Part shown: positions 1 through 64,000 of the stretch, piece by piece
How positions within the stretch are numbered: position 1 is the first letter of the stretch
Layout: each line of letters opens with the position of its first letter
The notes under the pieces: generated by a model
Told to the model about the DNA's origin: nothing
The model's input: only the letters and a program-made list of their open reading frames with translations
Database searches by the model: none
NCBI RefSeq assembly: GCF_000213785.1
Contig: NC_015557.1
Location: 1,282,664 to 1,346,663 of the forward strand
Length of the DNA stretch: 64,000 bases
Source: Hydrogenobaculum sp. 3684
Lineage (GTDB): Bacteria; Aquificota; Aquificia; Aquificales; Aquificaceae
Reading direction: 5' to 3'
Position numbers and translations under genes: made by a program

Positions 1-71
1 ACACCACCTACTTCTGGTAATATTATATGTCTTGCATATCTTTTAATTTGCTCTTCAGTAAAATCAAACAT
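1..71 (-). CDS. MoeB/ThiF/HesA-type adenylyltransferase, N-terminus only
   Basis: Only the first 23 codons are inside the window; the gene continues beyond base 1. The start is an ATG with a good AAGGAG ribosome site 7 nt upstream. The visible N-terminus carries the run YARHIILPEVGG, which is the usual opening of MoeB/ThiF/HesA E1-like enzymes that adenylate the C-terminus of a small sulfur-carrier protein in molybdopterin or thiamin synthesis. Which of the paralogues it is cannot be told from this fragment. It follows the Ig-like protein gene on the same strand by 12 bp, so the two may be co-transcribed. Confidence 0.75.
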   Translation of the reverse strand, partial: MFDFTEEQIKRYARHIILPEVGG

Positions 72-83
72 GCTAATACTCCT

Positions 84-1535
84 TTAAGGTCTTGGCCTTT
101 CTATGGTTATATCCATGCTGTTGTTGTGCTTTTTTATATCTGTTACATATAGGTCTTCTTTTTCCGGCACAAGCACAATAACAACGGTATCTTTACCGTT
201 TTGAACTATTAACCTGCCAAAAGCTTCTTTTCCAAAGTATAAAGGTTTTACAGTCCTGGCTATTGGATGTTTTATTCTTCTTGTGAAGAATACATCTATT
301 ATACCTATTCTTCTGCCGTCCACAAACTTGGTGCTGTAATCGTATTTTCTTATGGATCCATAAGCTTTCGGAAACTCTAAAGAAGCCACTTCTTTATAAA
401 TATTTTTTTGTGGTTTTACCACTTCTTTCTTCTTAGGCTTTGGTATGCTTTTGGGTTGTAGCTTTGTAACTTCTTTTTGGAAAGTTTGAGCCGGTTTTTT
501 GGGTACCATACCCTCTATGTATGCAGATATTGTAATTGGCTCCGATTTCGTATATATAAGGCTTACCTTCGCTGTGCCGTTTATGAAATCCTCTGGGGGT
601 ATTATATCTGGAATAAGTTTGCCAGTACCACTTGCCACAAGGTGAACAGTTTTACCCACTATATTGTAATTTCTTATAACTTGACCATCTTGATCGTATG
701 CTGTAACGTATACTTCAAAGGGCTCACCGGCACTTATAGTACTTTCTGGAATCTCTACTTTAAATCTGGATGGTTTTGGTGAATATAAATCTACATAATA
801 ATCTTGGCTTGATATTTTACGGTTGTTTACTTCGTAAGCGTCTATAGCTACTTTAGAAGGCGTGTCGTATCTTAATACGATATCAGCTATACCGTTTTTA
901 AACTTATAAGCATGAACTGTGTAAGGAAGTGTGCCGTTTGGTGTTTTAAGTTCTACTACAACGTCAGAGCCTATTGAAGCATAATTTTTAACCACATTTC
1001 CATATTTGTCTAAAGCGATAACCTTAGCTACAAAATCCCTACCCGCTTCTACTGTAGAAGGCGCTTCTATAGCGAACTTATAGACAGGACCATTGACTAC
1101 TTTTATGCTAACCACAGGCATCATACTGCCAGTGGCTTCGTTTTTTATAGGAACTGGATAAGAGCCTTCCAGTATTGATAAAGTAGCCACACCCGCCTCA
1201 TTGTCTTCTATGGTTATACTAAAAGAACCATCTTTGAAATCCTTTGAAGAAAATAAAGCTGGATCTACTGCTAACTCTCCTGTGCTTCTTACAAGAAACT
1301 TCTTATCGTAATAAGAGAAATTATTTATGAAGTTTCCATAAGCATCCGTTGGTCTTAAGGTAAAGGTTACTTTTTGTCCAGCGGTTATATAAATGGGTAT
1401 GTATGCGTCAAAGTAAGAAAAATTACCCGGTTTTACATAAACCTGCTCTGCTCTTGATAAACCCACGCTTACCAACGTGCTCATAAATATTAAAAATAGA
1501 TATATCTTGGCAGTTTGTATATAGCTCTTAATCAT
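84..1535 (-). CDS. secreted protein with three Ig-like (filamin/invasin-type) repeats
   Basis: A 483-residue protein. The ATG at 1535 was chosen because an AAGGAG site lies 6 nt upstream and it opens directly into a signal peptide (MIKSYIQTAKIYLFLIFMS, then a short hydrophobic stretch ending near AEQ). An upstream ATG at 1601 lacks these features. After the signal come three related beta-rich repeats of about 90-110 residues, each with an AG-x-F-x-V-x-(V/A)-x-D-x-(Y/D)-G-(N/Q) core followed by NY or NF. A Pro/Lys-rich linker (PKPKKKEVVKPQK) follows, then a C-terminal beta domain of about 90 residues that resembles an AMIN-type envelope-binding domain. Role unknown; probably periplasmic or cell-surface. 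The domain names are inferred from sequence pattern only. Confidence 0.7.
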   Translation of the reverse strand: MIKSYIQTAKIYLFLIFMSTLVSVGLSRAEQVYVKPGNFSYFDAYIPIYITAGQKVTFTLRPTDAYGNFINNFSYYDKKFLVRSTGELAVDPALFSSKDFKDGSFSITIEDNEAGVATLSILEGSYPVPIKNEATGSMMPVVSIKVVNGPVYKFAIEAPSTVEAGRDFVAKVIALDKYGNVVKNYASIGSDVVVELKTPNGTLPYTVHAYKFKNGIADIVLRYDTPSKVAIDAYEVNNRKISSQDYYVDLYSPKPSRFKVEIPESTISAGEPFEVYVTAYDQDGQVIRNYNIVGKTVHLVASGTGKLIPDIIPPEDFINGTAKVSLIYTKSEPITISAYIEGMVPKKPAQTFQKEVTKLQPKSIPKPKKKEVVKPQKNIYKEVASLEFPKAYGSIRKYDYSTKFVDGRRIGIIDVFFTRRIKHPIARTVKPLYFGKEAFGRLIVQNGKDTVVIVLVPEKEDLYVTDIKKHNNSMDITIERPRP

Positions 1536-1614
1536 AACATCTCCTTGTAAAATATTATATAACATTTTTTTATAAAAATAGAAATTTTGTAGCAAACTCA
1601 TGTAAAATATTAGA

Positions 1615-2649
1615 ATGATAAAGATAATTGAGCCTAGATTTACGGAAGAAGATGCAAAAGTCCTATCAGAGATAGTGCTTTCTGGTTATATAACAAGAGG
1701 ACCATGGACCAAAAAATTTTCTGAAGCTTTTGCACAGTTTTTAGGTGTAGAAAAAGTTTATACGGTTTGTTCTGGGACCGCTGCTTTATACGTGATATTA
1801 AAAGCCTTAAACGTTGAAGGTAAACATGTTGTAGTACCAGCTCTTAGCTTTATGGCTACGATAGACACGGTGATTTTGGCAGGTGGTATACCGGTGGTGG
1901 TGGATGTAGATGAGTATTATACAATGGATGTAAATCAACTAGAAGATGCTATAAAAAAATACAACCCAGTTTGTATAATACCGGTGCATCTTTACGGTGG
2001 CATGGCTGATATGGATTCAATTATGTCGCTTGCAAATAAATACAACGTATATGTTTTAGAAGATGCAGCCCAAGCTCACGGAGCATCTTTTAAGGGTAAA
2101 ATGGCTGGAGCTATAGGACATGTGGGGGCTTTTAGTTTTTACGCTTCTAAGAATGTTCCAATGGGAGAGGGTGGTGCAATATCGTCTTCTGATGAGTCTA
2201 TATTAAAAGCTGTAAACGCCCTTATAGACTTTGGAGATTCACCGGCCTTAAATTTAAGAATTACAGAGTTTCAGGCTGCCCTTGGATTTTTAGGACTTCA
2301 GAGACTAAAAGAACAAAACGATAAGCGTATAAAAAACGCAGAGTACTACAACAAGCACCTATCCGATGAGCTCATAAAACCAAAACAAAGAGAAAACTCC
2401 CATCACGTTTATCATCTTTACACGTTAAGGCATAAAAATAGGGATCATATAATAGAATCTCTTAAAAAAGAGGATATAGACGCAAGGGTATATTACACTT
2501 ATACGTTGGCAAGCTTAAGAGATGCTTTGCATCTTCCTCTTGATAACGCCAACAAATATATAAAGGAGCTTTTTAGTATACCAGTGCACCCTTATCTTTC
2601 TCAGGAGGATTTAGAAAAAATAGTTTATGTTATAAACAAAAGCCTATGA
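1615..2649 (+). CDS. DegT/DnrJ/EryC1/StrS family PLP-dependent aminotransferase
   Basis: A 344-residue fold-type I aminotransferase of the sugar-nucleotide aminotransferase family. The cofactor lysine is K179 in SFYASKN; the ring-binding aspartate is in VLEDAAQAHG (D150); the N-terminal CSGTAALY loop binds phosphate. The family usually aminates keto-sugar nucleotides for surface polysaccharide. The gene begins without a Shine-Dalgarno; a TAAAAT box ends 6 nt before the ATG, so the mRNA is probably leaderless. It overlaps hisH by 4 nt and heads a + strand run that also encodes a glycosyltransferase and a flippase-like protein, which fits a surface-glycan role. The exact substrate cannot be read from sequence. 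Confidence 0.88.
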   Translation: MIKIIEPRFTEEDAKVLSEIVLSGYITRGPWTKKFSEAFAQFLGVEKVYTVCSGTAALYVILKALNVEGKHVVVPALSFMATIDTVILAGGIPVVVDVDEYYTMDVNQLEDAIKKYNPVCIIPVHLYGGMADMDSIMSLANKYNVYVLEDAAQAHGASFKGKMAGAIGHVGAFSFYASKNVPMGEGGAISSSDESILKAVNALIDFGDSPALNLRITEFQAALGFLGLQRLKEQNDKRIKNAEYYNKHLSDELIKPKQRENSHHVYHLYTLRHKNRDHIIESLKKEDIDARVYYTYTLASLRDALHLPLDNANKYIKELFSIPVHPYLSQEDLEKIVYVINKSL

Positions 2650-3254
2650 TAGGTATAATAGATTACGGTATGGGAAACCTTGGAAGCGTTTTTAAGGCTT
2701 TTGACAAAGTGGGTTTAAACCCTCAGATAATAAACACCAAAGACCAAATAAAAACTTCTGATGCTCTTTGTCTTCCGGGTGTTGGAGCTTTTAAAGATGC
2801 GATGGATAATCTTAAAAATTTAGATATCATAGATGACATAATAGCTTTTATAAAATCAGGCAAACCTTTTATAGGTATTTGTCTTGGATACCAGCTTTTG
2901 TTTGAAAAAAGCTATGAGTTTGGCGAGCACGAAGGGCTTTCTATATTTAAAGGTGATGTTAGGCTTTTTCCAGTGGGGGTGAAAGTGCCTCATATAGGCT
3001 GGAACCAGCTTTGGATAAAAAAAGATGATGGCGTGTTTAAAGGTGTAGAAAACGGGGCTTTTGTATACTTTGTGCATTCGTATTACGTAAATCCTCAGGA
3101 TAAAGATATAATCTCCACTTACACCGATTATAGCGTTGATTTTGCATCTTCTATAGAATACGAGAACGTAGTGGGTTTGCAGTTTCATCCAGAAAAAAGC
3201 CAAGAAGTGGGTCTTAAAATACTTTCTAATTTTAAAGAAAAATACAAGCTATGA
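2646..3254 (+). CDS. hisH: imidazole glycerol phosphate synthase, glutamine amidotransferase subunit
   Basis: A 202-residue class I glutamine amidotransferase that supplies ammonia to HisF in histidine synthesis. The nucleophile is the Cys in GICLGYQLL; the His and Glu of the triad are in QFHPEKS. The MIGIIDYGMGNLGS opening and the VPHIGWNQL and YFVHSYY segments are typical of HisH. The start overlaps the aminotransferase stop (ATGA). hisF is not in the window, as expected where his genes are scattered. A specialised HisH2 role in sugar amidination is possible because of the glycan neighbours, but no HisF2 or WbpG-like partner is seen. Confidence 0.92.
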   Translation: MIGIIDYGMGNLGSVFKAFDKVGLNPQIINTKDQIKTSDALCLPGVGAFKDAMDNLKNLDIIDDIIAFIKSGKPFIGICLGYQLLFEKSYEFGEHEGLSIFKGDVRLFPVGVKVPHIGWNQLWIKKDDGVFKGVENGAFVYFVHSYYVNPQDKDIISTYTDYSVDFASSIEYENVVGLQFHPEKSQEVGLKILSNFKEKYKL

Positions 3255-3266
3255 GGTGAGAAAGCT

Positions 3267-3941
3267 ATGAGAGTGCTTTATCTTACAAGATGTGCCAATA
3301 AGTATAGTGCTTATTATGACTTGGATTGTAAAGAAAACTTGTTTACCGATGGAAAATTTTCTTTTTTGCAAGAAAAAAGGCATGAAGCGTTTAAGCTTTT
3401 AAAAGCTAAAAAATCAAAAGAGGGTGGGGCTCTTTGGAGAATATCCAAAGATAAGTTTTGGGAAGGGCTTCATATGCATGTCATGCCAAAAGCTGTAAAA
3501 GAGAGAATTTTTGAAAGAACGATAGTGTTACATCCCATAATGGGTATGCTATCACCGGAGGACAAAGTTTGCAAATGGGATGTTTCTTGTCAGTATAAGT
3601 CTATGGGTTTTTGGAAAGAAGATATAAAAAGATATATACTTAACGATGATTTTATTGTGTTTAACTTTCTACCAAGCTCTTTTGATAGGCTTTTACCAAA
3701 AGAAACAAAGGTTGTAAACTTTAAATACATGATAAAGGATAAACCTATGAAAGATAGTTCTTTGGTAAAAGCTTACACAATGAGATATATAGTTGAAAAA
3801 GATATAAAAAGCATAGAAGAACTTAAAAAGATAAATTTTTTAGATTTTGTGGTAAGCGATATACAAGAAGAAGATAACGCCATAGCGGTTTATATGCATT
3901 CTGAAGGAAAATACTCTGTTAAAAAAGCGGGTATCATATGA
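3267..3941 (+). CDS. YaaA/UPF0246-like protein
   Basis: A 224-residue protein with GTG-rich spacing and a ribosome site (GAGGTGAGAAAG region) just upstream of its ATG. The order of conserved pieces matches the YaaA family: a central LHPIMGMLSPEDK segment, then FW..DI...L, a VFNFLPSSF segment and a C-terminal MRYIVEKDI...ELKKINFLDF stretch. In E. coli YaaA limits DNA damage in peroxide stress by lowering free iron; the biochemical activity is DNA binding with a fold related to DNA glycosylases. Similarity here is remote, so a peroxide role is inference. It overlaps the following glycosyltransferase by 4 nt. Confidence 0.6.
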   Translation: MRVLYLTRCANKYSAYYDLDCKENLFTDGKFSFLQEKRHEAFKLLKAKKSKEGGALWRISKDKFWEGLHMHVMPKAVKERIFERTIVLHPIMGMLSPEDKVCKWDVSCQYKSMGFWKEDIKRYILNDDFIVFNFLPSSFDRLLPKETKVVNFKYMIKDKPMKDSSLVKAYTMRYIVEKDIKSIEELKKINFLDFVVSDIQEEDNAIAVYMHSEGKYSVKKAGII

Positions 3942-4897
3942 AAATTTCTATAGTAATACCAATTTACAACGAAGAAGAAAGCGTAGGAACGCTTTACGAA
4001 AAAATCGTAGACACTATGAATAAGCTTCCCTACGATTATGAGATAATAGCGGTAGATGATGGAAGCACCGACAACACTTTTAACAAGTTAAAGGAAATAG
4101 CCTCAAAAGATAAGCGATTAAAGGTAATAAGCTTTAAAAGAAACTATGGACAAACGGCAGCCATGTTTGCAGGTTTTCAGCACGCTTCTGGGGATGTAGT
4201 CATTACTATGGATGCAGATCTTCAAAACGACCCAGCGGATATCCCGATCCTCATTGAAAAGATAAACGAAGGATACGATGTGGTAAGCGGTTGGCGTAAA
4301 GACAGAAAAGACCCGTTTTTTTCAAGGACACTACCTTCTAAAATTGCCAATTATATAATTTCAAACGCCACAGGTGTTTATCTTCATGATTATGGATGTT
4401 CGTTAAAAGCCTATAAAAAAGATATAGCTAAAAACTTTAGGCTATACGGAGATATGCATAGATTTTTGCCTGCTTTGGCTAAGGGGTTAGGGGCTAAGAT
4501 AACAGAAGTGCCTGTGAGTCATCATCCAAGACTTTACGGTAAATCTAAATACGGTATAGGGCGTACTATAAGGGTTATACTTGATATATTCTTGGTAAAG
4601 TTTTTAAATGAGTATATAAACAAACCCCTTTATGCTTTTGGCGGTATAGGTTTTATACTTTTTAGCCTTGGATTTTTATCTGGGCTTTATCTTACCTACG
4701 ATAAACTTATAAACAATCAAGAGATAGGACAAAGACCTCTTTTGTTTTTGACAGTGCTTCTTATTATATCTGGTCTTCAGTTTATATCTACTGGAATAAT
4801 CGCAGAAGTTATTATAAGAACTTACTACGAATCTCAAGATATAAAACCCTATAGGATAAAGGATGCAATAAATATAGAAAATATTGATGAAAATTAA
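3938..4897 (+). CDS. GT2-family polyprenyl-phosphate glycosyltransferase (GtrB/DPM1-like)
   Basis: A 319-residue inner-membrane glycosyltransferase. The N-terminal GT-A domain has SIVIPIYNEEESV, the VDDGSTDNT nucleotide loop and the DADLQNDP metal-binding motif; YGKSKYGIGRTIR is the usual segment ahead of the membrane part. Two C-terminal transmembrane helices follow (about residues 232-256 and 268-293). Family members transfer glucose, mannose or aminosugars from a nucleotide donor to polyprenyl phosphate for later use in the periplasm. The downstream flippase-like gene overlaps it by about 10 nt, so they are probably made together. Confidence 0.9.
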   Translation: MKISIVIPIYNEEESVGTLYEKIVDTMNKLPYDYEIIAVDDGSTDNTFNKLKEIASKDKRLKVISFKRNYGQTAAMFAGFQHASGDVVITMDADLQNDPADIPILIEKINEGYDVVSGWRKDRKDPFFSRTLPSKIANYIISNATGVYLHDYGCSLKAYKKDIAKNFRLYGDMHRFLPALAKGLGAKITEVPVSHHPRLYGKSKYGIGRTIRVILDIFLVKFLNEYINKPLYAFGGIGFILFSLGFLSGLYLTYDKLINNQEIGQRPLLFLTVLLIISGLQFISTGIIAEVIIRTYYESQDIKPYRIKDAINIENIDEN

Positions 4898-5756
4898 AAT
4901 ACTGGTTTCTTTTCTTTTAAGCATATTATTTTTATACATCTTTTATAAAACCGTTGGTTTTAAAGAGGCTAAAAATGGCTTTGAAGCTTTAAACCCCCTT
5001 TATATAGGTGTTGGTTTTACTCTTTACGTTTTTAGTTCTTTCTTAAGAGCTTATCGCTGGCATCTAATGATAAAAGATATAAACATGAAAGATTTTTTTC
5101 TTATAAACAACATCCATATTTTTTTAAACAATATACTACCGGCTAGGACTGGAGAGTTTAGTTTCTTTTACATGCTTAAAAAGCGTGGTATAAACCTTAC
5201 TAAATCCTTTTGGATATTTGCTTTGGCTAGACTGATGGATGGACTTGCTTTGCTTGGGTTTTTCTTTGGTTTTTTCTTTAAGTTTTATTTTGCGGCTTTT
5301 ATCGTCGTATTTGGTCTTATAATGGTGTTTTTACTAAAGCATACTATAGCTATTTTACCAAATATATTTATTTTAAAATCCCTAAAACAAAATCTCTCTA
5401 CTCATTTTGAAAGCAAAACCGCCATAAAGCTTTACTTTATCTCTGTGATATCTTTTGCTTTTAAGTTTCTTGGCTTTTATGAGATGGCAAAAAACATTAT
5501 ACCTATGGGATTTTTTGATATATTGCCCTCTTATGTGGTATCAGAACTTAGCTCTATATTGCCTATAAACGGCGTTATGGGCCTTGGCACTTATGAGTTT
5601 GGTTTTTCTATACCATCAAAGCTAACTGATATATCTTTAAAAACGTCTTTGGATCTTGGCTTTATAACCCATGTGTTTTTGCTTTTATCTTCTTCTATAC
5701 TTGGTATACTATCTTTATTATTTTTAAAGCTTGAACACTACAAAGAAGAAAGATAA
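4887..5756 (+). CDS. lysylphosphatidylglycerol synthase TM-domain/flippase-like protein (UPF0104)
   Basis: A polytopic membrane protein of about 289 residues. The ATG at 4887 is preferred; a TTG codon directly before it is also open. The family hallmark is RAYRWHLMIKD near the N-terminus, followed by NNILPARTGE and, near the C-terminus, ELSSILPINGVMGLGTYE. The family covers MprF-type transmembrane domains and putative lipid or glycolipid flippases. Overlap with the GT2 gene supports a role in moving or modifying a polyprenyl- or lipid-linked sugar. The 3' end overlaps the convergent PAP2 gene by 19 bp. Confidence 0.8.
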   Translation: MKIKILVSFLLSILFLYIFYKTVGFKEAKNGFEALNPLYIGVGFTLYVFSSFLRAYRWHLMIKDINMKDFFLINNIHIFLNNILPARTGEFSFFYMLKKRGINLTKSFWIFALARLMDGLALLGFFFGFFFKFYFAAFIVVFGLIMVFLLKHTIAILPNIFILKSLKQNLSTHFESKTAIKLYFISVISFAFKFLGFYEMAKNIIPMGFFDILPSYVVSELSSILPINGVMGLGTYEFGFSIPSKLTDISLKTSLDLGFITHVFLLLSSSILGILSLLFLKLEHYKEER

Positions 5757-6328
5757 AGCTTTTCTAACTTTATAACCAAAATAGATATCAGACATCCCAT
5801 ACCAAAACTCACAAGCACATCTCCAAGATAATGCATAAAAAGTAAAACCCTTGATATACCCACCAACATTGACCAAAGTATAAGGTAAAACCCTAGTTTT
5901 TTATTTTTAATAAAAATACTAAAAGCTATAGAACTGTTTATAAGCACATGCCCAGAAGGTATAGAAGAGTAATTTTTATTGCTTTTAAAAAAGTAAAACC
6001 CATATATATCTTTTTTCAAAAAAAGCTCAGGCCTTGCTTTACCAAATATAAACTTAAACAGCATGATAGCGCTATCTGAAAGCACAAGACAAACTGATAG
6101 TAAGAGTATATACTTTCTTAGGCTTTTAACATAAAAACTAATCAGCATAAGCACCGTACATGCATAAAAAACAATGTCAAAATGCCCAAGCTTTGTAATA
6201 AGTTTTATCAAGCTTTTAAAAGCCAAAAAACTATCCCTATGGACATACAAAAAATACGTTATATCCTTATCAAATAAAAATATGCTTATAAATCCAAGGA
6301 CTATAAGAGATATCCCTATTTTAATCAT
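5738..6328 (-). CDS. PAP2-family membrane phosphatase
   Basis: A 196-residue membrane protein with the complete PAP2 catalytic set: K-x6-RP (FKFIFGKARPE), PSGH (SIPSGHVL) and SR-x5-H-x3-D (SRVLLFMHYLGD). Five or six hydrophobic helices are visible. PAP2 enzymes of this size dephosphorylate lipid phosphates such as undecaprenyl pyrophosphate or phosphatidylglycerol phosphate at the outer face of the inner membrane. Placement beside polyprenyl-sugar genes favours a lipid-carrier substrate, but this is inference. The RND terminator lies just upstream (6348-6367). Confidence 0.85.
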   Translation of the reverse strand: MIKIGISLIVLGFISIFLFDKDITYFLYVHRDSFLAFKSLIKLITKLGHFDIVFYACTVLMLISFYVKSLRKYILLLSVCLVLSDSAIMLFKFIFGKARPELFLKKDIYGFYFFKSNKNYSSIPSGHVLINSSIAFSIFIKNKKLGFYLILWSMLVGISRVLLFMHYLGDVLVSFGMGCLISILVIKLEKLYLSSL

Positions 6329-6347
6329 ATATTTATTATAAGATAAA

Positions 6348-6367
6348 AGAGCCCCTGGAAGGGCTCT
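6348..6367 (-). terminator. rho-independent terminator of the RND efflux operon
   Basis: A perfect 7-bp stem (AGAGCCC / GGGCTCT) with a CTGGAA loop lies 11 nt after the RND gene's stop. On the minus strand it is followed by TTTTATCTT, so it acts for the RND operon; the + strand side lacks a T run. Confidence 0.85.
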
Positions 6368-6377
6368 AAGATCTTAA

Positions 6378-9300
6378 TTAACTTCTTAAATCTTTACTTA
6401 TGTCTTCTGGCAAGGGGCAAGCTTCTGGTGGAAGGCCTTTTACTTTAGACCCATAATACATAACTGGGATAAGCACCAAGCTAAGAGCAGTGGAGGCTAT
6501 TGTACCAAAAATAAGGGATATGGCAAGACCGTTGAATATCGGGTCAAATATGATAACAAAAGCACCTACTATAAGGGCTGCTGCTGTTAAAAGTACAGGT
6601 CTTGTTCTTATGACACCGGCTTCTACCACAGCCACATGAAGAGGTACTCCTTCTCTTATACGTTGTTCTGCAAATTCCACAAGAAGTATAGAGTTTCTAA
6701 GGATTATACCAGCTAAAGCTATAAAACCTATCATAGAAGTGGCTGTAAAGAAAGCGTGTAGTATAAAGTGTCCTGGGACTATACCAACTAAAGTTAGTGG
6801 AATAGGAGACATGATGATACCAGGGGTTTTGAAGTCCTTAAACCATCCTACTATGAGGATATAGATGATAAAAAGAGCACCTGCAAAAGCAATGCCAAGA
6901 TCTCTAAACACTTGCAAAGTAATATACATCTCACCACCCCATCTTACATATATATGATTTGTAATCTTTGGGAAAGACATCCAAAGCTCTGATACATGGC
7001 CATACGGGTTAGGTATACTCAAAACCTTTTTCCTTATGTCCCATATGCTGTAAAACGGGGCACCTGCACCTTTTGCCACATCTCCTACCACATATACTAC
7101 TCTTCTTAAATTTTCGTGATATATGGTTTTGTGTATAGGGTGTTTTACTATTTTGATGAGGTTTGATAGTGGTATAAGCTGACCTTGTTTGTTGGGTATT
7201 TCTAAGTTTTCAAGGTTTTGAAGCGTTCTATAGGGTCTTGCTATCCTTACTTCTATAGGTACTGCTTCGGTGTCTGTGGACTGGATGATACCAGCATTAT
7301 AACCAGCGGTTGCTACTCTTAGAGTCCTTACTATATCCTTTTTTGAAACCCCAAACTGTGCCGCCCTTGCTTGATCTATAACAAAATCTATTTGGGGAGC
7401 GTTTGATTCTAAGTATATACCGCTGTCTGTTATTTCTTTATCTTTTCTAAAAAGCTTTAAAACTTGCATAGCAAAGGCTCTTTGAGAAGAAAGCGTTGGG
7501 CCGTATATCTGAGCCACTATTGGGTCTAAAACTGGTGGGCCTGGTGGGGTCTCTACTACAGCCACATAAGAAGCTCCCATGGAGTAAGCTATCTTTTGTA
7601 CCATAGGTCTTATGGATTGGGCAAAAGCGTGGGATTCCATTTTTCTTTTGTCTTTTCCCACAAGCTCTATGGCTATTTGTGCATAGTAAGGTCTTGTCCT
7701 AAGATAGTAGTGTCTTATAAGGCCGTTAAAACCATAGGGTTTTGGCAAACCTGCATATATTTGATAGTATTTAACCTCTTTTTGTTTTGCTATGTAATCT
7801 GCAATCTTTTTGGCCACTAAATATGTTTGCTCTACCGTGGTATCTTCTGGCATGTTTAAGACTACTGATAGTTCTGATTTGTTGTCGAAAGGAAGCATTT
7901 TTACTATAACAGCTCTACTTAGTATAAGAAATACAGATATACCCAATAAAGACCAAACGGCTATATAGAATAAAACTCTTTTTGATTTTGATATAAGAAG
8001 GGGTTCTACCATCTTGCAGTATAGTTTCCAAAATATAGTTTCTTTTATGTTTATTACAGGTTTTTCGCTTTTATCATGATTTTCGTGTCCATGTTTTATA
8101 AGTCTATAGGCTGCCCAAGGAGTTATGGTAAAAGCAACCCACAAAGAAAATAGTATTGCTGCACTAGCGTTTACCGGTATTGGCCTCATATAAGGACCCA
8201 TAAGACCACCCACAAAAGCCATAGGCATTAAAGCGGCTATGATGGTAAGGGTTGCAAGTATGGTAGGGTTTCCTACTTCGTCAGTGGCTCTTATTATGGC
8301 ATCGTGTTTTGGAAGTTCTGGGAAAAACTCAAACCATCTATGAATATTTTCTACCACTACAATAGCAGCGTCTACCAATATGCCGATTGAGAATATAAGA
8401 GCAAAAAGCGTAACCCTGTTTATAGTAAAACCGTAAAGCTTGCTAAAGAATAACGCAAATGCAAGGGTTACAGGTACAGCTATTGCTACTATAAGAGACT
8501 CTCTAAGACCAAGAGCTACCGCTATAAGAAGTATAACAGACGCTGTGGCTATAAATAAGTGCTCTATAAGTTCGTTTGCTTTGTTTTGAGCGGATTTTCC
8601 GTAGTTTCTTGTAACGGTTATGTGTAATCTTGATGGAATGACAGTACCTTTTAAAGAATCTATCTTTTTAAGTACATCGTTTGCTACATTTACTGCGTTT
8701 GTACCTGCTCTTTTTGCTATCGAGATAGTAACAGCGGGATACATAGGAGAGCCATAGCGTTTAGAAGCAGCGCCAAAGCCCATAGTTACGTAATCGTGTA
8801 TACCGCCTGGACCATCTGTAATCGTGGCTATATCTCTTAGATAAACTGGTTTTCCGCCGTACCATCCTACCACCAAATCTTCTAAATCTTGTTTAGATCT
8901 GATAAAGTTTCCGGTTTTTACATAGTAAAGTGTGTTGTTTTGATTTACATAACCGCTTGGAAGTTCTTGGTTTGCCTCTTGGATGATATGTACTATATAA
9001 GCTGGAGAAAGACCGTAAGCCGCTTCTTTAGCTGGGTCTAACAGTACCCTTAATTTTCTTGGTTGACCACCGTAGATTTTTACTTGAGCTACGTTTGGTA
9101 CAGTTTTTAGCTCGTTATCTAAGGTGTCTGCAATCCTTCTTAGAGAATAATAGTCATAGCCTTTTCCCCACAACGTAAGTGTCATTATTGGCACATCGTC
9201 TATGGATTTTAGTTTTATAAGAGGTGGAAGTTGAACGCCTGGTGGTACTAAGTTTAAAGATGCCATCATTTTGGCATTTAACTGCACAAGTGCTTTTATA

Positions 9301-9614
9301 GGGTCTGTGCCAACGTGAAACCTTGCGGTCACAAGACCATAACCATCACCAGATGCGCTGTAAATGTAAGATATATCTTTTAATTCCCAAAGCTTCTTCT
9401 CTAACGGTGTAACCACTCTTTTTTCTACTTCTCTTGGAGCAGCACCTGGATAGGGTATCATAATATCTATCATTGGTACTACGATATCTGGGTCTTCTTC
9501 TTTTGGAGTGGTAACCACCCCAAATATACCAAGAGCCAAAAGCGCTATTATCATTATAGGTGTAAGTTTGGAATCTATAAAGTATTTTGCTATTCTTCCG
9601 GCTATCCCGTACAT
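6378..9614 (-). CDS. RND-family efflux pump inner-membrane permease (AcrB/CzcA superfamily)
   Basis: A 1078-residue permease. It shows the usual N-terminal membrane anchor, the PGAAPREVE porter-domain opening, a block of helices in the middle (from about residue 350), a second periplasmic part and a second helix block at the C-terminus. The proton-relay segment in TM4 reads GILVDAAIVVVENIHR: the first of the two acidic residues found in AcrB (D407/D408) is present, the second is Ala, and the downstream Glu is kept. With the adaptor and outer-membrane gene directly upstream it forms a complete tripartite exporter spanning both membranes. Whether it moves metal ions, drugs or solvents cannot be decided from sequence. 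Confidence 0.93.
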   Translation of the reverse strand: MYGIAGRIAKYFIDSKLTPIMIIALLALGIFGVVTTPKEEDPDIVVPMIDIMIPYPGAAPREVEKRVVTPLEKKLWELKDISYIYSASGDGYGLVTARFHVGTDPIKALVQLNAKMMASLNLVPPGVQLPPLIKLKSIDDVPIMTLTLWGKGYDYYSLRRIADTLDNELKTVPNVAQVKIYGGQPRKLRVLLDPAKEAAYGLSPAYIVHIIQEANQELPSGYVNQNNTLYYVKTGNFIRSKQDLEDLVVGWYGGKPVYLRDIATITDGPGGIHDYVTMGFGAASKRYGSPMYPAVTISIAKRAGTNAVNVANDVLKKIDSLKGTVIPSRLHITVTRNYGKSAQNKANELIEHLFIATASVILLIAVALGLRESLIVAIAVPVTLAFALFFSKLYGFTINRVTLFALIFSIGILVDAAIVVVENIHRWFEFFPELPKHDAIIRATDEVGNPTILATLTIIAALMPMAFVGGLMGPYMRPIPVNASAAILFSLWVAFTITPWAAYRLIKHGHENHDKSEKPVINIKETIFWKLYCKMVEPLLISKSKRVLFYIAVWSLLGISVFLILSRAVIVKMLPFDNKSELSVVLNMPEDTTVEQTYLVAKKIADYIAKQKEVKYYQIYAGLPKPYGFNGLIRHYYLRTRPYYAQIAIELVGKDKRKMESHAFAQSIRPMVQKIAYSMGASYVAVVETPPGPPVLDPIVAQIYGPTLSSQRAFAMQVLKLFRKDKEITDSGIYLESNAPQIDFVIDQARAAQFGVSKKDIVRTLRVATAGYNAGIIQSTDTEAVPIEVRIARPYRTLQNLENLEIPNKQGQLIPLSNLIKIVKHPIHKTIYHENLRRVVYVVGDVAKGAGAPFYSIWDIRKKVLSIPNPYGHVSELWMSFPKITNHIYVRWGGEMYITLQVFRDLGIAFAGALFIIYILIVGWFKDFKTPGIIMSPIPLTLVGIVPGHFILHAFFTATSMIGFIALAGIILRNSILLVEFAEQRIREGVPLHVAVVEAGVIRTRPVLLTAAALIVGAFVIIFDPIFNGLAISLIFGTIASTALSLVLIPVMYYGSKVKGLPPEACPLPEDISKDLRS

Positions 9615-9615
9615 A

Positions 9616-10740
9616 TTACTCTCCTATCTTGCATTTATCGCAAACGTTGTATACGTTTCCTTCCACTATTCTATCCCCTGGTTTTAAACCAGATAGTACA
9701 ACGTAGCTATCGCCTACCTTTTGACCAAGCTTTACAAACTGCATATGGGTTATGTTGTTTTTGTCTACTAGCCATACCGCATCTATATCATCCCATTTAA
9801 ACAGTGCATCCTTTGGTATAGTAACGACAGTTTCTTGGCTTTTAGGAATATAAACTTTTGCGTAAAGCCCGCTTGTGATGCCATCTTGGTTTGGTATATC
9901 TATTTTTACATCAAACGTATGAGACATAGGGTTTAAAGCTTTGGATACTTCTTTTACAGTACCTTCTACTGTTTTGTCTATACCACCTATATATACTTTT
10001 AACGTTTGTCCTGGGGTTATTTTGTTTATATACTTTTCTGGTAATGCCACATCTACTCTGTATGGTGGTTTATCTATCATCATAAGAGGCATACCAGGGG
10101 CTGCTATATCTCCAACGTTTACATTTTTCATGTATATGCATCCTGAAAAAGGAGCTGTTATATTTGCATAGGCTAAGTTTGCCCCGGCGGCAGATGCTCC
10201 AGCTTTTGCAGCCATTATAGCGTTTTTGGCTTGTTCTACCATAGCCTTTGCTGCTTCGTACTTAGCTTTTACCTCATCGTACTCTTGCTCTGTTACTGCT
10301 CCTGTTTTTATAAGCTTTTGAAATCTTTGATAGGTTTTTGAGATAGCTTGTAAGTTAGCTTCGGCTGCTTTCATCTGGTCCTCAGCTTGTTTGGCTCCGT
10401 AATTTGCTTCAGCTACCATACTTGATATATCTTTTGTATCAAGTTTTACCAAAAGCTGTCCTCTTTTTACACAATCCCCATCTTTTACATATACTCCTAT
10501 CACTTTGCTCATAAGCCTTGTGGAGATAGCAGCGTGGTTTTTAGCGCTCACTACACCGTCAAACTCTTCTTCTATAGGTGTGGAAGAGGATACTGTTATA
10601 ACTTTTACATTTGAAATAACCTTTGGTTTTAGGGGCTTTTCACCAGGAGAAATCTTATGCTCAAAAAACCCACCAAGCCAAAGTATGATAACAACCATTG
10701 GTATTATAAAATAAAGAACGTACTTCTTGAGAGCGCTCAT
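9616..10740 (-). CDS. RND efflux periplasmic adaptor (HlyD/MFP family)
   Basis: A 374-residue membrane-fusion protein. One N-terminal membrane anchor (about residues 7-24) is followed by the split lipoyl domain (VSAKNHAAISTRLMSKV ... ITAPFSGCIYMKNVNVGD), a long alpha-helical hairpin rich in Ala, Glu and Lys between them (about residues 110-190), and a beta-barrel segment (SGLYAKVYIPK). It links the RND permease to the TolC-like channel. It starts 1 nt after the tolC-like stop and ends 1 nt before the permease start, so the three genes form one operon. A C-terminal pair of cysteines (CDKCKIGE) is unusual for the family and could bind metal. Confidence 0.92.
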   Translation of the reverse strand: MSALKKYVLYFIIPMVVIILWLGGFFEHKISPGEKPLKPKVISNVKVITVSSSTPIEEEFDGVVSAKNHAAISTRLMSKVIGVYVKDGDCVKRGQLLVKLDTKDISSMVAEANYGAKQAEDQMKAAEANLQAISKTYQRFQKLIKTGAVTEQEYDEVKAKYEAAKAMVEQAKNAIMAAKAGASAAGANLAYANITAPFSGCIYMKNVNVGDIAAPGMPLMMIDKPPYRVDVALPEKYINKITPGQTLKVYIGGIDKTVEGTVKEVSKALNPMSHTFDVKIDIPNQDGITSGLYAKVYIPKSQETVVTIPKDALFKWDDIDAVWLVDKNNITHMQFVKLGQKVGDSYVVLSGLKPGDRIVEGNVYNVCDKCKIGE

Positions 10741-10741
10741 A

Positions 10742-12127
10742 TTACTTTACCTCCTTGTTTAATAGGCCAGCTTGATATAGGCTTTTAATATAGGCTAAAT
10801 TACAATCATACATTGCTTTTGCAAAGTCAAACCTCGCTTTATCGTATTGAGTTTCAGCGTCTATAACATCTGTAATCTTAGCAAGACCCACTTTATACCT
10901 TTGGTCCATAACTTTTAGAGTGGCTTTTGCTTCCTCTTCTTCTTTTTTTGCATATTTCATCATAGCCAGTGCGTTTTCATAATCAGCTAAAGCTTTGTTT
11001 ATTTTGAATATTGAACCTTTTGCCATGTAATCTATGTAAGAACTAAGCATAAGCTTTTGTTCGTTTAAACTTCTTATCTTGTTAAAAGCTGTCAAACCAT
11101 CAAAGATATTCCAATTTACACCAACTCCCACCATATAACCGTTGGCAGTGGCTCCAAAGGGTGTTGAGTTATCAAAAAGCGAGTAAGAACCAAAGGCCCC
11201 TATTTGGGGTAAGTAATCTGCTAAGTAGGCTCTTTTCATGGATTTTAAAGCTCTTAGTTTTTCTTCCATAGATTTTATTTGGGGTTTTTGGTATACAGCT
11301 TTTACAAGAGCTTCTTTGTCTATGTGGCTTGGACAATAGAGATTTCCTTTTAAATCCACATCTTTATAGGGTTCATCCATTAGTAAAAACAACGCTCTTT
11401 TGGCAGTCTTATAGTTGTTTTTGGCTTCTACTAGTTTTTGCTCTGCTTGATGAAGGTATACTTTTGCTCTTAGAGTGTCTGAGAAAAGCGCCATACCAGT
11501 TTTATAGTAAGACTCAGCCATATCTACGTGTTTTTGTGCATCGTTTACCGCTTGGGTGGCAAGCTTTATACCTTCTTTTGCCAAAAGCCCACCAAGGTAT
11601 GCTTTGTATACGTTGTAAACAATGTCTTGTTCTGTTTGGTTTAGTTCTTTTTTGGTGCTTTTAAGAGCGTGATAAGATGCACTTTCGTAAGCTTGGACTT
11701 TACCACCGATCCATATAGGTATTTGTAAAGTTAGTTGGGTTTGATAAAGCTGTGAAGCTCCTGGGTTGTTAAAAAAGTCTTGCATGGACTGGAAAGCACC
11801 GCCTACCATTTGGGGTGTAGTAAATGGGGCTTGGAAAAACTGAGGAGGTGGTTGTGGAAATTTGAGGCTTCTTGTATCCATTTTGTTCATTATGCTCCAA
11901 GGGGCTATGTTGGTGCGGTTAAAAGATGTTTGTAAGCTAAGCCTTGGGAATAGCATACCTTTTACGCTTTCTAACTCATATTCTTTTGATTTTATATCGT
12001 ATCTTTTGGCTTTTATTGCTAGGTTATTTTTAAGAGCCTCTTTTATGGCATAATCTATACTTATGCTTTGAGAAAAAGATATATCTGCTAATATTAACAG
12101 AGCAAACGCCATGTATATAAATCTCAT
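10742..12127 (-). CDS. TolC-family outer-membrane efflux protein
   Basis: A 461-residue outer-membrane channel protein. It has an N-terminal signal peptide (MRFIYMAFALLILADISFS), then the paired TolC repeats with long Ala/Lys/Glu coiled-coil helices; the GLAKITDVIDAETQYDKARF segment near the C-terminus is the classical TolC-family signature. The ATG at 12127 has an AGGAGG site 8 nt upstream. First gene of the efflux operon. A 30-nt palindrome lies 86 bp upstream of the start and may control the operon. Confidence 0.93.
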   Translation of the reverse strand: MRFIYMAFALLILADISFSQSISIDYAIKEALKNNLAIKAKRYDIKSKEYELESVKGMLFPRLSLQTSFNRTNIAPWSIMNKMDTRSLKFPQPPPQFFQAPFTTPQMVGGAFQSMQDFFNNPGASQLYQTQLTLQIPIWIGGKVQAYESASYHALKSTKKELNQTEQDIVYNVYKAYLGGLLAKEGIKLATQAVNDAQKHVDMAESYYKTGMALFSDTLRAKVYLHQAEQKLVEAKNNYKTAKRALFLLMDEPYKDVDLKGNLYCPSHIDKEALVKAVYQKPQIKSMEEKLRALKSMKRAYLADYLPQIGAFGSYSLFDNSTPFGATANGYMVGVGVNWNIFDGLTAFNKIRSLNEQKLMLSSYIDYMAKGSIFKINKALADYENALAMMKYAKKEEEEAKATLKVMDQRYKVGLAKITDVIDAETQYDKARFDFAKAMYDCNLAYIKSLYQAGLLNKEVK

Positions 12128-12212
12128 ATCATCGCCTCCTAATTAAATAATTTAGCATAATTAATACATTCTAACCGCATAGAAGATAATATAATATCAC
12201 AAATTTATAAAT

Positions 12213-12242
12213 TAAGAATATAAGAATATTCTAATATTCTTA
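12213..12242. promoter_or_regulatory. 30-nt near-perfect palindrome, candidate operator of the efflux operon
   Basis: Twenty-eight of 30 positions are self-complementary. The outer arms are TAAGAATAT and ATATTCTTA, and the centre holds the inner palindrome AGAATATTCT, giving three related AAGAATAT-type half sites. It sits between the nadK stop (18 bp away) and the tolC-like start, just upstream of AT-rich -10-like boxes that read towards the efflux genes. The stem is all A/T-rich and lacks the G/C content of a terminator. The binding protein is unknown. Confidence 0.55.
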
Positions 12243-12259
12243 TTATGATAAAACGATGG

Positions 12260-13033
12260 TTAAGCATAGCCAAGTTTGTCCCTTATTACATCGAAAAAGC
12301 TTACATGTTCTAAAGATATAGTTTTGCATACTGTGTTTGAGCGTTTTATAAAGATATTGTCTTTTTGGGTTATGTTAAAGAACTCTTGACCATCAAGTGT
12401 AAGATATGCTTCTTTTGTTTTATCTCCTAGTTTTAGGCCTATAAGAGCATCAGAAGACAAAACCATGGGTCTTATAGAGATTGTATGTGGGCATATAGGC
12501 ACCAGCAAGATGTTTTGAAGCTCTGGGGTAAGTATAGGACCCCCAGCTGAAAGAGCGTAAGCGGTAGAACCCGTTGGAGTTGATATTATAACCCCGTCTG
12601 CCCTTAGTTTTGCTATCATGTGTTCTTGTTGATAAACTTCTATATCTATAAGCCTTGAAAGATAAGACCTTGCCAATACAGCATCGTTTAGGTATGCTCC
12701 TAAGTATTTATTGTTTAGATAAACATCTATCATCATCCTATCTATTACTTTGTATTTGCCTTCTATTATGAGTTTTAGCATACGTATAGCATCTTGCTTT
12801 GGTATCTCCGTCAAAAATCCAAGCCTTCCTAAGTTTATACCTACTATTGGTTTTTGAAAAGCCGAAAACTTTCTAGCAGCACTTAAAAAAGTTCCATCCC
12901 CTCCTACTACTACCAATATATCCGCCTCTTCAATTGTCACTACCTTCTGTCCCATAGTCTTAAGCTGGTTTTCAATGTATTCTACAAATTCTTTGGCCGT
13001 TTTATCTTCTTTAACGTAAAAGCTAAATCTCAT
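12260..13033 (-). CDS. nadK: NAD kinase
   Basis: A 257-residue ATP-NAD kinase that makes NADP. The diagnostic GGDGT motif is in VVVGGDGTFLSA, followed by GINLGRLGFLTEI, and the second conserved region TPTGSTAYALSAGGPI holds the catalytic loop. Length is normal for bacterial NadK. It is the last gene of an overlapping minus-strand operon (ferredoxin, amidotransferase, rlmN, nadK); its ATG overlaps the rlmN stop by 4 nt. Confidence 0.95.
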   Translation of the reverse strand: MRFSFYVKEDKTAKEFVEYIENQLKTMGQKVVTIEEADILVVVGGDGTFLSAARKFSAFQKPIVGINLGRLGFLTEIPKQDAIRMLKLIIEGKYKVIDRMMIDVYLNNKYLGAYLNDAVLARSYLSRLIDIEVYQQEHMIAKLRADGVIISTPTGSTAYALSAGGPILTPELQNILLVPICPHTISIRPMVLSSDALIGLKLGDKTKEAYLTLDGQEFFNITQKDNIFIKRSNTVCKTISLEHVSFFDVIRDKLGYA

Positions 13034-14052
13034 TGTATATTTATCATATCAAAAGTCCTTATTCTACTTAGATGTCCGCAAGCGGCAGCTAGCTCTAAAC
13101 CTTTACTCCATCTTATTGTGCAGGATACATCATTTTTCAAAAGCTCTTGCTGAAATCTGTATATTTGGCTTTCGCTTGGTCTTTCAAATTGTAATATAGG
13201 GCTTTCGTTGTAAGGTATTAAATTTACCTTTATTTTATGTTTTAGGTTTTTAAGAAGATTTACAAGGTTTTTGGCATCTTTTAAAGAGCTGTTTATATCT
13301 TTTATAAGTACATACTCTATTGTGATGCGCCTTCTTGGTTCTAATGGGTATGTTTTTAAAATCTCAAAAAGTTCTTTTAAAGATCCTATTACATTGGGCA
13401 TAAGCGCTTTTCTTGTTTCATCATCTGAGGCGTTTAATGATATGGCTAGGTTTAGTTTGTTTAAAAAACTGTCTTCTTTTAGTTTTTTGATATAGTTTGT
13501 ATAGGCGCTTGTGGATATAGTTATATGTCTTTTGGAAAGTTCAAACTCTTTTAGGAAGATAAAAGATGCTTTTTTTAGATTTTCAAAGTTTGCAAGAGGC
13601 TCTCCCATGCCCATAAAAACGATATTTCTTATAAAGATACTTCTTAGTATAGATATGTAAAAATACTGATCTACTATCTCTGAAAAGCTTAAATTTCTCA
13701 AAAGTCCTCCTATGGTGCTAACGCAAAACTTACACCCCACCGCACAGCCAACTTGTGTAGATATGCAAAGTGTATAATGGTCTTTTTCTTTTATCAGTAC
13801 ACTTTCTATAAAGTGCCCATCTTTTGTTTTAAAAACAAACTTTGTGGAATCCTCCCCTTCTACAAAAGAATCTAAGCTTAGCACGTGAAAATCTATTCTT
13901 AGTTCTTGTCTTAGGCTTTTAGGAATATCTGTCATGAGGTTTATATCGGTTATTTTTTTCTTAAAAGCCCAAGATTTAATTTGAGATATTCTATACTTTT
14001 CTAAGTTTAATTTTTCTTGTAGTTCAAAGTAATCTTCCAATAAGTTTATCAT
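13030..14052 (-). CDS. rlmN: 23S rRNA/tRNA adenine-C2 methyltransferase (radical SAM)
   Basis: A 340-residue radical-SAM enzyme that methylates A2503 of 23S rRNA and A37 of some tRNAs at C2. The CxxxCxxC cluster motif is CAVGCKFC; FMGMGEPLANFENL is the usual SAM-binding segment, and the C-terminal CGHLS supplies the mechanistic cysteine together with the one in VSCTIRWS. Length is typical. Starts inside the amidotransferase stop (ATGA) and overlaps nadK. Confidence 0.95.
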   Translation of the reverse strand: MINLLEDYFELQEKLNLEKYRISQIKSWAFKKKITDINLMTDIPKSLRQELRIDFHVLSLDSFVEGEDSTKFVFKTKDGHFIESVLIKEKDHYTLCISTQVGCAVGCKFCVSTIGGLLRNLSFSEIVDQYFYISILRSIFIRNIVFMGMGEPLANFENLKKASFIFLKEFELSKRHITISTSAYTNYIKKLKEDSFLNKLNLAISLNASDDETRKALMPNVIGSLKELFEILKTYPLEPRRRITIEYVLIKDINSSLKDAKNLVNLLKNLKHKIKVNLIPYNESPILQFERPSESQIYRFQQELLKNDVSCTIRWSKGLELAAACGHLSRIRTFDMINIQ

Positions 14053-14711
14053 TGGAACATATTTTCTATTAGTTTGTAGGATAGTTCATTTGTGGTTTTT
14101 ATATAATCTTCTTTTATAAGGGTGTCTTTTTCTATATTTTCTTGTTTTAAATCTTCTTCATAGGCTTCTATCCACTCTTTTATCATGTCTTTTGTTAGCT
14201 CTATATGAAATTGAAGACCTACGGCATTTTCATAAACAAAAGCTTGGTTTTGATACTTATCTGAGCTGTATATTCTTAAAGCGTTTTTTGGTAGGTCAAA
14301 AGTATCTTGATGCCATTGAAAAACCATAAGTTTATCTGGAAAACCCTTAAAAAATTTATGGTCGTTTTCTTTTCTTATCTCATACCATCCTATCTCTTTG
14401 CCGTTTTGTCCTTTGTAGACTTTCTCCCCTAACACATGTGCAAGCATCTGAGCCCCAAGGCATATACCTAATATTGGTTTTTTGGCTTTTAAAAAATGCT
14501 CTATTATTCTAAACTCTCTACTTAAAAATGGATATTGGCTCTCTTCGTAAACGCCCATATAACCACCAAGCACAAAAAGTATATCAAACTCTTCTTGTGG
14601 AAGTTCTTTTGCCTGGTCTACATATCTAATATCTATACCTTTTGATGATAGTATGTAGTTAAAAACACCGGCATGCTCTATCTGAACATGCCTTAGTATT
14701 AGAGCTTTCAT
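14049..14711 (-). CDS. class I glutamine amidotransferase (GMP synthase-like)
   Basis: About 220 residues. The nucleophilic elbow is GICLGAQMLAHVLG and the catalytic His/Glu region is GLQFHIELTKD. It resembles the stand-alone GATase proteins related to the amidotransferase half of GMP synthase rather than GuaA itself, because there is no ATP-pyrophosphatase domain. The ATG at 14711 is fused to the ferredoxin stop as TGATG, indicating translational coupling. Substrate unknown. Confidence 0.85.
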   Translation of the reverse strand: MKALILRHVQIEHAGVFNYILSSKGIDIRYVDQAKELPQEEFDILFVLGGYMGVYEESQYPFLSREFRIIEHFLKAKKPILGICLGAQMLAHVLGEKVYKGQNGKEIGWYEIRKENDHKFFKGFPDKLMVFQWHQDTFDLPKNALRIYSSDKYQNQAFVYENAVGLQFHIELTKDMIKEWIEAYEEDLKQENIEKDTLIKEDYIKTTNELSYKLIENMFQ

Positions 14712-15040
14712 CAAAGCATGCCTGGTGGTTTTCCTTTAGATATGATAAGTCTTTCTACTGGTTTGTCTTCCTTTAGATGACTTTCAATGATTTCGTTTAC
14801 ATCTTCTTTTTTTACACCGCCATACCATATGCCTTCTGGATATACCACCACCGTTGGTCCCATACCGCAAGGTCCAAGGCAACCTGTTGGTGTTACCACC
14901 ACTGTCATCATAAGCTGAGGGTCTTGTTGAAGGGCATCCGCAAAGGCTGTATAAACGTCCCTACTTCCTTTTTCTGCACAAGAACCCATAGGATGGCCTG
15001 GTGGTCTTTGATTTACGCATACGAATACGTGTTTAAACAT
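14711..15040 (-). CDS. thioredoxin-like [2Fe-2S] ferredoxin (Aquifex Fd4 type)
   Basis: A 109-residue protein that closely follows the known Aquifex aeolicus thioredoxin-like ferredoxin. The four cluster ligands are C8 (VFVCV), C21 (GSCAEKGS) and C54 and C58 (TPTGCLGPCGMGP); the PEGIWYGGVKKEDV strand and the basic, proline-rich tail (ISKGKPPGM) are also conserved. It is the first gene of a tightly coupled operon that ends with nadK, suggesting a link to NADP or reductive metabolism. The in vivo partner of this ferredoxin class is not established. Confidence 0.93.
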   Translation of the reverse strand: MFKHVFVCVNQRPPGHPMGSCAEKGSRDVYTAFADALQQDPQLMMTVVVTPTGCLGPCGMGPTVVVYPEGIWYGGVKKEDVNEIIESHLKEDKPVERLIISKGKPPGML

Positions 15041-15106
15041 ATCGCCTCCTTAAAAAGGTTTTTTAATAATTTATAAAATTTATAGGCTTTTGGCATGATA
15101 AAAGCT

Positions 15107-16523
15107 CTAAAACTGTGCATTTACTCTAAGCCCATAAACCCACAAAGGACCTCTATTCTTATCATACCCTGGATGTCTTATGTATTGAGCATCTGGAGAT
15201 ATAGATATATACTTGTTTAGTTGATACTTGTAGTAAGCTTCCATTATTTCTTCATAGCCATAGTTAAATTGTCCGTTTTGACCTGAGCCTACAAAGAATG
15301 AAGATGATGGTTCGTTGATGGTACCTGATTCCAAATATCTTTTGTGGGTGTTTGAAAGGGCGTTTATGGCAAGGCCTATACCAAGTTGATCTTTGGGCCT
15401 TTTCCAATGAACGCCGTTTATAGAAATACCGCCTGCTATGTCTCTATCTGCATCGGTGTAGGCAAAATCTTCTGTTTGTCCGTTGTTAAAACCAGCTCTT
15501 AAAAAGAGTCCTGTTTTACCATCATCTGCTATAGGTTGTTCTAAGTTTAGGAAAAATCCCCATTTGTATCTTTTGTGATCTTTTGACTCTGTGCATATAA
15601 CAGGGTAATCATATCCTGCCAAAGCTCCATTTGGTCCAAATTTTGTGTAATAACAAGGGCTATTTGGAGAATAATAATAGCTAAAATTATCCATAGCCTC
15701 AGTATAGCTTCCCATCCTACCGTAGTTTAGCATGCCAAGAAGCCTTATCACAGTTCCTATGTCGTTTGGTCTTAGAGAAAGCTGTGTGTTTAGACTGTAA
15801 GCTCCAGACTGATCGTAGGTGTTGCCGTTTGCCATGGTAGGTTCTGCCCCTAAAGCTATTTTAAAAGAATAGTGTTTCTTAACAACACCAGATTCTACAC
15901 CTACTGTGTATCCTCTTGTATCTGCTCCGTAATCCCAAGCTACGTTGTCGTTAAAATCATAGTTTAAAAACTGAGTTCTTGGAGAGTTAGCATATCGGTT
16001 GTTATCAAAATCATCTGCTAGGGAAAACTTTCCTATCTTGATATAAAAATATTCTTTTGGATAGTACCCTGGAAGCTGATCTGGAGCTCTTCCTTCATAC
16101 TCCAAAGATTGAGATAGGGCTTTTGTGTATATAATATAAGCTCTTGCTATATATGGGTTTTTGCCAAGATCAGATGACCCTGCCCTTATGTAAAGGAAGT
16201 TTGGATAACCACCTATTCCTTGACCATAACCTACGCCGTTTCCTTTAAAAAGCTGTATATCAAGATAAGCTTGGATATCTTTTGTAAGCTGTGCTCCTGT
16301 GTATAAACCATAAGACTGGGTTACCTCTTCGGATCTTCCACCACCGTTGTTTTTATATGGATTACCAAAGGTCATAGGTCCTTCGTAAGGGGAGTTGAAG
16401 TTTGTAGAGTATTGACCCACAAATGTTGCTTTCATACCTAAGAATTGAGGAAACCAAGGGGGAAGGTTTTCGCCAAAGGCTAAAGCGCAAGGAAAAAAAC
16501 ACCAAAAACAAAGTTTTTCTCAT
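15107..16523 (-). pseudogene. OprB-like outer-membrane porin, frameshifted in the signal peptide
   Basis: The body (from the ATG at 16435) encodes 442 residues of an outer-membrane beta-barrel; the C-terminal region YYKYQLNKYISISPDAQYI ... GLRVNAQF ends in Phe and is typical of the carbohydrate-selective porin OprB family. A signal peptide is encoded just upstream but in another frame: it begins at 16523 (MRKTLFLVFF) and the mature start (ALAFGENLPPWFPQFLG) is in the porin frame. Removing one T from the seven-T run in this stretch restores a single 471-residue or so ORF. There is also an eight-T run between the GGAGGT ribosome site and the ATG. It starts 43 bp after the nickel permease stop, so it may be in the NikR-controlled unit. 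It could be phase-variable, decayed or a sequence error. Confidence 0.75.
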
Positions 16524-16566
16524 AAAAAAAATTTTTACCTCCATGATACTTAACCTCGCTATATTT

Positions 16567-17589
16567 TTAATTTATATTTCTTGTATGATACATATCTTGT
16601 TTTATAGCTTTTCCATAGAAAATAAACGCTCCTAAAAATATAAATATCATAAAAAGCACAATAAATATACCAACTTTACCAAGGGGAATACTGTTAACTA
16701 AATTTGTAAAGTAAGCTTTTGGCATAAACTCTTGTGTTATAATTTGCAAAAACTCCAGCATGCCTATAAAAAGGGCTATAAAAATACTAGCACCAGTGAT
16801 AACAAGGTTAAAAGATAGTCTTCTTATAGGGTCGTTGTTGGTCCAAGCATATATGTTGTTCATGATAAAAGAATCAAAAGAATCCATTAACGTCATACCT
16901 GCTGTGAAAAGCAGTGGAAACAACAGTATGCTCCATATATTCATACTTGTCTTTGCCAAAGCCACAGATATACCAAGTATAGCAATTTCTGTAGCCGTAT
17001 CAAACCCAAGACCAAACAAAAATCCTACTATATACATTTTGTAAGGGGCATCTATTTTTTTATACAAAAAGCTAAAAAACCTTCCCATAAAACCTCTTTT
17101 GTTTAAAAGCTCTTGAAATATCTTGTTTAGTTCTTCTTGATATTCAGAAGAAGATTCTCTATACATTTTATATATATCGTATAGGGCTTTAAATATGAAT
17201 ATGTTGATAATACCTATGAGCGTTAAAAATAAAGCTGATATGAGAGTGCCTACTATGTTTCCCATGTTTTGCAAAGTGGGTATAGAGTTTTTTACGGCCT
17301 TTGTGGCAAATATAAGAGCTACCGACAACCCTATAACAACGCTTGAATGTCCAAGGGAGAAGAAAAAACCTACGCTGTTGGCATTTTTACCATCCTGAAC
17401 CAATTTTCTTGTGGTGTTGTCTATGGCTGCTATATGATCCGCATCAAATGCATGTCTTAGTCCAAAAAGATACGCCATACCTCCTATAGCCAAAAGCCCT
17501 GGTATATTGTAAAAGCTTGTTACGAATAAACTCCATACCAGAGTGTTGAACACCAAAAGCCCAAAAAGCATAAGTTTTGCACTTTTCAT
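16567..17589 (-). CDS. NiCoT-family nickel/cobalt permease (HoxN/NixA type)
   Basis: A 340-residue inner-membrane permease with about eight helices. The metal-binding signature in TM2 is RHAFDADHIAAIDNTTRK, the family diagnostic; the FSLGHSSVV and GLGFDTATEIA segments are the other conserved NiCoT blocks. A ribosome site AGGAGA lies upstream of the ATG. A perfect NikR-like inverted repeat lies at 17611-17628, 22 bp upstream of the start, with nikR next on the same strand. It supplies nickel for hydrogenases; metal preference (Ni over Co) is inferred from the NikR context. Confidence 0.93.
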   Translation of the reverse strand: MKSAKLMLFGLLVFNTLVWSLFVTSFYNIPGLLAIGGMAYLFGLRHAFDADHIAAIDNTTRKLVQDGKNANSVGFFFSLGHSSVVIGLSVALIFATKAVKNSIPTLQNMGNIVGTLISALFLTLIGIINIFIFKALYDIYKMYRESSSEYQEELNKIFQELLNKRGFMGRFFSFLYKKIDAPYKMYIVGFLFGLGFDTATEIAILGISVALAKTSMNIWSILLFPLLFTAGMTLMDSFDSFIMNNIYAWTNNDPIRRLSFNLVITGASIFIALFIGMLEFLQIITQEFMPKAYFTNLVNSIPLGKVGIFIVLFMIFIFLGAFIFYGKAIKQDMYHTRNIN

Positions 17590-17610
17590 TCTGTATCTTC
17601 TCCTGAATGA

Positions 17611-17628
17611 ATTATCATTTATGATAAT
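17611..17628. promoter_or_regulatory. candidate NikR operator upstream of the nickel permease
   Basis: The sequence ATTATCAT-TT-ATGATAAT is a perfect 8-bp inverted repeat with a 2-nt spacer. It lies in the 69-bp gap between nikR and the permease, directly upstream of the permease ribosome site. NikR operators are dyad AT-rich sites near the -10 or start point of nickel uptake genes, so repression by Ni-NikR is the likely use. The spacing is shorter than the E. coli nik operator, so binding by NikR is inference. Confidence 0.65.
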
Positions 17629-17658
17629 ATTTTTTTAAAAAAAGTAATATGATATATA

Positions 17659-18078
17659 TTATAGTTTTGAAGCTTTTACCAACTTAGCAAATTTAACGCC
17701 GTTGAGACCTGATATGATGTTTACAGTTTCTACTATCGTTTGACTAGGACCTTTTATCATTATGGTTTCTAAGCAATTGTTATGATCTATATGTATATGC
17801 GTAGTACATAGAATGTTTATATAATGGTTGTGCTGTATATCGAGCAACTTTTGTGTAAGCTCTCTTTTATGATGATCATATATTATCACCAAAACCCCTA
17901 TAAGCTCATTGTTTTCATCTTCCCATTCATCTTCTACAATGGCCTCTCTTACCAAATCTCTTATAAACTCAGATCTTGATGCGTAAGATTGCTCTACTTT
18001 TTTGTCTATAAAATCTACAAGCTCTTTTGGTATTGTTATACATATCCTTTCAACCTTTGATTTGTCCATCTTTCTCAT
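17659..18078 (-). CDS. nikR: nickel-responsive regulator NikR
   Basis: A 139-residue ribbon-helix-helix/ACT regulator. The N-terminal RHH domain reads ERICITIPKELVDFID and RSEFIRDLVREAI; the C-terminal metal domain has the ligand set H (HNHYIN region), then H-x-H and C in THIHIDHNNCLE, matching the square-planar Ni site of E. coli NikR. The ATG at 18078 is used; an in-frame ATG three codons later (18069) is the alternative. It is divergent from a TetR gene with only 14 bp between start codons, so their promoters must overlap. Confidence 0.94.
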   Translation of the reverse strand: MRKMDKSKVERICITIPKELVDFIDKKVEQSYASRSEFIRDLVREAIVEDEWEDENNELIGVLVIIYDHHKRELTQKLLDIQHNHYINILCTTHIHIDHNNCLETIMIKGPSQTIVETVNIISGLNGVKFAKLVKASKL

Positions 18079-18092
18079 TATATTATATTACT

Positions 18093-18680
18093 ATGCCAAA
18101 TAGCAAAGATGAGAAGAAAAACCAGATTATAAAAGTAGCCTGTGAGCTTTTTGCTAAAAGTGGTTATTATAACACAACAATGCCAGATATTGCAAACGCT
18201 TCGGGCATGAGTGTAGGCAACCTTTATAACTATTTTGAGTCAAAGGAAGAGCTAGCAAAAGAAACGATGCTAACTGTGTCTAAACTTGTAGGTGAAAAAC
18301 TCTCTTATATAAACTCTTTGAACGTGAGCGTTAAAGAAAAAATAAGCTTATTTGTTAGGAATTTCTTTGACATTGCAAAACATGAACCTCAGCTTATGAG
18401 TTATTTTTTAAAGGTTTTCTTGGTGAATAGAGAAGTTTTCAAAGACGGATGCGAAGGTTTTACCTGTGTGAAAGAGATTGTTACGGAAACTATGATACTG
18501 CTTTCAGATGGCGTTGAAAAAGGAGAGCTTAGAAATCAAGAATTTTTCACAGCTTTTTCTACTATGATTGGTTCGATAGGGGGCATAGTGTTTTTATACT
18601 ATGAAGGCGTTTTAGACAACGACTTAGACTACTACGAGCCCTACATATCAGAAAATATATATATGGCTTTAAAAGCATGA
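18093..18680 (+). CDS. TetR-family transcriptional regulator
   Basis: A 195-residue regulator. The N-terminal helix-turn-helix is typical (IIKVACELFAKSGYYNTTMP followed by DIANASGMSVGNLYNYFESK). The ligand domain is unassigned. There is no Shine-Dalgarno; a TATTAT box lies 6 nt upstream of the ATG, suggesting a leaderless transcript. The stop overlaps (ATGA) the start of a hydrogenase small-subunit relic, so it may once have headed a hydrogenase operon. Divergent from nikR. Confidence 0.9.
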   Translation: MPNSKDEKKNQIIKVACELFAKSGYYNTTMPDIANASGMSVGNLYNYFESKEELAKETMLTVSKLVGEKLSYINSLNVSVKEKISLFVRNFFDIAKHEPQLMSYFLKVFLVNREVFKDGCEGFTCVKEIVTETMILLSDGVEKGELRNQEFFTAFSTMIGSIGGIVFLYYEGVLDNDLDYYEPYISENIYMALKA

Positions 18681-18855
18681 AAACGCTTTTTGGATACAGG
18701 GACTTTCTTGTGTAGCAAATACCCAGTCGTTTTTGTGTATGGAACAAAAAGATTTAGAAGAAAAAGCCAAAGTTTACCCATCTACCACAAGCGAATATAT
18801 CAAAAATTTGCTAAAAGATATAGAGATACCCCAAGATATACATATTCACTTTTAA
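18677..18855 (+). pseudogene. relic of a group-2-type [NiFe] hydrogenase small subunit (5' end)
   Basis: The ATG at 18677 overlaps the TetR stop. After five codons the frame breaks: adding one base to the five-T run at 18687-18691 gives MKTLFWIQGLSC followed by VANTQSFLC and runs on in the frame of an ATG at 18739 to the stop at 18855, about 59 codons in all. The W-x-Q-G-x-x-C-x-x-N-T-x-S-F-L pattern is the N-terminal proximal-cluster motif of group 2 hydrogenase small subunits. The rest of the gene is missing and a terminator follows. Without the inserted base the translatable pieces are a 12-codon peptide and a 38-codon ORF (18739-18855). Identification rests on one motif. Confidence 0.55.
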
Positions 18856-18862
18856 TTTTTAT

Positions 18863-18884
18863 AAAAGCCCCAAAAGGGGCTTTT
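18863..18884. terminator. shared terminator hairpin
   Basis: AAAAGCCCC and GGGGCTTTT form a 9-bp stem with an AAAA loop. It lies 7 bp after the dnaK stop (minus strand) and 7 bp after the relic ORF (+ strand). The minus-strand side continues into an A/T-rich tail, and the U-rich arms allow it to work in both directions. Confidence 0.85.
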
Positions 18885-18891
18885 GGTATAG

Positions 18892-20766
18892 TTATACTGG
18901 TCTTGCGTTAAAACCGTCATCTGGTGGGTTTTGATCGTTTGGTGGTGGGGTTTGACCAGAAGAGTATAAGCTTGTAGCTATCTTGTTGGATATATTTGTT
19001 ATTTTGTTGTAAGCTTCTTCTATAACGTTCTTATCGGCGGAATTTAGTGCTTGTTTGCCTTTTGATATCTCAGCTTCGGCTTCTTGGGCAAGATCTTGAG
19101 GTATCTTGTCTTTATGTTCGTTTAAAAGCTTCTCAAGGTTGTAAATCAAAGAGTCTAGCCTATTTCTTGCTTCTATGAGTTCTTTGTTCTTTCTATCTTC
19201 TTCAGCGTGCATTTCTGCTTCTTTTACCATCTTTTCTATGTCTTCTTTGGAGAGTCCACCGGAGGCTTGTATCTTTATAGATTGTTCTTTGCCTGTAGCT
19301 TTGTCTTTAGCAGTCACATGAAGTATGCCATCAACGTCTATGTCAAAGCATACTTCTATTTGTGGTACTCCTCTTGGTGCTGGTGGTATACCAGTTAGGG
19401 TAAATCTTCCAAGAGATTTGTTGTCTTTGGCCATTGGTCTTTCACCTTGTAGCACATGGATTTCTACTTCTGTTTGATTGTCTGAAGCTGTGGTAAATAC
19501 TTCGCATTTTTTGTAAGGTATAGGCGTATTTCTTGGTATAAGGGTAGTCATCACTCCACCCAACGTTTCAAGACCCAAAGAAAGCGGTGTTACATCTACA
19601 AGCAATATGTCTTTTACTTCACCAGTTATAACACCAGCTTGTATAGCAGCACCCACTGCCACTACTTCATCTGGGTTTACACCTTTGTGAGGTTCTTTGC
19701 CAAAGAACTCTTTTATCTTTTGTTGAACTAGAGGTATACGTGTAGAACCACCCACTAATACCACTTCGTTTATATCTTTTGGAGTTAGCTTTGCATCTTC
19801 TAAGGCCCTTTTTACTATTTCCATAGTTCTATCTATGAGGTCTTTTATCATCTCTTCTAATCTCGCTCTGGTGAGTTTTTTCTGTAGGTGCATAGGTTGT
19901 TTGGTATCTGGGTCTATGGTTATAAATGGTAGGTTTATTTCCGTTTCCATCTTAAAAGAAAGCTCTTTTTTAGCTTGTTCTGAAGCTTCTTTTAGGCGTT
20001 GGAGTGCTGTTTTATCGTTTTTAAGATCGATATTGGTTTCTTTTTTAAACTCAGAGATAAGCCATTCCATTATGCGCTCATCTATGTTTGCACCTCCCAA
20101 ATGTGTATCGCCGTTTGTGGCTTTTACCTCTATAACACCGTCTCCACCTTCTAGGATAGATACGTCAAAAGTACCACCACCAAAGTCATATACTAAGATT
20201 TTAACATCAGACTGTTTGTCAAGCCCATAGGCCAGAGCTGCCGCTGTTGGTTCATTTAATATTCTTTGGACCTCTAAACCTGCTATAGCTCCTGCGTCTT
20301 TTGTAGCTTGACGTTGACGCTCGTTAAAATATGCTGGTACTGTTATAACGGCTTTTGTTATCTTTTCACCAAGATAAGCTTCGGCTGCTTCTTTTAGTTT
20401 TTTAAGCACTTGAGCTCCTATTTCTTCGGGTCTTACCTTTCTTCCAATGTTTGGTATCTCAAAAGCTGCATCTTGTTTGTCATCTGGAACCACTTTGTAA
20501 GATACCCTTTTTGCTTCGTCTAAAACCTCTTCGTATTTTCTACCTATAAACCTTTTGGATTCGTATATAGTGTTTTCTGGGTCTAGTACTGCTCTTCTTT
20601 TGGCTGGATCACCCACCAAAACTTCCTTTTCTTTTGTATATGAAACTATCGAAGGAGTCAACCTAGCCCCTTCTTGGTTTGCTATAACCACTGGTTCACC
20701 ACCTATCATTACAGCTACAACAGAGTTTGTAGTTCCAAGGTCTATACCCAATACTTTTTCTGCCAT
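18892..20766 (-). CDS. dnaK: molecular chaperone DnaK (Hsp70)
   Basis: A 624-residue Hsp70. The ATPase domain has the N-terminal GIDLGTTNS phosphate loop, the second phosphate motif [12 protein letters not shown] and [10 protein letters not shown]; the substrate domain and lid follow, ending in a Pro/Asn-rich tail. Length is normal. A strong promoter (TTGACA-17-TATTAT) and an AGGAGG-like site precede the ATG. No grpE or dnaJ neighbours are present in the window, so dnaK stands alone here. Confidence 0.98.
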
Positions 20767-20797
20767 ACGTTTTTACCTCCTACTTTAATATACTATT

Positions 20798-20826
20798 ATA
20801 ATAAAACTTAAGTATAATTTTGTCAA
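20798..20826 (-). promoter_or_regulatory. dnaK promoter, sigma-70 type
   Basis: On the minus strand TTGACA (20826-20821) and TATTAT (20803-20798) are separated by exactly 17 bp, which is near consensus. The expected start point is near 20791, leaving a leader of about 25 nt with the ACCTCC-complement ribosome site. No CIRCE-type inverted repeat was seen. Confidence 0.75.
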
Positions 20827-20944
20827 GTTTTTTTAGTATATTTATAACATACTAAAAGCCAAATACTTTAAAGTAGAAAGTAAATATTATCTTAAGTATT
20901 TGTTTTATCAGCTTTTTAGAAAAAAGTTAAGTTATAATAAATTT

Positions 20945-21865
20945 ATGGAAGAAAATTTTGACAAGGAAGAGGTTCAAGGACAGGAAAAACCTAAGCCAGA
21001 TCTAAGCGCTATATACGTTGGCAAAGAAGCGCTTGAGAAAGCACCAAAAATATACGGCGTTGAAACTGGTGTTGAGGGGCTTGATGATTTGTTTTTCGTA
21101 GTAGAATCAGAAAAAGGCAAAATTGTAAAAAAGAGTCTAAAAGGTATACCAGCTTATTCGGTAATGAATATAACTGGTGTATCAGATACAGGTAAATCTC
21201 TCATGGCTGAGCAATTCAGCGTATATCAGGCTCAAAAGGGTAAAAAAGTAGCCTTTATAAGCGTAGAAGCCCCAGCTAACTTTGTAGCGGCTTCTCTAAA
21301 GCTAAGAGCTTCAGCTATGGGGTATAAGTTTGAAGATTTTGAAAACAACATAATACTTATAGATGCTGCTTCTTCGGATAGGCTTAGAGAAAATATACCT
21401 GATTTACTAGCAACTCTGGCTTACGCTATAAAAACCTACAAAATAAACTTCACTGTAGTGGATTCTATCACTGGGCTATTTGAAAACAAAGAGATGATGG
21501 CAAGAGCAATAGTAAGAAGGATGTTCAACTTTATGAAAAAATGGTATCAGACGGCTCTTTTTGTATCCCAGAAAAGAAGCGGTCATGAAGAGCTTACCGC
21601 TGAAGCGGCTGGAGGCTATGCTGTAGGTCATATAGTAGATGGTACTATGGTGCTGGCAAAGGAGTTAGTGGATTCTACTTACAAGGCGAGGCTTTATAAA
21701 AAAGAAATAGGTGATATAGTAAGGCTTTTTAGAATAGATGGTTGCAGGATGTCTGGGCACGACACAAAGACGCATTTTTTGGATATCACAGAAACAGGGC
21801 TCGTAGTGATAAAAGAGCCCATAGGTAAAAATGTAAAATCCGAAGAGGAGGCTAACAACAGTTGA
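20945..21865 (+). CDS. KaiC-like RecA-superfamily ATPase
   Basis: A 306-residue single-domain KaiC/RadA-type ATPase. Walker A is GVSDTGKS (residues 78-85), the Walker B aspartate is D173 in INFTVVDSITG, and EAPANF supplies the usual catalytic Glu. A 45-residue N-terminal extension rich in Glu, Lys and Pro precedes the core. Such single-domain KaiC proteins in archaea and Aquificales normally sit next to a helix-turn-helix 'near-KaiC' regulator; here that partner starts at 23687 after a TnpB insertion. There is no ribosome site and a TATAAT box ends 6 nt before the ATG, so the mRNA is probably leaderless. The function is probably signal transduction. Confidence 0.88.
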   Translation: MEENFDKEEVQGQEKPKPDLSAIYVGKEALEKAPKIYGVETGVEGLDDLFFVVESEKGKIVKKSLKGIPAYSVMNITGVSDTGKSLMAEQFSVYQAQKGKKVAFISVEAPANFVAASLKLRASAMGYKFEDFENNIILIDAASSDRLRENIPDLLATLAYAIKTYKINFTVVDSITGLFENKEMMARAIVRRMFNFMKKWYQTALFVSQKRSGHEELTAEAAGGYAVGHIVDGTMVLAKELVDSTYKARLYKKEIGDIVRLFRIDGCRMSGHDTKTHFLDITETGLVVIKEPIGKNVKSEEEANNS

Positions 21866-21927
21866 CAAATCTTACACAAAAGTGTATATTTATGTAGTAT
21901 ATACGGAAAAAGAGGATTTAAAAAGAA

Positions 21928-23575
21928 ATGTTAACATTTCAATGTTTGCTTGAATTTGAAAATGAAAAAGATAAAGAGATTGTATTAGATTTGATGCGTA
22001 GATTTTCATCTGCAATGAGATATGCATACAAAAGGTTGTTAGAAGGTGAAAAAAAGAAAAGATTTAAAAAAACATTTATCAAGATTATTTAACATAAACA
22101 CAAGATACTCAGATGATGCTATATTTTTAGCACAATCGATGATTACATCATGCAAAGAGAGAGAACAAAACCCAAAAAAGCTCATATTTGGCTCAAGAAA
22201 AGCATTTGAGCAATTAAAGAAAAACCATTTAACAGGTAAAAGAAGAAAACAGCTAAAGACAAAATGGAAAGAAAGCAGACAAGGGAATTTATATTCAAGA
22301 GGAGATAAAACAAAACAAGGTAATTTGAATTTAAGATTTGAGTGGATAAATGATAAACTTTATTTAAGAATAAACACAGGAGATAGACAGTATATCTATG
22401 CAAAGGTAATTAGAAGTGTTAAAAGAGAAAAAGATAAATGGATAGAGTTTATGTTTATATTAGAAAAGGCATATCAGACAAGTGATTGGTTTCCATATAG
22501 CGTTAGATTAAAAGTAAAAAACGGTAATGTATATGCTTTCATATCTGTGGAAGAAAAATTACCACCTGTTACAATTAAAAAAGATAATGGAATAATAGGC
22601 ATAGATATAAACGCTTATCCATTTCATTTAGCATTAGTAACAGTGTCAAAAGATGGAAATCTGGAAAACTATCAAGCGATAAGCTTGCATGAGTTATTGG
22701 ATGTTAGCTCAGAAAAAAGACAATATTTAGAATGGCAAATAGCACATCAAATAATAGAAATTGCTAAGAAGGAAAACAAAGCTATTGCAATAGAAAACTT
22801 AGATAAACTACCAAAAGGTAAAAGAGGAGATGGGTTTGCTAAACTAAGACAGAAATTGCAAAAGTGGATATACAAGAGATTATTAAATAAAATAGAGATT
22901 ACAGCAAGAAGAAATGGAATAGAAATTAGAAAAGTAAATCCAGCATATACATCTTTAATAGGCAAATTAAAATATGCACCGCAGTTTAACATAGACAAAG
23001 ATATTGCAGCAGCATTTGTAATAGCAAGAAGAGGATTAGGATATAAGGAAAAACTACCTAAAAACTACAAAGGATTATTAAATGATAAAGATTTTCTTTT
23101 GTTTAGTGAAGCCAGTATTGATGGCAGAATTGCAAAACTTAAGAAAGAGATAAAAGAAGAAAGAAATCAGTACAAAAGAAACAAATTAAAAAGTAAGCTA
23201 AGTAAATTAAGAAAAGAACTTAAAGCACTACAAAAACATTTGTCGCTTATTATAGAAAGTGAAAAGAGTAAGTCAGTTTCTCAACAACCTGTAAACCGAC
23301 GGAAGGAACGGGTGAGAGGTTCCGCTTATGCGGGACACAAAAACTGGCAAGTTCTTTTCACAGTCCTTGCTTTCTGCTGTCTTGAAAAATCTTACAGAGA
23401 TTTTTCTCCTTTAAAACGTGTTATAATTTCAAAGGATTGGATAGCAGTGGCTAATAGGTTAGTTCCTGTACTTGGTATAGGGACTATGACACTTCCAAAA
23501 TACCGCCTGTTGGGGTCGGAAGTGTCTGAAATGGCGGAATACAAATACCCCAACTCAAGCTGTACAGAGCAATAG
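21928..23575 (+). pseudogene. TnpB-like RuvC nuclease gene with one frameshift
   Basis: The N-terminus (MLTFQCLLEF ... YAYKRLLEGE) starts at 21928 in one frame and stops at 22092; the remaining 509 codons are in the next frame, open from 22046. Deleting one A of the seven-A run at 22049-22055 joins them. The RuvC motifs are D187 (GIDINAYPF), E250 (IAIENLD) and D319 (NIDKDIAAAFVIARRG), numbered from 22046. The CxxC...CxxC zinc ribbon normally between motifs II and III is absent; NPAYTSLIGKLKY passes almost directly to motif III. A basic 190-residue C-terminal extension follows. In this lineage it corresponds to the 'TnpB-related accessory protein' class. TnpB proteins are RNA-guided nucleases; activity here is doubtful because of the frameshift. 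Confidence 0.8.
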
Positions 23576-23601
23576 TGTGCTGTAAGCATTTCTCTGAGCT
23601 T

Positions 23602-23653
23602 TGGAGTGGCTTTGAATGTTTCTTAGATTCGAAATGCGATTGCATCGCTCTAC
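23602..23653 (+). repeat. right-end repeat of the TnpB element, copy 1
   Basis: A 52-nt segment at the element's right end with the hairpin GCGAT-TGC-ATCGC. A second, ungapped copy (41 of 52 bases identical) occurs at 50425-50476. In IS200/IS605 elements this area encodes the 3' guide RNA scaffold, so it may be the end of an omega-RNA. Confidence 0.7.
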
Positions 23654-23686
23654 AGTTTTGTACAGTTTGGTTGACCAGGTATAGAT

Positions 23687-24340
23687 ATGATTACGCTAAA
23701 CGGTGCTTTTGAAAACGAGCAAGACTTGGAAAGGTTGGTGGAAAGAGTTTTCTTAAAAGCCATAGACCTTCTTGGAGGTCTTTCTAAGCTTTCTGAGTTT
23801 AGGACTCTAACATGGCTTCCTTCTTTGGCTAGAGCCTCTTATGTGATTGTTTTAAAAGAAGAGTACATAAAACCAGAAGAAGAGATAGCTGCTAAGGTAG
23901 GACTTACCAAGAACACTGTAAAAAATATATTAAGGGCCGATCCAACCCTTGCCATGGAAAAGATAAAAAAGTTAGAGGAGCTTACAAAAGAAGAATCTAA
24001 GGAAATGAAGGTTCATACAGCTGGTGGTATTGCGAAATTAGCTTACAAGTTTGTAAAAGACGGCCAGGATGCCCAAAGCCTCGTGCATTACTGTTCTTTG
24101 ATAGCTCAGGATATCGTAAGAGATTTGGATGTACCGTGGGCTTATCTTGTGCTTAAAAATACCAAAGGTATAAAATATCCAATAACAGATGGCAATGTTT
24201 TACAAGAAAAGCTAAAAAACGTAAAGATTAAGAATGTTAATACAGAAGAGATAATAAAGCTAATACACTACCCTATCAAAACCCCAGCAGCCCTTATACA
24301 CGAGATAAAGCAAGCTATTCATGATCAAATAAAAGATTAG
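23687..24340 (+). CDS. near-KaiC regulatory protein with helix-turn-helix
   Basis: A 217-residue protein. A putative helix-turn-helix lies at about residues 65-90 (EEEIAAKVGLTKNTVKNIL) after a SLARASYVIVLKEEY segment. This combination is the known 'probable regulatory domain next to KaiC' family, whose members occur beside single-domain KaiC ATPases mainly in archaea. Its start sits 11 bp after the TnpB insertion and has an AGGT site upstream that became separated from the KaiC gene. After insertion it must rely on a promoter inside the element's right end. Function: regulation or sensing, partner of the ATPase at 20945; not characterised. Confidence 0.75.
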   Translation: MITLNGAFENEQDLERLVERVFLKAIDLLGGLSKLSEFRTLTWLPSLARASYVIVLKEEYIKPEEEIAAKVGLTKNTVKNILRADPTLAMEKIKKLEELTKEESKEMKVHTAGGIAKLAYKFVKDGQDAQSLVHYCSLIAQDIVRDLDVPWAYLVLKNTKGIKYPITDGNVLQEKLKNVKIKNVNTEEIIKLIHYPIKTPAALIHEIKQAIHDQIKD

Positions 24341-24350
24341 ATAAGAGACG

Positions 24351-27300
24351 TTGAAGAACAAAAGTAAATTCTTCTTTTTTGTTTTAGCTTTTATCTTTAT
24401 AACATTCGGCTTAGGTCTTAACTTGTTTTATATAAGTAAGTATAAAAAAGATGCTATAGAATATACAAAAGCAGATCTAAGAAACAATCTATATACATTA
24501 AAACATCATATAGCTAACCAAAACAAGTTAGAGTATTATCTTATGAAAAATATCAGATACATAATAACAAAATCTGATATGCATAGAGCCTCTTATATTT
24601 TGCAAAAGAACTTTGACAACGATAATAGCCTATTTCTTATAATAGATAAAAATCTTAAGGTTGTTGGTAAAGGTTATAAAGAAGATGAGCTATCTATTTA
24701 TGAAGATGCTATATCAAATCAAAATATAAAAAATGCAATTTACAAATGCATCTCTTCTCATAAATACTGTTTTACACCGGCTTTTAAAATAGATAAGCAC
24801 TACTTTATATTTACGCTTTTACCTATAAAAGACAGCCTATATCTTCTACAAATACATAAACCTCCTCTTTACATATACGCTTCTTCTACAACAGGTTTTT
24901 CTTATGGGGTTTTGCTTCCAAACGGTGTCATAAACGCTCATATACCTATTTTGTCTAAAAGCCGAATACACAAACCTCTTTATTATTTTATAACATCTCA
25001 TAAAAACCTAAGTTTCGCCCTTGTAAGATACAAATCTCCTATAGATGGTGAGCCAAAACTTGCAGCTATCACAAGACTTGATCTTGTGGTTGGTAAAGTT
25101 ATATATCCTTATGTATCTGCTTCTATTCCTTTTGTATTAAAAGGTTATTACACCAATTTAAGAGCCGTCTTTTTGTCTTGGTTTATATTTGGTGTTGTCA
25201 TACTTGGTTTTATAGCTTTTATAATCAAGAAGACCAAAAATGAATATCTTTTGAATCAGGAAAAATACTTTTACGAGGTGTTGTTTGATAAATATTCTCT
25301 TCCGTTACTCCTCATAGATGAAAATGGAAAAATTCTAAAGGCAAATGAACCAGCGTCAAAGTTATACGGCTATTCTAAAGAAGAAATTCAAAATATGTAT
25401 ATATATGAACTTGAAGGAGGGCCAAAAGAGGAATCGGAAAGATTGCTAACAAATATAATACAGGGTGATTTAAAACGTTTTGAATTTATTCATGTTTCTA
25501 AAAGCGGCAAAAAGATAAACGTAGAAGTTTATGTAAACAAGCTAAGTATGGAAGATAAAACATACATCTTATATACAGTATTTGATATTTCTGAGAAAGT
25601 GTTGTTGGCCAAACTTTTTGATATGTTAAAAAAGATAAACACTATACTGGTAAGTGTGGAACTAGAGAGCGAACTATTAAGCGGCATAGCAGAGACCATT
25701 ATAATGTTTGATTTTGACTACGTTGAGATATTTAAAGTAAAACAAAAAGACAATCTTGAACTTATGTTAAAATCTGGAACACCTATTGAAGATATCAGCT
25801 TAGAAGAGGAAAAAAGAGCTTTGCTTAGCAAATCTATCGCTTTACAATCTAAACCTACGTATTCTAAGGCATCTACACCAATACTTTCTCACAACGAAAA
25901 TGAAGTTGTTTATATTATTAGCATATATAAAAAAGAATTTCAATTCTTTGATAATTATCATATTGTTAGCATACTTGAAGAGCTTGAGAAAGACGTATCT
26001 TTTGCTCTGAAAAAAATCTTGGAAGAGCAAAATAGCCTCATATTAAGAAAAGCCGTAGAAAACTCTAAAGGTTGGGTGCTTATAACGGATGAAGATGGCT
26101 ATATCCTATATGCAAATCAAACGGTATGTAAAATATCTTTGTACTCTTGCGAAGAGGTAATAGGGAGAAAACCAAGCATATTTAAATCTGGTTATCACGA
26201 TGATACATTCTACAAAAGACTTTGGGATACTATAAAATCTGGTGATATCTTTGAAGGGATTTTTTACAACAAAGCTAAAAACGGTGATATCTTTGTTTTA
26301 GAAGAGATGATAATACCGGTAAAGCTCAAAGATGGAACTGTAAGGTATATTACTATAGCAAAAGATATAACAAAAGAAATAGAGCTTCAAGAGCGTTTAG
26401 AACGCTTTAGACTTATAGATGATCTTACAGGCCTTTTAAACATGGCTGGTTTTTCTAAAGCTATAAACGATAGGATTTCTTATCTTAAAAGCTCTAAAAC
26501 TTCAGACAAAGGAGCCGTTTTGCTTATTGATATATATGGTTTTTCTGAGTTAAACCAGATTCACGGCTTTTCACATATGGATAAATTGTTGAAAGATTTT
26601 GCTAATATGCTAAATAGCGTTTCAAAATCCCAGTTTGGAGATGATGTTGTGCTATCGAGAGTTGGGCCAGATGAGTTTGGTATGTTCGTAGAGTGTTCTC
26701 AAGAGGACATCACTTCTAAAATTAACGATTTTATAAACAAAATAAACGAATTGCTTGTTTCAAAAGAGCTTGGTATTGACATCTTTATCAATATAGGTGT
26801 GTCTTTTTACGATAAAGACGGTGACTCTTTTGAAGTGCTTCGCGAAAAAGCCAACATTGCTTTACAAGAGGCCAAGAAAGAAGGACCGGGCACATACAGG
26901 TTTTACAACGAAGATATAAGTTCATCCCTCAAGAAGTATAAAGAGGCTCAAGAGCTTTTAGAAAGAGCTCTGGACAAAGGGTTGTTTAAATTTTTCTATC
27001 AGCCTTACTTTGACATTAAAACAAAAGACTTTGTAGGTTTTGAAGCCCTCATGAGAATAATAGATGAAGATGGCAGTGCAATATCTCCCTACAAGTTTAT
27101 AGATTACCTCGAATCTTCTTCGTATTTTTTAAATAGATTTCAAGAGGTATTTTTAAAGATGGTTGAAAAGGATATGAATACGTTTATTTCAAAAGCTAAA
27201 TCACATTTTAGCTCTGCTTTCAACATATCTGCAAACAGCTTCAAAGATGATATGTTCATGTCAAAGCTTATAGGCCTTTGTCATGAGTTTGAAGATAAGC

Positions 27301-27689
27301 TTGTAATAGAGATTACAGAAAGGATGTTGCTATCAGATTTTGAAAAGGCAAAAGAAATCTTGAGAAATATAAGATCAGTTGGTAGTAAAGTTGCTTTGGA
27401 TGACTTTGGCACTTATTACTCTTCTCTTTCCTATATTAAAAATATTGAGCTTGATATTATAAAGATAGATATATCCTTTGTAAAGGATATAGTTTTTGAT
27501 AAAAGAAGTTTGGCGGTGGTAAAAGCCATAATAAACCTTGCCAAAGCATTAAACATTAAAACAATAGCAGAAGGTGTTGAAAATGAGGAGCAATATGAGC
27601 TTTTAAAAGAAATAGGGTGTGATATAGCTCAAGGCTATCTTTTTGCGAAACCTATGCCTTTAGAAGAGGCTATAAAATATATAATCTAA
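24351..27689 (+). CDS. membrane sensor with PAS, GAF-like, GGDEF and EAL domains
   Basis: A 1112-residue c-di-GMP signalling protein starting with TTG. A membrane helix (8-28) and a second one (about 272-292) bracket an extracytoplasmic sensor region. Then come a PAS domain (about 305-410), a GAF-like region (about 420-550), a second PAS (about 568-680), GGDEF (about 690-855) and EAL (about 865-1108). The GGDEF signature is degenerate (RVGPDEF), whereas the EAL side keeps GFEALMR, VIEITERM and DDFGTYYSSL with KIDISFVKD. It may therefore act mainly as a phosphodiesterase. It begins 10 bp after the near-KaiC gene and ends overlapping the convergent bcp gene by 4 nt. Confidence 0.9.
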   Translation: MKNKSKFFFFVLAFIFITFGLGLNLFYISKYKKDAIEYTKADLRNNLYTLKHHIANQNKLEYYLMKNIRYIITKSDMHRASYILQKNFDNDNSLFLIIDKNLKVVGKGYKEDELSIYEDAISNQNIKNAIYKCISSHKYCFTPAFKIDKHYFIFTLLPIKDSLYLLQIHKPPLYIYASSTTGFSYGVLLPNGVINAHIPILSKSRIHKPLYYFITSHKNLSFALVRYKSPIDGEPKLAAITRLDLVVGKVIYPYVSASIPFVLKGYYTNLRAVFLSWFIFGVVILGFIAFIIKKTKNEYLLNQEKYFYEVLFDKYSLPLLLIDENGKILKANEPASKLYGYSKEEIQNMYIYELEGGPKEESERLLTNIIQGDLKRFEFIHVSKSGKKINVEVYVNKLSMEDKTYILYTVFDISEKVLLAKLFDMLKKINTILVSVELESELLSGIAETIIMFDFDYVEIFKVKQKDNLELMLKSGTPIEDISLEEEKRALLSKSIALQSKPTYSKASTPILSHNENEVVYIISIYKKEFQFFDNYHIVSILEELEKDVSFALKKILEEQNSLILRKAVENSKGWVLITDEDGYILYANQTVCKISLYSCEEVIGRKPSIFKSGYHDDTFYKRLWDTIKSGDIFEGIFYNKAKNGDIFVLEEMIIPVKLKDGTVRYITIAKDITKEIELQERLERFRLIDDLTGLLNMAGFSKAINDRISYLKSSKTSDKGAVLLIDIYGFSELNQIHGFSHMDKLLKDFANMLNSVSKSQFGDDVVLSRVGPDEFGMFVECSQEDITSKINDFINKINELLVSKELGIDIFINIGVSFYDKDGDSFEVLREKANIALQEAKKEGPGTYRFYNEDISSSLKKYKEAQELLERALDKGLFKFFYQPYFDIKTKDFVGFEALMRIIDEDGSAISPYKFIDYLESSSYFLNRFQEVFLKMVEKDMNTFISKAKSHFSSAFNISANSFKDDMFMSKLIGLCHEFEDKLVIEITERMLLSDFEKAKEILRNIRSVGSKVALDDFGTYYSSLSYIKNIELDIIKIDISFVKDIVFDKRSLAVVKAIINLAKALNIKTIAEGVENEEQYELLKEIGCDIAQGYLFAKPMPLEEAIKYII

Positions 27690-28153
27690 GTTTTTTGGCT
27701 TTTAAGATAATCTAATACAGCTTGAACATGCCCATCTACTTTTACATTTTTCCAAGCTTTTTCTATCTCGCCGTTTTCGTTTATTACAAACGTTGATCTT
27801 ATAATGCCTTTTGTAACTTTGCCATACATCTTTTTCTCACCATAAGCTCCGTAGGCTTCAGCCACCTTTTTATCTGGGTCTGATAAGAGTATGAAGTTTA
27901 AACCGTATTTTTCTTTAAACTTTTTATGAGAAGCTATACTGTCTGGACTCACTCCTATCACTTCCACACCCATTGCTTTTATGGGATTTAAATTTTCTTG
28001 GAATCCGCAAGCCTCTTTCGTGCATCCTGGGGTATCGTCTTTTGGATAAAAATAAAGCACTATCTTTTTACCTTTAAAATCCTTTAAACAAAACTCTTTT
28101 TCATTGCCGTTTTCATCGATACCTTGTAAGCAAAAATCCGGTGCTTTTTCCAT
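27686..28153 (-). CDS. bcp: thioredoxin-dependent peroxiredoxin, Bcp/PrxQ type
   Basis: A 155-residue peroxiredoxin. The peroxidatic cysteine is in DDTPGCTKEACGFQE, with the resolving cysteine five residues later (C-x4-C), which is the PrxQ/Bcp pattern. It removes hydrogen peroxide and organic peroxides in the cytoplasm. It follows mqnC by 10 bp on the same strand and is probably co-transcribed with it. Confidence 0.95.
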   Translation of the reverse strand: MEKAPDFCLQGIDENGNEKEFCLKDFKGKKIVLYFYPKDDTPGCTKEACGFQENLNPIKAMGVEVIGVSPDSIASHKKFKEKYGLNFILLSDPDKKVAEAYGAYGEKKMYGKVTKGIIRSTFVINENGEIEKAWKNVKVDGHVQAVLDYLKSQKT

Positions 28154-28163
28154 AATACCTCCT

Positions 28164-29222
28164 TTAGTTGTATATTTCTAATATATTGTAATACGTATCT
28201 CTTTTTGCCGGTATAAAACCTGCTTTTTTAATATTTTTTATCATATCTTCAACAGCTGGTATCCTCACTTTAAACTCCGTTGAAGATATAACGTTTTCTT
28301 CAAGCATCACACTACCAAGATCGTTAGCCCCATAGTGAAGAGCCACGGTACCTATTTGCATGGTTTGAGTTACGTGAGAGGCTTGGATATTCTTAAAGTT
28401 GTCTAAAAACAACCTGCTTATTGCCAAAACCTTTAGATAATATACGCTTGAAGCTGGTTCTACATAATCAAGCTCAGTGTTACCCTTTTGAAATGTCCAC
28501 GGTATAAAAGCTGTAAAACCACCGGTTTTATCTTGCAAATCTCTTATAAGAGAAAGATGGTAGAGTATATCCTCTATAGTTTCTATATGGCCAAACATCA
28601 TTGTGGCTGTTGTAGTCATTCCAAGCTCGTGAGCGCTTTTGTGCACTTCTATCCACTCATCTGTGCTGCATTTGCCTTTACTTATGACAGATCTTACGTT
28701 TGGAGATAGCACCTCTGCACCACCACCGGGTATAGATTTTAATCCTGATTGTTTTAATTCTCTTATTACATCTTTTATGCTCATCTTCTCAATCTTGGCA
28801 AGATAAACTATCTCAGGAGCCGATAATGAGTGTATATCTATATCTGGAAATTCTTGATGTATTGAGCTTATAAGATCTTTAAAATAATCAAGACCTAATT
28901 CTGGATTTAATCCACCTTGCATAAGAAGTGTAGTTCCGCCTCTTTCTTTTAATTCTCTTACCTTTTTCAATATCTCGTCTTTTGGCAATACGTAAGCTTC
29001 TTCGTCTTTTGGTTTTCTATAAAAAGCACAAAACTTACAAGATGCCACACAGGCATTTGAATAATTTACGTTTCTATCTATAACAAATGTTACAATGTTG
29101 TCTTCATGAAACTCTCTTCTTTTTTTATCTGCCAAAAAACCAAGCGTATTTAAATCAAGCTCTTCAAAGAGCTCTTTGGCTGTTTGCTCGTCTATCCTTT
29201 TTCCAATATCCAAAACTTTCAT
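28164..29222 (-). CDS. mqnC: cyclic dehypoxanthinyl futalosine synthase (radical SAM)
   Basis: A 352-residue radical-SAM enzyme of the futalosine route to menaquinone. The cluster motif is CVASCKFCAF; MQGGLNPELGLDYF, SIPGGGAE and TTTATMMFGH are the conserved family segments. FIPWTFQKGNTEL, in place of the PLAFHPENT-type segment of MqnE, favours MqnC. No ribosome site precedes the ATG, and a promoter with TTTACA-17-TATTTA places the start point at about the ATG. A 20-bp palindrome covers the -35 box. Confidence 0.88.
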   Translation of the reverse strand: MKVLDIGKRIDEQTAKELFEELDLNTLGFLADKKRREFHEDNIVTFVIDRNVNYSNACVASCKFCAFYRKPKDEEAYVLPKDEILKKVRELKERGGTTLLMQGGLNPELGLDYFKDLISSIHQEFPDIDIHSLSAPEIVYLAKIEKMSIKDVIRELKQSGLKSIPGGGAEVLSPNVRSVISKGKCSTDEWIEVHKSAHELGMTTTATMMFGHIETIEDILYHLSLIRDLQDKTGGFTAFIPWTFQKGNTELDYVEPASSVYYLKVLAISRLFLDNFKNIQASHVTQTMQIGTVALHYGANDLGSVMLEENVISSTEFKVRIPAVEDMIKNIKKAGFIPAKRDTYYNILEIYN

Positions 29223-29226
29223 ATTT

Positions 29227-29261
29227 TAAATATATTCTCTTATCTTCTTTGTAAAGAAGAT
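29227..29261 (-). promoter_or_regulatory. mqnC promoter overlapped by a 20-bp palindrome
   Basis: On the minus strand TTTACA (29255-29250) and TATTTA (29232-29227) are 17 bp apart, with the ATG 4 nt after the -10, giving a leaderless message. The perfect palindrome ATCTTCTTTGTAAAGAAGAT at 29242-29261 covers the -35. It might instead be a terminator hairpin for + strand reads because TTTTT follows, but no + strand gene ends there. Confidence 0.5.
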
Positions 29262-29335
29262 TTTTATCAGCTATTATTCATCCAATTTTCATGTAAAACT
29301 GCTATATTGGATATTTATATTAAAAGGAGGTTTAT

Positions 29336-29677
29336 ATGCTGAAATATATAGGTGTTTTGGCGCTTTTAGCAAACGTAAGCTTTGGTATTACACTTGGTGA
29401 TGAGCTTCAAAATATAGGAAACACCATATCAAACCTTGGAAACGCGTTAAATGGCGGTGGTGCTTATTCAAACACTTACAATAATTACAACCAATGCAAC
29501 ATACCGCCTGGATGGCAAAGAGGTAGAAAAGTAGGTTTTATAAACGGTATGCCACCAGGACTTGCTAAAAAGGGAATGGTAGCAAACTGTCAACCAGCCA
29601 GCAATCCAATGGGAAACGAAAAATTTGAACACGGACCTCGTTCTGAAGTTGGTGGCCCACCTGGTAAAATGTATTAA
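29336..29677 (+). CDS. small secreted protein, unknown function
   Basis: A 113-residue protein with a strong AAGGAGG site, a signal peptide (MLKYIGVLALLANVSFG) and a mature part with an Asn/Gly-rich stretch, two cysteines (QCNIPPGW and ANCQPAS) and an INGMPPGLAKKG motif. Short PPGLAKK motifs recur in small exported proteins of many bacteria, with no assigned role. The two cysteines could form a disulfide. Its stop overlaps the convergent nadE by 4 nt. Confidence 0.75.
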   Translation: MLKYIGVLALLANVSFGITLGDELQNIGNTISNLGNALNGGGAYSNTYNNYNQCNIPPGWQRGRKVGFINGMPPGLAKKGMVANCQPASNPMGNEKFEHGPRSEVGGPPGKMY

Positions 29678-31359
29678 ATATTTTTATCTCTTACAATAGG
29701 GTATCTCCAACCTATCCCGAAAGCTCTTTCGTGAAGTTTAGGCCCTATGGGGGCCTGTTTTCTTTTGTACTCGGCTTTTAAAAGCATATCATAAACTTTT
29801 TCTACAATTTCTTTATCAAACTCTGTTATATCTTCTTTGTCTTTACATTCTTCTATTAAAAGCCATAAAATTTTATCTAATACATCATAAGGTGGTAAAG
29901 TATCTTGATCTTTTTGATTGGGTTTTAGTTCTGCAGAGGGCGGTCTTTCTATTATATTTTTTGGTATTATCTCTTTGTCTTTGTTGATAAAATAAGCTAT
30001 CTCATAAACTTCTGTTTTGTACAAATCTTTTATAGGTGAAAATCCACCTGCCATATCTCCATATATGGTTGTATAGCCTACTGCTGATTCTGATTTGTTT
30101 GAAGTGGATAACACTATTCTATTTTCTTTGTTTGATATGTAAAAAAGTATGTTTGCCCTGATTCTTGCCTGGAGGTTTTCATCGGCTATATCAAAATTAC
30201 CGTATGAAAGTGTTTTATTGTATATATTTCTTATATCTTCTATAGGGAAAACACTTAACTCTACACCTAAATTTTCACAAAGGGCTTTTGCGTCTTTATA
30301 AGACTCTTCTTTGTTAAACACAGTAGGCATATAAACAGCCTTTACATTCTCTTTTCCAAGGGCTAAAACCGCTAGATAAAGCACCAAGGCAGAGTCTATC
30401 CCGCCGGATAGCCCTAGTATCGCCTTAGAAAAACCCTGCTTTTCAAAAAAATCTTTTATAGAAAGTGTTATCGCTTTTATTAGCTCTTCTTCCTTCGAAA
30501 GACTAAGATGTATAGTATTATCGTATCTTTGATTTTTTGATATATTAATACTTATATTGGAGTTAATAGGTCTACACACCTCTTGCCATCTTAAATCTGT
30601 ACGTCTTTTTGTAAAAACCTCTTTTATATCTAAGCTTACATGTAAAATATCTTCCTCAAAAGCTTTTGCCTTTGCTATTGTATCCCCCTTAGGACCGATG
30701 ACCAGGCTCTCGCCGTTAAACACAAGCTCATCGTTTGCCCCTACCAAGTTTGTATAAACCAAAAAGCATAAGTTATCAGAAGCTCTTGCTTTTAGGAAAT
30801 TTTCTTTAAAATCTTGTTTTTTTAAAGCGTATGGAGAGGCATTTATATTTATAAGCACTTCCGCACCTTTTAAAGCGTCTTGTCTTTCGGTGCCATCTGG
30901 GTACCATATATCTTCACATATGGAAAAACCACACCTTATATCGTTTATGTCTATGGTTAAATCCTTTTCACCGCTTTTAAAATATCTTTTTTCATCAAAC
31001 ACGTTGTAATTTGGCAAAAACCTTTTGTCGTAAAAGCCCAATACCTCACCTTTAAACAAAACCCCTAAGGAGTTGTAAATAGCTTTTTCCTCTCTTACAA
31101 AACCCACCACTATAACGCTGTCTATATTTTTTGAATATTCTTTTAGCTTTTCAAAGTAACGTTTGTTTAAATCTAAAAACTTTGAACTATAGATAATATC
31201 CTGAGGCATATAACCACACAAAGATAGCTCTGGAAAAACTATTATGTGTGAGTTTTTGGCTTTTGATATAAAATCGCAAATTTTCTCAAAGTTTTTTTCA
31301 AAAGCCCCTACTGTGGTGTTTATCTGACAAAGGCTTACGTTAAGTATTTTTGAGCTCAT
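29674..31359 (-). CDS. nadE: glutamine-dependent NAD+ synthetase
   Basis: About 561 residues, a two-domain enzyme. The N-terminal nitrilase-type glutaminase domain has the Glu/Lys/Cys triad, with the Cys in CGFSICEDIWYPDG, and the C-terminal synthetase domain has the PP-loop LSGGIDSAL. It converts nicotinate adenine dinucleotide to NAD. The ATG at 31359 is chosen over a TTG two codons upstream. Its 5' end overlaps the diguanylate cyclase gene by 20 bp; it is the last gene of the ftsA operon. Confidence 0.95.
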   Translation of the reverse strand: MSSKILNVSLCQINTTVGAFEKNFEKICDFISKAKNSHIIVFPELSLCGYMPQDIIYSSKFLDLNKRYFEKLKEYSKNIDSVIVVGFVREEKAIYNSLGVLFKGEVLGFYDKRFLPNYNVFDEKRYFKSGEKDLTIDINDIRCGFSICEDIWYPDGTERQDALKGAEVLININASPYALKKQDFKENFLKARASDNLCFLVYTNLVGANDELVFNGESLVIGPKGDTIAKAKAFEEDILHVSLDIKEVFTKRRTDLRWQEVCRPINSNISINISKNQRYDNTIHLSLSKEEELIKAITLSIKDFFEKQGFSKAILGLSGGIDSALVLYLAVLALGKENVKAVYMPTVFNKEESYKDAKALCENLGVELSVFPIEDIRNIYNKTLSYGNFDIADENLQARIRANILFYISNKENRIVLSTSNKSESAVGYTTIYGDMAGGFSPIKDLYKTEVYEIAYFINKDKEIIPKNIIERPPSAELKPNQKDQDTLPPYDVLDKILWLLIEECKDKEDITEFDKEIVEKVYDMLLKAEYKRKQAPIGPKLHERAFGIGWRYPIVRDKNI

Positions 31360-32833
31360 CTTCAATACCCTCTTTATATATTACAATCCTATTTTTTGTG
31401 GTACGCTTTGCCACATAAAGGGCTTCGTCCGCTTTTTTTAGAGCGTTATCTATATCGTCCTCTTGCTGTATTTGGTAAATACCACCGCTACAGGTACATT
31501 TAATGGTGATATCGTTTAGTGTGTGAGTTGAGTTTTCAAAGCGTTGCCTTATTTTATCTGCCACTTTAAATCCATTTTCTACGTCTGTGTTGTATAAGAA
31601 TACGGTAAACTCCTCACCTCCAAGTCTTGCAGCTATGTCTGATTTTCTTATAGAGCTTACTATGACATTGGCAAAATCTTTTAGCACTACATCTCCCATG
31701 TCGTGGCCGTAGGTATCGTTTACCTTTTTGAAGTTATCTATATCGTACATAACGATACACGTGGGTGTGTTTGTTCTTTTTGCTTGCTCTATCAATATAC
31801 TCACATTTTCAAAGAAAAATCTTCTGTTGTATATACCTGTAAGGGCATCTTTGTAAGCCATATCTTGAAACTTCTCTTTATCTTTTTGAAGTTCGCTAAC
31901 AAGATTTTTTATCTCTATGGCCATCATATAGGTTATTTTTTTAAGCTTAGAAATCTCGTTTAACTTTGATATATCTTTTTCTAATATTGGGTCTTTCTCA
32001 ACTTCGTCTAAGTGAAGAAAATCTTTTTCTTTTAGTTTTAAAGCCACCCTTAAGAGATTGTTTATGTCTTTTATAATCTGCGATACTATAAATATAATGA
32101 TAATAAGAAGAATAGATGTAAATATTATTCCGTATACAGTTAGAACTAAGAATTGTCTGTGCTCTTGTTTGTATATCCAAGATATGTTTTTTATAAGGTA
32201 TATATTGCCAAGTTCTATACCAGATATATTTATTATAGGTATTTCCATTATGAGGTAATAATCTTCTCCTATGTTTTCCACCTTGTAAGATATTATTTTT
32301 GATTTTTTGGAGTATAAAAATATACTAAGGGCGTTGTTATCTTTATAAGAATCTACTATGTATTTTTTGGTAATGATCTTTCCACCTACGTAGTTGTCCC
32401 AAAAGCTCTGTTGGTTATATAGTTTTTTTATAACACCTGTGTGAAGTATCACAACCCAGCTTATGTCTTCTAATCTAGATAGGTAATCAAGGGGCTTGTA
32501 AGCGTATATACCTATATAATCACAGGTGTCTCCTATGTATTTATAGATACCTAAAGAGAGGTATCTTCCCAATATTGCATCGGAATTATCTTGTTTGCAA
32601 TAATCTTGGTTTTTGGCTTTTAATACAATATCTGGGTTAACAATACCATTTTTTAACATATCTTTGTACTCGTCCACTGCAGCTTTGTATATTTTGTATG
32701 TATCGTAGTACTCTTTCATGACTCTGGTGTCTATTTCTTTCTTTGTTATGACTTTGTTACCTATTACCACAGCTAAGTATGAAATCAGCGATATAACGCT
32801 TATGTACAATGTAATTTTTCTAACGAGGCTCAT
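31340..32833 (-). CDS. membrane diguanylate cyclase (GGDEF)
   Basis: A 497-residue protein. One helix (about 8-25), a 200-residue extracytoplasmic sensor, a second helix (about 228-255) and a coiled linker precede a C-terminal GGDEF domain with an intact active site (RLGGEEFTVFL) and the usual ALTGIYNRRFFFE opening. It should make c-di-GMP. No clear RxxD inhibitory site was identified upstream of the GGEEF. It overlaps nadE and the thioredoxin-like gene, so it belongs to the ftsA operon. Confidence 0.9.
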   Translation of the reverse strand: MSLVRKITLYISVISLISYLAVVIGNKVITKKEIDTRVMKEYYDTYKIYKAAVDEYKDMLKNGIVNPDIVLKAKNQDYCKQDNSDAILGRYLSLGIYKYIGDTCDYIGIYAYKPLDYLSRLEDISWVVILHTGVIKKLYNQQSFWDNYVGGKIITKKYIVDSYKDNNALSIFLYSKKSKIISYKVENIGEDYYLIMEIPIINISGIELGNIYLIKNISWIYKQEHRQFLVLTVYGIIFTSILLIIIIFIVSQIIKDINNLLRVALKLKEKDFLHLDEVEKDPILEKDISKLNEISKLKKITYMMAIEIKNLVSELQKDKEKFQDMAYKDALTGIYNRRFFFENVSILIEQAKRTNTPTCIVMYDIDNFKKVNDTYGHDMGDVVLKDFANVIVSSIRKSDIAARLGGEEFTVFLYNTDVENGFKVADKIRQRFENSTHTLNDITIKCTCSGGIYQIQQEDDIDNALKKADEALYVAKRTTKNRIVIYKEGIEDELKNT

Positions 32834-33362
32834 TAAGGTTAAAGTATATGTTGGAAAGGTCTTGGTTTATAGTGGTGTATTCTCCGTATACAACTTTTAT
32901 TATATTACCTTTAGGGTCTAAAAGATAAGAAGTTGGAAGACCTGTTATGTTGAACTTTGAACCAAGCCCAGGACTGTGTATTGCTATATCGAATGTATAG
33001 TGCTTATCTTTTAAAAAAGACATTAAAGCGTTTTCGTTATCATCCATGCTAATAGCAAGAATTCTAAATCCATAGGGGGAGAATTTTTGATAGGCTTGTT
33101 CAAACAAGGGTAGTTCTGCTTTACAAGGTGGGCACCAAGAAGCAAAAAAGTTCACCAGCGTATAATGTCCTTTAAAGTTGTTTATGCTTACCACCTTGTT
33201 TGTGGGCACACCATTTTCGTATACTAACCTTACGCTAAACTGAGGTATAGGGCTTGGTTTTTGATAAGATATCGCTTGAGCTGAATCTTTGTCGTAAAAT
33301 CCGTAATAAGCTGCCACTATAAAAAGAACAAGCGCCAATATGTATGCTATATTTTTCTTCAT
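32820..33362 (-). CDS. TlpA/ResA-like membrane-anchored thioredoxin
   Basis: A 180-residue protein with one N-terminal anchor or signal (about 7-24) and a periplasmic thioredoxin fold whose active site is FFASWCPPCKAELP; NITGLPTSYLLDPKG supplies the cis-proline. This family reduces disulfides in the periplasm, often for cytochrome c maturation. It starts inside the ftsA stop (ATGA) and overlaps the cyclase gene. Confidence 0.9.
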   Translation of the reverse strand: MKKNIAYILALVLFIVAAYYGFYDKDSAQAISYQKPSPIPQFSVRLVYENGVPTNKVVSINNFKGHYTLVNFFASWCPPCKAELPLFEQAYQKFSPYGFRILAISMDDNENALMSFLKDKHYTFDIAIHSPGLGSKFNITGLPTSYLLDPKGNIIKVVYGEYTTINQDLSNIYFNLNEPR

Positions 33363-34603
33363 ATTAAATCTTTAAAGAAATTCACAATCTTTTGCAAAAA
33401 GCTGGTGTTTCTTGATTGGATCTGCCTTTGTATGGGTCTTTGCGGTGCTGTATAGCTTATATCTTTCATGTTTTGAGCTATCTTTATTATGCCACATACG
33501 CATGCGTAAGAAGGATCTTGTAGCTTTTCTTTTAGGCCAGTTATATTCAGAGGATATCCTATTCTTACCGCCATATCAAGGTAGTGTTCTGTAAAATCCT
33601 TTATACCGTTTAGCTTTGCTGTACCTCCTGTTATGACAGCACCTGCGTTTATATTCTCAAGTTTTATGCTTGAGTTGTTTATCTTTTCTACTATTTTATC
33701 CATTAGCTCTTCTAACCTTATTTGTATAACCTCTGCTAGTTGTCTTCTCGGGACCATCGCCTCTTTATCTTCTCCGCGTGGTTTTATCTTTACCTTTTCT
33801 ATCTCATCTACAAGCTCTATAAAAGCTACACCGCTTTCTAATTTTATACGTTCGGCTTCTTCTGTAGATATTTTAAGAAAATGAGCCAAATCCCTCGTAA
33901 TGTTGTATCCTCCGATGGGTACTGTACCTGATACCGCCGGTTGGCCGTTGTTGTATAAAACAAAGTTTGTTACAGAATGACCTATGTCTATAAGCAAGAC
34001 ACCCTCTAACTTTTCCTCTTCTGTAAGAGAAGATTCTGCCGATGCTAACCCAGCGAATACTCTGCCGAAAAGTTTATACCCAGCAACGCTTACAGTTCTT
34101 TCTACGTTTCTTAAAAGCGATACACCTGCTTTTATAATATGTACATCACATTCTAGCCTTGAACCGGTAAGACCTATTGGGTCCAATATGCCCTCTTGAT
34201 CATCTAATATAAAATTTCTTGGTATTGTATGTAATATATCGTAAGATTCTTCTTTGGCTTTTGCCACAGCCCTTTCTAAAAGCCTCTCAACTATTTGCTC
34301 ATCTACATCAGAAGGCTGCGGTGATATGCTTATGGTATCTCTTTCGTTTTGGCTTTTAATATGCACTCCAGATATCGATATAAAAACACCATCTATCCTA
34401 TGCCCCGACATCTCTTCAGCTTCTTTTAAGGCTTTTTGTATAGCTTTTGAAGCTGAATCAAGCTTTGTTACAGAACCTTTGTCTATGCCCTGAGATTTAG
34501 CCTCGCCTATTCCCACTATGTGTGTATCTCCGTAGTTGTCTATCTCAGCCACCAGAGCTACTATTTTGCTCGTACCTATATCTAATCCAACTATAGATTT
34601 CAC
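33359..34603 (-). CDS. ftsA: cell division protein FtsA
   Basis: A 414-residue actin-like protein starting with GTG and an AAGAGGAT ribosome site. Actin-type phosphate loops are SIVGLDIGTSKIVALV, LIDIGHSVTNF and VITGGTAKLNG; the 1C domain lies between. The C-terminal amphipathic helix that binds the membrane is present (SFLQKIVNFFKDL). It tethers FtsZ to the membrane. ftsZ is not adjacent; instead the downstream genes are a thioredoxin, a diguanylate cyclase and nadE, an uncommon grouping. Confidence 0.95.
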   Translation of the reverse strand: MKSIVGLDIGTSKIVALVAEIDNYGDTHIVGIGEAKSQGIDKGSVTKLDSASKAIQKALKEAEEMSGHRIDGVFISISGVHIKSQNERDTISISPQPSDVDEQIVERLLERAVAKAKEESYDILHTIPRNFILDDQEGILDPIGLTGSRLECDVHIIKAGVSLLRNVERTVSVAGYKLFGRVFAGLASAESSLTEEEKLEGVLLIDIGHSVTNFVLYNNGQPAVSGTVPIGGYNITRDLAHFLKISTEEAERIKLESGVAFIELVDEIEKVKIKPRGEDKEAMVPRRQLAEVIQIRLEELMDKIVEKINNSSIKLENINAGAVITGGTAKLNGIKDFTEHYLDMAVRIGYPLNITGLKEKLQDPSYACVCGIIKIAQNMKDISYTAPQRPIQRQIQSRNTSFLQKIVNFFKDLI

Positions 34604-34679
34604 GTTTTTATCCTCTTAAATATTTTTCTTTTCATATCAAATATTATATAAAAATAATTGTAATTTGTAAAATATTTTC

Positions 34680-35963
34680 TCATTCTTCTTCAAGTCTTAT
34701 TAAAATAGGTTTTTCTTTTACCACAGAAAGCTCTTCTATATCTTTTAAAGCTTTTTTTATATCTTTTTCGTATGCTTTATGGGTCAGTATTACAAGCGGG
34801 ACTACCAAGCTGTTTTCTTTTTTCGCCACTTTGCAGACCATCTCCTTTTGCAACACAGACGCTATGCTTATACCGTATTTTGCGAATACGTTTGCAATAG
34901 ATGCCAACACACCTATTTTGTCTTCCACTTCAAACCTAATATAGTATCTTGTGTTAAAATTTTTGTTTAGTTTAAGGCTTTTATCGGTATTAAAAGCTTG
35001 AAAACGTTTTTGGGTATTTTTTGCTATATCTATGATATCTGATACTACTGCTGAGGCGGTTGGTTTTGAGCCAGCACCTTTTCCATACAGCATGCTTTTG
35101 CCCACAAAATCACCATCTATTAAGATTGCATTGTATACACCGGATACTTTGGCTAGTTGCTCTTGATGATTTATAAAAGTTGGATGCACCCTTACCTCAA
35201 GCTCACCGTCTATAGCTTTTGCAATAGCCAAAAGTTTTATAGTGTATCCAAGCTCTTTACCGAGCTCCACGTCAAGAAGATCTATGTTTGATATGCCCTC
35301 TATGTATATATCGTTAAAGTCTATATAACCACCGTAGGCAATAGAGCTAAGTATCGCTATTTTATGAGCTGCGTCTATACCTTCTATGTCAAAAGTTGGG
35401 TCTTGCTCAGCATATCCTAGCGCTTTAGCTTCCTTGAGGGCTTCTTCAAAGCTTTTGCCCTCATCTAGCATGCTTGTTAAAATGTAGTTTGTAGTGCCGT
35501 TTAATATGCCGTGTATATAATTTATTTTGTTGGCCACTAAGCCTTCTTTTAAAGCTTTTATAATAGGTATTCCCCCACCAACAGATGCTTCAAATTCTAT
35601 GCTTACGTTGTGCTCTTTGGCTTTTTCAAAGATTTCTTTTCCATGTATAGCTATAAGATGTTTGTTGGCGCTTACAACGTGCTTTTTATTTTCTATGGCT
35701 TTTTCTATAAGTTCTTTTGCAAAACCAACTCCACCTATTAATTCTACAACTATATCTGACCTATCTAAAAGCTCTTTTAATGAGCTTACTTTCAAAGAAT
35801 CATCTATCTTGAAAGGTCTTTCCCTTTGCCAATCTTTATCTAAAACAGCGCTTAACTCAAGCTCCAAGCCTGTTTTCTCTTTGATGAGATTTTTATGGGT
35901 GATAAGAAGTTCTGCTACACCGGTACCAACGGTACCATAACCTGCTATACCTACTCTATACAT
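34680..35963 (-). CDS. hom: homoserine dehydrogenase
   Basis: A 427-residue enzyme of threonine and methionine synthesis. The NAD(P)-binding loop is GIAGYGTVGTGV, the substrate domain has GILNGTTNYILT and AQADPTFD-type sequence (YAEQDPTFDIEGIDAAHK), and the C-terminal ACT domain (about 350-427) allows feedback by threonine. It lies 76 bp upstream of ftsA on the same strand and might share its transcript. Confidence 0.95.
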   Translation of the reverse strand: MYRVGIAGYGTVGTGVAELLITHKNLIKEKTGLELELSAVLDKDWQRERPFKIDDSLKVSSLKELLDRSDIVVELIGGVGFAKELIEKAIENKKHVVSANKHLIAIHGKEIFEKAKEHNVSIEFEASVGGGIPIIKALKEGLVANKINYIHGILNGTTNYILTSMLDEGKSFEEALKEAKALGYAEQDPTFDIEGIDAAHKIAILSSIAYGGYIDFNDIYIEGISNIDLLDVELGKELGYTIKLLAIAKAIDGELEVRVHPTFINHQEQLAKVSGVYNAILIDGDFVGKSMLYGKGAGSKPTASAVVSDIIDIAKNTQKRFQAFNTDKSLKLNKNFNTRYYIRFEVEDKIGVLASIANVFAKYGISIASVLQKEMVCKVAKKENSLVVPLVILTHKAYEKDIKKALKDIEELSVVKEKPILIRLEEE

Positions 35964-36016
35964 ACATACATTATATCATGTAAAATTTTTAATTTTAGAT
36001 TATAATATTTATAAGG

Positions 36017-36871
36017 ATGAATAAAAAAGATAATTTGATTATTTTGGAAGATGGTGTAAAGGTTATTTTAGCGCCAGCAAAGGTAAATTTTGGACTTTGG
36101 GTAAAAGGCAAGAGAACAGACGGTTATCACGATATATTTAGCATAATCCATACGATAGATTTGTACGATAGAATATACATAGAGCCCCATTATACTCTAG
36201 AAGTGCTTAGCGTTGGTCCTTTTTCTAAAAATCTAAAAGACAACATAGTTTACGAAGGAGTTTTAGCATTTTCAAGACTAACTGGTAAAAACTTTGATTA
36301 TAAGATAGTAATTGAAAAAAATATACCTGTGGGTGCTGGACTGGGCGGTGCTAGTTCTGATTTGGCAGCTGTTATTAGCTATTTAAACGAAGAGCTTGAA
36401 AACCCTATGGAAGAACAAGAGCTTGCAGAGTTTCTATCTTCTTTTAGCAAGGATGCACCATTTTTCTTAAAAGGTGGATGTGCTTTGGTTTACGGCACCG
36501 GTGACCAAGTAAAAGCTTTAGAACCTATTTCCAGAGAAATAACAATAGTGTATCCAAATGTAGAAGCTTCTACTTCCAAAGTTTACGGTGCTTTTACAAA
36601 ACAAACTGAAGAAGTTTTGTCGTTGGAAGATATTTTAAGGCTTTTAGAAGAAAACAATATAGAAAATATTATCGAAAATCACTTACAAGAAACCGCTATT
36701 GAAATATACAAAGAAATAGGAGAACTCATAAGATTTTTAGAAAGCGTTGGATACAAGCCGTATATGTCTGGGAGCGGTTCAAGCGTTTATGTGTTTGGTA
36801 AGCTAAGTGATAAGATTAAAATGGCTTTAGAGTCGAGGGGTTGGTACGTATACGAATGCAAAACCATATAA
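36017..36871 (+). CDS. ispE: 4-diphosphocytidyl-2-C-methylerythritol kinase
   Basis: A 284-residue GHMP kinase of the non-mevalonate isoprenoid pathway. The GHMP motifs are PAKVNFGLWVKGKR, the ATP loop PVGAGLGGASSDLAAV and the C-terminal MSGSGSSVYVF. It heads a + strand operon with phoH and ybeY; the phoH start overlaps its 3' end by 16 nt. An AAGG ribosome site precedes the ATG. Confidence 0.95.
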   Translation: MNKKDNLIILEDGVKVILAPAKVNFGLWVKGKRTDGYHDIFSIIHTIDLYDRIYIEPHYTLEVLSVGPFSKNLKDNIVYEGVLAFSRLTGKNFDYKIVIEKNIPVGAGLGGASSDLAAVISYLNEELENPMEEQELAEFLSSFSKDAPFFLKGGCALVYGTGDQVKALEPISREITIVYPNVEASTSKVYGAFTKQTEEVLSLEDILRLLEENNIENIIENHLQETAIEIYKEIGELIRFLESVGYKPYMSGSGSSVYVFGKLSDKIKMALESRGWYVYECKTI

Positions 36872-37854
36872 TAGAAGAAATATTTGATATAGGCGATATA
36901 GACGAAAGGTTTTATGCCATAGTAGGAAGGGCGGATGAAAACCTTAAAAAGTTTGTGGAGCTTTTTGAAATAAAGATAGTAGCAAGAGGCCAAGAACTAC
37001 ATATAAAAGGTGAACCTTCTAAGGTTGAAAACTTTATAGAGTTTCTAAACTATATAACAAAAGAGTATGCCAAAACCCCTCTATCTTCTAAAGATGTTTT
37101 AAATATGGCTGTATCTTATACCAACAAAGAAGAAGAGGAAGATGAAAAAGAATCCAAAGAAGAATATGAGACAATACTTATTACACATCGCAAAAAAGCC
37201 ATAACTCCAAAGACGAAAAATCAATATTTGTATGTAAACTCTATAAAACAAAACGATATTGTATTTGGGATAGGTCCTGCTGGTACTGGTAAAACTTATC
37301 TTGCTATGGCAATGGCTATATCTTATCTAAAAGCTCAAAAGATAAACAAAATCATTCTTACAAGGCCAGCCGTAGAAGCCGGAGAAAAGCTTGGGTTTTT
37401 GCCAGGGTCAATAGCTGAAAAGGTAGATCCTTATCTTAGACCTCTTTACGATGCCCTTTTTGATATGGTAGATTACGAGAAATCTGCTTATTTGTTGGAA
37501 AAAAACGTCATTGAGATTGCACCTCTTGCATTTATGAGGGGTAGAACCTTAAACGATGCTTTTATCATACTTGATGAAGCCCAAAACTCTACAAAAGAAC
37601 AGATGAAGATGTTTCTTACAAGAATTGGCTTTGGCTCAAAAGTTGTGATCACCGGAGATATGACGCAGGTGGATTTGCCAAGGAAAGAACAATCTGGGCT
37701 AAAAGAAGCAATTCATGTGCTTAAAAATATAAAGGGTATAGATTTTGTGTTTTTTGATGAGAAAGATGTGGTAAGACACCCTATAGTTCAAAAGATTGTC
37801 AAAGCCTACGAAGTTTATGAACAAAATCAATCTAAAGACCTACAAGAAGCTTGA
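36856..37854 (+). CDS. PhoH-family ATPase
   Basis: About 332 residues. An N-terminal KH-like region (about 1-95) and an acidic linker precede the PhoH ATPase with Walker A GPAGTGKTYLAM, Walker B FIILDEAQN and the conserved LTRPAVEAGEKLGFLPG. The ATG at 36856 is preferred; a TTG at 36841 is the alternative. PhoH next to ybeY is the common bacterial arrangement (ybeZ-ybeY), linked to rRNA processing. Overlaps ispE and ybeY. Confidence 0.93.
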   Translation: MQNHIIEEIFDIGDIDERFYAIVGRADENLKKFVELFEIKIVARGQELHIKGEPSKVENFIEFLNYITKEYAKTPLSSKDVLNMAVSYTNKEEEEDEKESKEEYETILITHRKKAITPKTKNQYLYVNSIKQNDIVFGIGPAGTGKTYLAMAMAISYLKAQKINKIILTRPAVEAGEKLGFLPGSIAEKVDPYLRPLYDALFDMVDYEKSAYLLEKNVIEIAPLAFMRGRTLNDAFIILDEAQNSTKEQMKMFLTRIGFGSKVVITGDMTQVDLPRKEQSGLKEAIHVLKNIKGIDFVFFDEKDVVRHPIVQKIVKAYEVYEQNQSKDLQEA

Positions 37855-38251
37855 AATACCAAAAGAGTTAAAGTATCTTTTAAAAAAAAGAGCAAACCAT
37901 ACGTTAAAGTTTTTTGGTTTTAAAAACTCAATGCTGGACATTTATATTACAGATGACGAAGAGATAAAGCATTTAAATTCTACTTACAGGCAAAAAGATA
38001 AGCCTACAGATGTTTTGTCTTTTAATATAAATGAAAATATCGGAAATATATATTACCTTGGTGAAATAGTGATATCTTACGATACCGCTTTGAAACAAGC
38101 TATAGAGTACGGTGTTTCTTTGGAGCAAGAGTTAACAAGGCTTCTTGTGCATGGTATTGTGCATTTGATAGGATACGATCATGAAACTTCTTTAGAAGAT
38201 GAAAAAACATTCTTTGAAAAACAAGAAAGCGCTTTGGCTATGTTTAATTAA
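37817..38251 (+). CDS. ybeY: endoribonuclease YbeY
   Basis: A 144-residue metalloprotein needed for 16S rRNA maturation. The zinc-binding signature H-G-x-x-H-L-x-G-x-D-H is perfect (HGIVHLIGYDH), and QKDKPTDVLSF is the other family block. It starts inside phoH (38-nt overlap) and its last 4 nt overlap the convergent CDF gene. Confidence 0.95.
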   Translation: MNKINLKTYKKLEIPKELKYLLKKRANHTLKFFGFKNSMLDIYITDDEEIKHLNSTYRQKDKPTDVLSFNINENIGNIYYLGEIVISYDTALKQAIEYGVSLEQELTRLLVHGIVHLIGYDHETSLEDEKTFFEKQESALAMFN

Positions 38252-39402
38252 TCTTTTGAAAAAGCTTTTATCTCATCAAGGGCTTTTTGGATGTCTTTGT
38301 TTTCTGTTTCCCATATAAAAACCCCGTATTTGTGAAGTATCCATTTGGCACGGTTGCTTTTTGGATGGTTTGTAGCTATAACAAAGTCTGATTTTACTTG
38401 AGCTATATCTGTGGCGGTTATATCTTCTTTTTTCTCTTTATCGTCTTTAGCTTTTAATACAAAGGTTAATACAAAATTGTCGTAAATATGTATCATGTCT
38501 ACATTTTTAAAATCTGAAACTTCATCTTGAAATGTCAAAACTGCTATTCTTGTATTTTCAGGACTTTCGTCTGGTTCGTAGTGTATAAAAACCATTTCCG
38601 TTTGGGGAAAAACCCTTGTTATTGCCTCTTCTATATCGTCAGCAACGGCGTGGGATTGGTTGAAGTTGTGAGATTTGATTGAGATAGCAGCATCTATAAA
38701 AATCTTATCACCGGATTTTCTTACCAACAACCTTTTTATAGATTTTACCCTAGGATCTTGCAGTATTATCTCTTTTATATGCTCTATCATTTTTGAATCC
38801 ACTGAAGCATCCAATATAACAAAGATTTGTTCTTTCAATATATGAAAACCCGTATAAATTATAAGGAGTATTATTACGCTTGCAAATATTTTATCTAAAT
38901 TTATATTAAACTCCAGCGATAAGAAGTTTAACGTTATAACAAAAGAGCCAAACCCATCCACCAACATGTGCTCGCTATCTGCCATTAAAGCTGGGGAGTT
39001 GTGCTTCTTGGCGGCTATTCTTTCTAATACTGAAAACCCAAAGGTTATAAGCATTGATATGATACCTACACCTAAGCCCCATGATATATATTGCCTATCT
39101 ATTTTATAGTGACCAAAGAGCACATCCATAAACATATCATAGGCGGCGAAAAATAGGAAAAACGATATAAACATCGCACCTATATTTTCCAGTTTGTAAA
39201 GTCCATAGGGAAACTTTTCATGCTTTTTTTCAGACATGTATATAGAAATAAAACCTATGAAAGAAGCTAAGCTATCCGATAAAGAGTGTATACCTTCTGC
39301 TTTAAGTGCTACGCTTTTAGACAAAAAACCCACCCCCAGCTTTATAATAGCCAGTAGGAGCATCAAAAAGATTGATATTATACTCCAGTGATACTTTTTC
39401 AT
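38248..39402 (-). CDS. cation diffusion facilitator (CDF) metal transporter
   Basis: A 384-residue protein. Six membrane helices (up to about residue 190) contain the transport-site residues in AEGIHSLSDSL and MADSEHMLVDGFGSF (H-x3-D and D-x2-H-x3-D patterns). The cytoplasmic ferredoxin-like domain follows, and an extra C-terminal segment of about 90 residues extends it. CDF proteins export Zn, Fe, Mn or Ni; the metal cannot be assigned. Confidence 0.9.
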   Translation of the reverse strand: MKKYHWSIISIFLMLLLAIIKLGVGFLSKSVALKAEGIHSLSDSLASFIGFISIYMSEKKHEKFPYGLYKLENIGAMFISFFLFFAAYDMFMDVLFGHYKIDRQYISWGLGVGIISMLITFGFSVLERIAAKKHNSPALMADSEHMLVDGFGSFVITLNFLSLEFNINLDKIFASVIILLIIYTGFHILKEQIFVILDASVDSKMIEHIKEIILQDPRVKSIKRLLVRKSGDKIFIDAAISIKSHNFNQSHAVADDIEEAITRVFPQTEMVFIHYEPDESPENTRIAVLTFQDEVSDFKNVDMIHIYDNFVLTFVLKAKDDKEKKEDITATDIAQVKSDFVIATNHPKSNRAKWILHKYGVFIWETENKDIQKALDEIKAFSKD

Positions 39403-39436
39403 CTATTTAATTTTACTAAATTTTTAAAAGCCTATC

Positions 39437-40375
39437 TTATCTATTAAATGGACAAACTTTCCCTTGGTAAGAGTCCATCTTTTCAAGCTCTTGCTCTATC
39501 TTTTCCCTTACCTCTAACTTTCTTGAAAATGTACAGTAATCTGGGGCTATCAACCTATCTGGTTCTACTTCGCCGGTTAATCTGTGTATGACCATCGTTT
39601 GTGGAAGTATCTCTATGATTCTGGCAGCTCTATATGCATACTCTTCTAAGGTTAAAAGCTTAAAAGGGTTCTCCAGATATTCTCTTGCCATTTTCGTATT
39701 TTTGATGATGTGAAGTGGATGTATTTTTACACCGTCTACGTTTAAAGCGGCTATTAGCTTTGCAGTTTCTAAGTTGTCTTCCAAATCTTCTTGAGGAAAA
39801 CCCACTATAAGGTGAGCGCATATGTTTATACCTTTGTATTTCCTTGTTCTTAAAACAGCATCTACAAAATCAGATGCTCCATGAGCTCTATTTATCCATC
39901 TTAAGGTACTAAAGTGAGAGCTTTGAAGGCCGTATTCTATCCATACATCCAATTTGTCTGTATAGGTTTGTATAAGCTCCAATACGTCTTCTGGTACGCA
40001 GTCTGGTCTTGTGCCAATATCTATACCCACAACGTTTTCAAATTCCAGCGCCACATCGTATACAGATTTTAGAAAATCTAAATCTCCGTATGTGTTTGAA
40101 TAAGACTGGTAGTATATGTAAAAATATATGTTATCACCGTATCTTCTTTTAGCTTGGGCTATACCTGAAGATATTTGCTCTCTTAAATCCATCAAAGGTG
40201 ATATGTGGGCTGGTCTTGTGCCAGTAAGACAATAGGTACATCCACCAGTGGCCTTTGTGCCGTCTATGTTTGGACATGTAAAGGGAAGGGCTACCGTTAT
40301 CTTTTGCACCCTTCTTCCATACTTTTGCTTAAGATAATCTTTTAACGTGTAAATCCTTGATGATGTCGCTAACAT
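39437..40375 (-). CDS. radical SAM protein, TIGR01212/YhcC family
   Basis: A 312-residue radical-SAM protein. The cluster cysteines are in CPNIDG...GGCTYC, with the extended family-type spacing, and QSYSNTYG, GTRPDCVPEDV and GLQSSH are family landmarks. Function unknown; YhcC homologues have no established reaction. It stands alone, 34 bp upstream of the CDF start on the same strand. Confidence 0.9.
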   Translation of the reverse strand: MLATSSRIYTLKDYLKQKYGRRVQKITVALPFTCPNIDGTKATGGCTYCLTGTRPAHISPLMDLREQISSGIAQAKRRYGDNIYFYIYYQSYSNTYGDLDFLKSVYDVALEFENVVGIDIGTRPDCVPEDVLELIQTYTDKLDVWIEYGLQSSHFSTLRWINRAHGASDFVDAVLRTRKYKGINICAHLIVGFPQEDLEDNLETAKLIAALNVDGVKIHPLHIIKNTKMAREYLENPFKLLTLEEYAYRAARIIEILPQTMVIHRLTGEVEPDRLIAPDYCTFSRKLEVREKIEQELEKMDSYQGKVCPFNR

Positions 40376-40425
40376 AGGATAAAAATATATATATATTTTT
40401 TATTTTTTCACTAATAAAAAACACA

Positions 40426-40704
40426 TTATTGCTGGTTTTTACGATAATAATCTTTAATTTTATAAAAACCCAATACAAGAAGACAAAACAAGCTAAAAGC
40501 GTTTGCAAAAATAAGAGCCAACGAGTTTTGTATAATCCCGTATAAAAGCCACAAGCTTATACCAATCGTCATTATAATTAAGAAAAGCCCAGATAACCCT
40601 TCGGCACTATTGTGTTTTATCACAGAATAAATTTGGGGAATATAACCAGATGTAGTAAGCGCCCCTGCCACAAGACCTATCAGTTCTACAAAATTTTCTT
40701 TCAT
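40426..40704 (-). CDS. SemiSWEET-type sugar transporter
   Basis: A 92-residue protein with three helices and the PQ-loop signature: GALTTSGYIPQIYSVIKH, then SGLFLIIMTIGISLWLLYG. SemiSWEETs are three-helix uniporters that dimerise to move sugars. It overlaps the upstream broken GT9 gene by 4 nt and belongs to the operon headed by the ROK kinase. Some PQ-loop proteins of this size carry other substrates. Confidence 0.88.
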   Translation of the reverse strand: MKENFVELIGLVAGALTTSGYIPQIYSVIKHNSAEGLSGLFLIIMTIGISLWLLYGIIQNSLALIFANAFSLFCLLVLGFYKIKDYYRKNQQ

Positions 40705-41574
40705 AAAAGCTTTTGAAACTCTTTTATTACATCTTTATAATCTATATTAAGGCATGCCACATCGCCTCTTTTGCAGGTTTTAGATCCGCAGTATTGACAT
40801 TCAAGATTAAGGCTTACATAATGCTGTAAAGGGCTTACTTTCCATATGGGGTATGCTCCCAAAAGCACCAAAGAAGGCACATTCAAAAACGTAGCAAGAT
40901 GATAGCTAAATGTCTCACAAGAAACAAGAGCTTTTGCATCTTTTAAAATGCTTGCGTAAGTATGTATATCTGTAGATATGTATGTGGCAAAATTCAGATT
41001 TTGGATAAGCAAACACCACATCGTAGCCTTTAGCATGTATAAACTTCGCCACTTCGTTAAATATATCTATACTTGGGACTTTTGTGGGCACAGGTGCTGT
41101 AGGAGATATTACTACATAGGTTTTACCCTTTAGAGGGTTTTCTTTGAAAATCCAAAAATAAGGCTCTACATCAACCTCTTTACCAAAAACAGGGCTTAGT
41201 ATCTGAAGGGTATTTTTTATCTCATTATCTTTTGGACTAAAAGGAGTGAGCTTGTTGTATATAAAAGATAAAAACTTTTCTTTGTCTTTTTTATACAAAG
41301 CTATTTTGTATTTGGCTTTTAAGAGAAAACTATAAATATAAGAAATACCTTTAAAGGAAGTATCTACTAAAAAATCGTAAGAGCCTTCAAAAGAACCAAG
41401 TTTATCATTCATAAAATCTATATAAGGGTTTTTTTCAAAAAGCTCTAAACCTTGTTTTGTGGTAAAAACCTCTACTATTGCATCTTTTTGGTGGATTTTT
41501 ATAGCTTTAAATAGCAAAGCGTTGTAAAGAAGATCCCCATAACCCCTATGAAGGGATAAAACCAAAATCTTCAT
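40701..41574 (-). pseudogene. GT9-family glycosyltransferase (heptosyltransferase-like), frameshifted
   Basis: The N-terminal part (41574 to 40915, 219 codons) has MKILVLSLHRGYGDLLYN, the GT9 opening, and VVISPTAPVPTK. It runs out of frame after DVVFAYPKSEF. The rest is in another frame from about 41036 to 40701 and has the donor-binding DAKALVSCETFSYHLATFLN and SLVLLGAYP. Deleting one base at the four-A (minus-strand four-T) run at 40989-40992 joins them into about 290 codons with E-F-A-T at the junction. It overlaps the ROK and SemiSWEET genes by 4 nt each, so the locus was recently intact. A sequencing error is not excluded. Confidence 0.82.
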
Positions 41575-42434
41575 ATATGCTTCATGGCAAAAGCGTGGGC
41601 TCCCAAAATCCCAGCATCGTTTCCAAGCTCTGAAAGTGTGATATCTATATGCTCAACGCTTGGGTCTATAGATAGTGAAATAGCTTTATTTTTTATCTCT
41701 TCAAACAAAAAGTTAAATCCCATCATAACACCACCCCCTAAAACTATCTTACATGGATTTAACATATTTATCAAACTAGCAAGCCCATAAGACATGTACA
41801 AAACAAACCTATCAAAAACCTTTTTTGCAACTTCTGAGTCTTTTTCACTAACCAAATCTTTTAAGCTTTTATTATAACCTAATTTTTTTAAATATCTCTC
41901 CAAAGACAAACCCCCGGCGTAAGCTTCAAAACAGCCCCTTTTACCGCAGGTGCATTTTAGCCCATTTGGTTTTAGTTTTATATGCCCTATCTCACCTAAG
42001 TTTGAATCACAGCCAAACCTAAGCTCTTTATCTATGATAAGCCCACCACCTATACCTGTACCCACAAAAACACAAGCCCCGTTTTCTACATCTTTTAACC
42101 CGCCGTATATGTATTCTCCGTAAGTGATAGCTCTAACGTCGTTTATTAAGATAGTCCTTTTTTTTAATCTATTTTGCACAAGCTCTACAAAATTTATATT
42201 TTTCCAGCCTAAGTTTGGTGCATGTTTTAAAATACCTTTTTTCATATCCACTTGACCAGCTATTGCTATAGAAAGTGTATCTATATCCTTATAATGAGAT
42301 ATTATTTTTTCTAAAAGCCCCAAAAACCCTTCAAAATCTTTTGGTGTCCCAAAATCAAGCCTATTTTTTATACTACCATTTTCCACTATCCCAGATTTTA
42401 TATGAGTAGCCCCTACGTCTAAAGAGAGTATCAT
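41571..42434 (-). CDS. ROK-family sugar kinase (glucokinase-like)
   Basis: A 287-residue sugar kinase. The phosphate loop is LSLDVGATHIKSGI, the central FVGTGIGGGLI and LGEIGHIKL are ROK landmarks, and the zinc site is CTCGKRGCFEAYAGG. ATP-dependent phosphorylation of glucose or an N-acetylhexosamine is likely. First gene of the kinase/GT9/SemiSWEET operon. Confidence 0.93.
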   Translation of the reverse strand: MILSLDVGATHIKSGIVENGSIKNRLDFGTPKDFEGFLGLLEKIISHYKDIDTLSIAIAGQVDMKKGILKHAPNLGWKNINFVELVQNRLKKRTILINDVRAITYGEYIYGGLKDVENGACVFVGTGIGGGLIIDKELRFGCDSNLGEIGHIKLKPNGLKCTCGKRGCFEAYAGGLSLERYLKKLGYNKSLKDLVSEKDSEVAKKVFDRFVLYMSYGLASLINMLNPCKIVLGGGVMMGFNFLFEEIKNKAISLSIDPSVEHIDITLSELGNDAGILGAHAFAMKHI

Positions 42435-42528
42435 GTTATAATCCCTACAGATATTATACCAAATACATAAAAAACTCTTAAAGCTAAAAAGTATAACCTC
42501 TGCCCCTTGTTTGTATTAAAATAAACCT

Positions 42529-43500
42529 ATGGATATACAACCACACGATTCATTTTTTAAGCAAATATTTTCTAATCCTAAGAGAGTAAAATTGCTTCTT
42601 GATATCTTTGGTAAAGATGTATCTAAAAGTATACATTCTATAACACCTGTTAATACAGAAAAGTTTTCTTCAAAATCTCAAAAGTTTATGCTTGATCTAC
42701 TTTTTAGCTGCAAGGTAAAAGATCAAGATGCTTATATAAGGATTGTACTTGAACATAAATCTTATCTTGATAAAGAATTACCTATTCAGCTTCTATACTA
42801 CAACAGTGCTATTTGGGAAGAGGCTATAAAAGAGAAAGATTATTACCCTCCTATTATCAACATTGTTTTTTATCATGGAAAAGGTGAATGGAACATACCT
42901 ACATCTTTACCGGTATTAGAAGACCAAAACTTAGAAAAATACGTATCTAAGCTAAACTATATACTTATAGATCTAAATAAAATATCTGATGATGAGCTAA
43001 TAAAAGAAGCCTACATAGATTTTTGCTTTACATCTGCTGTTATTGCAATGAAGCATGTACATGAGAATATAGAAAAGATTAAAGCAGTATTTAGGCCATT
43101 GGTGGAATACGTTCAAATTCATGAAGATGAAGAAGGATATCATTGTTTATTTTTCTCATTTAACTATATTTCATATGTGAAAGGTGATACCAAAGAGGCA
43201 GAAAACGCCTTGAAAGAACTTATAGGAGGTGATAAGAAAGCTATGACACTGATAGAAAAGTGGATTATGGAAGGATTGGAAAAAGGTAAGCAAGAAGGAT
43301 TGCAAGAAGGATTGCAAGAAGGATTAGAAAAAGGATTAATTAAGGCTAAAAAAGATGACATCAAGAGTGTTATTCTTGTCAAGTTTGGAGTATTGCCAAA
43401 AGAGGTTGAAGAGAAGATAGAAAGTACGGATGATATACAGATTTTAGATGATATGTTAAAAAGGGTTATACTGGCTGGCAAGATTGAAGAGATTTTGTAA
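42529..43500 (+). CDS. Rpn-family recombination-promoting nuclease (PD-(D/E)XK)
   Basis: A 323-residue protein with the Rpn/Transposase_31 opening PHDSFFKQIFSNPKRVKLLL and core MLDLLFSCK...IVLEHKSYLDKELPIQLLYY, where D...EHK is the PD-(D/E)XK catalytic pattern; FYHGKGEWN is also typical. The tail has EGLQEGLQEGL repeats encoded by a 12-nt tandem repeat, common in these proteins. E. coli Rpn proteins are DNA endonucleases that raise recombination. There is no ribosome site and a TAAAAT box ends 6 nt before the ATG. It flanks the methyltransferase/helicase pair and ends 31 bp from it, convergently. Confidence 0.9.
   Translation: MDIQPHDSFFKQIFSNPKRVKLLLDIFGKDVSKSIHSITPVNTEKFSSKSQKFMLDLLFSCKVKDQDAYIRIVLEHKSYLDKELPIQLLYYNSAIWEEAIKEKDYYPPIINIVFYHGKGEWNIPTSLPVLEDQNLEKYVSKLNYILIDLNKISDDELIKEAYIDFCFTSAVIAMKHVHENIEKIKAVFRPLVEYVQIHEDEEGYHCLFFSFNYISYVKGDTKEAENALKELIGGDKKAMTLIEKWIMEGLEKGKQEGLQEGLQEGLEKGLIKAKKDDIKSVILVKFGVLPKEVEEKIESTDDIQILDDMLKRVILAGKIEEIL
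43290..43325 (+). repeat. three 12-bp tandem repeats inside the Rpn gene
   Basis: GCAAGAAGGATT is repeated three times without a break and encodes the QEGLQEGLQEGL part of the coiled tail. Because the unit is a multiple of three, slippage would only change tail length. Confidence 0.85.
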
Positions 43501-43531
43501 GAGATCAACTTCCCTCTACAAGTATGCCACG

Positions 43532-46500
43532 CTAAATTATTTTTATCTCCTCTTCCGTTAATCCGTAAAGCTTGTAAACTATCTTATCTATCTCATGCTC
43601 AAGCCTTTTCACATGTTCTTGTTTTTCTTGATTTGTTTCATAATCTTCAGATTGGGTAAGCGTGAGGATTTGTTCTACTTTTTGGATTATTTGGTCTGCT
43701 ATGGGTTGGTTTTCTTTTGTGATTGGGGGAAGGGGTAGCTGTTCTAAAAACGCTTTCTTATATCTGTATCCATCTTCTCCTAATCCGCCACCTGCATAGA
43801 AAGTTTTAAAGAAAAATGCCACTGGTTTTGAGTTTAAAAGTCCAATTATGTATTTTAAATTTTTTCCTGTCATTAAGAAAGCTGTAGCCTCAACATACAT
43901 ACCTGAATTGTCATATGCAAAACTTGGCTCTCTTACTATTTCTTGCCACACTATCTTTTCTTTTTCAAATTCTTGATAGTATGCTATGTTATCTTGTGTC
44001 TCAAACCATTTATTTGATGTCTTTTTGCGATGACCTGGCTTTCCGTCTTGTAATAACCTATCTCCAAAGCTTGCTAAATAATCTTTTAAAGCTGGATAAT
44101 CGTTAATATTCAGATGTTTTGCTGGAAAAGTCCCAATTATCCACAAGCCCGCCCACTTATACCTGTATTTCTCAATATCTCTACCTCTTAAAACTGGTTT
44201 TATAATTTCCTCTGTTCTTTTTCTCTCTTCTTCAGTTTTACAATTTCTTAAAATCTCATTTCTTTTCTCACTATCAATAATAAAAGCTTCATTAAATCCT
44301 GTTTTTATTCCATAATAAATCTTTACATCCCAATCTTTTAAAGGTTTTCCTACTTTTTCAATCTTATCTTTTAAACTCAAAACACTTTCATCTCCAAGCG
44401 TCCAAGCGTTATCAGAAAGCTTATTTTGATACATCGTTTGCCATGTTCTAAGCTCTTGCCATGTATCTACCTGAGACCAACTATTTAAACGCTCAACTCC
44501 TTTCTCAGTAGCTTGCTCAATCAACTTGGATTTGTCTTTTCTTAAATACTCTTCAATATCTTCAATATCACTTTTAACCTCTAAAAATCTAAAAATATGC
44601 TCTTTCCTTGGTTTCTGCTTTCTAAAGATCAAAATATTGGTATCCACTGTTTGCTCAAAAACGCTATAACCACTAAAATCTATAATCTCTAAAATAGCTG
44701 TTTTTTCTTTTAAAAACTTTCTTAACTTCTCTCCGTACTTTGCCCTCATCCATTTGTTGCTTGTTATATATGCCAAAATCCCTTGATCTTTTAAAAGCTG
44801 ATAGCCTTTTTCGTAAAAATACACATAAAGGTCTGCCGTTGATGTGAAAACTTCGTAGTTTTGTCTTTCAAGGATCGGTTTAATGGCTTTTATTTTTTCA
44901 TGTCTTACATATGGCGGGTTTCCAATCACGATATCAAAACCATCAACCACTCCAAACATCCACTCTGGATCAAACCAATCTGCGGAGGCGTTTGGATCGA
45001 AGATATCAAAATGAGCTATTTTATCGGCTGTTTCAGCAGGCCATCTATTTTTGATTAGAAGCTCTTTTATTTGCTCTCTTATCTTTTTGTCTTCTTCTTG
45101 TAGTTGTATTTTCTCTTTTCTTGATCTAATTCTAAAATATCTATGCCTTAATGATTTTAAGTGTTTTTCCAATTTAACTATCTCTGGGTTTCTAATGCGT
45201 CTTTGAGGTGTATTTTCCAATCCTATCAAAGCATTTGCAGAGATAAACTTTGTTTCAAGGTTTGGCAAAGTTAAAATACCAAAGTTTGGTTTAGTTTTAT
45301 CTGCTTTTTGATCCAATATCAAAGAAATAAAAAATCTCAATTTACTGATCTGAATAGCTATGGGTTGTATGTCTACCCCATATATGCAGTTTTCTATCAA
45401 ATACAGCTTTCTTGCATAGTCTGGGTAGTTTATGCTTTCGTTAAAATGCTCTTTTACCTCATTTAAAAGCTCTTTCAGAGCGTTTTCATCTTTTGCCATT
45501 TCTAATACTTCTTTACTTTCTTTGTTGATCCTATCTACTTGTATTTCATACCAGACTTTATTGGCCGGATCAAGCTTTTGAAGAAGATAAACAAGTTTAT
45601 GCAATATTCCCATAGGAAAAGCCCCAGATCCACAGGCTGGGTCTATTATCTTTATCTGGTCTATTGCATAGATTAGCTCTTTTTTTAGATTTTCTGGTAA
45701 ATCTATATTTTCATTAGAGTAAGAAAATAAGTTATCAAGTATTTCTTCAGCTTGTGGTACTTTTGTCTTTAAATACTCTCTTAAACTCTCTTCTACCATG
45801 TAATCTACTATCTCTCTTGGTGTGTAGTAGCTACCCGTTGCTTTTCTTGCGGTGGTATTAGTCTCTGGATTGTAGCTTGCTAGTAGATTTTCAAATACCT
45901 TGCCAAGAAGCTCAGGGTCAAGGGCTATTTCTTGGTCTATCGGTGTTGCCTCATCTGTGGTAAAGTTGTAGGACTTAAGAATATCTATGAGCCCTCTAAC
46001 TTTTGCGTTTGCACTCAATTCATATTTAGATAAATCAACTGTTTTCTCTTTACTGCTAAAAAACAATTCATCATCGATTTTAGCCTGCTTTTTCTCATTT
46101 CTTGTAAATCCGTCTATATAAATACTGTCTTTATCAAGGCAGTCAAAAAGCCCGCCGTTTATAAAAGGAATGCTTGAAAAAAGCTTTTTCGCCTCTTCTT
46201 CATTTATCAAAAATTTATCTTCATATCTATATTTGATTTTTACTCCAAAGTCTTTTCTGTTTGCTGGGTAACCTTCGTTTTTTGCCCAAGCTCTTTGGTC
46301 TATTGGTGTGTTTAGTGTTGCAAAAAATAGATTTTGTAAAATTGCATTGTAATAGTTGTTGCTCTTACCAAAATCTTTTACGATGTTTTTTAGCTTTTGT
46401 TCATCAAACAAATCATTTGGTACCAATCCTTTTTCTTTTAAAAACCATATAAAAATCAATCTTGTAAGAAGCCTAATTAAACTTTGAGCATTTCTAATCT

Positions 46501-47083
46501 CTTTATCTTTTTCTGAATATTCAGAAAACTTGACTTTATCCATCGCATAGAAATACCAATTTTGAAGCTCGTTGTAAAATTCTTTGGTTACTGGTTCCAC
46601 ACTAAAGGCGTTTTTTATAGATTCTAAATTTTTAAAATTGCAGTCTTTAAGCTGATTTATGAAGGTTTTGTTTGGAAGTTTCGGATCTATATAAAACGTA
46701 AACCTTTTGTAATAACTGTATTGGGCTTTTATGCCATAGGTATTTTTAAATACAAATGAAAGTCTAAACGATCTATCAGAGTAAAATAAAAACAACCCGT
46801 AATATTTGTTTTCTTTGTTCAAAAGCTCTTTTGCAATATCAAACTGTTTTTTCTTGCTGGTTCTTTCAGTAAGATTTTTGACCTTCACAGCAAAAACTAC
46901 CAAATCAGCTTCCCGGTCTTCTAACTTTATATGTCCTAAATATGTTATTTCCTCTATCAACTCTTCATGGTTTTCATAATCGTATACTTGTCTTGGAGAA
47001 ACGGTAAAATTGTTATCATAAAGATAATTTTGAAAATCTTCCAAAGAAAACGCTTTTGTGAGGTTTTCTAATATCTCTACCAT
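43532..47083 (-). CDS. Eco57I-like adenine-specific DNA methyltransferase (restriction-modification)
   Basis: An 1183-residue protein. The catalytic domain has SAM motif I DPACGSGAFPMG (481-492) and the N6-adenine motif NPPY (722-725, VIGNPPYVRHEKI). The C-terminal third (after about 900) resembles a target-recognition region (LPLPPI near residue 1130). The first 480 residues contain a region with READLVVFAVKVK, which could be a degraded PD-(D/E)XK nuclease, but no clear ExK triad was seen. It starts 2 nt after the helicase stop, so the two genes form one operon. With no separate specificity subunit, it probably combines recognition and methylation. It is not a BREX PglX by context, since no PglZ or BrxC is present. 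Confidence 0.9.
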   Translation of the reverse strand: MVEILENLTKAFSLEDFQNYLYDNNFTVSPRQVYDYENHEELIEEITYLGHIKLEDREADLVVFAVKVKNLTERTSKKKQFDIAKELLNKENKYYGLFLFYSDRSFRLSFVFKNTYGIKAQYSYYKRFTFYIDPKLPNKTFINQLKDCNFKNLESIKNAFSVEPVTKEFYNELQNWYFYAMDKVKFSEYSEKDKEIRNAQSLIRLLTRLIFIWFLKEKGLVPNDLFDEQKLKNIVKDFGKSNNYYNAILQNLFFATLNTPIDQRAWAKNEGYPANRKDFGVKIKYRYEDKFLINEEEAKKLFSSIPFINGGLFDCLDKDSIYIDGFTRNEKKQAKIDDELFFSSKEKTVDLSKYELSANAKVRGLIDILKSYNFTTDEATPIDQEIALDPELLGKVFENLLASYNPETNTTARKATGSYYTPREIVDYMVEESLREYLKTKVPQAEEILDNLFSYSNENIDLPENLKKELIYAIDQIKIIDPACGSGAFPMGILHKLVYLLQKLDPANKVWYEIQVDRINKESKEVLEMAKDENALKELLNEVKEHFNESINYPDYARKLYLIENCIYGVDIQPIAIQISKLRFFISLILDQKADKTKPNFGILTLPNLETKFISANALIGLENTPQRRIRNPEIVKLEKHLKSLRHRYFRIRSRKEKIQLQEEDKKIREQIKELLIKNRWPAETADKIAHFDIFDPNASADWFDPEWMFGVVDGFDIVIGNPPYVRHEKIKAIKPILERQNYEVFTSTADLYVYFYEKGYQLLKDQGILAYITSNKWMRAKYGEKLRKFLKEKTAILEIIDFSGYSVFEQTVDTNILIFRKQKPRKEHIFRFLEVKSDIEDIEEYLRKDKSKLIEQATEKGVERLNSWSQVDTWQELRTWQTMYQNKLSDNAWTLGDESVLSLKDKIEKVGKPLKDWDVKIYYGIKTGFNEAFIIDSEKRNEILRNCKTEEERKRTEEIIKPVLRGRDIEKYRYKWAGLWIIGTFPAKHLNINDYPALKDYLASFGDRLLQDGKPGHRKKTSNKWFETQDNIAYYQEFEKEKIVWQEIVREPSFAYDNSGMYVEATAFLMTGKNLKYIIGLLNSKPVAFFFKTFYAGGGLGEDGYRYKKAFLEQLPLPPITKENQPIADQIIQKVEQILTLTQSEDYETNQEKQEHVKRLEHEIDKIVYKLYGLTEEEIKII

Positions 47084-47085
47084 TT

Positions 47086-50000
47086 TTAAGCACTCTCTTG
47101 ATTTTCTACACTTATTATAACATCTTCGTTGGATAGATTTAAAAATTTTAGCTGATCTTCTATTTTTCTTAAAAAATCTTCTCCTATTTCGTTTTTTATC
47201 TCCTCTAATTTAGAACATACATTTTTGATATCTTTTAGATCTTTTTCTATTTCCACAATTTTTCTTAATATATAATCCGAAAGACTTCCATAATATTCTA
47301 TATCTTTTTTAAGATCGATAATAAAAGCTCTAAAAGGTTTTAGATATTCATCTTGTGTATTCAACAAACTTTGTAAAAGGTTTAGAGCTTTTGATTCCAA
47401 AGAGCTTGAGTTTGATCTTCTTCTTATATAAGCATCTTTGTCTAGCACTATTTCATAATTCTTCCAAAATTTATCTGACAATCTTAAAGATTTTTCACCC
47501 TTGTTTGCTTTTATTTTCTCGTAAGCTTCTTCAAAGCTTATGGATTTTGGCTGTCTTTCTTGATAATCTTTGTAGCCCACAAACATATCTTTTCCTTTTC
47601 TAATGAAAACAAAAAGTTCATCTTTTTGCCCTTTTTTGGCGGTTTTAACCCTTTTTGGCATATCTTCAATTTGATTTAGTATATCTGGATAAGAATTTTT
47701 TATATTTTCAAACTCATCCCTTAGCTTTGTAAAAAAGCTTTCTTCTTCACCCTCTTGATAGGTGTTTAACCTTTTGTATAGCTTTGACTCGGTGGGTTCT
47801 TCAGACTCATCAAAGATTTTGGCATCTTCTCCAAGGATATTGTGAATCATAAACATTTTGTTTTGGGCTATCTCCCTTGATCTTACTATATCAGATCCTT
47901 TTTCAGTGGGAAAGAAATTGACTATGTAGATCTCATCGTAAACCTTTTTACCTATTCTATTTATACGTCCCACCCTTTGTATAACCCTAACAGGATTCCA
48001 AGGTATATCGTAATTTATCACCACACCAGCTCTGTTGAGGTTATAACCTTCAGATAGTTTATCAGTGGCAAGAAGTATGCTGTACTTATCTTCTTGTTCT
48101 TTGTTTTGGGCGTCAAAATTTTTGGCTATCTCCTCAAATTTGGTTTTCCCTATGTTGCCATAAGCACTAAGCAATATATTTCCAAATTTAGCTTTTAATA
48201 TACTGTCTAAGTGTTTTGCCGTATCTATGTATTCGGTAAATATAACCACTTTTCTATTTTCTTTTATAAAAGCCTCGATACCAGATATAAGCCTATCTGC
48301 TTTAGGATCATTCTCTGTAAGGTTTAGCTCTTTTATCTTTCTTATAAAATCATCAAAAAGATCAATATCACTTTGTATATCTTCTATAAATTTATCTTTT
48401 AGTTTAAACGTAGATAAATCATAAACTTTGTAATAGTTGCTGTTTAGTTTTTCGTTTTTTAAACGATCTTCATAATCTGCGAGCTCTTTTAAAATCTCAT
48501 CTGGATCTGCTGTAACGATATCTTCCATGAGTTTTCTATCAAGTATAAACTTACCTGATTTCTCAATAAACTTTAAAGCTGTTTCATTTATACGTTTAAA
48601 GCTTTTAATACTCTCATAAAAAGATCCAAAACTACTTTCAAATCTTTTCACAAGAAGCCTTCTCATGAAATCGTATAAATTTTTCTGATAAACAAATATA
48701 AACCTATCATCTTCAGAAAGTTTGCTATCTTCATTTGTTATACCTTTCTCGTATTTAATAGGCATATATATAGCACCCTTGAAATATCCGCCCTTACTAT
48801 CATCGTCAAAAGCTCTTATCACCTCATCGTAAAATTTTGATTGCTTTGGTGTTAATTCATAAAACCACTCTATTGGATCTCTTACAATAGGAAGATCTAT
48901 CTTTTCCTTATAATGCTTTAAATCAAGTCTATTTCTTCTTATTAAAACAGGTTCTACGATGGCTTTTATACGCCTTGCCAACATCTTAGACTTATCCCTT
49001 ACTTTTTCAATATTTACAGTATCTTCTCCAAAGATCTCTTTGTAATATTTTTTGGCTTTTTTTCGTCTTTCAGCGTTTGATGAGTTGTAGTGTTTCTTGA
49101 TATAAGAGAGCTCATTAAACAGATCCTCATATTCATCAAATTTTGCCTTTAGATTTTCATCAAGGAGTATCGTAGATTTTTTTGGTATCGTAAAAAGCTT
49201 AAGAAGTGAAAATATATCAGATGGTTTGTTGTTAAAAGGTGTAGCGGTAAGAAGCATAACAGTTCTACCTCTACATATCTCTTTTAGCTGATTATAACTA
49301 GCGGTGTCTTCGTTTCTAAACCTATGGGCTTCGTCTATAACAACAATATCTATATTGTCTGAGTTTTTTACAAACTGAAGCGCCTCATCGAGCTTTCCAA
49401 TAGACCACACTTCCCATCCGTAAAGCTCAAAATCTTCCAAATATTTTTTCCATCCTATCGTTTTAGCATCATCCCCTATCAAATGAGGAGGCGATAAAAC
49501 AATACCCCTTTTACCCATTGCCTTACCTACCATACAAGCAACGATTGACTTTCCAAGTCCCACCACATCGGCAAGGATAACCCCTCCATGCGCTTCACAG
49601 CTGGCTATTGCTTGAGATACAGCCTCAATTTGATAAGAGTAAGGCCTATATCCCTTTTTTTCCATAAGGCTTATAAGCTCTTTACCTATATCTTTAGCTT
49701 GGTAAGTGTCAAGATAGTTTTTAATAAGATAAACATATGCCACAAAAGGATCTATATATCTTAAAAATGTATTTCTTCTCATGGCGTTTACAACGTCTTC
49801 AGCCGATAACTCTATAGCCATTTCCCAATTAGCGTCAAAGTACTCTTCTGCATCTTTAAAACCATAATCTTTTATCTCGACGTTAAACTCGTTTTGGCTT
49901 TCGATACCAGCAAGCGTTAAGTTGCTACTTCCTGTTATAAAAAGCTCAGGAGCCCCAGTTTCAGTGGTTTTAAACAAATAAAGCTTTGCATGGTTTGGAT

Positions 50001-50412
50001 CTTTAGTTTTTCTTATTACAAGCTTTCTTTTTTCTAAAAGCTCCACAAAAAACTCAGCTTGTTCATAAATCTCTTTCTTATCGAGTTTTTCATTTGTAAA
50101 TGCAATTTTTATAGATTCTATAAAATCTCTTATGGTTTCTTCTTTGTTTTCTATGCTTTTAGAAGCCTCATATAAACCAAAATTTCCCTTATCTACGTTT
50201 AGACCTACAAGTATCTTAATATGTTCATCTTGAAGCTTTCCATTTTCATACAGCTCTTTTAAAGTCTCATAAAGCTCTTTTATACCAGAAAAATAGAAAA
50301 ATCCCACAAGAAACTTTAGCTCTTTGCTTATACCAACAAGCTCTTTTAGCCTACTTTGTAAACTTTTATTACCGCTATTTGTTATAAAATTTTGAGGAGA
50401 GTGCTTTAGCAT
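47086..50412 (-). CDS. PLD-nuclease/SNF2-helicase fusion (defence)
   Basis: An 1108-residue protein. The N-terminal 200 residues are a phospholipase D-type nuclease domain with H141 and K143 in HAKLYLF and GSSN at 161-164, with an ExE-type acid after (QNEFNVE). A SNF2/DEAD-like helicase follows: motif I ADVVGLGKSIVA (281-292), DEAH (360-363), III LLTATPFNN and VI QRVGRINRIGK. A long coiled C-terminus follows. The helicase and methyltransferase are adjacent in one operon, with the PLD domain as candidate DNA cutter. The IS605-like right-end repeat lies 12 bp upstream of the ATG. Confidence 0.92.
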   Translation of the reverse strand: MLKHSPQNFITNSGNKSLQSRLKELVGISKELKFLVGFFYFSGIKELYETLKELYENGKLQDEHIKILVGLNVDKGNFGLYEASKSIENKEETIRDFIESIKIAFTNEKLDKKEIYEQAEFFVELLEKRKLVIRKTKDPNHAKLYLFKTTETGAPELFITGSSNLTLAGIESQNEFNVEIKDYGFKDAEEYFDANWEMAIELSAEDVVNAMRRNTFLRYIDPFVAYVYLIKNYLDTYQAKDIGKELISLMEKKGYRPYSYQIEAVSQAIASCEAHGGVILADVVGLGKSIVACMVGKAMGKRGIVLSPPHLIGDDAKTIGWKKYLEDFELYGWEVWSIGKLDEALQFVKNSDNIDIVVIDEAHRFRNEDTASYNQLKEICRGRTVMLLTATPFNNKPSDIFSLLKLFTIPKKSTILLDENLKAKFDEYEDLFNELSYIKKHYNSSNAERRKKAKKYYKEIFGEDTVNIEKVRDKSKMLARRIKAIVEPVLIRRNRLDLKHYKEKIDLPIVRDPIEWFYELTPKQSKFYDEVIRAFDDDSKGGYFKGAIYMPIKYEKGITNEDSKLSEDDRFIFVYQKNLYDFMRRLLVKRFESSFGSFYESIKSFKRINETALKFIEKSGKFILDRKLMEDIVTADPDEILKELADYEDRLKNEKLNSNYYKVYDLSTFKLKDKFIEDIQSDIDLFDDFIRKIKELNLTENDPKADRLISGIEAFIKENRKVVIFTEYIDTAKHLDSILKAKFGNILLSAYGNIGKTKFEEIAKNFDAQNKEQEDKYSILLATDKLSEGYNLNRAGVVINYDIPWNPVRVIQRVGRINRIGKKVYDEIYIVNFFPTEKGSDIVRSREIAQNKMFMIHNILGEDAKIFDESEEPTESKLYKRLNTYQEGEEESFFTKLRDEFENIKNSYPDILNQIEDMPKRVKTAKKGQKDELFVFIRKGKDMFVGYKDYQERQPKSISFEEAYEKIKANKGEKSLRLSDKFWKNYEIVLDKDAYIRRRSNSSSLESKALNLLQSLLNTQDEYLKPFRAFIIDLKKDIEYYGSLSDYILRKIVEIEKDLKDIKNVCSKLEEIKNEIGEDFLRKIEDQLKFLNLSNEDVIISVENQESA

Positions 50413-50424
50413 TTTTATGTTCTC

Positions 50425-50476
50425 TTGAGTGGCATTGTTTGTTCCTCAGAGTTGAAATGCGATGGTATCGCTCTAT
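50425..50476 (-). repeat. orphan copy of the TnpB-element right end, copy 2
   Basis: Ungapped match to 23602-23653 on the same + strand sequence (41 of 52 bases), including the hairpin GCGAT-GGT-ATCGC at 50459-50471 and the GAAAT/TCTA flanks. No tnpB remains nearby. It fills most of the 82-bp gap between the hydrogenase stop and the helicase start, where the promoter or leader of the methyltransferase/helicase operon should lie. Confidence 0.75.
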
Positions 50477-50494
50477 CCATTAAATTATTATATC

Positions 50495-51457
50495 TTAAAA
50501 GCTAAATATATCAAAATTCTGAGGTGTTATAGGTGCTTCTTCTTTGTACATGGTTTTGTCCCAAAAGCCTTCTTGGGAGCAGCCGATGCAACCATGGCCT
50601 GATCTTATGGGGAAAGATAGGCCGTTGTACCAGCCAATGGAACTGCAGGCGTTGTAGGTGCTTGGACCTTTGCATCCAAGTTTATAAAGGCAATAACCGG
50701 CTTTTGCACCTTCATCGTCAAAGCGTTCGGCAAACTTGTTGGCGTTGTAAAAGTTCTTCCTATAGCAAGTGTCGTGGATTGTCATACCATAAAACATCTT
50801 TGGTCTTAACTTGCTATCAAGAGGAGGTAGTTCGTCTTTTAAAAGCATATAAACGATCACACCTGCCATTATCTCTGGTATAGGAGGGCATCCGGGTACT
50901 TTTACGATGGGTTTATTTTTGATGATGGTATCTACAGAAGATGATTTTGTAGGATTTGGATAAGCCGCTTGTACACAGCCAAAAGATGCACATGAACCCC
51001 AAGCTATAATAGCTTTTGCACCTTCGGCAGCTTCCAAAAGCTCTTCGTTGAAGGGTCTTCCTCCCACCATGCAGCAAGCCCCATTTTCAAACTCCGTAAT
51101 GCTTCCTTCTATGGCAAGTATGTAGTTTCCTTTGTATTGTTCTATTATTTTCTTTTTATAGTTTAATAGATTTTCACCACAAGAAGCAGATATCAAATCA
51201 TCGTATTCTAAAGATATCAACGATACTATATCGCTAAACACCGGTGATGAGCTTCTCATCAAAGACTCAGAACAGCATGAGCATTCAAGTCCATGAAACC
51301 ACAAAACCGGTATCCTCGGCTTTTGTTTTAGAGCTTCTAATATATTGTTTATTTCATTTGGATTTATACCAAGAAGCCCACATATTTTTGTAGAAAAACT
51401 TACGAATTCTCTATACCTAACCCCTCTTCCCGTAAGAAAATCATAATAAGTTTCCAT
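50495..51457 (-). CDS. [NiFe] hydrogenase small subunit, six-Cys proximal cluster, no partner nearby
   Basis: A 320-residue group 1-like small subunit. The proximal-cluster ligands are C59, C61 and C62 (ECSCCSE), C156 and C161 (GSCASFGC) and C190 (PGCPPIPE): the two extra cysteines (61 and 161) are those that make the O2-tolerant [4Fe-3S] cluster in membrane-bound hydrogenases. The medial and distal cluster regions (HDTCYR; YCLYKLGCKGP; YNACSS...GHGCIGCS) are intact. The N-terminus resembles a Tat signal but reads VRYREFVSF instead of twin Arg, and there is no C-terminal membrane anchor, so it may stay in the cytoplasm. No large-subunit gene is adjacent; the methyltransferase/helicase island follows. 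Confidence 0.92.
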   Translation of the reverse strand: METYYDFLTGRGVRYREFVSFSTKICGLLGINPNEINNILEALKQKPRIPVLWFHGLECSCCSESLMRSSSPVFSDIVSLISLEYDDLISASCGENLLNYKKKIIEQYKGNYILAIEGSITEFENGACCMVGGRPFNEELLEAAEGAKAIIAWGSCASFGCVQAAYPNPTKSSSVDTIIKNKPIVKVPGCPPIPEIMAGVIVYMLLKDELPPLDSKLRPKMFYGMTIHDTCYRKNFYNANKFAERFDDEGAKAGYCLYKLGCKGPSTYNACSSIGWYNGLSFPIRSGHGCIGCSQEGFWDKTMYKEEAPITPQNFDIFSF

Positions 51458-51494
51458 ATCATTTTATATTTACATACTAAAAGCCTAAAAATAA

Positions 51495-51767
51495 TTAAAA
51501 GCTGTTTAAACCGCTGTTTTGAGTGTTTTGTACGCTTTGGGTTATCATGTTGTTCATGAAATTGTAAAGGGCTGATTCAAAAGAGTTTATACCTGTGGTA
51601 GCTTGCTGGTTTTCTTGTTTGGATTTTTCAGCAGGTGATACCGGTTCTCCCATAAAAAGTCCAAAAGGTAGAACGCCATCTACCATACCCGCTTGCTGGG
51701 CTTTTGGCTGAGGTTGTACGTTGTTTTGCAAAGCGCTTAAGTTAAAAATAGCGTTTGATATATTCAT
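51495..51767 (-). CDS. small Gln/Asn-rich protein, unknown function
   Basis: A 90-residue protein (MNISNAIFNLSALQN start) with a strong AAGGAGG site 7 nt upstream of the ATG at 51767. It is rich in Gln, Asn and Ala with no cysteine and no signal peptide. An upstream in-frame extension to 51827 lacks a ribosome site and is not preferred. It precedes the hydrogenase small subunit by 37 bp on the same strand. Confidence 0.6.
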   Translation of the reverse strand: MNISNAIFNLSALQNNVQPQPKAQQAGMVDGVLPFGLFMGEPVSPAEKSKQENQQATTGINSFESALYNFMNNMITQSVQNTQNSGLNSF

Positions 51768-51862
51768 ATTAAAACCTCCTTTTAATAAGATAAGTATTTG
51801 GCTTTTAAGAGCCATGATATTTCTCATTGTATAAATTAAATTGAGATTTCATATTAAAATCT

Positions 51863-52090
51863 ATGAGGTTAGTTGAAGCTACACAAGATAAAGAGCTAAA
51901 GATAAAGGGATACGTTGTAAAAGGTCACAACGAAAATCCAGGCTGGAAGAGAAAGCTCATAAGCATGGGTATAGTACCTGGAGTAAGCGTAAAAATCCTT
52001 AGAAAAGACGACAGAAATATGATACTAAAAGTCTACAATTCAAGGATATCTATATGTAACTGCCTTGCGGATAAAGTTGAAGTAGAATGA
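51863..52090 (+). CDS. feoA: ferrous iron transport protein A (FeoA)
   Basis: A 75-residue SH3-like protein. KGHNENPGWKRKLISMGIVPG is the FeoA core. It assists FeoB in Fe(II) uptake. Its start overlaps no ribosome site; a TTGTAT-17-CATATT-type promoter ends about 7 nt before the ATG, so it may be leaderless. The stop overlaps feoB by 4 nt (ATGA). Confidence 0.9.
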   Translation: MRLVEATQDKELKIKGYVVKGHNENPGWKRKLISMGIVPGVSVKILRKDDRNMILKVYNSRISICNCLADKVEVE

Positions 52091-54180
52091 AAAAAATAGA
52101 GCTGGCTTTTGTTGGCAATCCAAACGTTGGAAAATCCACCATAATAAACAACGTAGCAAAAACCTCATTAAAAGTTGGCAATTGGCCGGGCGTCACCGTA
52201 AGAAAGACAGAAGCTACATTGCTCTATAAAGATTATGAATTTCATATCATAGATTTACCAGGCACTTACTCTTTGGATTATACATCAGAAGATGTGGCTG
52301 TTACCACAGATTTTTTGATAAACAACCCTCCTGATATAATAGTAAATATCATAGAAGCCACAAACTTGGAACGTTCTCTAATATTGACTGCTGAGTTGAT
52401 AGAGCTAAAAATACCTATGGTAATAGTGCTAAATATGTGGGATGAAGCGTTAAAACTTGGGATAGATATAAATATAAAAAAGCTCTCAGAACTCATAGGC
52501 GTTGATGTAATAAGTGCCATAGGTACGAAAGAGGATTTAAAAGACAGACTTTTAGAAAGTATAGTATCTACTTATGAACAAAAGAAAATACCAAAAGACC
52601 TAAGATACTCAGATATCACAGAAAAAGCCATAAACGATATCTTATCTTTCTGTGCCGTACCACCCAATAAAAATATACCACCTAGATTTTTTGCCATGAA
52701 GATACTCGAGCGTATAATCCCCTGCGATTGTTGCAACGAAATCATATTAAAACTTGAAAACGATTTGAAGGAAAATATCTACGATATACTTAAAAAAGAT
52801 ATATACGGTGTTGCTCACTTTATAAGTTCAAGCGTTGTAAAAAGAAGCTTTAAAGACGAGATAGAATTAACGGAAATCCTCGATAAGTTTGCTCTTCATC
52901 CTTTTTTTGGGCTTTTGATATTTGTAGTAGTGATGTATCTAATGTTTAAACTATCTTTTGATGTGAGCTATCCTATATCAAACTGGATAGGAGATTTTGA
53001 AAGCTCGTTTTTACATCCTTTGGTTTATAAGCTTTTCCCAAAAGCTCCATACATAGTAAAAAGTTTTGTATCAGGTGCAATATTAGACGGTGTTGGTTTT
53101 GTAATAAGCTTTGCACCCCTTGTGGGGGCTTTGTTTGTTGGGCTTTCTGTGTTGGAGCTATCTGGCTATCTTCCAAGAGTACCTATTATTTTTGATAGGT
53201 TTGTATCTAAGTTTGGAGTAGATGGACGTGGGATACTTCCTTTTATGCTTGGTTTTGGTTGCAATGTACCCGCTATTATGGCACTTAAAATATTAGAAGA
53301 TAAACGCTCAAAGCTTATAGTGGCAGCGATGATACCATTTACCAGTTGCCCAGCGAGGTTTGTGGTGTTTGCTTTTTTTGGAGCAATATTTTTCAAAAAC
53401 CCTGCTCCTATAATCTTATTTTTATACTTACTTGGTATATTTTTTAGCATACTAACGGCTATAGTTATGAACAAGGTTTTACCAAAAACAGAAAGCTTAC
53501 CAATGATATTAGAGCTTCCTCCTTATAGAAAACCCCCATTAAAGATAGTCTTAAACATAGCCTTTGTAGAATTAAAAGGATTTTTAAAAAGAGCCGGTAC
53601 TTTTATATTTGCTTCTACGGTAGTGGTTTGGGCTTTTTTACATATCCCCCCAAATACAAATGTAAAAGATACTGTAGCTGGTAAAATAGGTGGTGCTTTG
53701 GTATATGTGTTTAAACCAATAGGTATAGAAGACTGGAGAGCCACCACATCGCTGGTACCAGCTTTTTTGGCAAGAGAGATCATAATAAGTTCTATGGGTG
53801 CTATATACTCAGCCTCTGCCAAAGAAGATTATTCAAATTTTAATATAGAAAAGTCTTTTAAAGAACAAATGATATCCCTTGAAAACGCTTTAAAAAACAC
53901 CGCCATAGCCTTTGTATCCCCTGGGTTTTCAAATGTTTTTACAAAAGAAAGCACTGATTCTTCTACCATAAAAGCCATAAGAGATAGCTTAAGCCCTTAC
54001 GGAGCTTTATCTTTTATGGTGTTTGTGCTTTTGTATACCTCTTGTATAGCTACGGTGTCTATTTTAAAATCAGAGTTTGGAACAAAATTTGCCATGCTTT
54101 TTTTGACATACAGCTTCGTTTTAGGATGGGCGGTAGCTTTTGTGATATATAGACTAAGTATGGTGCTTCATGTTTTTTGA
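52087..54180 (+). CDS. feoB: ferrous iron transporter FeoB
   Basis: A 697-residue inner-membrane Fe(II) transporter. The N-terminal G domain has G1 GNPNVGKST (8-16), G3 DLPGTYSL and G4 NMWD; the GDI-like helix region follows and then about eight membrane helices with two Gate domains. It takes up Fe2+ under anaerobic or acidic conditions. It is followed by a 34-residue Cys-rich membrane peptide that overlaps its 3' end. Confidence 0.95.
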   Translation: MKKIELAFVGNPNVGKSTIINNVAKTSLKVGNWPGVTVRKTEATLLYKDYEFHIIDLPGTYSLDYTSEDVAVTTDFLINNPPDIIVNIIEATNLERSLILTAELIELKIPMVIVLNMWDEALKLGIDINIKKLSELIGVDVISAIGTKEDLKDRLLESIVSTYEQKKIPKDLRYSDITEKAINDILSFCAVPPNKNIPPRFFAMKILERIIPCDCCNEIILKLENDLKENIYDILKKDIYGVAHFISSSVVKRSFKDEIELTEILDKFALHPFFGLLIFVVVMYLMFKLSFDVSYPISNWIGDFESSFLHPLVYKLFPKAPYIVKSFVSGAILDGVGFVISFAPLVGALFVGLSVLELSGYLPRVPIIFDRFVSKFGVDGRGILPFMLGFGCNVPAIMALKILEDKRSKLIVAAMIPFTSCPARFVVFAFFGAIFFKNPAPIILFLYLLGIFFSILTAIVMNKVLPKTESLPMILELPPYRKPPLKIVLNIAFVELKGFLKRAGTFIFASTVVVWAFLHIPPNTNVKDTVAGKIGGALVYVFKPIGIEDWRATTSLVPAFLAREIIISSMGAIYSASAKEDYSNFNIEKSFKEQMISLENALKNTAIAFVSPGFSNVFTKESTDSSTIKAIRDSLSPYGALSFMVFVLLYTSCIATVSILKSEFGTKFAMLFLTYSFVLGWAVAFVIYRLSMVLHVF

Positions 54181-54274
54181 TTGGGCTTTTGTAATACTTC
54201 TTTTAACTTTTGGTATTTTTTATCTTATTAAAAGCCAAAAATCAAAGGCGAAAAAATGTGGTAAATGCCACTAA
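54170..54274 (+). CDS. FeoB-associated Cys-rich membrane peptide
   Basis: A 34-residue ORF that starts inside feoB (11-nt overlap). One hydrophobic helix (WAFVILLLTFGIFYLI) is followed by a Lys-rich tail with CGKCH. Small peptides with one helix and terminal cysteines, downstream of feoB, form the known FeoB-associated Cys-rich membrane family. They may function in place of FeoC; the role is unproven. Confidence 0.8.
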   Translation: MFFDWAFVILLLTFGIFYLIKSQKSKAKKCGKCH

Positions 54275-54284
54275 AAAATCAAAA

Positions 54285-54357
54285 AGCTAGCGGTGGGGGT
54301 CGAACCCACGACCTCGTGATTACAAATCACGTGCTCTGCCGACTGAGCTACGCTAGC
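54285..54357 (-). tRNA. tRNA-Thr(UGU)
   Basis: A 73-nt cloverleaf on the minus strand: acceptor GCTAGCG/CGCTAGC, D arm GCTC...GAGC, anticodon stem CGTGA/TCACG with the loop TTTGTAA (anticodon TGT) and T arm GTGGG-TTCGACC-CCCAC. Discriminator base T at 54285. No CCA is encoded. Confidence 0.97.
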
Positions 54358-54437
54358 TAAGTTAAAGCTAAATTATATCAAATAAAAACAATCTTGTCAA
54401 TATCTTATTCAAAAACTTTTTAGTATATCTTTTGGAT

Positions 54438-56150
54438 TTAATGCTCTAAATTTTTTACTATAAGCTTAGCGTACTCTTTGGCTCCATAGGGTCTTAGATG
54501 CGTTTTGTCATTCCAGAAAAATTCAGGATGATCTTTGCTAAAACTATACCAATCTATTACTTTTACGTTAGGATACTTTTTGCTAGCTTCAAAATATAGA
54601 TTGTTGACTTCGTTTTGCCATGGATCAGGCATTTTCGTCGTTATGAGATAAACCTTCTTGTTAGAAAGCAATTTTATAAGCCTTTTCAAATCACTAGGTC
54701 TAACATAACCATTTGTTCCAAGTTCAATGACAAACACATTGTAATCATTTAAGTTTATACGTTTTAATACATCAAAAACCCTATAGAATTGTCTGCTGAC
54801 TTTGCCATTTACATATACATGAGGTAAATAACGTTCTAAATAAGGTTTCACATCGAGGATTACGGAATCTCCTATGACTGCAACCCTCAGGTTAGATAAA
54901 TTAGATTTGTTTTCATGCTTTTTGTAACTGCTATTTTCATCATTAACACTAGGGTGCCATGCGTAAGTATAACGATTTTGTGGTATCTGGTTTAATTGTT
55001 GATTGGTATGTGAAAAACCCACATAAGAACAAGTAACTATGATTAAAAAGGAGTTTAATACTAAGCTAAACTTTGTTTTAAAATCTTTATAAGCATCAAA
55101 ATTCCACCTTCTAAAAGGTTCTTCGATAAAAGTATAAGATATATCCGCTGCCAAAATAGTTAAAATAAATCCCATCATAATAGATGTCAGTATATCATTT
55201 TTATAGATTAGAGTCAATATTGTAAAAATAGGATAATGCCATATATATAGCGAATAACTCCTAATTCCAAAATAATGAAGTGGTTTAATAGACATAAGTT
55301 TATCAAATATAGGAGATTTTAAAACAGATACTATAAATATTAAAGTGAGAACGTCTACTAAAATAAAAACAAAAGAATAGGTTATTGAAGAGTATTCGTT
55401 AAATTTAAAATAGCCAAATATCAAAAGCGCTAAAGAAGTTAAGCCTGTTATGAAAAACATATAATTGTGTTTTGGGATTTTCTGTTCAAAAAAAGCAAGT
55501 AAAGCTCCAAGCATAAAAGGGAAAAACCTTGAATCGGTTCCATAATAAACCCTGTTTATATCTTCGTTTAACCTTGCCATGTAATACATGTCTACCATTG
55601 ATAAAGCAGCTATAATTACAGCCAATATTATGATATATTTCTTGTTTATCCTAAAAAGCAGTGCAAACAAAATGCCCCAAACTATGTAAAATTGCCATTC
55701 TAACGACAGCGACCAAAAATGATTGTAAAATAGTATCTGTGTAAATTTTTGAAAGTAAGGAATATGTCTTATTAAAAGCCAGATATTGTATAGATTTAAA
55801 CTACTGTAAAAAAGCTCTTGTGTAAATAAGTAAACTTTTTTGAGAAATAAAATAAGTATAGTTAGAAGCTGTATTAAAGAAAGAAAAACAAAAGCAGGTG
55901 TTAGTCTTAATATCCTTGCTTTTATGAATTTTTTGAATGCTTCTATGGATGTTTTGCTGGATTTGTACTTAGATATCAAAGACTTTGTAATAAAAAAACC
56001 CGATAAAACAAAAAAAGATTCCACTGCAAAAAATCCACCTTGAAAAAGCTCAATATGAGTTGGAGTAAATATCAGTATCGAGTGAAAAACCATCACAGAA
56101 AACACCAAAATTGCACGAAAACCATCTAAACCGTTAATTTCTGAGTTCAT
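54438..56150 (-). CDS. OafA/YrhL-type O-acyltransferase with C-terminal SGNH domain
   Basis: A 570-residue protein. The ATG at 56150 has a GGGAGGT site 7 nt upstream and opens with NGLDGFRAILVFSVMVFHS, the acyltransferase-3 start; GGFFAVESFFVLSGFFITKSL is also family-typical. About ten helices (to residue 350) are followed by a periplasmic SGNH-hydrolase-like domain (AVIGDSVILD, IELGTNGYV and DKTHLRPYG). These two-part enzymes acetylate surface polysaccharide, LPS or peptidoglycan. It is preceded by a 16-residue micro-ORF. Confidence 0.88.
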   Translation of the reverse strand: MNSEINGLDGFRAILVFSVMVFHSILIFTPTHIELFQGGFFAVESFFVLSGFFITKSLISKYKSSKTSIEAFKKFIKARILRLTPAFVFLSLIQLLTILILFLKKVYLFTQELFYSSLNLYNIWLLIRHIPYFQKFTQILFYNHFWSLSLEWQFYIVWGILFALLFRINKKYIIILAVIIAALSMVDMYYMARLNEDINRVYYGTDSRFFPFMLGALLAFFEQKIPKHNYMFFITGLTSLALLIFGYFKFNEYSSITYSFVFILVDVLTLIFIVSVLKSPIFDKLMSIKPLHYFGIRSYSLYIWHYPIFTILTLIYKNDILTSIMMGFILTILAADISYTFIEEPFRRWNFDAYKDFKTKFSLVLNSFLIIVTCSYVGFSHTNQQLNQIPQNRYTYAWHPSVNDENSSYKKHENKSNLSNLRVAVIGDSVILDVKPYLERYLPHVYVNGKVSRQFYRVFDVLKRINLNDYNVFVIELGTNGYVRPSDLKRLIKLLSNKKVYLITTKMPDPWQNEVNNLYFEASKKYPNVKVIDWYSFSKDHPEFFWNDKTHLRPYGAKEYAKLIVKNLEH

Positions 56151-56166
56151 AAAGTCTACCTCCCAT

Positions 56167-56217
56167 CTATGCAAATATTACAGCTGATATTAGCAAATAC
56201 TGCGCCAACCACATCAT
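56167..56217 (-). CDS. 16-residue hydrophobic micro-ORF with a strong ribosome site
   Basis: The ORF encodes MMWLAQYLLISAVIFA and stops 16 nt before the acyltransferase ATG, with an AGGAGGGG site (56225-56232) exactly 7 nt upstream. It could be a leader peptide, a tiny membrane peptide or a 5' remnant of a longer polytopic gene; the sequence is reminiscent of NuoK N-termini, but too short to prove. The rest of the 56218-56458 gap has no other gene; it is AT-rich and presumably carries divergent promoters. Confidence 0.45.
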   Translation of the reverse strand: MMWLAQYLLISAVIFA

Positions 56218-56458
56218 ATAAATTCCCCTCCTGTTAAACTAATTTTCTAATTCTTTCTTTTTAATCATACCTTTAAACCCATAATCCATAATAAACTTAT
56301 CTTAATAAACTATTTATCTTATTGATTTCTGACTTAAAATTATATTCTTGAAATGCTAGCTTTGAAAAGCCATACGTGATAGTTGTTAGCAAAAATGCAT
56401 TTACGATTTAGTGAACTTATACATACAACTTATTTTAAAGCGTATTATAATATTATCT

Positions 56459-56734
56459 ATGATAATGCCGCCTAGTGGTTCTAGTGGTAAAATGTCTAAG
56501 TTTGCCAGTTTTATAATGGGCCTTGCTTATGGATACAAAGGCAAACCTGGTATGGTAAAAACATATCCTATGAAAGAGTTTAAAGGTGTTGTCCCAGAAG
56601 GTGCTACTGTTTATTATGCCAACAAAAAACTTGATGTAATACAAAAAGAACCTCTTATTTACAATACTCATATAATTGTGGTACAAGAGTTGAAAGACCA
56701 GCTTTTGGTAGAAATTTATAAAGACGAGGATTGA
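56459..56734 (+). CDS. conserved small protein upstream of heme oxygenase, unknown function
   Basis: A 91-residue protein starting with ATG at 56459; a TATAAT box lies 7 nt upstream and there is no ribosome site. It has basic, Gly/Ser-rich N-terminus (PPSGSSGKMSKF) and a GYKGKPGMVKTYPMKEFKG segment. It ends 4 bp before the heme oxygenase ATG, so the two are co-transcribed. I do not recognise the family. Confidence 0.65.
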   Translation: MIMPPSGSSGKMSKFASFIMGLAYGYKGKPGMVKTYPMKEFKGVVPEGATVYYANKKLDVIQKEPLIYNTHIIVVQELKDQLLVEIYKDED

Positions 56735-56738
56735 TATT

Positions 56739-57431
56739 ATGGGATTTTCTAAGCTTTTAAGAGAAGGAATTTGGGATATACATAGCATGGCGGATAGCTC
56801 TACCGTAGCCCAAGATATGCAAGAAGCCAAAACCACGTTTGAGGATATGAAAAAGATAACCGCAGGTCTTTACTATATATACAACACGTTAGAAGATGCC
56901 ATAGAACAAAACAAAGATAACCCTTACGTATCAAAAATATATTATCCGGAGCTTTTTAGAAGAGAGCATATAGTAGAAGATTTGAAGTTTTACTTTGGAG
57001 AGAACTACCTTGAGCAGATATATCCAACGGTAGCCATCTTGCTTTATATATCTAGGATTAGCTATGTAGCAAAACATGAACCTATGCTTCTTATAGCCCA
57101 TGCTTATGTTAGGTATATGGGGGATTTGTCTGGTGGGCAGATGATAAAAGATATGATAAGAAACGCTTTAAACTTGCAAAACAGTGAGGGCACAAGGTTT
57201 TACGAGTTTGATAAAATAAAAGATATAATGGAGTTTAAAAGAAATTACAGAGCTTCTTTGGACACATTAGACTTAACAGACGAGCAGATAAAAGCTATCA
57301 TAGGAGAGGCTAACATAGCATTCTTGTACAACGTAAACTTCTTTAGAGAGGTGAATAGACCAGTTCCTTACCCGGATGAAATAGAGAAGCCTTATCTTGT
57401 AAGGGCTTACGAAAAGATGAAATTCGTATAA
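56739..57431 (+). CDS. heme oxygenase
   Basis: A 230-residue protein. The proximal heme ligand region is LREGIWDIHSMAD, matching the HxxAE helix, and the distal-helix motif GDLSGGQ (YMGDLSGGQMIKD) is intact. It cleaves heme to biliverdin, iron and CO using reduced ferredoxin or a flavoprotein. Its neighbours are an unknown small protein and the reductive TCA block. Whether it is for iron recovery or bilin making is unknown; no bilin reductase or phytochrome is in the window. Confidence 0.93.
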   Translation: MGFSKLLREGIWDIHSMADSSTVAQDMQEAKTTFEDMKKITAGLYYIYNTLEDAIEQNKDNPYVSKIYYPELFRREHIVEDLKFYFGENYLEQIYPTVAILLYISRISYVAKHEPMLLIAHAYVRYMGDLSGGQMIKDMIRNALNLQNSEGTRFYEFDKIKDIMEFKRNYRASLDTLDLTDEQIKAIIGEANIAFLYNVNFFREVNRPVPYPDEIEKPYLVRAYEKMKFV

Positions 57432-57436
57432 AATAC

Positions 57437-57465
57437 TTGACTTTTTTTATAAGATTATTTAATAT
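57437..57465 (+). promoter_or_regulatory. promoter of the isocitrate dehydrogenase operon
   Basis: TTGACT (57437-57442) and TAATAT (57460-57465) are 17 bp apart and lie directly after the heme oxygenase stop. The expected start point near 57472 gives a short leader with AAGGAG 6 nt before the ATG at 57494. Confidence 0.6.
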
Positions 57466-57493
57466 TTTATGACAACTTTTTAAGGAGCGTTTG

Positions 57494-58759
57494 ATGGAAA
57501 ACGTATGCTGGTACGATTCTAAGATTAGTATACCCAAAGAGGGTTCTTTTATCAAATTAAAAGCCGATAAAACATTGGAAGTACCAAATAACCCCATCAT
57601 ACCTTTTATCCAAGGGGATGGTATAGGCCCTGAAATAACACCTCAGATGATAAAGGTAATCAACAAGGCTATGTCAAAAGCCTACAACGGCTCTAAAGTG
57701 ATATACTGGGTAGAGGTTTTGGCTGGAGACATGGCAGAGCAAAAAGGCCTTGAGAGGATGCCAAAGGAGACTCTGGAGCTTTTAAAACAAAGTATCGTTA
57801 GTATAAAAGGTCCTCTTGGTACACCAGTGGGCAAAGGTGGAAAATCTTTGAATGCCATTTTGCGTCAATCTATGGATTTTTATTCTGCCATAAGACCCGT
57901 TTATTGGATGGGCCAGCCATCCCCCATACCAAACCCTCAAAGGGTAAATGTGGCGGTGTTTAGAGAAAACTCCGACGATGTATACATGGCTATAGAGTAT
58001 ATGCCAAAAACAGATGGCTTTAAAAAAGTAAGGGAGTTTTTTGTAAAAGAAATGAGCGTATCAGAAGATGCTATACCAGAAGATGCAGGTATTACGGTAA
58101 AGCCAATGTCTGAGTTTAAAACCAAAAGACACGTAAGAAAGGCCTTTAGATACGCTCTTCAAAACGGTAAAAAGCATATAGCGGTAGCGGGTAAAGGTAA
58201 CATAATGAAAGCCACCGAAGGTATGTTTATGAACTGGGCTTTTGAAGTGGCAAAAGAACCAGAGTTTGAAGGTAAAATAATCACAGAAGGAGAGCCAAAA
58301 GAAGGTCAAGCCAAACTCTACAAAGTTATCACAGACCAAATGCTTATGCAACTTGTATTAAACCCAGATTATTACGATGTGATTATCACGCAAAATTTAA
58401 ACGGCGATTATATCTCTGATTTGGCCTCTGCTTTGGTGGGTGGTCCCGGTTATGTACCCAGTGGTAACATAGGCGATGGCTATGCGCTTTTTGAAAGCAC
58501 CCATGGTACCGCTTACGATATAGCTGGTAAAGGCATGGCAAACCCACTTTCTATAACGCTTTCTGGCGCTATGATGCTTGAGTATTTAGGCTTTTATGAA
58601 GCTGCTGATCTTGTTTATAAAGCTATTAAAAGCGTAATAAACCAAAGAAAAGGTACACCAGATATAGCTAATGGTTTTAAAAAGATGGGCGTAGAAGCTA
58701 TATCCTTAACTACGTCTCAGTTTGGTGATGCTATCGTTGATGAGATTGATAAACTTTGA
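57494..58759 (+). CDS. icd: isocitrate dehydrogenase (NADP-type)
   Basis: A 421-residue enzyme. The ATG at 57494 has AAGGAG upstream. PFIQGDGIGPEITP, SLNAILRQSMDFYSAIRPVY (with the substrate-binding Ser/Arg residues) and the ITVKPMSEFKTKRHVRKAFRYA segment match bacterial homodimeric ICDH. In the reductive TCA cycle it works in reverse, making isocitrate from oxalosuccinate or 2-oxoglutarate. Next to cfiBA this reverse role is likely. Confidence 0.93.
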   Translation: MENVCWYDSKISIPKEGSFIKLKADKTLEVPNNPIIPFIQGDGIGPEITPQMIKVINKAMSKAYNGSKVIYWVEVLAGDMAEQKGLERMPKETLELLKQSIVSIKGPLGTPVGKGGKSLNAILRQSMDFYSAIRPVYWMGQPSPIPNPQRVNVAVFRENSDDVYMAIEYMPKTDGFKKVREFFVKEMSVSEDAIPEDAGITVKPMSEFKTKRHVRKAFRYALQNGKKHIAVAGKGNIMKATEGMFMNWAFEVAKEPEFEGKIITEGEPKEGQAKLYKVITDQMLMQLVLNPDYYDVIITQNLNGDYISDLASALVGGPGYVPSGNIGDGYALFESTHGTAYDIAGKGMANPLSITLSGAMMLEYLGFYEAADLVYKAIKSVINQRKGTPDIANGFKKMGVEAISLTTSQFGDAIVDEIDKL

Positions 58760-58774
58760 TTTGAGAGGTGATAG

Positions 58775-59191
58775 ATGAAGCTTACCGTAAGGCAAAAGGA
58801 AGATTTTCATTTTGTGGGTAAAGGGGAATCTGGCATAGAAGTCCCCATAGATGCCGCTGGTTATGTAGGTGGTAAAGGAAGAGGTGTAAGGCCTCCAGAA
58901 CTTTTGTTTCACTCTATAGCTGGGTGTATGGGTATTCATGTATACGAAGCTCTTCATAAAGCCGGTAAACACGTAGAAGACATTGTTGTAAACACAGACA
59001 GTGAGAGAAAAGACACGTATCCAAAAGTCTTTACAAAAATTTATTTGGATTTTACGATAAAAGGTAAAGACCTCTCAGAGCAAGATGTAAAAGAGGCTAT
59101 AGAGACAGCTCTTAACAAAACCTGCAGTATAGCTTATATGATAAACCAAGTAGCACCTATATCTTATACTTTCAAAATAGAAAAGGGGTAA
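58775..59191 (+). CDS. OsmC-family protein
   Basis: A 138-residue OsmC/Ohr-like protein. It has the usual fold: a GGKGRGVRPPELLFHSIAGC segment with one conserved Cys (C at the SIAGCMG turn) and a second Cys in NKTCSIAYMI. OsmC proteins reduce organic hydroperoxides through two cysteines. It lies between icd and cfiB (15-bp and 4-bp gaps), so it is part of the carbon-fixation operon. Confidence 0.88.
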   Translation: MKLTVRQKEDFHFVGKGESGIEVPIDAAGYVGGKGRGVRPPELLFHSIAGCMGIHVYEALHKAGKHVEDIVVNTDSERKDTYPKVFTKIYLDFTIKGKDLSEQDVKEAIETALNKTCSIAYMINQVAPISYTFKIEKG

Positions 59192-59195
59192 GTCT

Positions 59196-60614
59196 ATGTT
59201 TAAAAAGATATTGGTGGCAAACAGAGGTGAAATAGCTTGTAGAATTATAAGAGCTGCAAAAGAACTTGATATACCCACAGTAGCAATATACTCTGAAGTA
59301 GAGCCTACCGCCAGACACGTGAAGATGGCAGATGAAGCTTATATGATAGGTGCAAATCCTCTTGACACATACCTAAACGCTCAACTCATAGTGGATTTGG
59401 CAAAGTCTGTGGGGGCAGATGCCATACATCCAGGATATGGGTTTTTGGCAGAAAACGAAGGATTTGCAGAGCTTTGTGAAAAAAATGGTATAACCTTTAT
59501 AGGTCCTTCTGCCGAAGTAATAGCCCTTATGGGTGATAAGGCAAGATCCAAAGAGGTGATGAAAAAAGCGGGTGTTCCTACGGTGCCCGGAAGCGATGGC
59601 ATATTAAAATCTGTAGAAGAGGCTATTGAAATAGCAAAAGAAATAGGGTATCCGGTGCTTTTAAAAGCCTCAGCTGGAGGTGGTGGTAGAGGTATTAGAA
59701 TATGTAAAGACGAAGAAGAGCTTAAAAGAAACTATGAAGCCGCTTACTCTGAGGCTCAAAAAGCCTTTGGAAGAGGTGATTTGCTTTTAGAAAAATACAT
59801 TCAAAATCCAAAACACATAGAGTTTCAAGTATTAGGTGATAAATATGGAAACGTTATACATTTAGGGGAAAGGGATTGTTCTGTCCAAAGAAGAAATCAA
59901 AAACTTATAGAAATAGCTCCTTCTTTGGTACTAAACGAAGCAAAGAGAAAGCACTACGGTGAAATAGTGGCAAAAGCTGCAAAAGAGATAGGTTATTACA
60001 GCGCCGGTACCATGGAATTTGTATCTGACTTAGAAGGTAACATATACTTTATAGAGATGAATACCCGTATTCAAGTGGAACACCCTGTAACAGAAAGAGT
60101 GACCGGTGTTGATATAGTAAAAGAGCAAATAAAGATAGCCGCAGGTCATAAGCTTGAGATAAAACAAGAGGATGTAACCTTCAACGGATACGCTATAGAA
60201 TGTCGTATAAATGCAGAAGATCCAAAGAAAAACTTTGCTCCAAGCATAGGTACTATAGAGCGTTATTACGTACCTGGTGGTTTTGGTATTAGGATAGAAA
60301 GTGCGGCTTCTGTAGGTTACGAAGTTACGCCATATTATGACTCTTTGATAGCAAAACTTATATGCTGGGGTAGAACTTGGGAAGAGGCACTCTCAAGGAC
60401 AAAGGCAGCTTTAGACACTTATGAGATAAAGGGTGTTAAAACCACGATACCTCTTCTTAAGAAGATTGTAGAAGAAAAAGATTTTAGAAATGGATACTTT
60501 ACCACCAAGTATTTGGAAGAGCACCAAGAGGTGTTTAATTACGAAGAGCCAAAAGACAAAGAAGATTTTGTAGCTTTTATAAGTGCAGCTATAGCTTCAT
60601 ATCACGGGTTATAA
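59196..60614 (+). CDS. cfiB: 2-oxoglutarate carboxylase small subunit / biotin carboxylase
   Basis: A 472-residue biotin carboxylase subunit. The ATP-grasp domain carries the glycine loop KASAGGGGRGIRI, and the central GERDCSVQRRNQKLIE and EMNTRIQVEHPVTE segments are diagnostic. It uses ATP and bicarbonate to carboxylate biotin on CfiA. Pyruvate carboxylase of other Aquificales has the same architecture, so the 2-oxoglutarate substrate is inferred from the icd and kor neighbours. Length equals the Hydrogenobacter CfiB type. Confidence 0.88.
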   Translation: MFKKILVANRGEIACRIIRAAKELDIPTVAIYSEVEPTARHVKMADEAYMIGANPLDTYLNAQLIVDLAKSVGADAIHPGYGFLAENEGFAELCEKNGITFIGPSAEVIALMGDKARSKEVMKKAGVPTVPGSDGILKSVEEAIEIAKEIGYPVLLKASAGGGGRGIRICKDEEELKRNYEAAYSEAQKAFGRGDLLLEKYIQNPKHIEFQVLGDKYGNVIHLGERDCSVQRRNQKLIEIAPSLVLNEAKRKHYGEIVAKAAKEIGYYSAGTMEFVSDLEGNIYFIEMNTRIQVEHPVTERVTGVDIVKEQIKIAAGHKLEIKQEDVTFNGYAIECRINAEDPKKNFAPSIGTIERYYVPGGFGIRIESAASVGYEVTPYYDSLIAKLICWGRTWEEALSRTKAALDTYEIKGVKTTIPLLKKIVEEKDFRNGYFTTKYLEEHQEVFNYEEPKDKEDFVAFISAAIASYHGL

Positions 60615-60626
60615 GGAGGTTAAATT

Positions 60627-62543
60627 ATGAAACTTATCGAACAAATGTTGCAAGAACAAAACCTTGAAGTGGCACCACCAAAGAAAATTCTCATTACAGA
60701 CCTTACACCAAGAGATGGTCAACAGTGTAAGCTTGCCACGAGGGTAAGAACCGATGATTTGCTTCCTCTTTGTGAAAAGATGGATAAAGCTGGTTTTTAC
60801 GCTGTAGAAGTATGGGGAGGCGCCACTTACGACGTTTGTCTTAGATATCTAAAAGAAGATCCGTGGGAAAGATTAAGACGTATAAAAGAAGTGATGCCCA
60901 ACACAAAACTTCAAATGCTTTTTAGAGGCCAAAATATAGTAGGCTATAAACCAAAATCTGATAAAGTCGTCAAAAAGTTTGTAGAAAAAGCCATAAAAAA
61001 CGGCATAACGGTGTTTAGGGTATTTGACTCTTTAAACGACAACAGAAACATCGAAGTGGCTTGCAAAGCTATAAAAGAGTTTGGTGGTGAAGTGCACGCT
61101 GAGATTAGCTATACCAAAAGCCCAGTTCATACGCTTGAAAAATGGATGTCTTACGCCGATGAGCTAATAGATTTAGAACCAGATTGGATATCTTTCAAAG
61201 ATGCTACAGGTATACTAATGCCACTGGATACCTACAACATTATAAGAGGTATAAAGAAAAAAGTCGGCGATAAGATAAAAGTGCTTCTTCACAACCACGA
61301 TATGAGTGGTACCGCCATTATGAACCATATGATGGCAGTGTTGGCTGGTGTTGATATGCTTGATACTGTTTTATCGCCACTGGCTTTTGGTTCATCGCAC
61401 CCAGCCACAGAGAGCGTAGTAGCAGCCCTACAAGGTACGCCGTACGACACTGGTATAGATCTTAAAATCTTGGACGAGCTTGCTGAAATCACAAGACAAA
61501 TAAAGAGAAAATATAGAAAATATGAAACTGAGTACGCTGGGGTCAATGCAAAAGTGCTTATACACAAAATACCTGGTGGTATGATATCAAATATGGTGGC
61601 CCAGCTAATAGAAGCAAACGCTGCAGATAAGATGGAAGAGGCTTTGGAAGAAGTACCTCACGTAGAAGCAGATCTTGGTTATCCACCACTTCTTACTCCA
61701 TCTTCTCAGATAGTAGGTGTGCAAGCAGTTTTAAATGTCATCACCGGTGAAAGATATAAAACCATCACAAAAGAAGTTAGAGATTATGTAGAAGGCAAAT
61801 ACGGAAGACCACCAGGTCCAATAGCCAAAGAGCTTGTGGAAAAGATATTAGGACCTGGAAAAGAGCCTAAGTTTGATATAAGGGCTGGTGATTTAGCAGA
61901 TCCAAACGATTGGGATAAGGCTGTGCAAGAGCTTGGTCCTTTAGCAAAGTCTGAAGAAGATATACTTCTTTACGTACTATTCCCAATGCAGGCTATGGAG
62001 TTTTTAAAAGCCAGAGAAAACGGCGAGCTAACCCCCGATATAGCCATAGATACCACTGATATAGTGGAAACGAAACCAGGTACCGTTGAAAACGCAGCAC
62101 CAGTGGAGTTTGATATTACTTATCACGGTGATAAATTTAAAGTCAAAGTAGAAGGTGTAGCTCCAAGTCAAGAGCCTGGAAAACCTAAAAAATATTACAT
62201 AAGAGTGAACGGAAAGCTTGAAGAGATACAGCTTTATCCTATAGCAGAAGCTCTTGTTTCTGGTCAGGCTAAACAAAGTGGAGCTGCTCAAAGCTCTGGT
62301 AGTACAAGACCAAGACCAGAGAAAGAAGGCGATGCAGTACCACCTATGCCGGGCAAAGTTTCAAAAATTTTAGTAAAAGAAGGGGACAAGGTAGAAAAAG
62401 GTCAAACGGTGGCTATAGTAGAAGCTATGAAGATGGAAAACGAAATACATGCACCTATAAGCGGTATTGTAAAGGGAATATACGCTCAACCCGGTGAGAA
62501 TATTACACCTGACGAAGTTATCGTAAGGATAGAACCAGCTTAA
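60627..62543 (+). CDS. cfiA: 2-oxoglutarate carboxylase large subunit (carboxyltransferase + biotin carrier)
   Basis: A 638-residue subunit. The N-terminal carboxyltransferase domain has LTPRDGQQCKLATR, VRTDDLLP and FKDATGILMPLDTYN; a post-CT domain follows (about 310-470), then a linker and a C-terminal biotinyl domain with VEAMKMENEIHAP (the biotin Lys lies between the two Met). An AAGGAGG site precedes the ATG. With CfiB it forms oxalosuccinate from 2-oxoglutarate; oxaloacetate production from pyruvate is the alternative. A strong terminator follows. Confidence 0.88.
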   Translation: MKLIEQMLQEQNLEVAPPKKILITDLTPRDGQQCKLATRVRTDDLLPLCEKMDKAGFYAVEVWGGATYDVCLRYLKEDPWERLRRIKEVMPNTKLQMLFRGQNIVGYKPKSDKVVKKFVEKAIKNGITVFRVFDSLNDNRNIEVACKAIKEFGGEVHAEISYTKSPVHTLEKWMSYADELIDLEPDWISFKDATGILMPLDTYNIIRGIKKKVGDKIKVLLHNHDMSGTAIMNHMMAVLAGVDMLDTVLSPLAFGSSHPATESVVAALQGTPYDTGIDLKILDELAEITRQIKRKYRKYETEYAGVNAKVLIHKIPGGMISNMVAQLIEANAADKMEEALEEVPHVEADLGYPPLLTPSSQIVGVQAVLNVITGERYKTITKEVRDYVEGKYGRPPGPIAKELVEKILGPGKEPKFDIRAGDLADPNDWDKAVQELGPLAKSEEDILLYVLFPMQAMEFLKARENGELTPDIAIDTTDIVETKPGTVENAAPVEFDITYHGDKFKVKVEGVAPSQEPGKPKKYYIRVNGKLEEIQLYPIAEALVSGQAKQSGAAQSSGSTRPRPEKEGDAVPPMPGKVSKILVKEGDKVEKGQTVAIVEAMKMENEIHAPISGIVKGIYAQPGENITPDEVIVRIEPA

Positions 62544-62552
62544 TATTGCTTG

Positions 62553-62575
62553 GCGCGCCATATATTATGGCGCGC
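62553..62575 (+). terminator. terminator after cfiA
   Basis: A perfect 10-bp stem, GCGCGCCATA with TATGGCGCGC, and a 3-nt TAT loop, followed by TTTATG. It is among the most GC-rich sequence in this AT-rich region and lies 10 bp after the cfiA stop. The T run is short, so termination may be partial. Confidence 0.8.
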
Positions 62576-62608
62576 TTTATGATTGAAGATCTTTTTAAGA
62601 TGAATTGT

Positions 62609-62645
62609 AAGTATATATTTATTTTGTGAAGTATGTATTTATTGT
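62609..62645 (+). promoter_or_regulatory. 20-bp period direct repeat in the leader before the oxidoreductase gene
   Basis: AAGTATATATTTATTTT (62609-62625) and AAGTATGTATTTATTGT (62629-62645) differ at two of 17 positions and are 20 bp apart, two helical turns. They lie between the cfiA terminator and the AGGAGG site of the next gene, so they may be paired binding sites or part of the promoter. Confidence 0.45.
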
Positions 62646-62676
62646 TTTTAAGTGCTAACTAATTTAGGAGGTGTTT

Positions 62677-64000
62677 ATGGCTTTTAGTCTTGTTATCAAG
62701 ATTGGTGGAGAAGGTGGAGAAGGTGTAATCTCTGCTGGGGATTTTTTGACAGAAGCCGCTGTTAGGTCTGGTTATCACGTGGTGAATTTCAAGAGCTTTC
62801 CCGCTGAGATAAAAGGCGGTTATGCAAATTCCACTGTGAGAATATCAGATGAGAAACTCTATAGCACGGGCGATGGATTTGATATTCTATGCTGTTTTAA
62901 CGCTGAAGCTTACGCTTACAACAAAAAGCATCTTAAACCTGGTACCGTGCTTGTTTACGATTCTTCAGATTTTGAACCAGAAGAGCATGAAGGTGTAATC
63001 ATGTACCCGGTGCCTCTTTCTGATATAGCAAAAAATCAGATTAAGGCATATATTACAAAAAACATAGTAGCTCTTGGGGCTCTCACTGGCTTGTTTAATT
63101 TACCTGTTGAGTCTTTAAAAGACTCTATAAAAGCAAAATTTTCAAGAAAGGGTGAGAAGATAGTTTCTATGAACTATCAAGCTCTAGAAGCCGGTATAAA
63201 CTATGTAAAAGAAAATCTTGTTAAAAAAGATGGCTTTGAGTTCCCACCGCCTATAGGCTTAAAAGATGTAGTAATTATGGAAGGTAATCAAGCTGTGGCA
63301 AAGGGTTGTGTGGCTGCTGGATGTCAGTTTTACGCAGCTTACCCTATAACACCTGCTACGTCCGTTGGAAACTATATAGTGGAGGATCTAATAAGAAAAG
63401 ATGGCTGGCTCTATCAAGCAGAGGATGAAATAGCGTCTTTGGCTATGGCCATAGGTGCTTCTTTTGCCGGTGCAAAAGCTATGACAGCCACTTCTGGTCC
63501 TGGTCTTTCACTCATGTCAGAACTTATAGGTTATGCTGGTATGACAGAGACTCCTGTGGTAATAGTAGATGTACAAAGGGTAGGCCCAGCTACAGGTATG
63601 CCCACAAAGCATGAACAAGGAGATCTATACCACGCCGTTTATGGTTCTCACGGTGAGATACCAAGGGCTGTTTTAGCTCCAATATCTGTGGAAGATAGCT
63701 TTTATATGTCTGTTGAGGCTTTTAACTTGGCAGAAAAATATCAAATGCCAGTTATCATGCTTACAGACGCTGCTATGAGCTTAAGGGCTGAGGCTTTCCC
63801 AACTCCAGACTTATCCAAATTGAACATTGTAAATAGACTTATCTATAACTCAGAAGAAGATAAAGAGCAAAAGTTTATAAGACATGGAAGATTTTTAAGG
63901 TATGCTCTTTTTACCGAAGATGGTATCACACCTATGGGTATACCAGGGGACCCAAACGCCATACACGCTATAACAGGTCTTGAAAGACAAGAAAATTCGG
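62677..64000 (+). CDS. 2-oxoacid:ferredoxin oxidoreductase alpha (fused gamma) subunit, 3' end missing
   Basis: A partial gene with 441 codons in the window. The N-terminal gamma domain has KIGGEGGEGV and SFPAEIKGGYAN; the alpha (domain I) part starts near residue 200 with AKGCVAAGCQFYAAYPITPAT and contains ATSGPGLSLMSELIGYAGM and GMPTKHEQGDLYHAVYG, typical of KorA/ForA. It makes 2-oxoglutarate from succinyl-CoA with reduced ferredoxin. The two-subunit kor type is likely because of the gamma/alpha fusion; the beta subunit should follow beyond the window. A strong AGGAGG precedes the ATG. Confidence 0.9.
   Translation, partial: MAFSLVIKIGGEGGEGVISAGDFLTEAAVRSGYHVVNFKSFPAEIKGGYANSTVRISDEKLYSTGDGFDILCCFNAEAYAYNKKHLKPGTVLVYDSSDFEPEEHEGVIMYPVPLSDIAKNQIKAYITKNIVALGALTGLFNLPVESLKDSIKAKFSRKGEKIVSMNYQALEAGINYVKENLVKKDGFEFPPPIGLKDVVIMEGNQAVAKGCVAAGCQFYAAYPITPATSVGNYIVEDLIRKDGWLYQAEDEIASLAMAIGASFAGAKAMTATSGPGLSLMSELIGYAGMTETPVVIVDVQRVGPATGMPTKHEQGDLYHAVYGSHGEIPRAVLAPISVEDSFYMSVEAFNLAEKYQMPVIMLTDAAMSLRAEAFPTPDLSKLNIVNRLIYNSEEDKEQKFIRHGRFLRYALFTEDGITPMGIPGDPNAIHAITGLERQENS

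Follow-up and report, generated by a model that had tools for sequence, protein, structure and literature searches.

[NiFe] hydrogenases are treated as pairs of small and large subunits that are encoded side by side. In the regulatory, H2-sensing hydrogenases the small subunit (HoxB or HupU) is cytoplasmic and has neither a Tat signal nor a membrane anchor; HoxB is encoded with its own large subunit, HoxC, and to our knowledge it lacks the six-cysteine proximal-cluster site of the O2-tolerant enzymes. The small subunit described here, from Hydrogenobaculum sp. 3684, shares its fold, the six-cysteine proximal site, the distal His/Cys3 site and the medial Cys3 site with the O2-tolerant membrane-bound (MBH) small subunits of the HupS/HyaA/HoxK (Hyd-1) type, but it has no twin arginine, hydrophobic h-region, membrane anchor or adjacent large subunit, and it has a conserved tail of its own. 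We refer to it as the orphan. It resembles HoxB and HupU in having no Tat signal and no anchor and, unlike HoxB, it has no large subunit of its own: none was found in the genome, and no kinase gene was found at the orphan locus. Our search of the open-access literature, beyond which most subscription papers lie, found no description of a solitary O2-tolerant-type small subunit.

The orphan small subunit and its retained core

The gene lies in a window (the whole stretch of 64,000 nucleotides that was analysed) belonging to a complete chromosome of 1,552,775 bp. Its open reading frame runs on the minus strand from 51457 to 50495 and encodes 320 amino acids, while the plus-strand reading of 50495-51457 has stops throughout. 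The protein falls within the [NiFe]-hydrogenase small subunit family, scoring 403 bits against TIGR00391 (hydA; E 1.1e-120; curated cut-off 179.5), and its PF01058 and PF14720 domains both exceed their cut-offs. Among solved structures, its sequence comes nearest to the small subunits of Salmonella Hyd-1-type/Hyd-5 (4c3o), the Hydrogenovibrio MBH, Ralstonia HoxK and E. coli Hyd-1; fold matches of a medium-confidence AlphaFold model (mean pLDDT 67) include 4ttt_S and 3uqy_S, the same chains as the sequence matches. These comparisons confirm the predicted product as a group-1, O2-tolerant-type [NiFe]-hydrogenase small subunit, 59% identical to HupS of the same genome. The reading frame is not a chance one: it recurs with the same features in five species (71-95% identity), and its dN/dS is mostly about 0.05-0.1. 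A promoter and terminator scan gave a signal at about chance level. Upstream lies a small Gln/Asn/Ala-rich protein (51495-51827) that is 76-94% identical in four congeners and has no Pfam match.

The N-terminal domain (50888..51283, minus strand) was aligned across five orphans and 85 paired small subunits. The initial annotation had recognised six proximal-cluster cysteines, and these (C59, C61, C62, C156, C161 and C190) do correspond to residues C17/C19/C20/C115/C120/C149 in Hyd-1-type small subunits; the set is complete in all five orphans and in 85/85 paired small subunits, and a [4Fe-3S] cluster of the kind found in O2-tolerant small subunits is predicted. E117 corresponds to E76 of Hyd-1. 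The C-terminal domain (50579..50776, minus strand) supplies the ligands of the distal (H228, C231, C256, C262) and medial (C271, C290, C293) clusters. All 13 Fe-S ligands and E117 (14 positions) are identical in the five orphans and the 85 paired small subunits. The standard-type small subunits of the family (class B), which pair with a different large subunit, have a homologous fold and clusters but lack C61 and C161: ten of them have glycine at both positions. These two cysteines (Hyd-1 C19 and C120) are important to a proximal cluster that faces an O2-exposed [NiFe] site.

We found that 100 of the 142 reference positions, each at least 97% conserved among the 85 paired small subunits, are kept by all of the orphans and that the other 42 are changed in one orphan or more. 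On average the orphans retain 0.80 of these positions in the proximal-cluster domain and 0.85 in the medial/distal domain, but 0.68 of those in the leader and 0.24 of those in the tail. It is mainly the Tat leader and the anchor/tail that have suffered losses; class-B small subunits retain 0.63 of the proximal-domain positions. Substitutions in the proximal domain include F66L, A93C, N119S and P121T, and residues flanking the distal-cluster His and Cys, on the electron exit side, are also replaced (R226T, R234K). Among the residues fixed specifically in the orphans is an extra cysteine, Cys128. The predicted interface with a large subunit is probably intact, but the altered near-invariant residues, some of them in the proximal domain, mean that it may not be.

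The former Tat leader (residues 1-46; 51320..51457, minus strand) is degraded, as the initial annotation had proposed. The twin arginine of membrane-bound Hyd-1/MBH-type small subunits is replaced by RY, KY or TY across the five species, and by hydropathy the leader has no hydrophobic h-region where the paired small subunit has one; charged residues (K24, E35 and K44) are fixed there instead. A C-terminal anchor is likewise absent, the best 18-residue hydropathy being about -0.1 to -0.4 compared with +1.7 to +2.0 in HupS. In its place is an orphan-specific tail (residues 302-320; 50498..50554, minus strand) with the motif MYKEExPI..QNFDIFxF, which is 74% identical between the most distant orphans (G000 and G002) and only 11-16% identical to HupS. 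The orphan is apparently a non-exported, cytoplasmic protein, judging from its leader and tail.

Distribution, selection and history

The orphan is present in all five species of the hot-spring genus Hydrogenobaculum that were compared (100, 95, 88, 85 and 71% identity), as is HupS, and no copy of its type was found in the 59 other genomes of the family that were searched. Among the best 80 GTDB loci, every small subunit outside Hydrogenobaculum adjoins a large subunit. No large-subunit gene flanks the orphan in the window, in agreement with the initial annotation, nor does one lie directly beside it in any of the five congeners, so the adjacent cognate large subunit of a Hyd-1/MBH operon is missing throughout. 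In G002, the most divergent species, a large subunit is found at cluster distance: there the orphan is the last gene of the hupL-cytb-hupD-hyp-nicT cluster and follows a nickel-transporter gene at a distance of 71 bp. In the other four species the gene is outside the hydrogenase cluster.

Pairwise dN/dS values (NG86) for the orphan range from 0.054 to 0.18, mostly about 0.05-0.1, with 0.18 belonging to the closest pair; those of HupS are 0.010-0.15 and those of HupL 0.034-0.08. The orphan values are about 1.2-4 times those of HupS, and about 10 times in one pair. The orphan is under purifying selection throughout the genus, but it is less constrained than HupS.

In the tree, the orphans form one clade (100/100 support) that lies outside all Aquificales class-A small subunits, including HupS of the genus (89/79). 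Since this clade contains all five species, the orphan predates their split. Its stem is long (0.98) and its outside placement may be due to long-branch attraction, with duplication within the genus as the alternative. No relative of the orphan was found in viral contigs. A plasmid origin was rejected: plasmid matches were less than 60% identical, and the annotated ones among those listed were plain 'hydrogenase small subunit'. These sequence comparisons identify the orphan as a paralogue of exported HupS that selection has maintained throughout the genus.

We also rejected the idea that the orphan is a remnant of the second, cytoplasmic-type hydrogenase of the Aquificaceae, because it is only about 31% identical to the small subunit of that enzyme, with which it shares a homologous fold and clusters, and two congeners, G003 and G004, carry both. 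A large subunit adjoins class-B and second-hydrogenase small subunits wherever neighbours were examined. The window contains the scar of a clean deletion at 18677-18856, where about 5 kb is missing relative to the same place in G003 (window 16502-18755 aligns with 1703-3955 of G003 locus L145 and 18743-19742 with 8995-10001; 13 bp are shared at the junction). The missing 5 kb holds, in G003, a complete second SSU-LSU (small and large subunit) [NiFe] hydrogenase together with nrdD and nrdG, and the first codons of its small subunit are left in the window, fused to the end of nrdG; the pair is also present in G004. The scar suggests that strain 3684 probably lost one hydrogenase while the orphan was kept. 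In G001 the orphan is likewise kept, and neither a defence island nor a second hydrogenase was found in that genome. The window also encodes, at 22046-23575, an IS200/IS605-type TnpB-related protein of 509 amino acids with weak similarity to Cas12f2.

HupL as a possible partner, and the alternatives

The complete genome contains exactly one full-length large subunit, HupL (C1:47371-49089), which has the motifs RICGVCTTIH and DPCLACSTH and whose gene is far from the orphan. It is directly adjoined by that of HupS (C1:49345-50268), a 365-amino-acid small subunit with SRREF, a hydrophobic leader and a C-terminal anchor, and the cluster continues with genes for cytochrome b, HupD and Hyp proteins, named from gene order and sequence and not from a family search. 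A conserved protein of 127-129 amino acids without an NCBIfam match is encoded between hypF- and hypB-like genes at L058:7534-7917 and L059:2890-3279. Three other PF00374 proteins (479, 411 and 592 amino acids) were considered as partners of the orphan and rejected, as they have no Ni-binding CxxC pairs and are Nuo/complex-I-like. An earlier suggestion that the large subunit lies elsewhere is therefore borne out in part: the genome has one, but this forms a direct pair with a different small subunit. Such a pairing had been named in advance as refuting the suggestion; it does so for a simple split operon and not for a shared large subunit.

Our preferred reading, which we hold tentatively, is that the orphan may be an alternative, non-exported small subunit for HupL. 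With still a little more reserve, we suggest that two compartments could share one catalytic subunit through competing small subunits, one exported and membrane-anchored, the other cytosolic and O2-tolerant. It is established that untagged large subunits can be exported only as hitchhikers on a small subunit that bears a Tat signal (PMC10924467). HupL, having no export signal of its own, would normally be carried out by HupS alone; a fraction of the matured HupL would instead bind the orphan, and this complex, a soluble O2-tolerant hydrogenase, would remain cytoplasmic. From the distal cluster of the orphan, electrons would pass to a soluble acceptor, docked by the new tail, and not to cytochrome b. 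The complex might supply reducing power inside the cell, for example for CO2 fixation, or report the H2 or redox state.

A full electron relay without a Tat signal or an anchor is what would be expected of a cytosolic partner of HupL, and the retention of the two extra [4Fe-3S]-defining cysteines suggests a proximal cluster that still faces a [NiFe] site. Sharing is also favoured by the presence of a single full-length large subunit, paired with a small subunit that bears both Tat signal and anchor, by the occurrence of the orphan under purifying selection in all five species, by its high retention of near-invariant residues in both domains, and by the position of the gene at the end of the G002 cluster. 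Against it stand the location of the gene outside the hydrogenase cluster in four of five species, its elevated dN/dS relative to HupS, the altered near-invariant residues, some of them in the proximal domain, and the medium confidence of the AlphaFold model.

The main rival, already raised in the initial annotation and which we consider rather unlikely, is that the orphan works without any large subunit, as a free three-cluster Fe-S protein serving as a cytosolic electron carrier or an O2/redox sensor, with the fixed Cys128 and the new tail as its working parts. Both of these orphan-specific features would suit such a protein, as would its faster evolution than HupS and the lack of an adjoining large subunit in every species, G002 offering one at cluster distance only. 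However, a protein without a [NiFe] partner would not readily be expected to retain the whole [4Fe-3S] ligand set, C61 and C161 included, together with about 80% of the near-invariant proximal-domain residues, and the neighbourhood of the orphan has no fixed regulator or kinase gene.

Less probable again is an assembly or storage factor, a chaperone or decoy that would retain HupL after its maturation, or Fe-S clusters, inside the cytoplasm and pass them to HupS without catalysis. The orphan does co-occur with HupS and HupL throughout the genus, and in G002 it ends a hyp/nicT maturation cluster, but its distal and medial ligands are invariant, which a chaperone need not keep. Decay of a duplicate without function is very unlikely: rapid evolution relative to HupS and the loss of leader and anchor would fit it, but the reading frame is intact in 5/5 species, dN/dS is mostly 0.05-0.1 and every ligand is invariant.

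The defence/restriction-modification block beside the orphan (42435..50494) is separate from the hydrogenase system. It comprises genes for an Rpn-type nuclease (42529-43500, plus strand), an Eco57I/TypeIIG-like methylase (43532-47083, minus) and a PLD-SNF2 helicase (47086-50412, minus); the last two match defence models, in line with the initial description of a defence island, and the gap of 82 bp between the orphan and the helicase start at 50412 is exact. The block is absent from G001 and G004, where the orphan runs straight into the ROK-family gene (41571..42434, minus, in the window), the two being a few bp apart or slightly overlapping according to which start codon is taken, with no large subunit between them. 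G003 has a block of the same type at the same junction, and its proteins are only 50% and 31% identical. These differences indicate that the island came later and that the site has hosted more than one such block. Blocks with the same gene layout, at window 42435-50494 and L055:1976-9487, each lie between short repeats that are nearly identical (TTTAGCTTTTAAGA / TTTAGCTTTAAGA), which look as if a defence cassette had been exchanged. There is no sign of a displaced large subunit at the junction. The proposal that the island had recently broken an H2-uptake operon, replacing or separating the large subunit, had in its favour the position of the block where that gene would usually lie, but it is refuted by the synteny of G001 and G004 and by an orphan clade older than the split of the five species, and we give it almost no credence. 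Because the orphan is a paralogue kept by selection across the genus, the defence island has no bearing on what it does.

Implications for hydrogen metabolism

If the orphan does act as a cytosolic partner of HupL, it would exemplify natural subunit swapping by which a single enzyme is sent to a second compartment, and in which the choice of small subunit sets the membrane side of H2 oxidation and the electron acceptor. The complex would be a naturally occurring hydrogenase module, soluble and O2-tolerant, and so of biotechnological interest. Such an arrangement could also affect the prediction of H2 metabolism from genomes where this relies on counts of small subunits or Tat signals.
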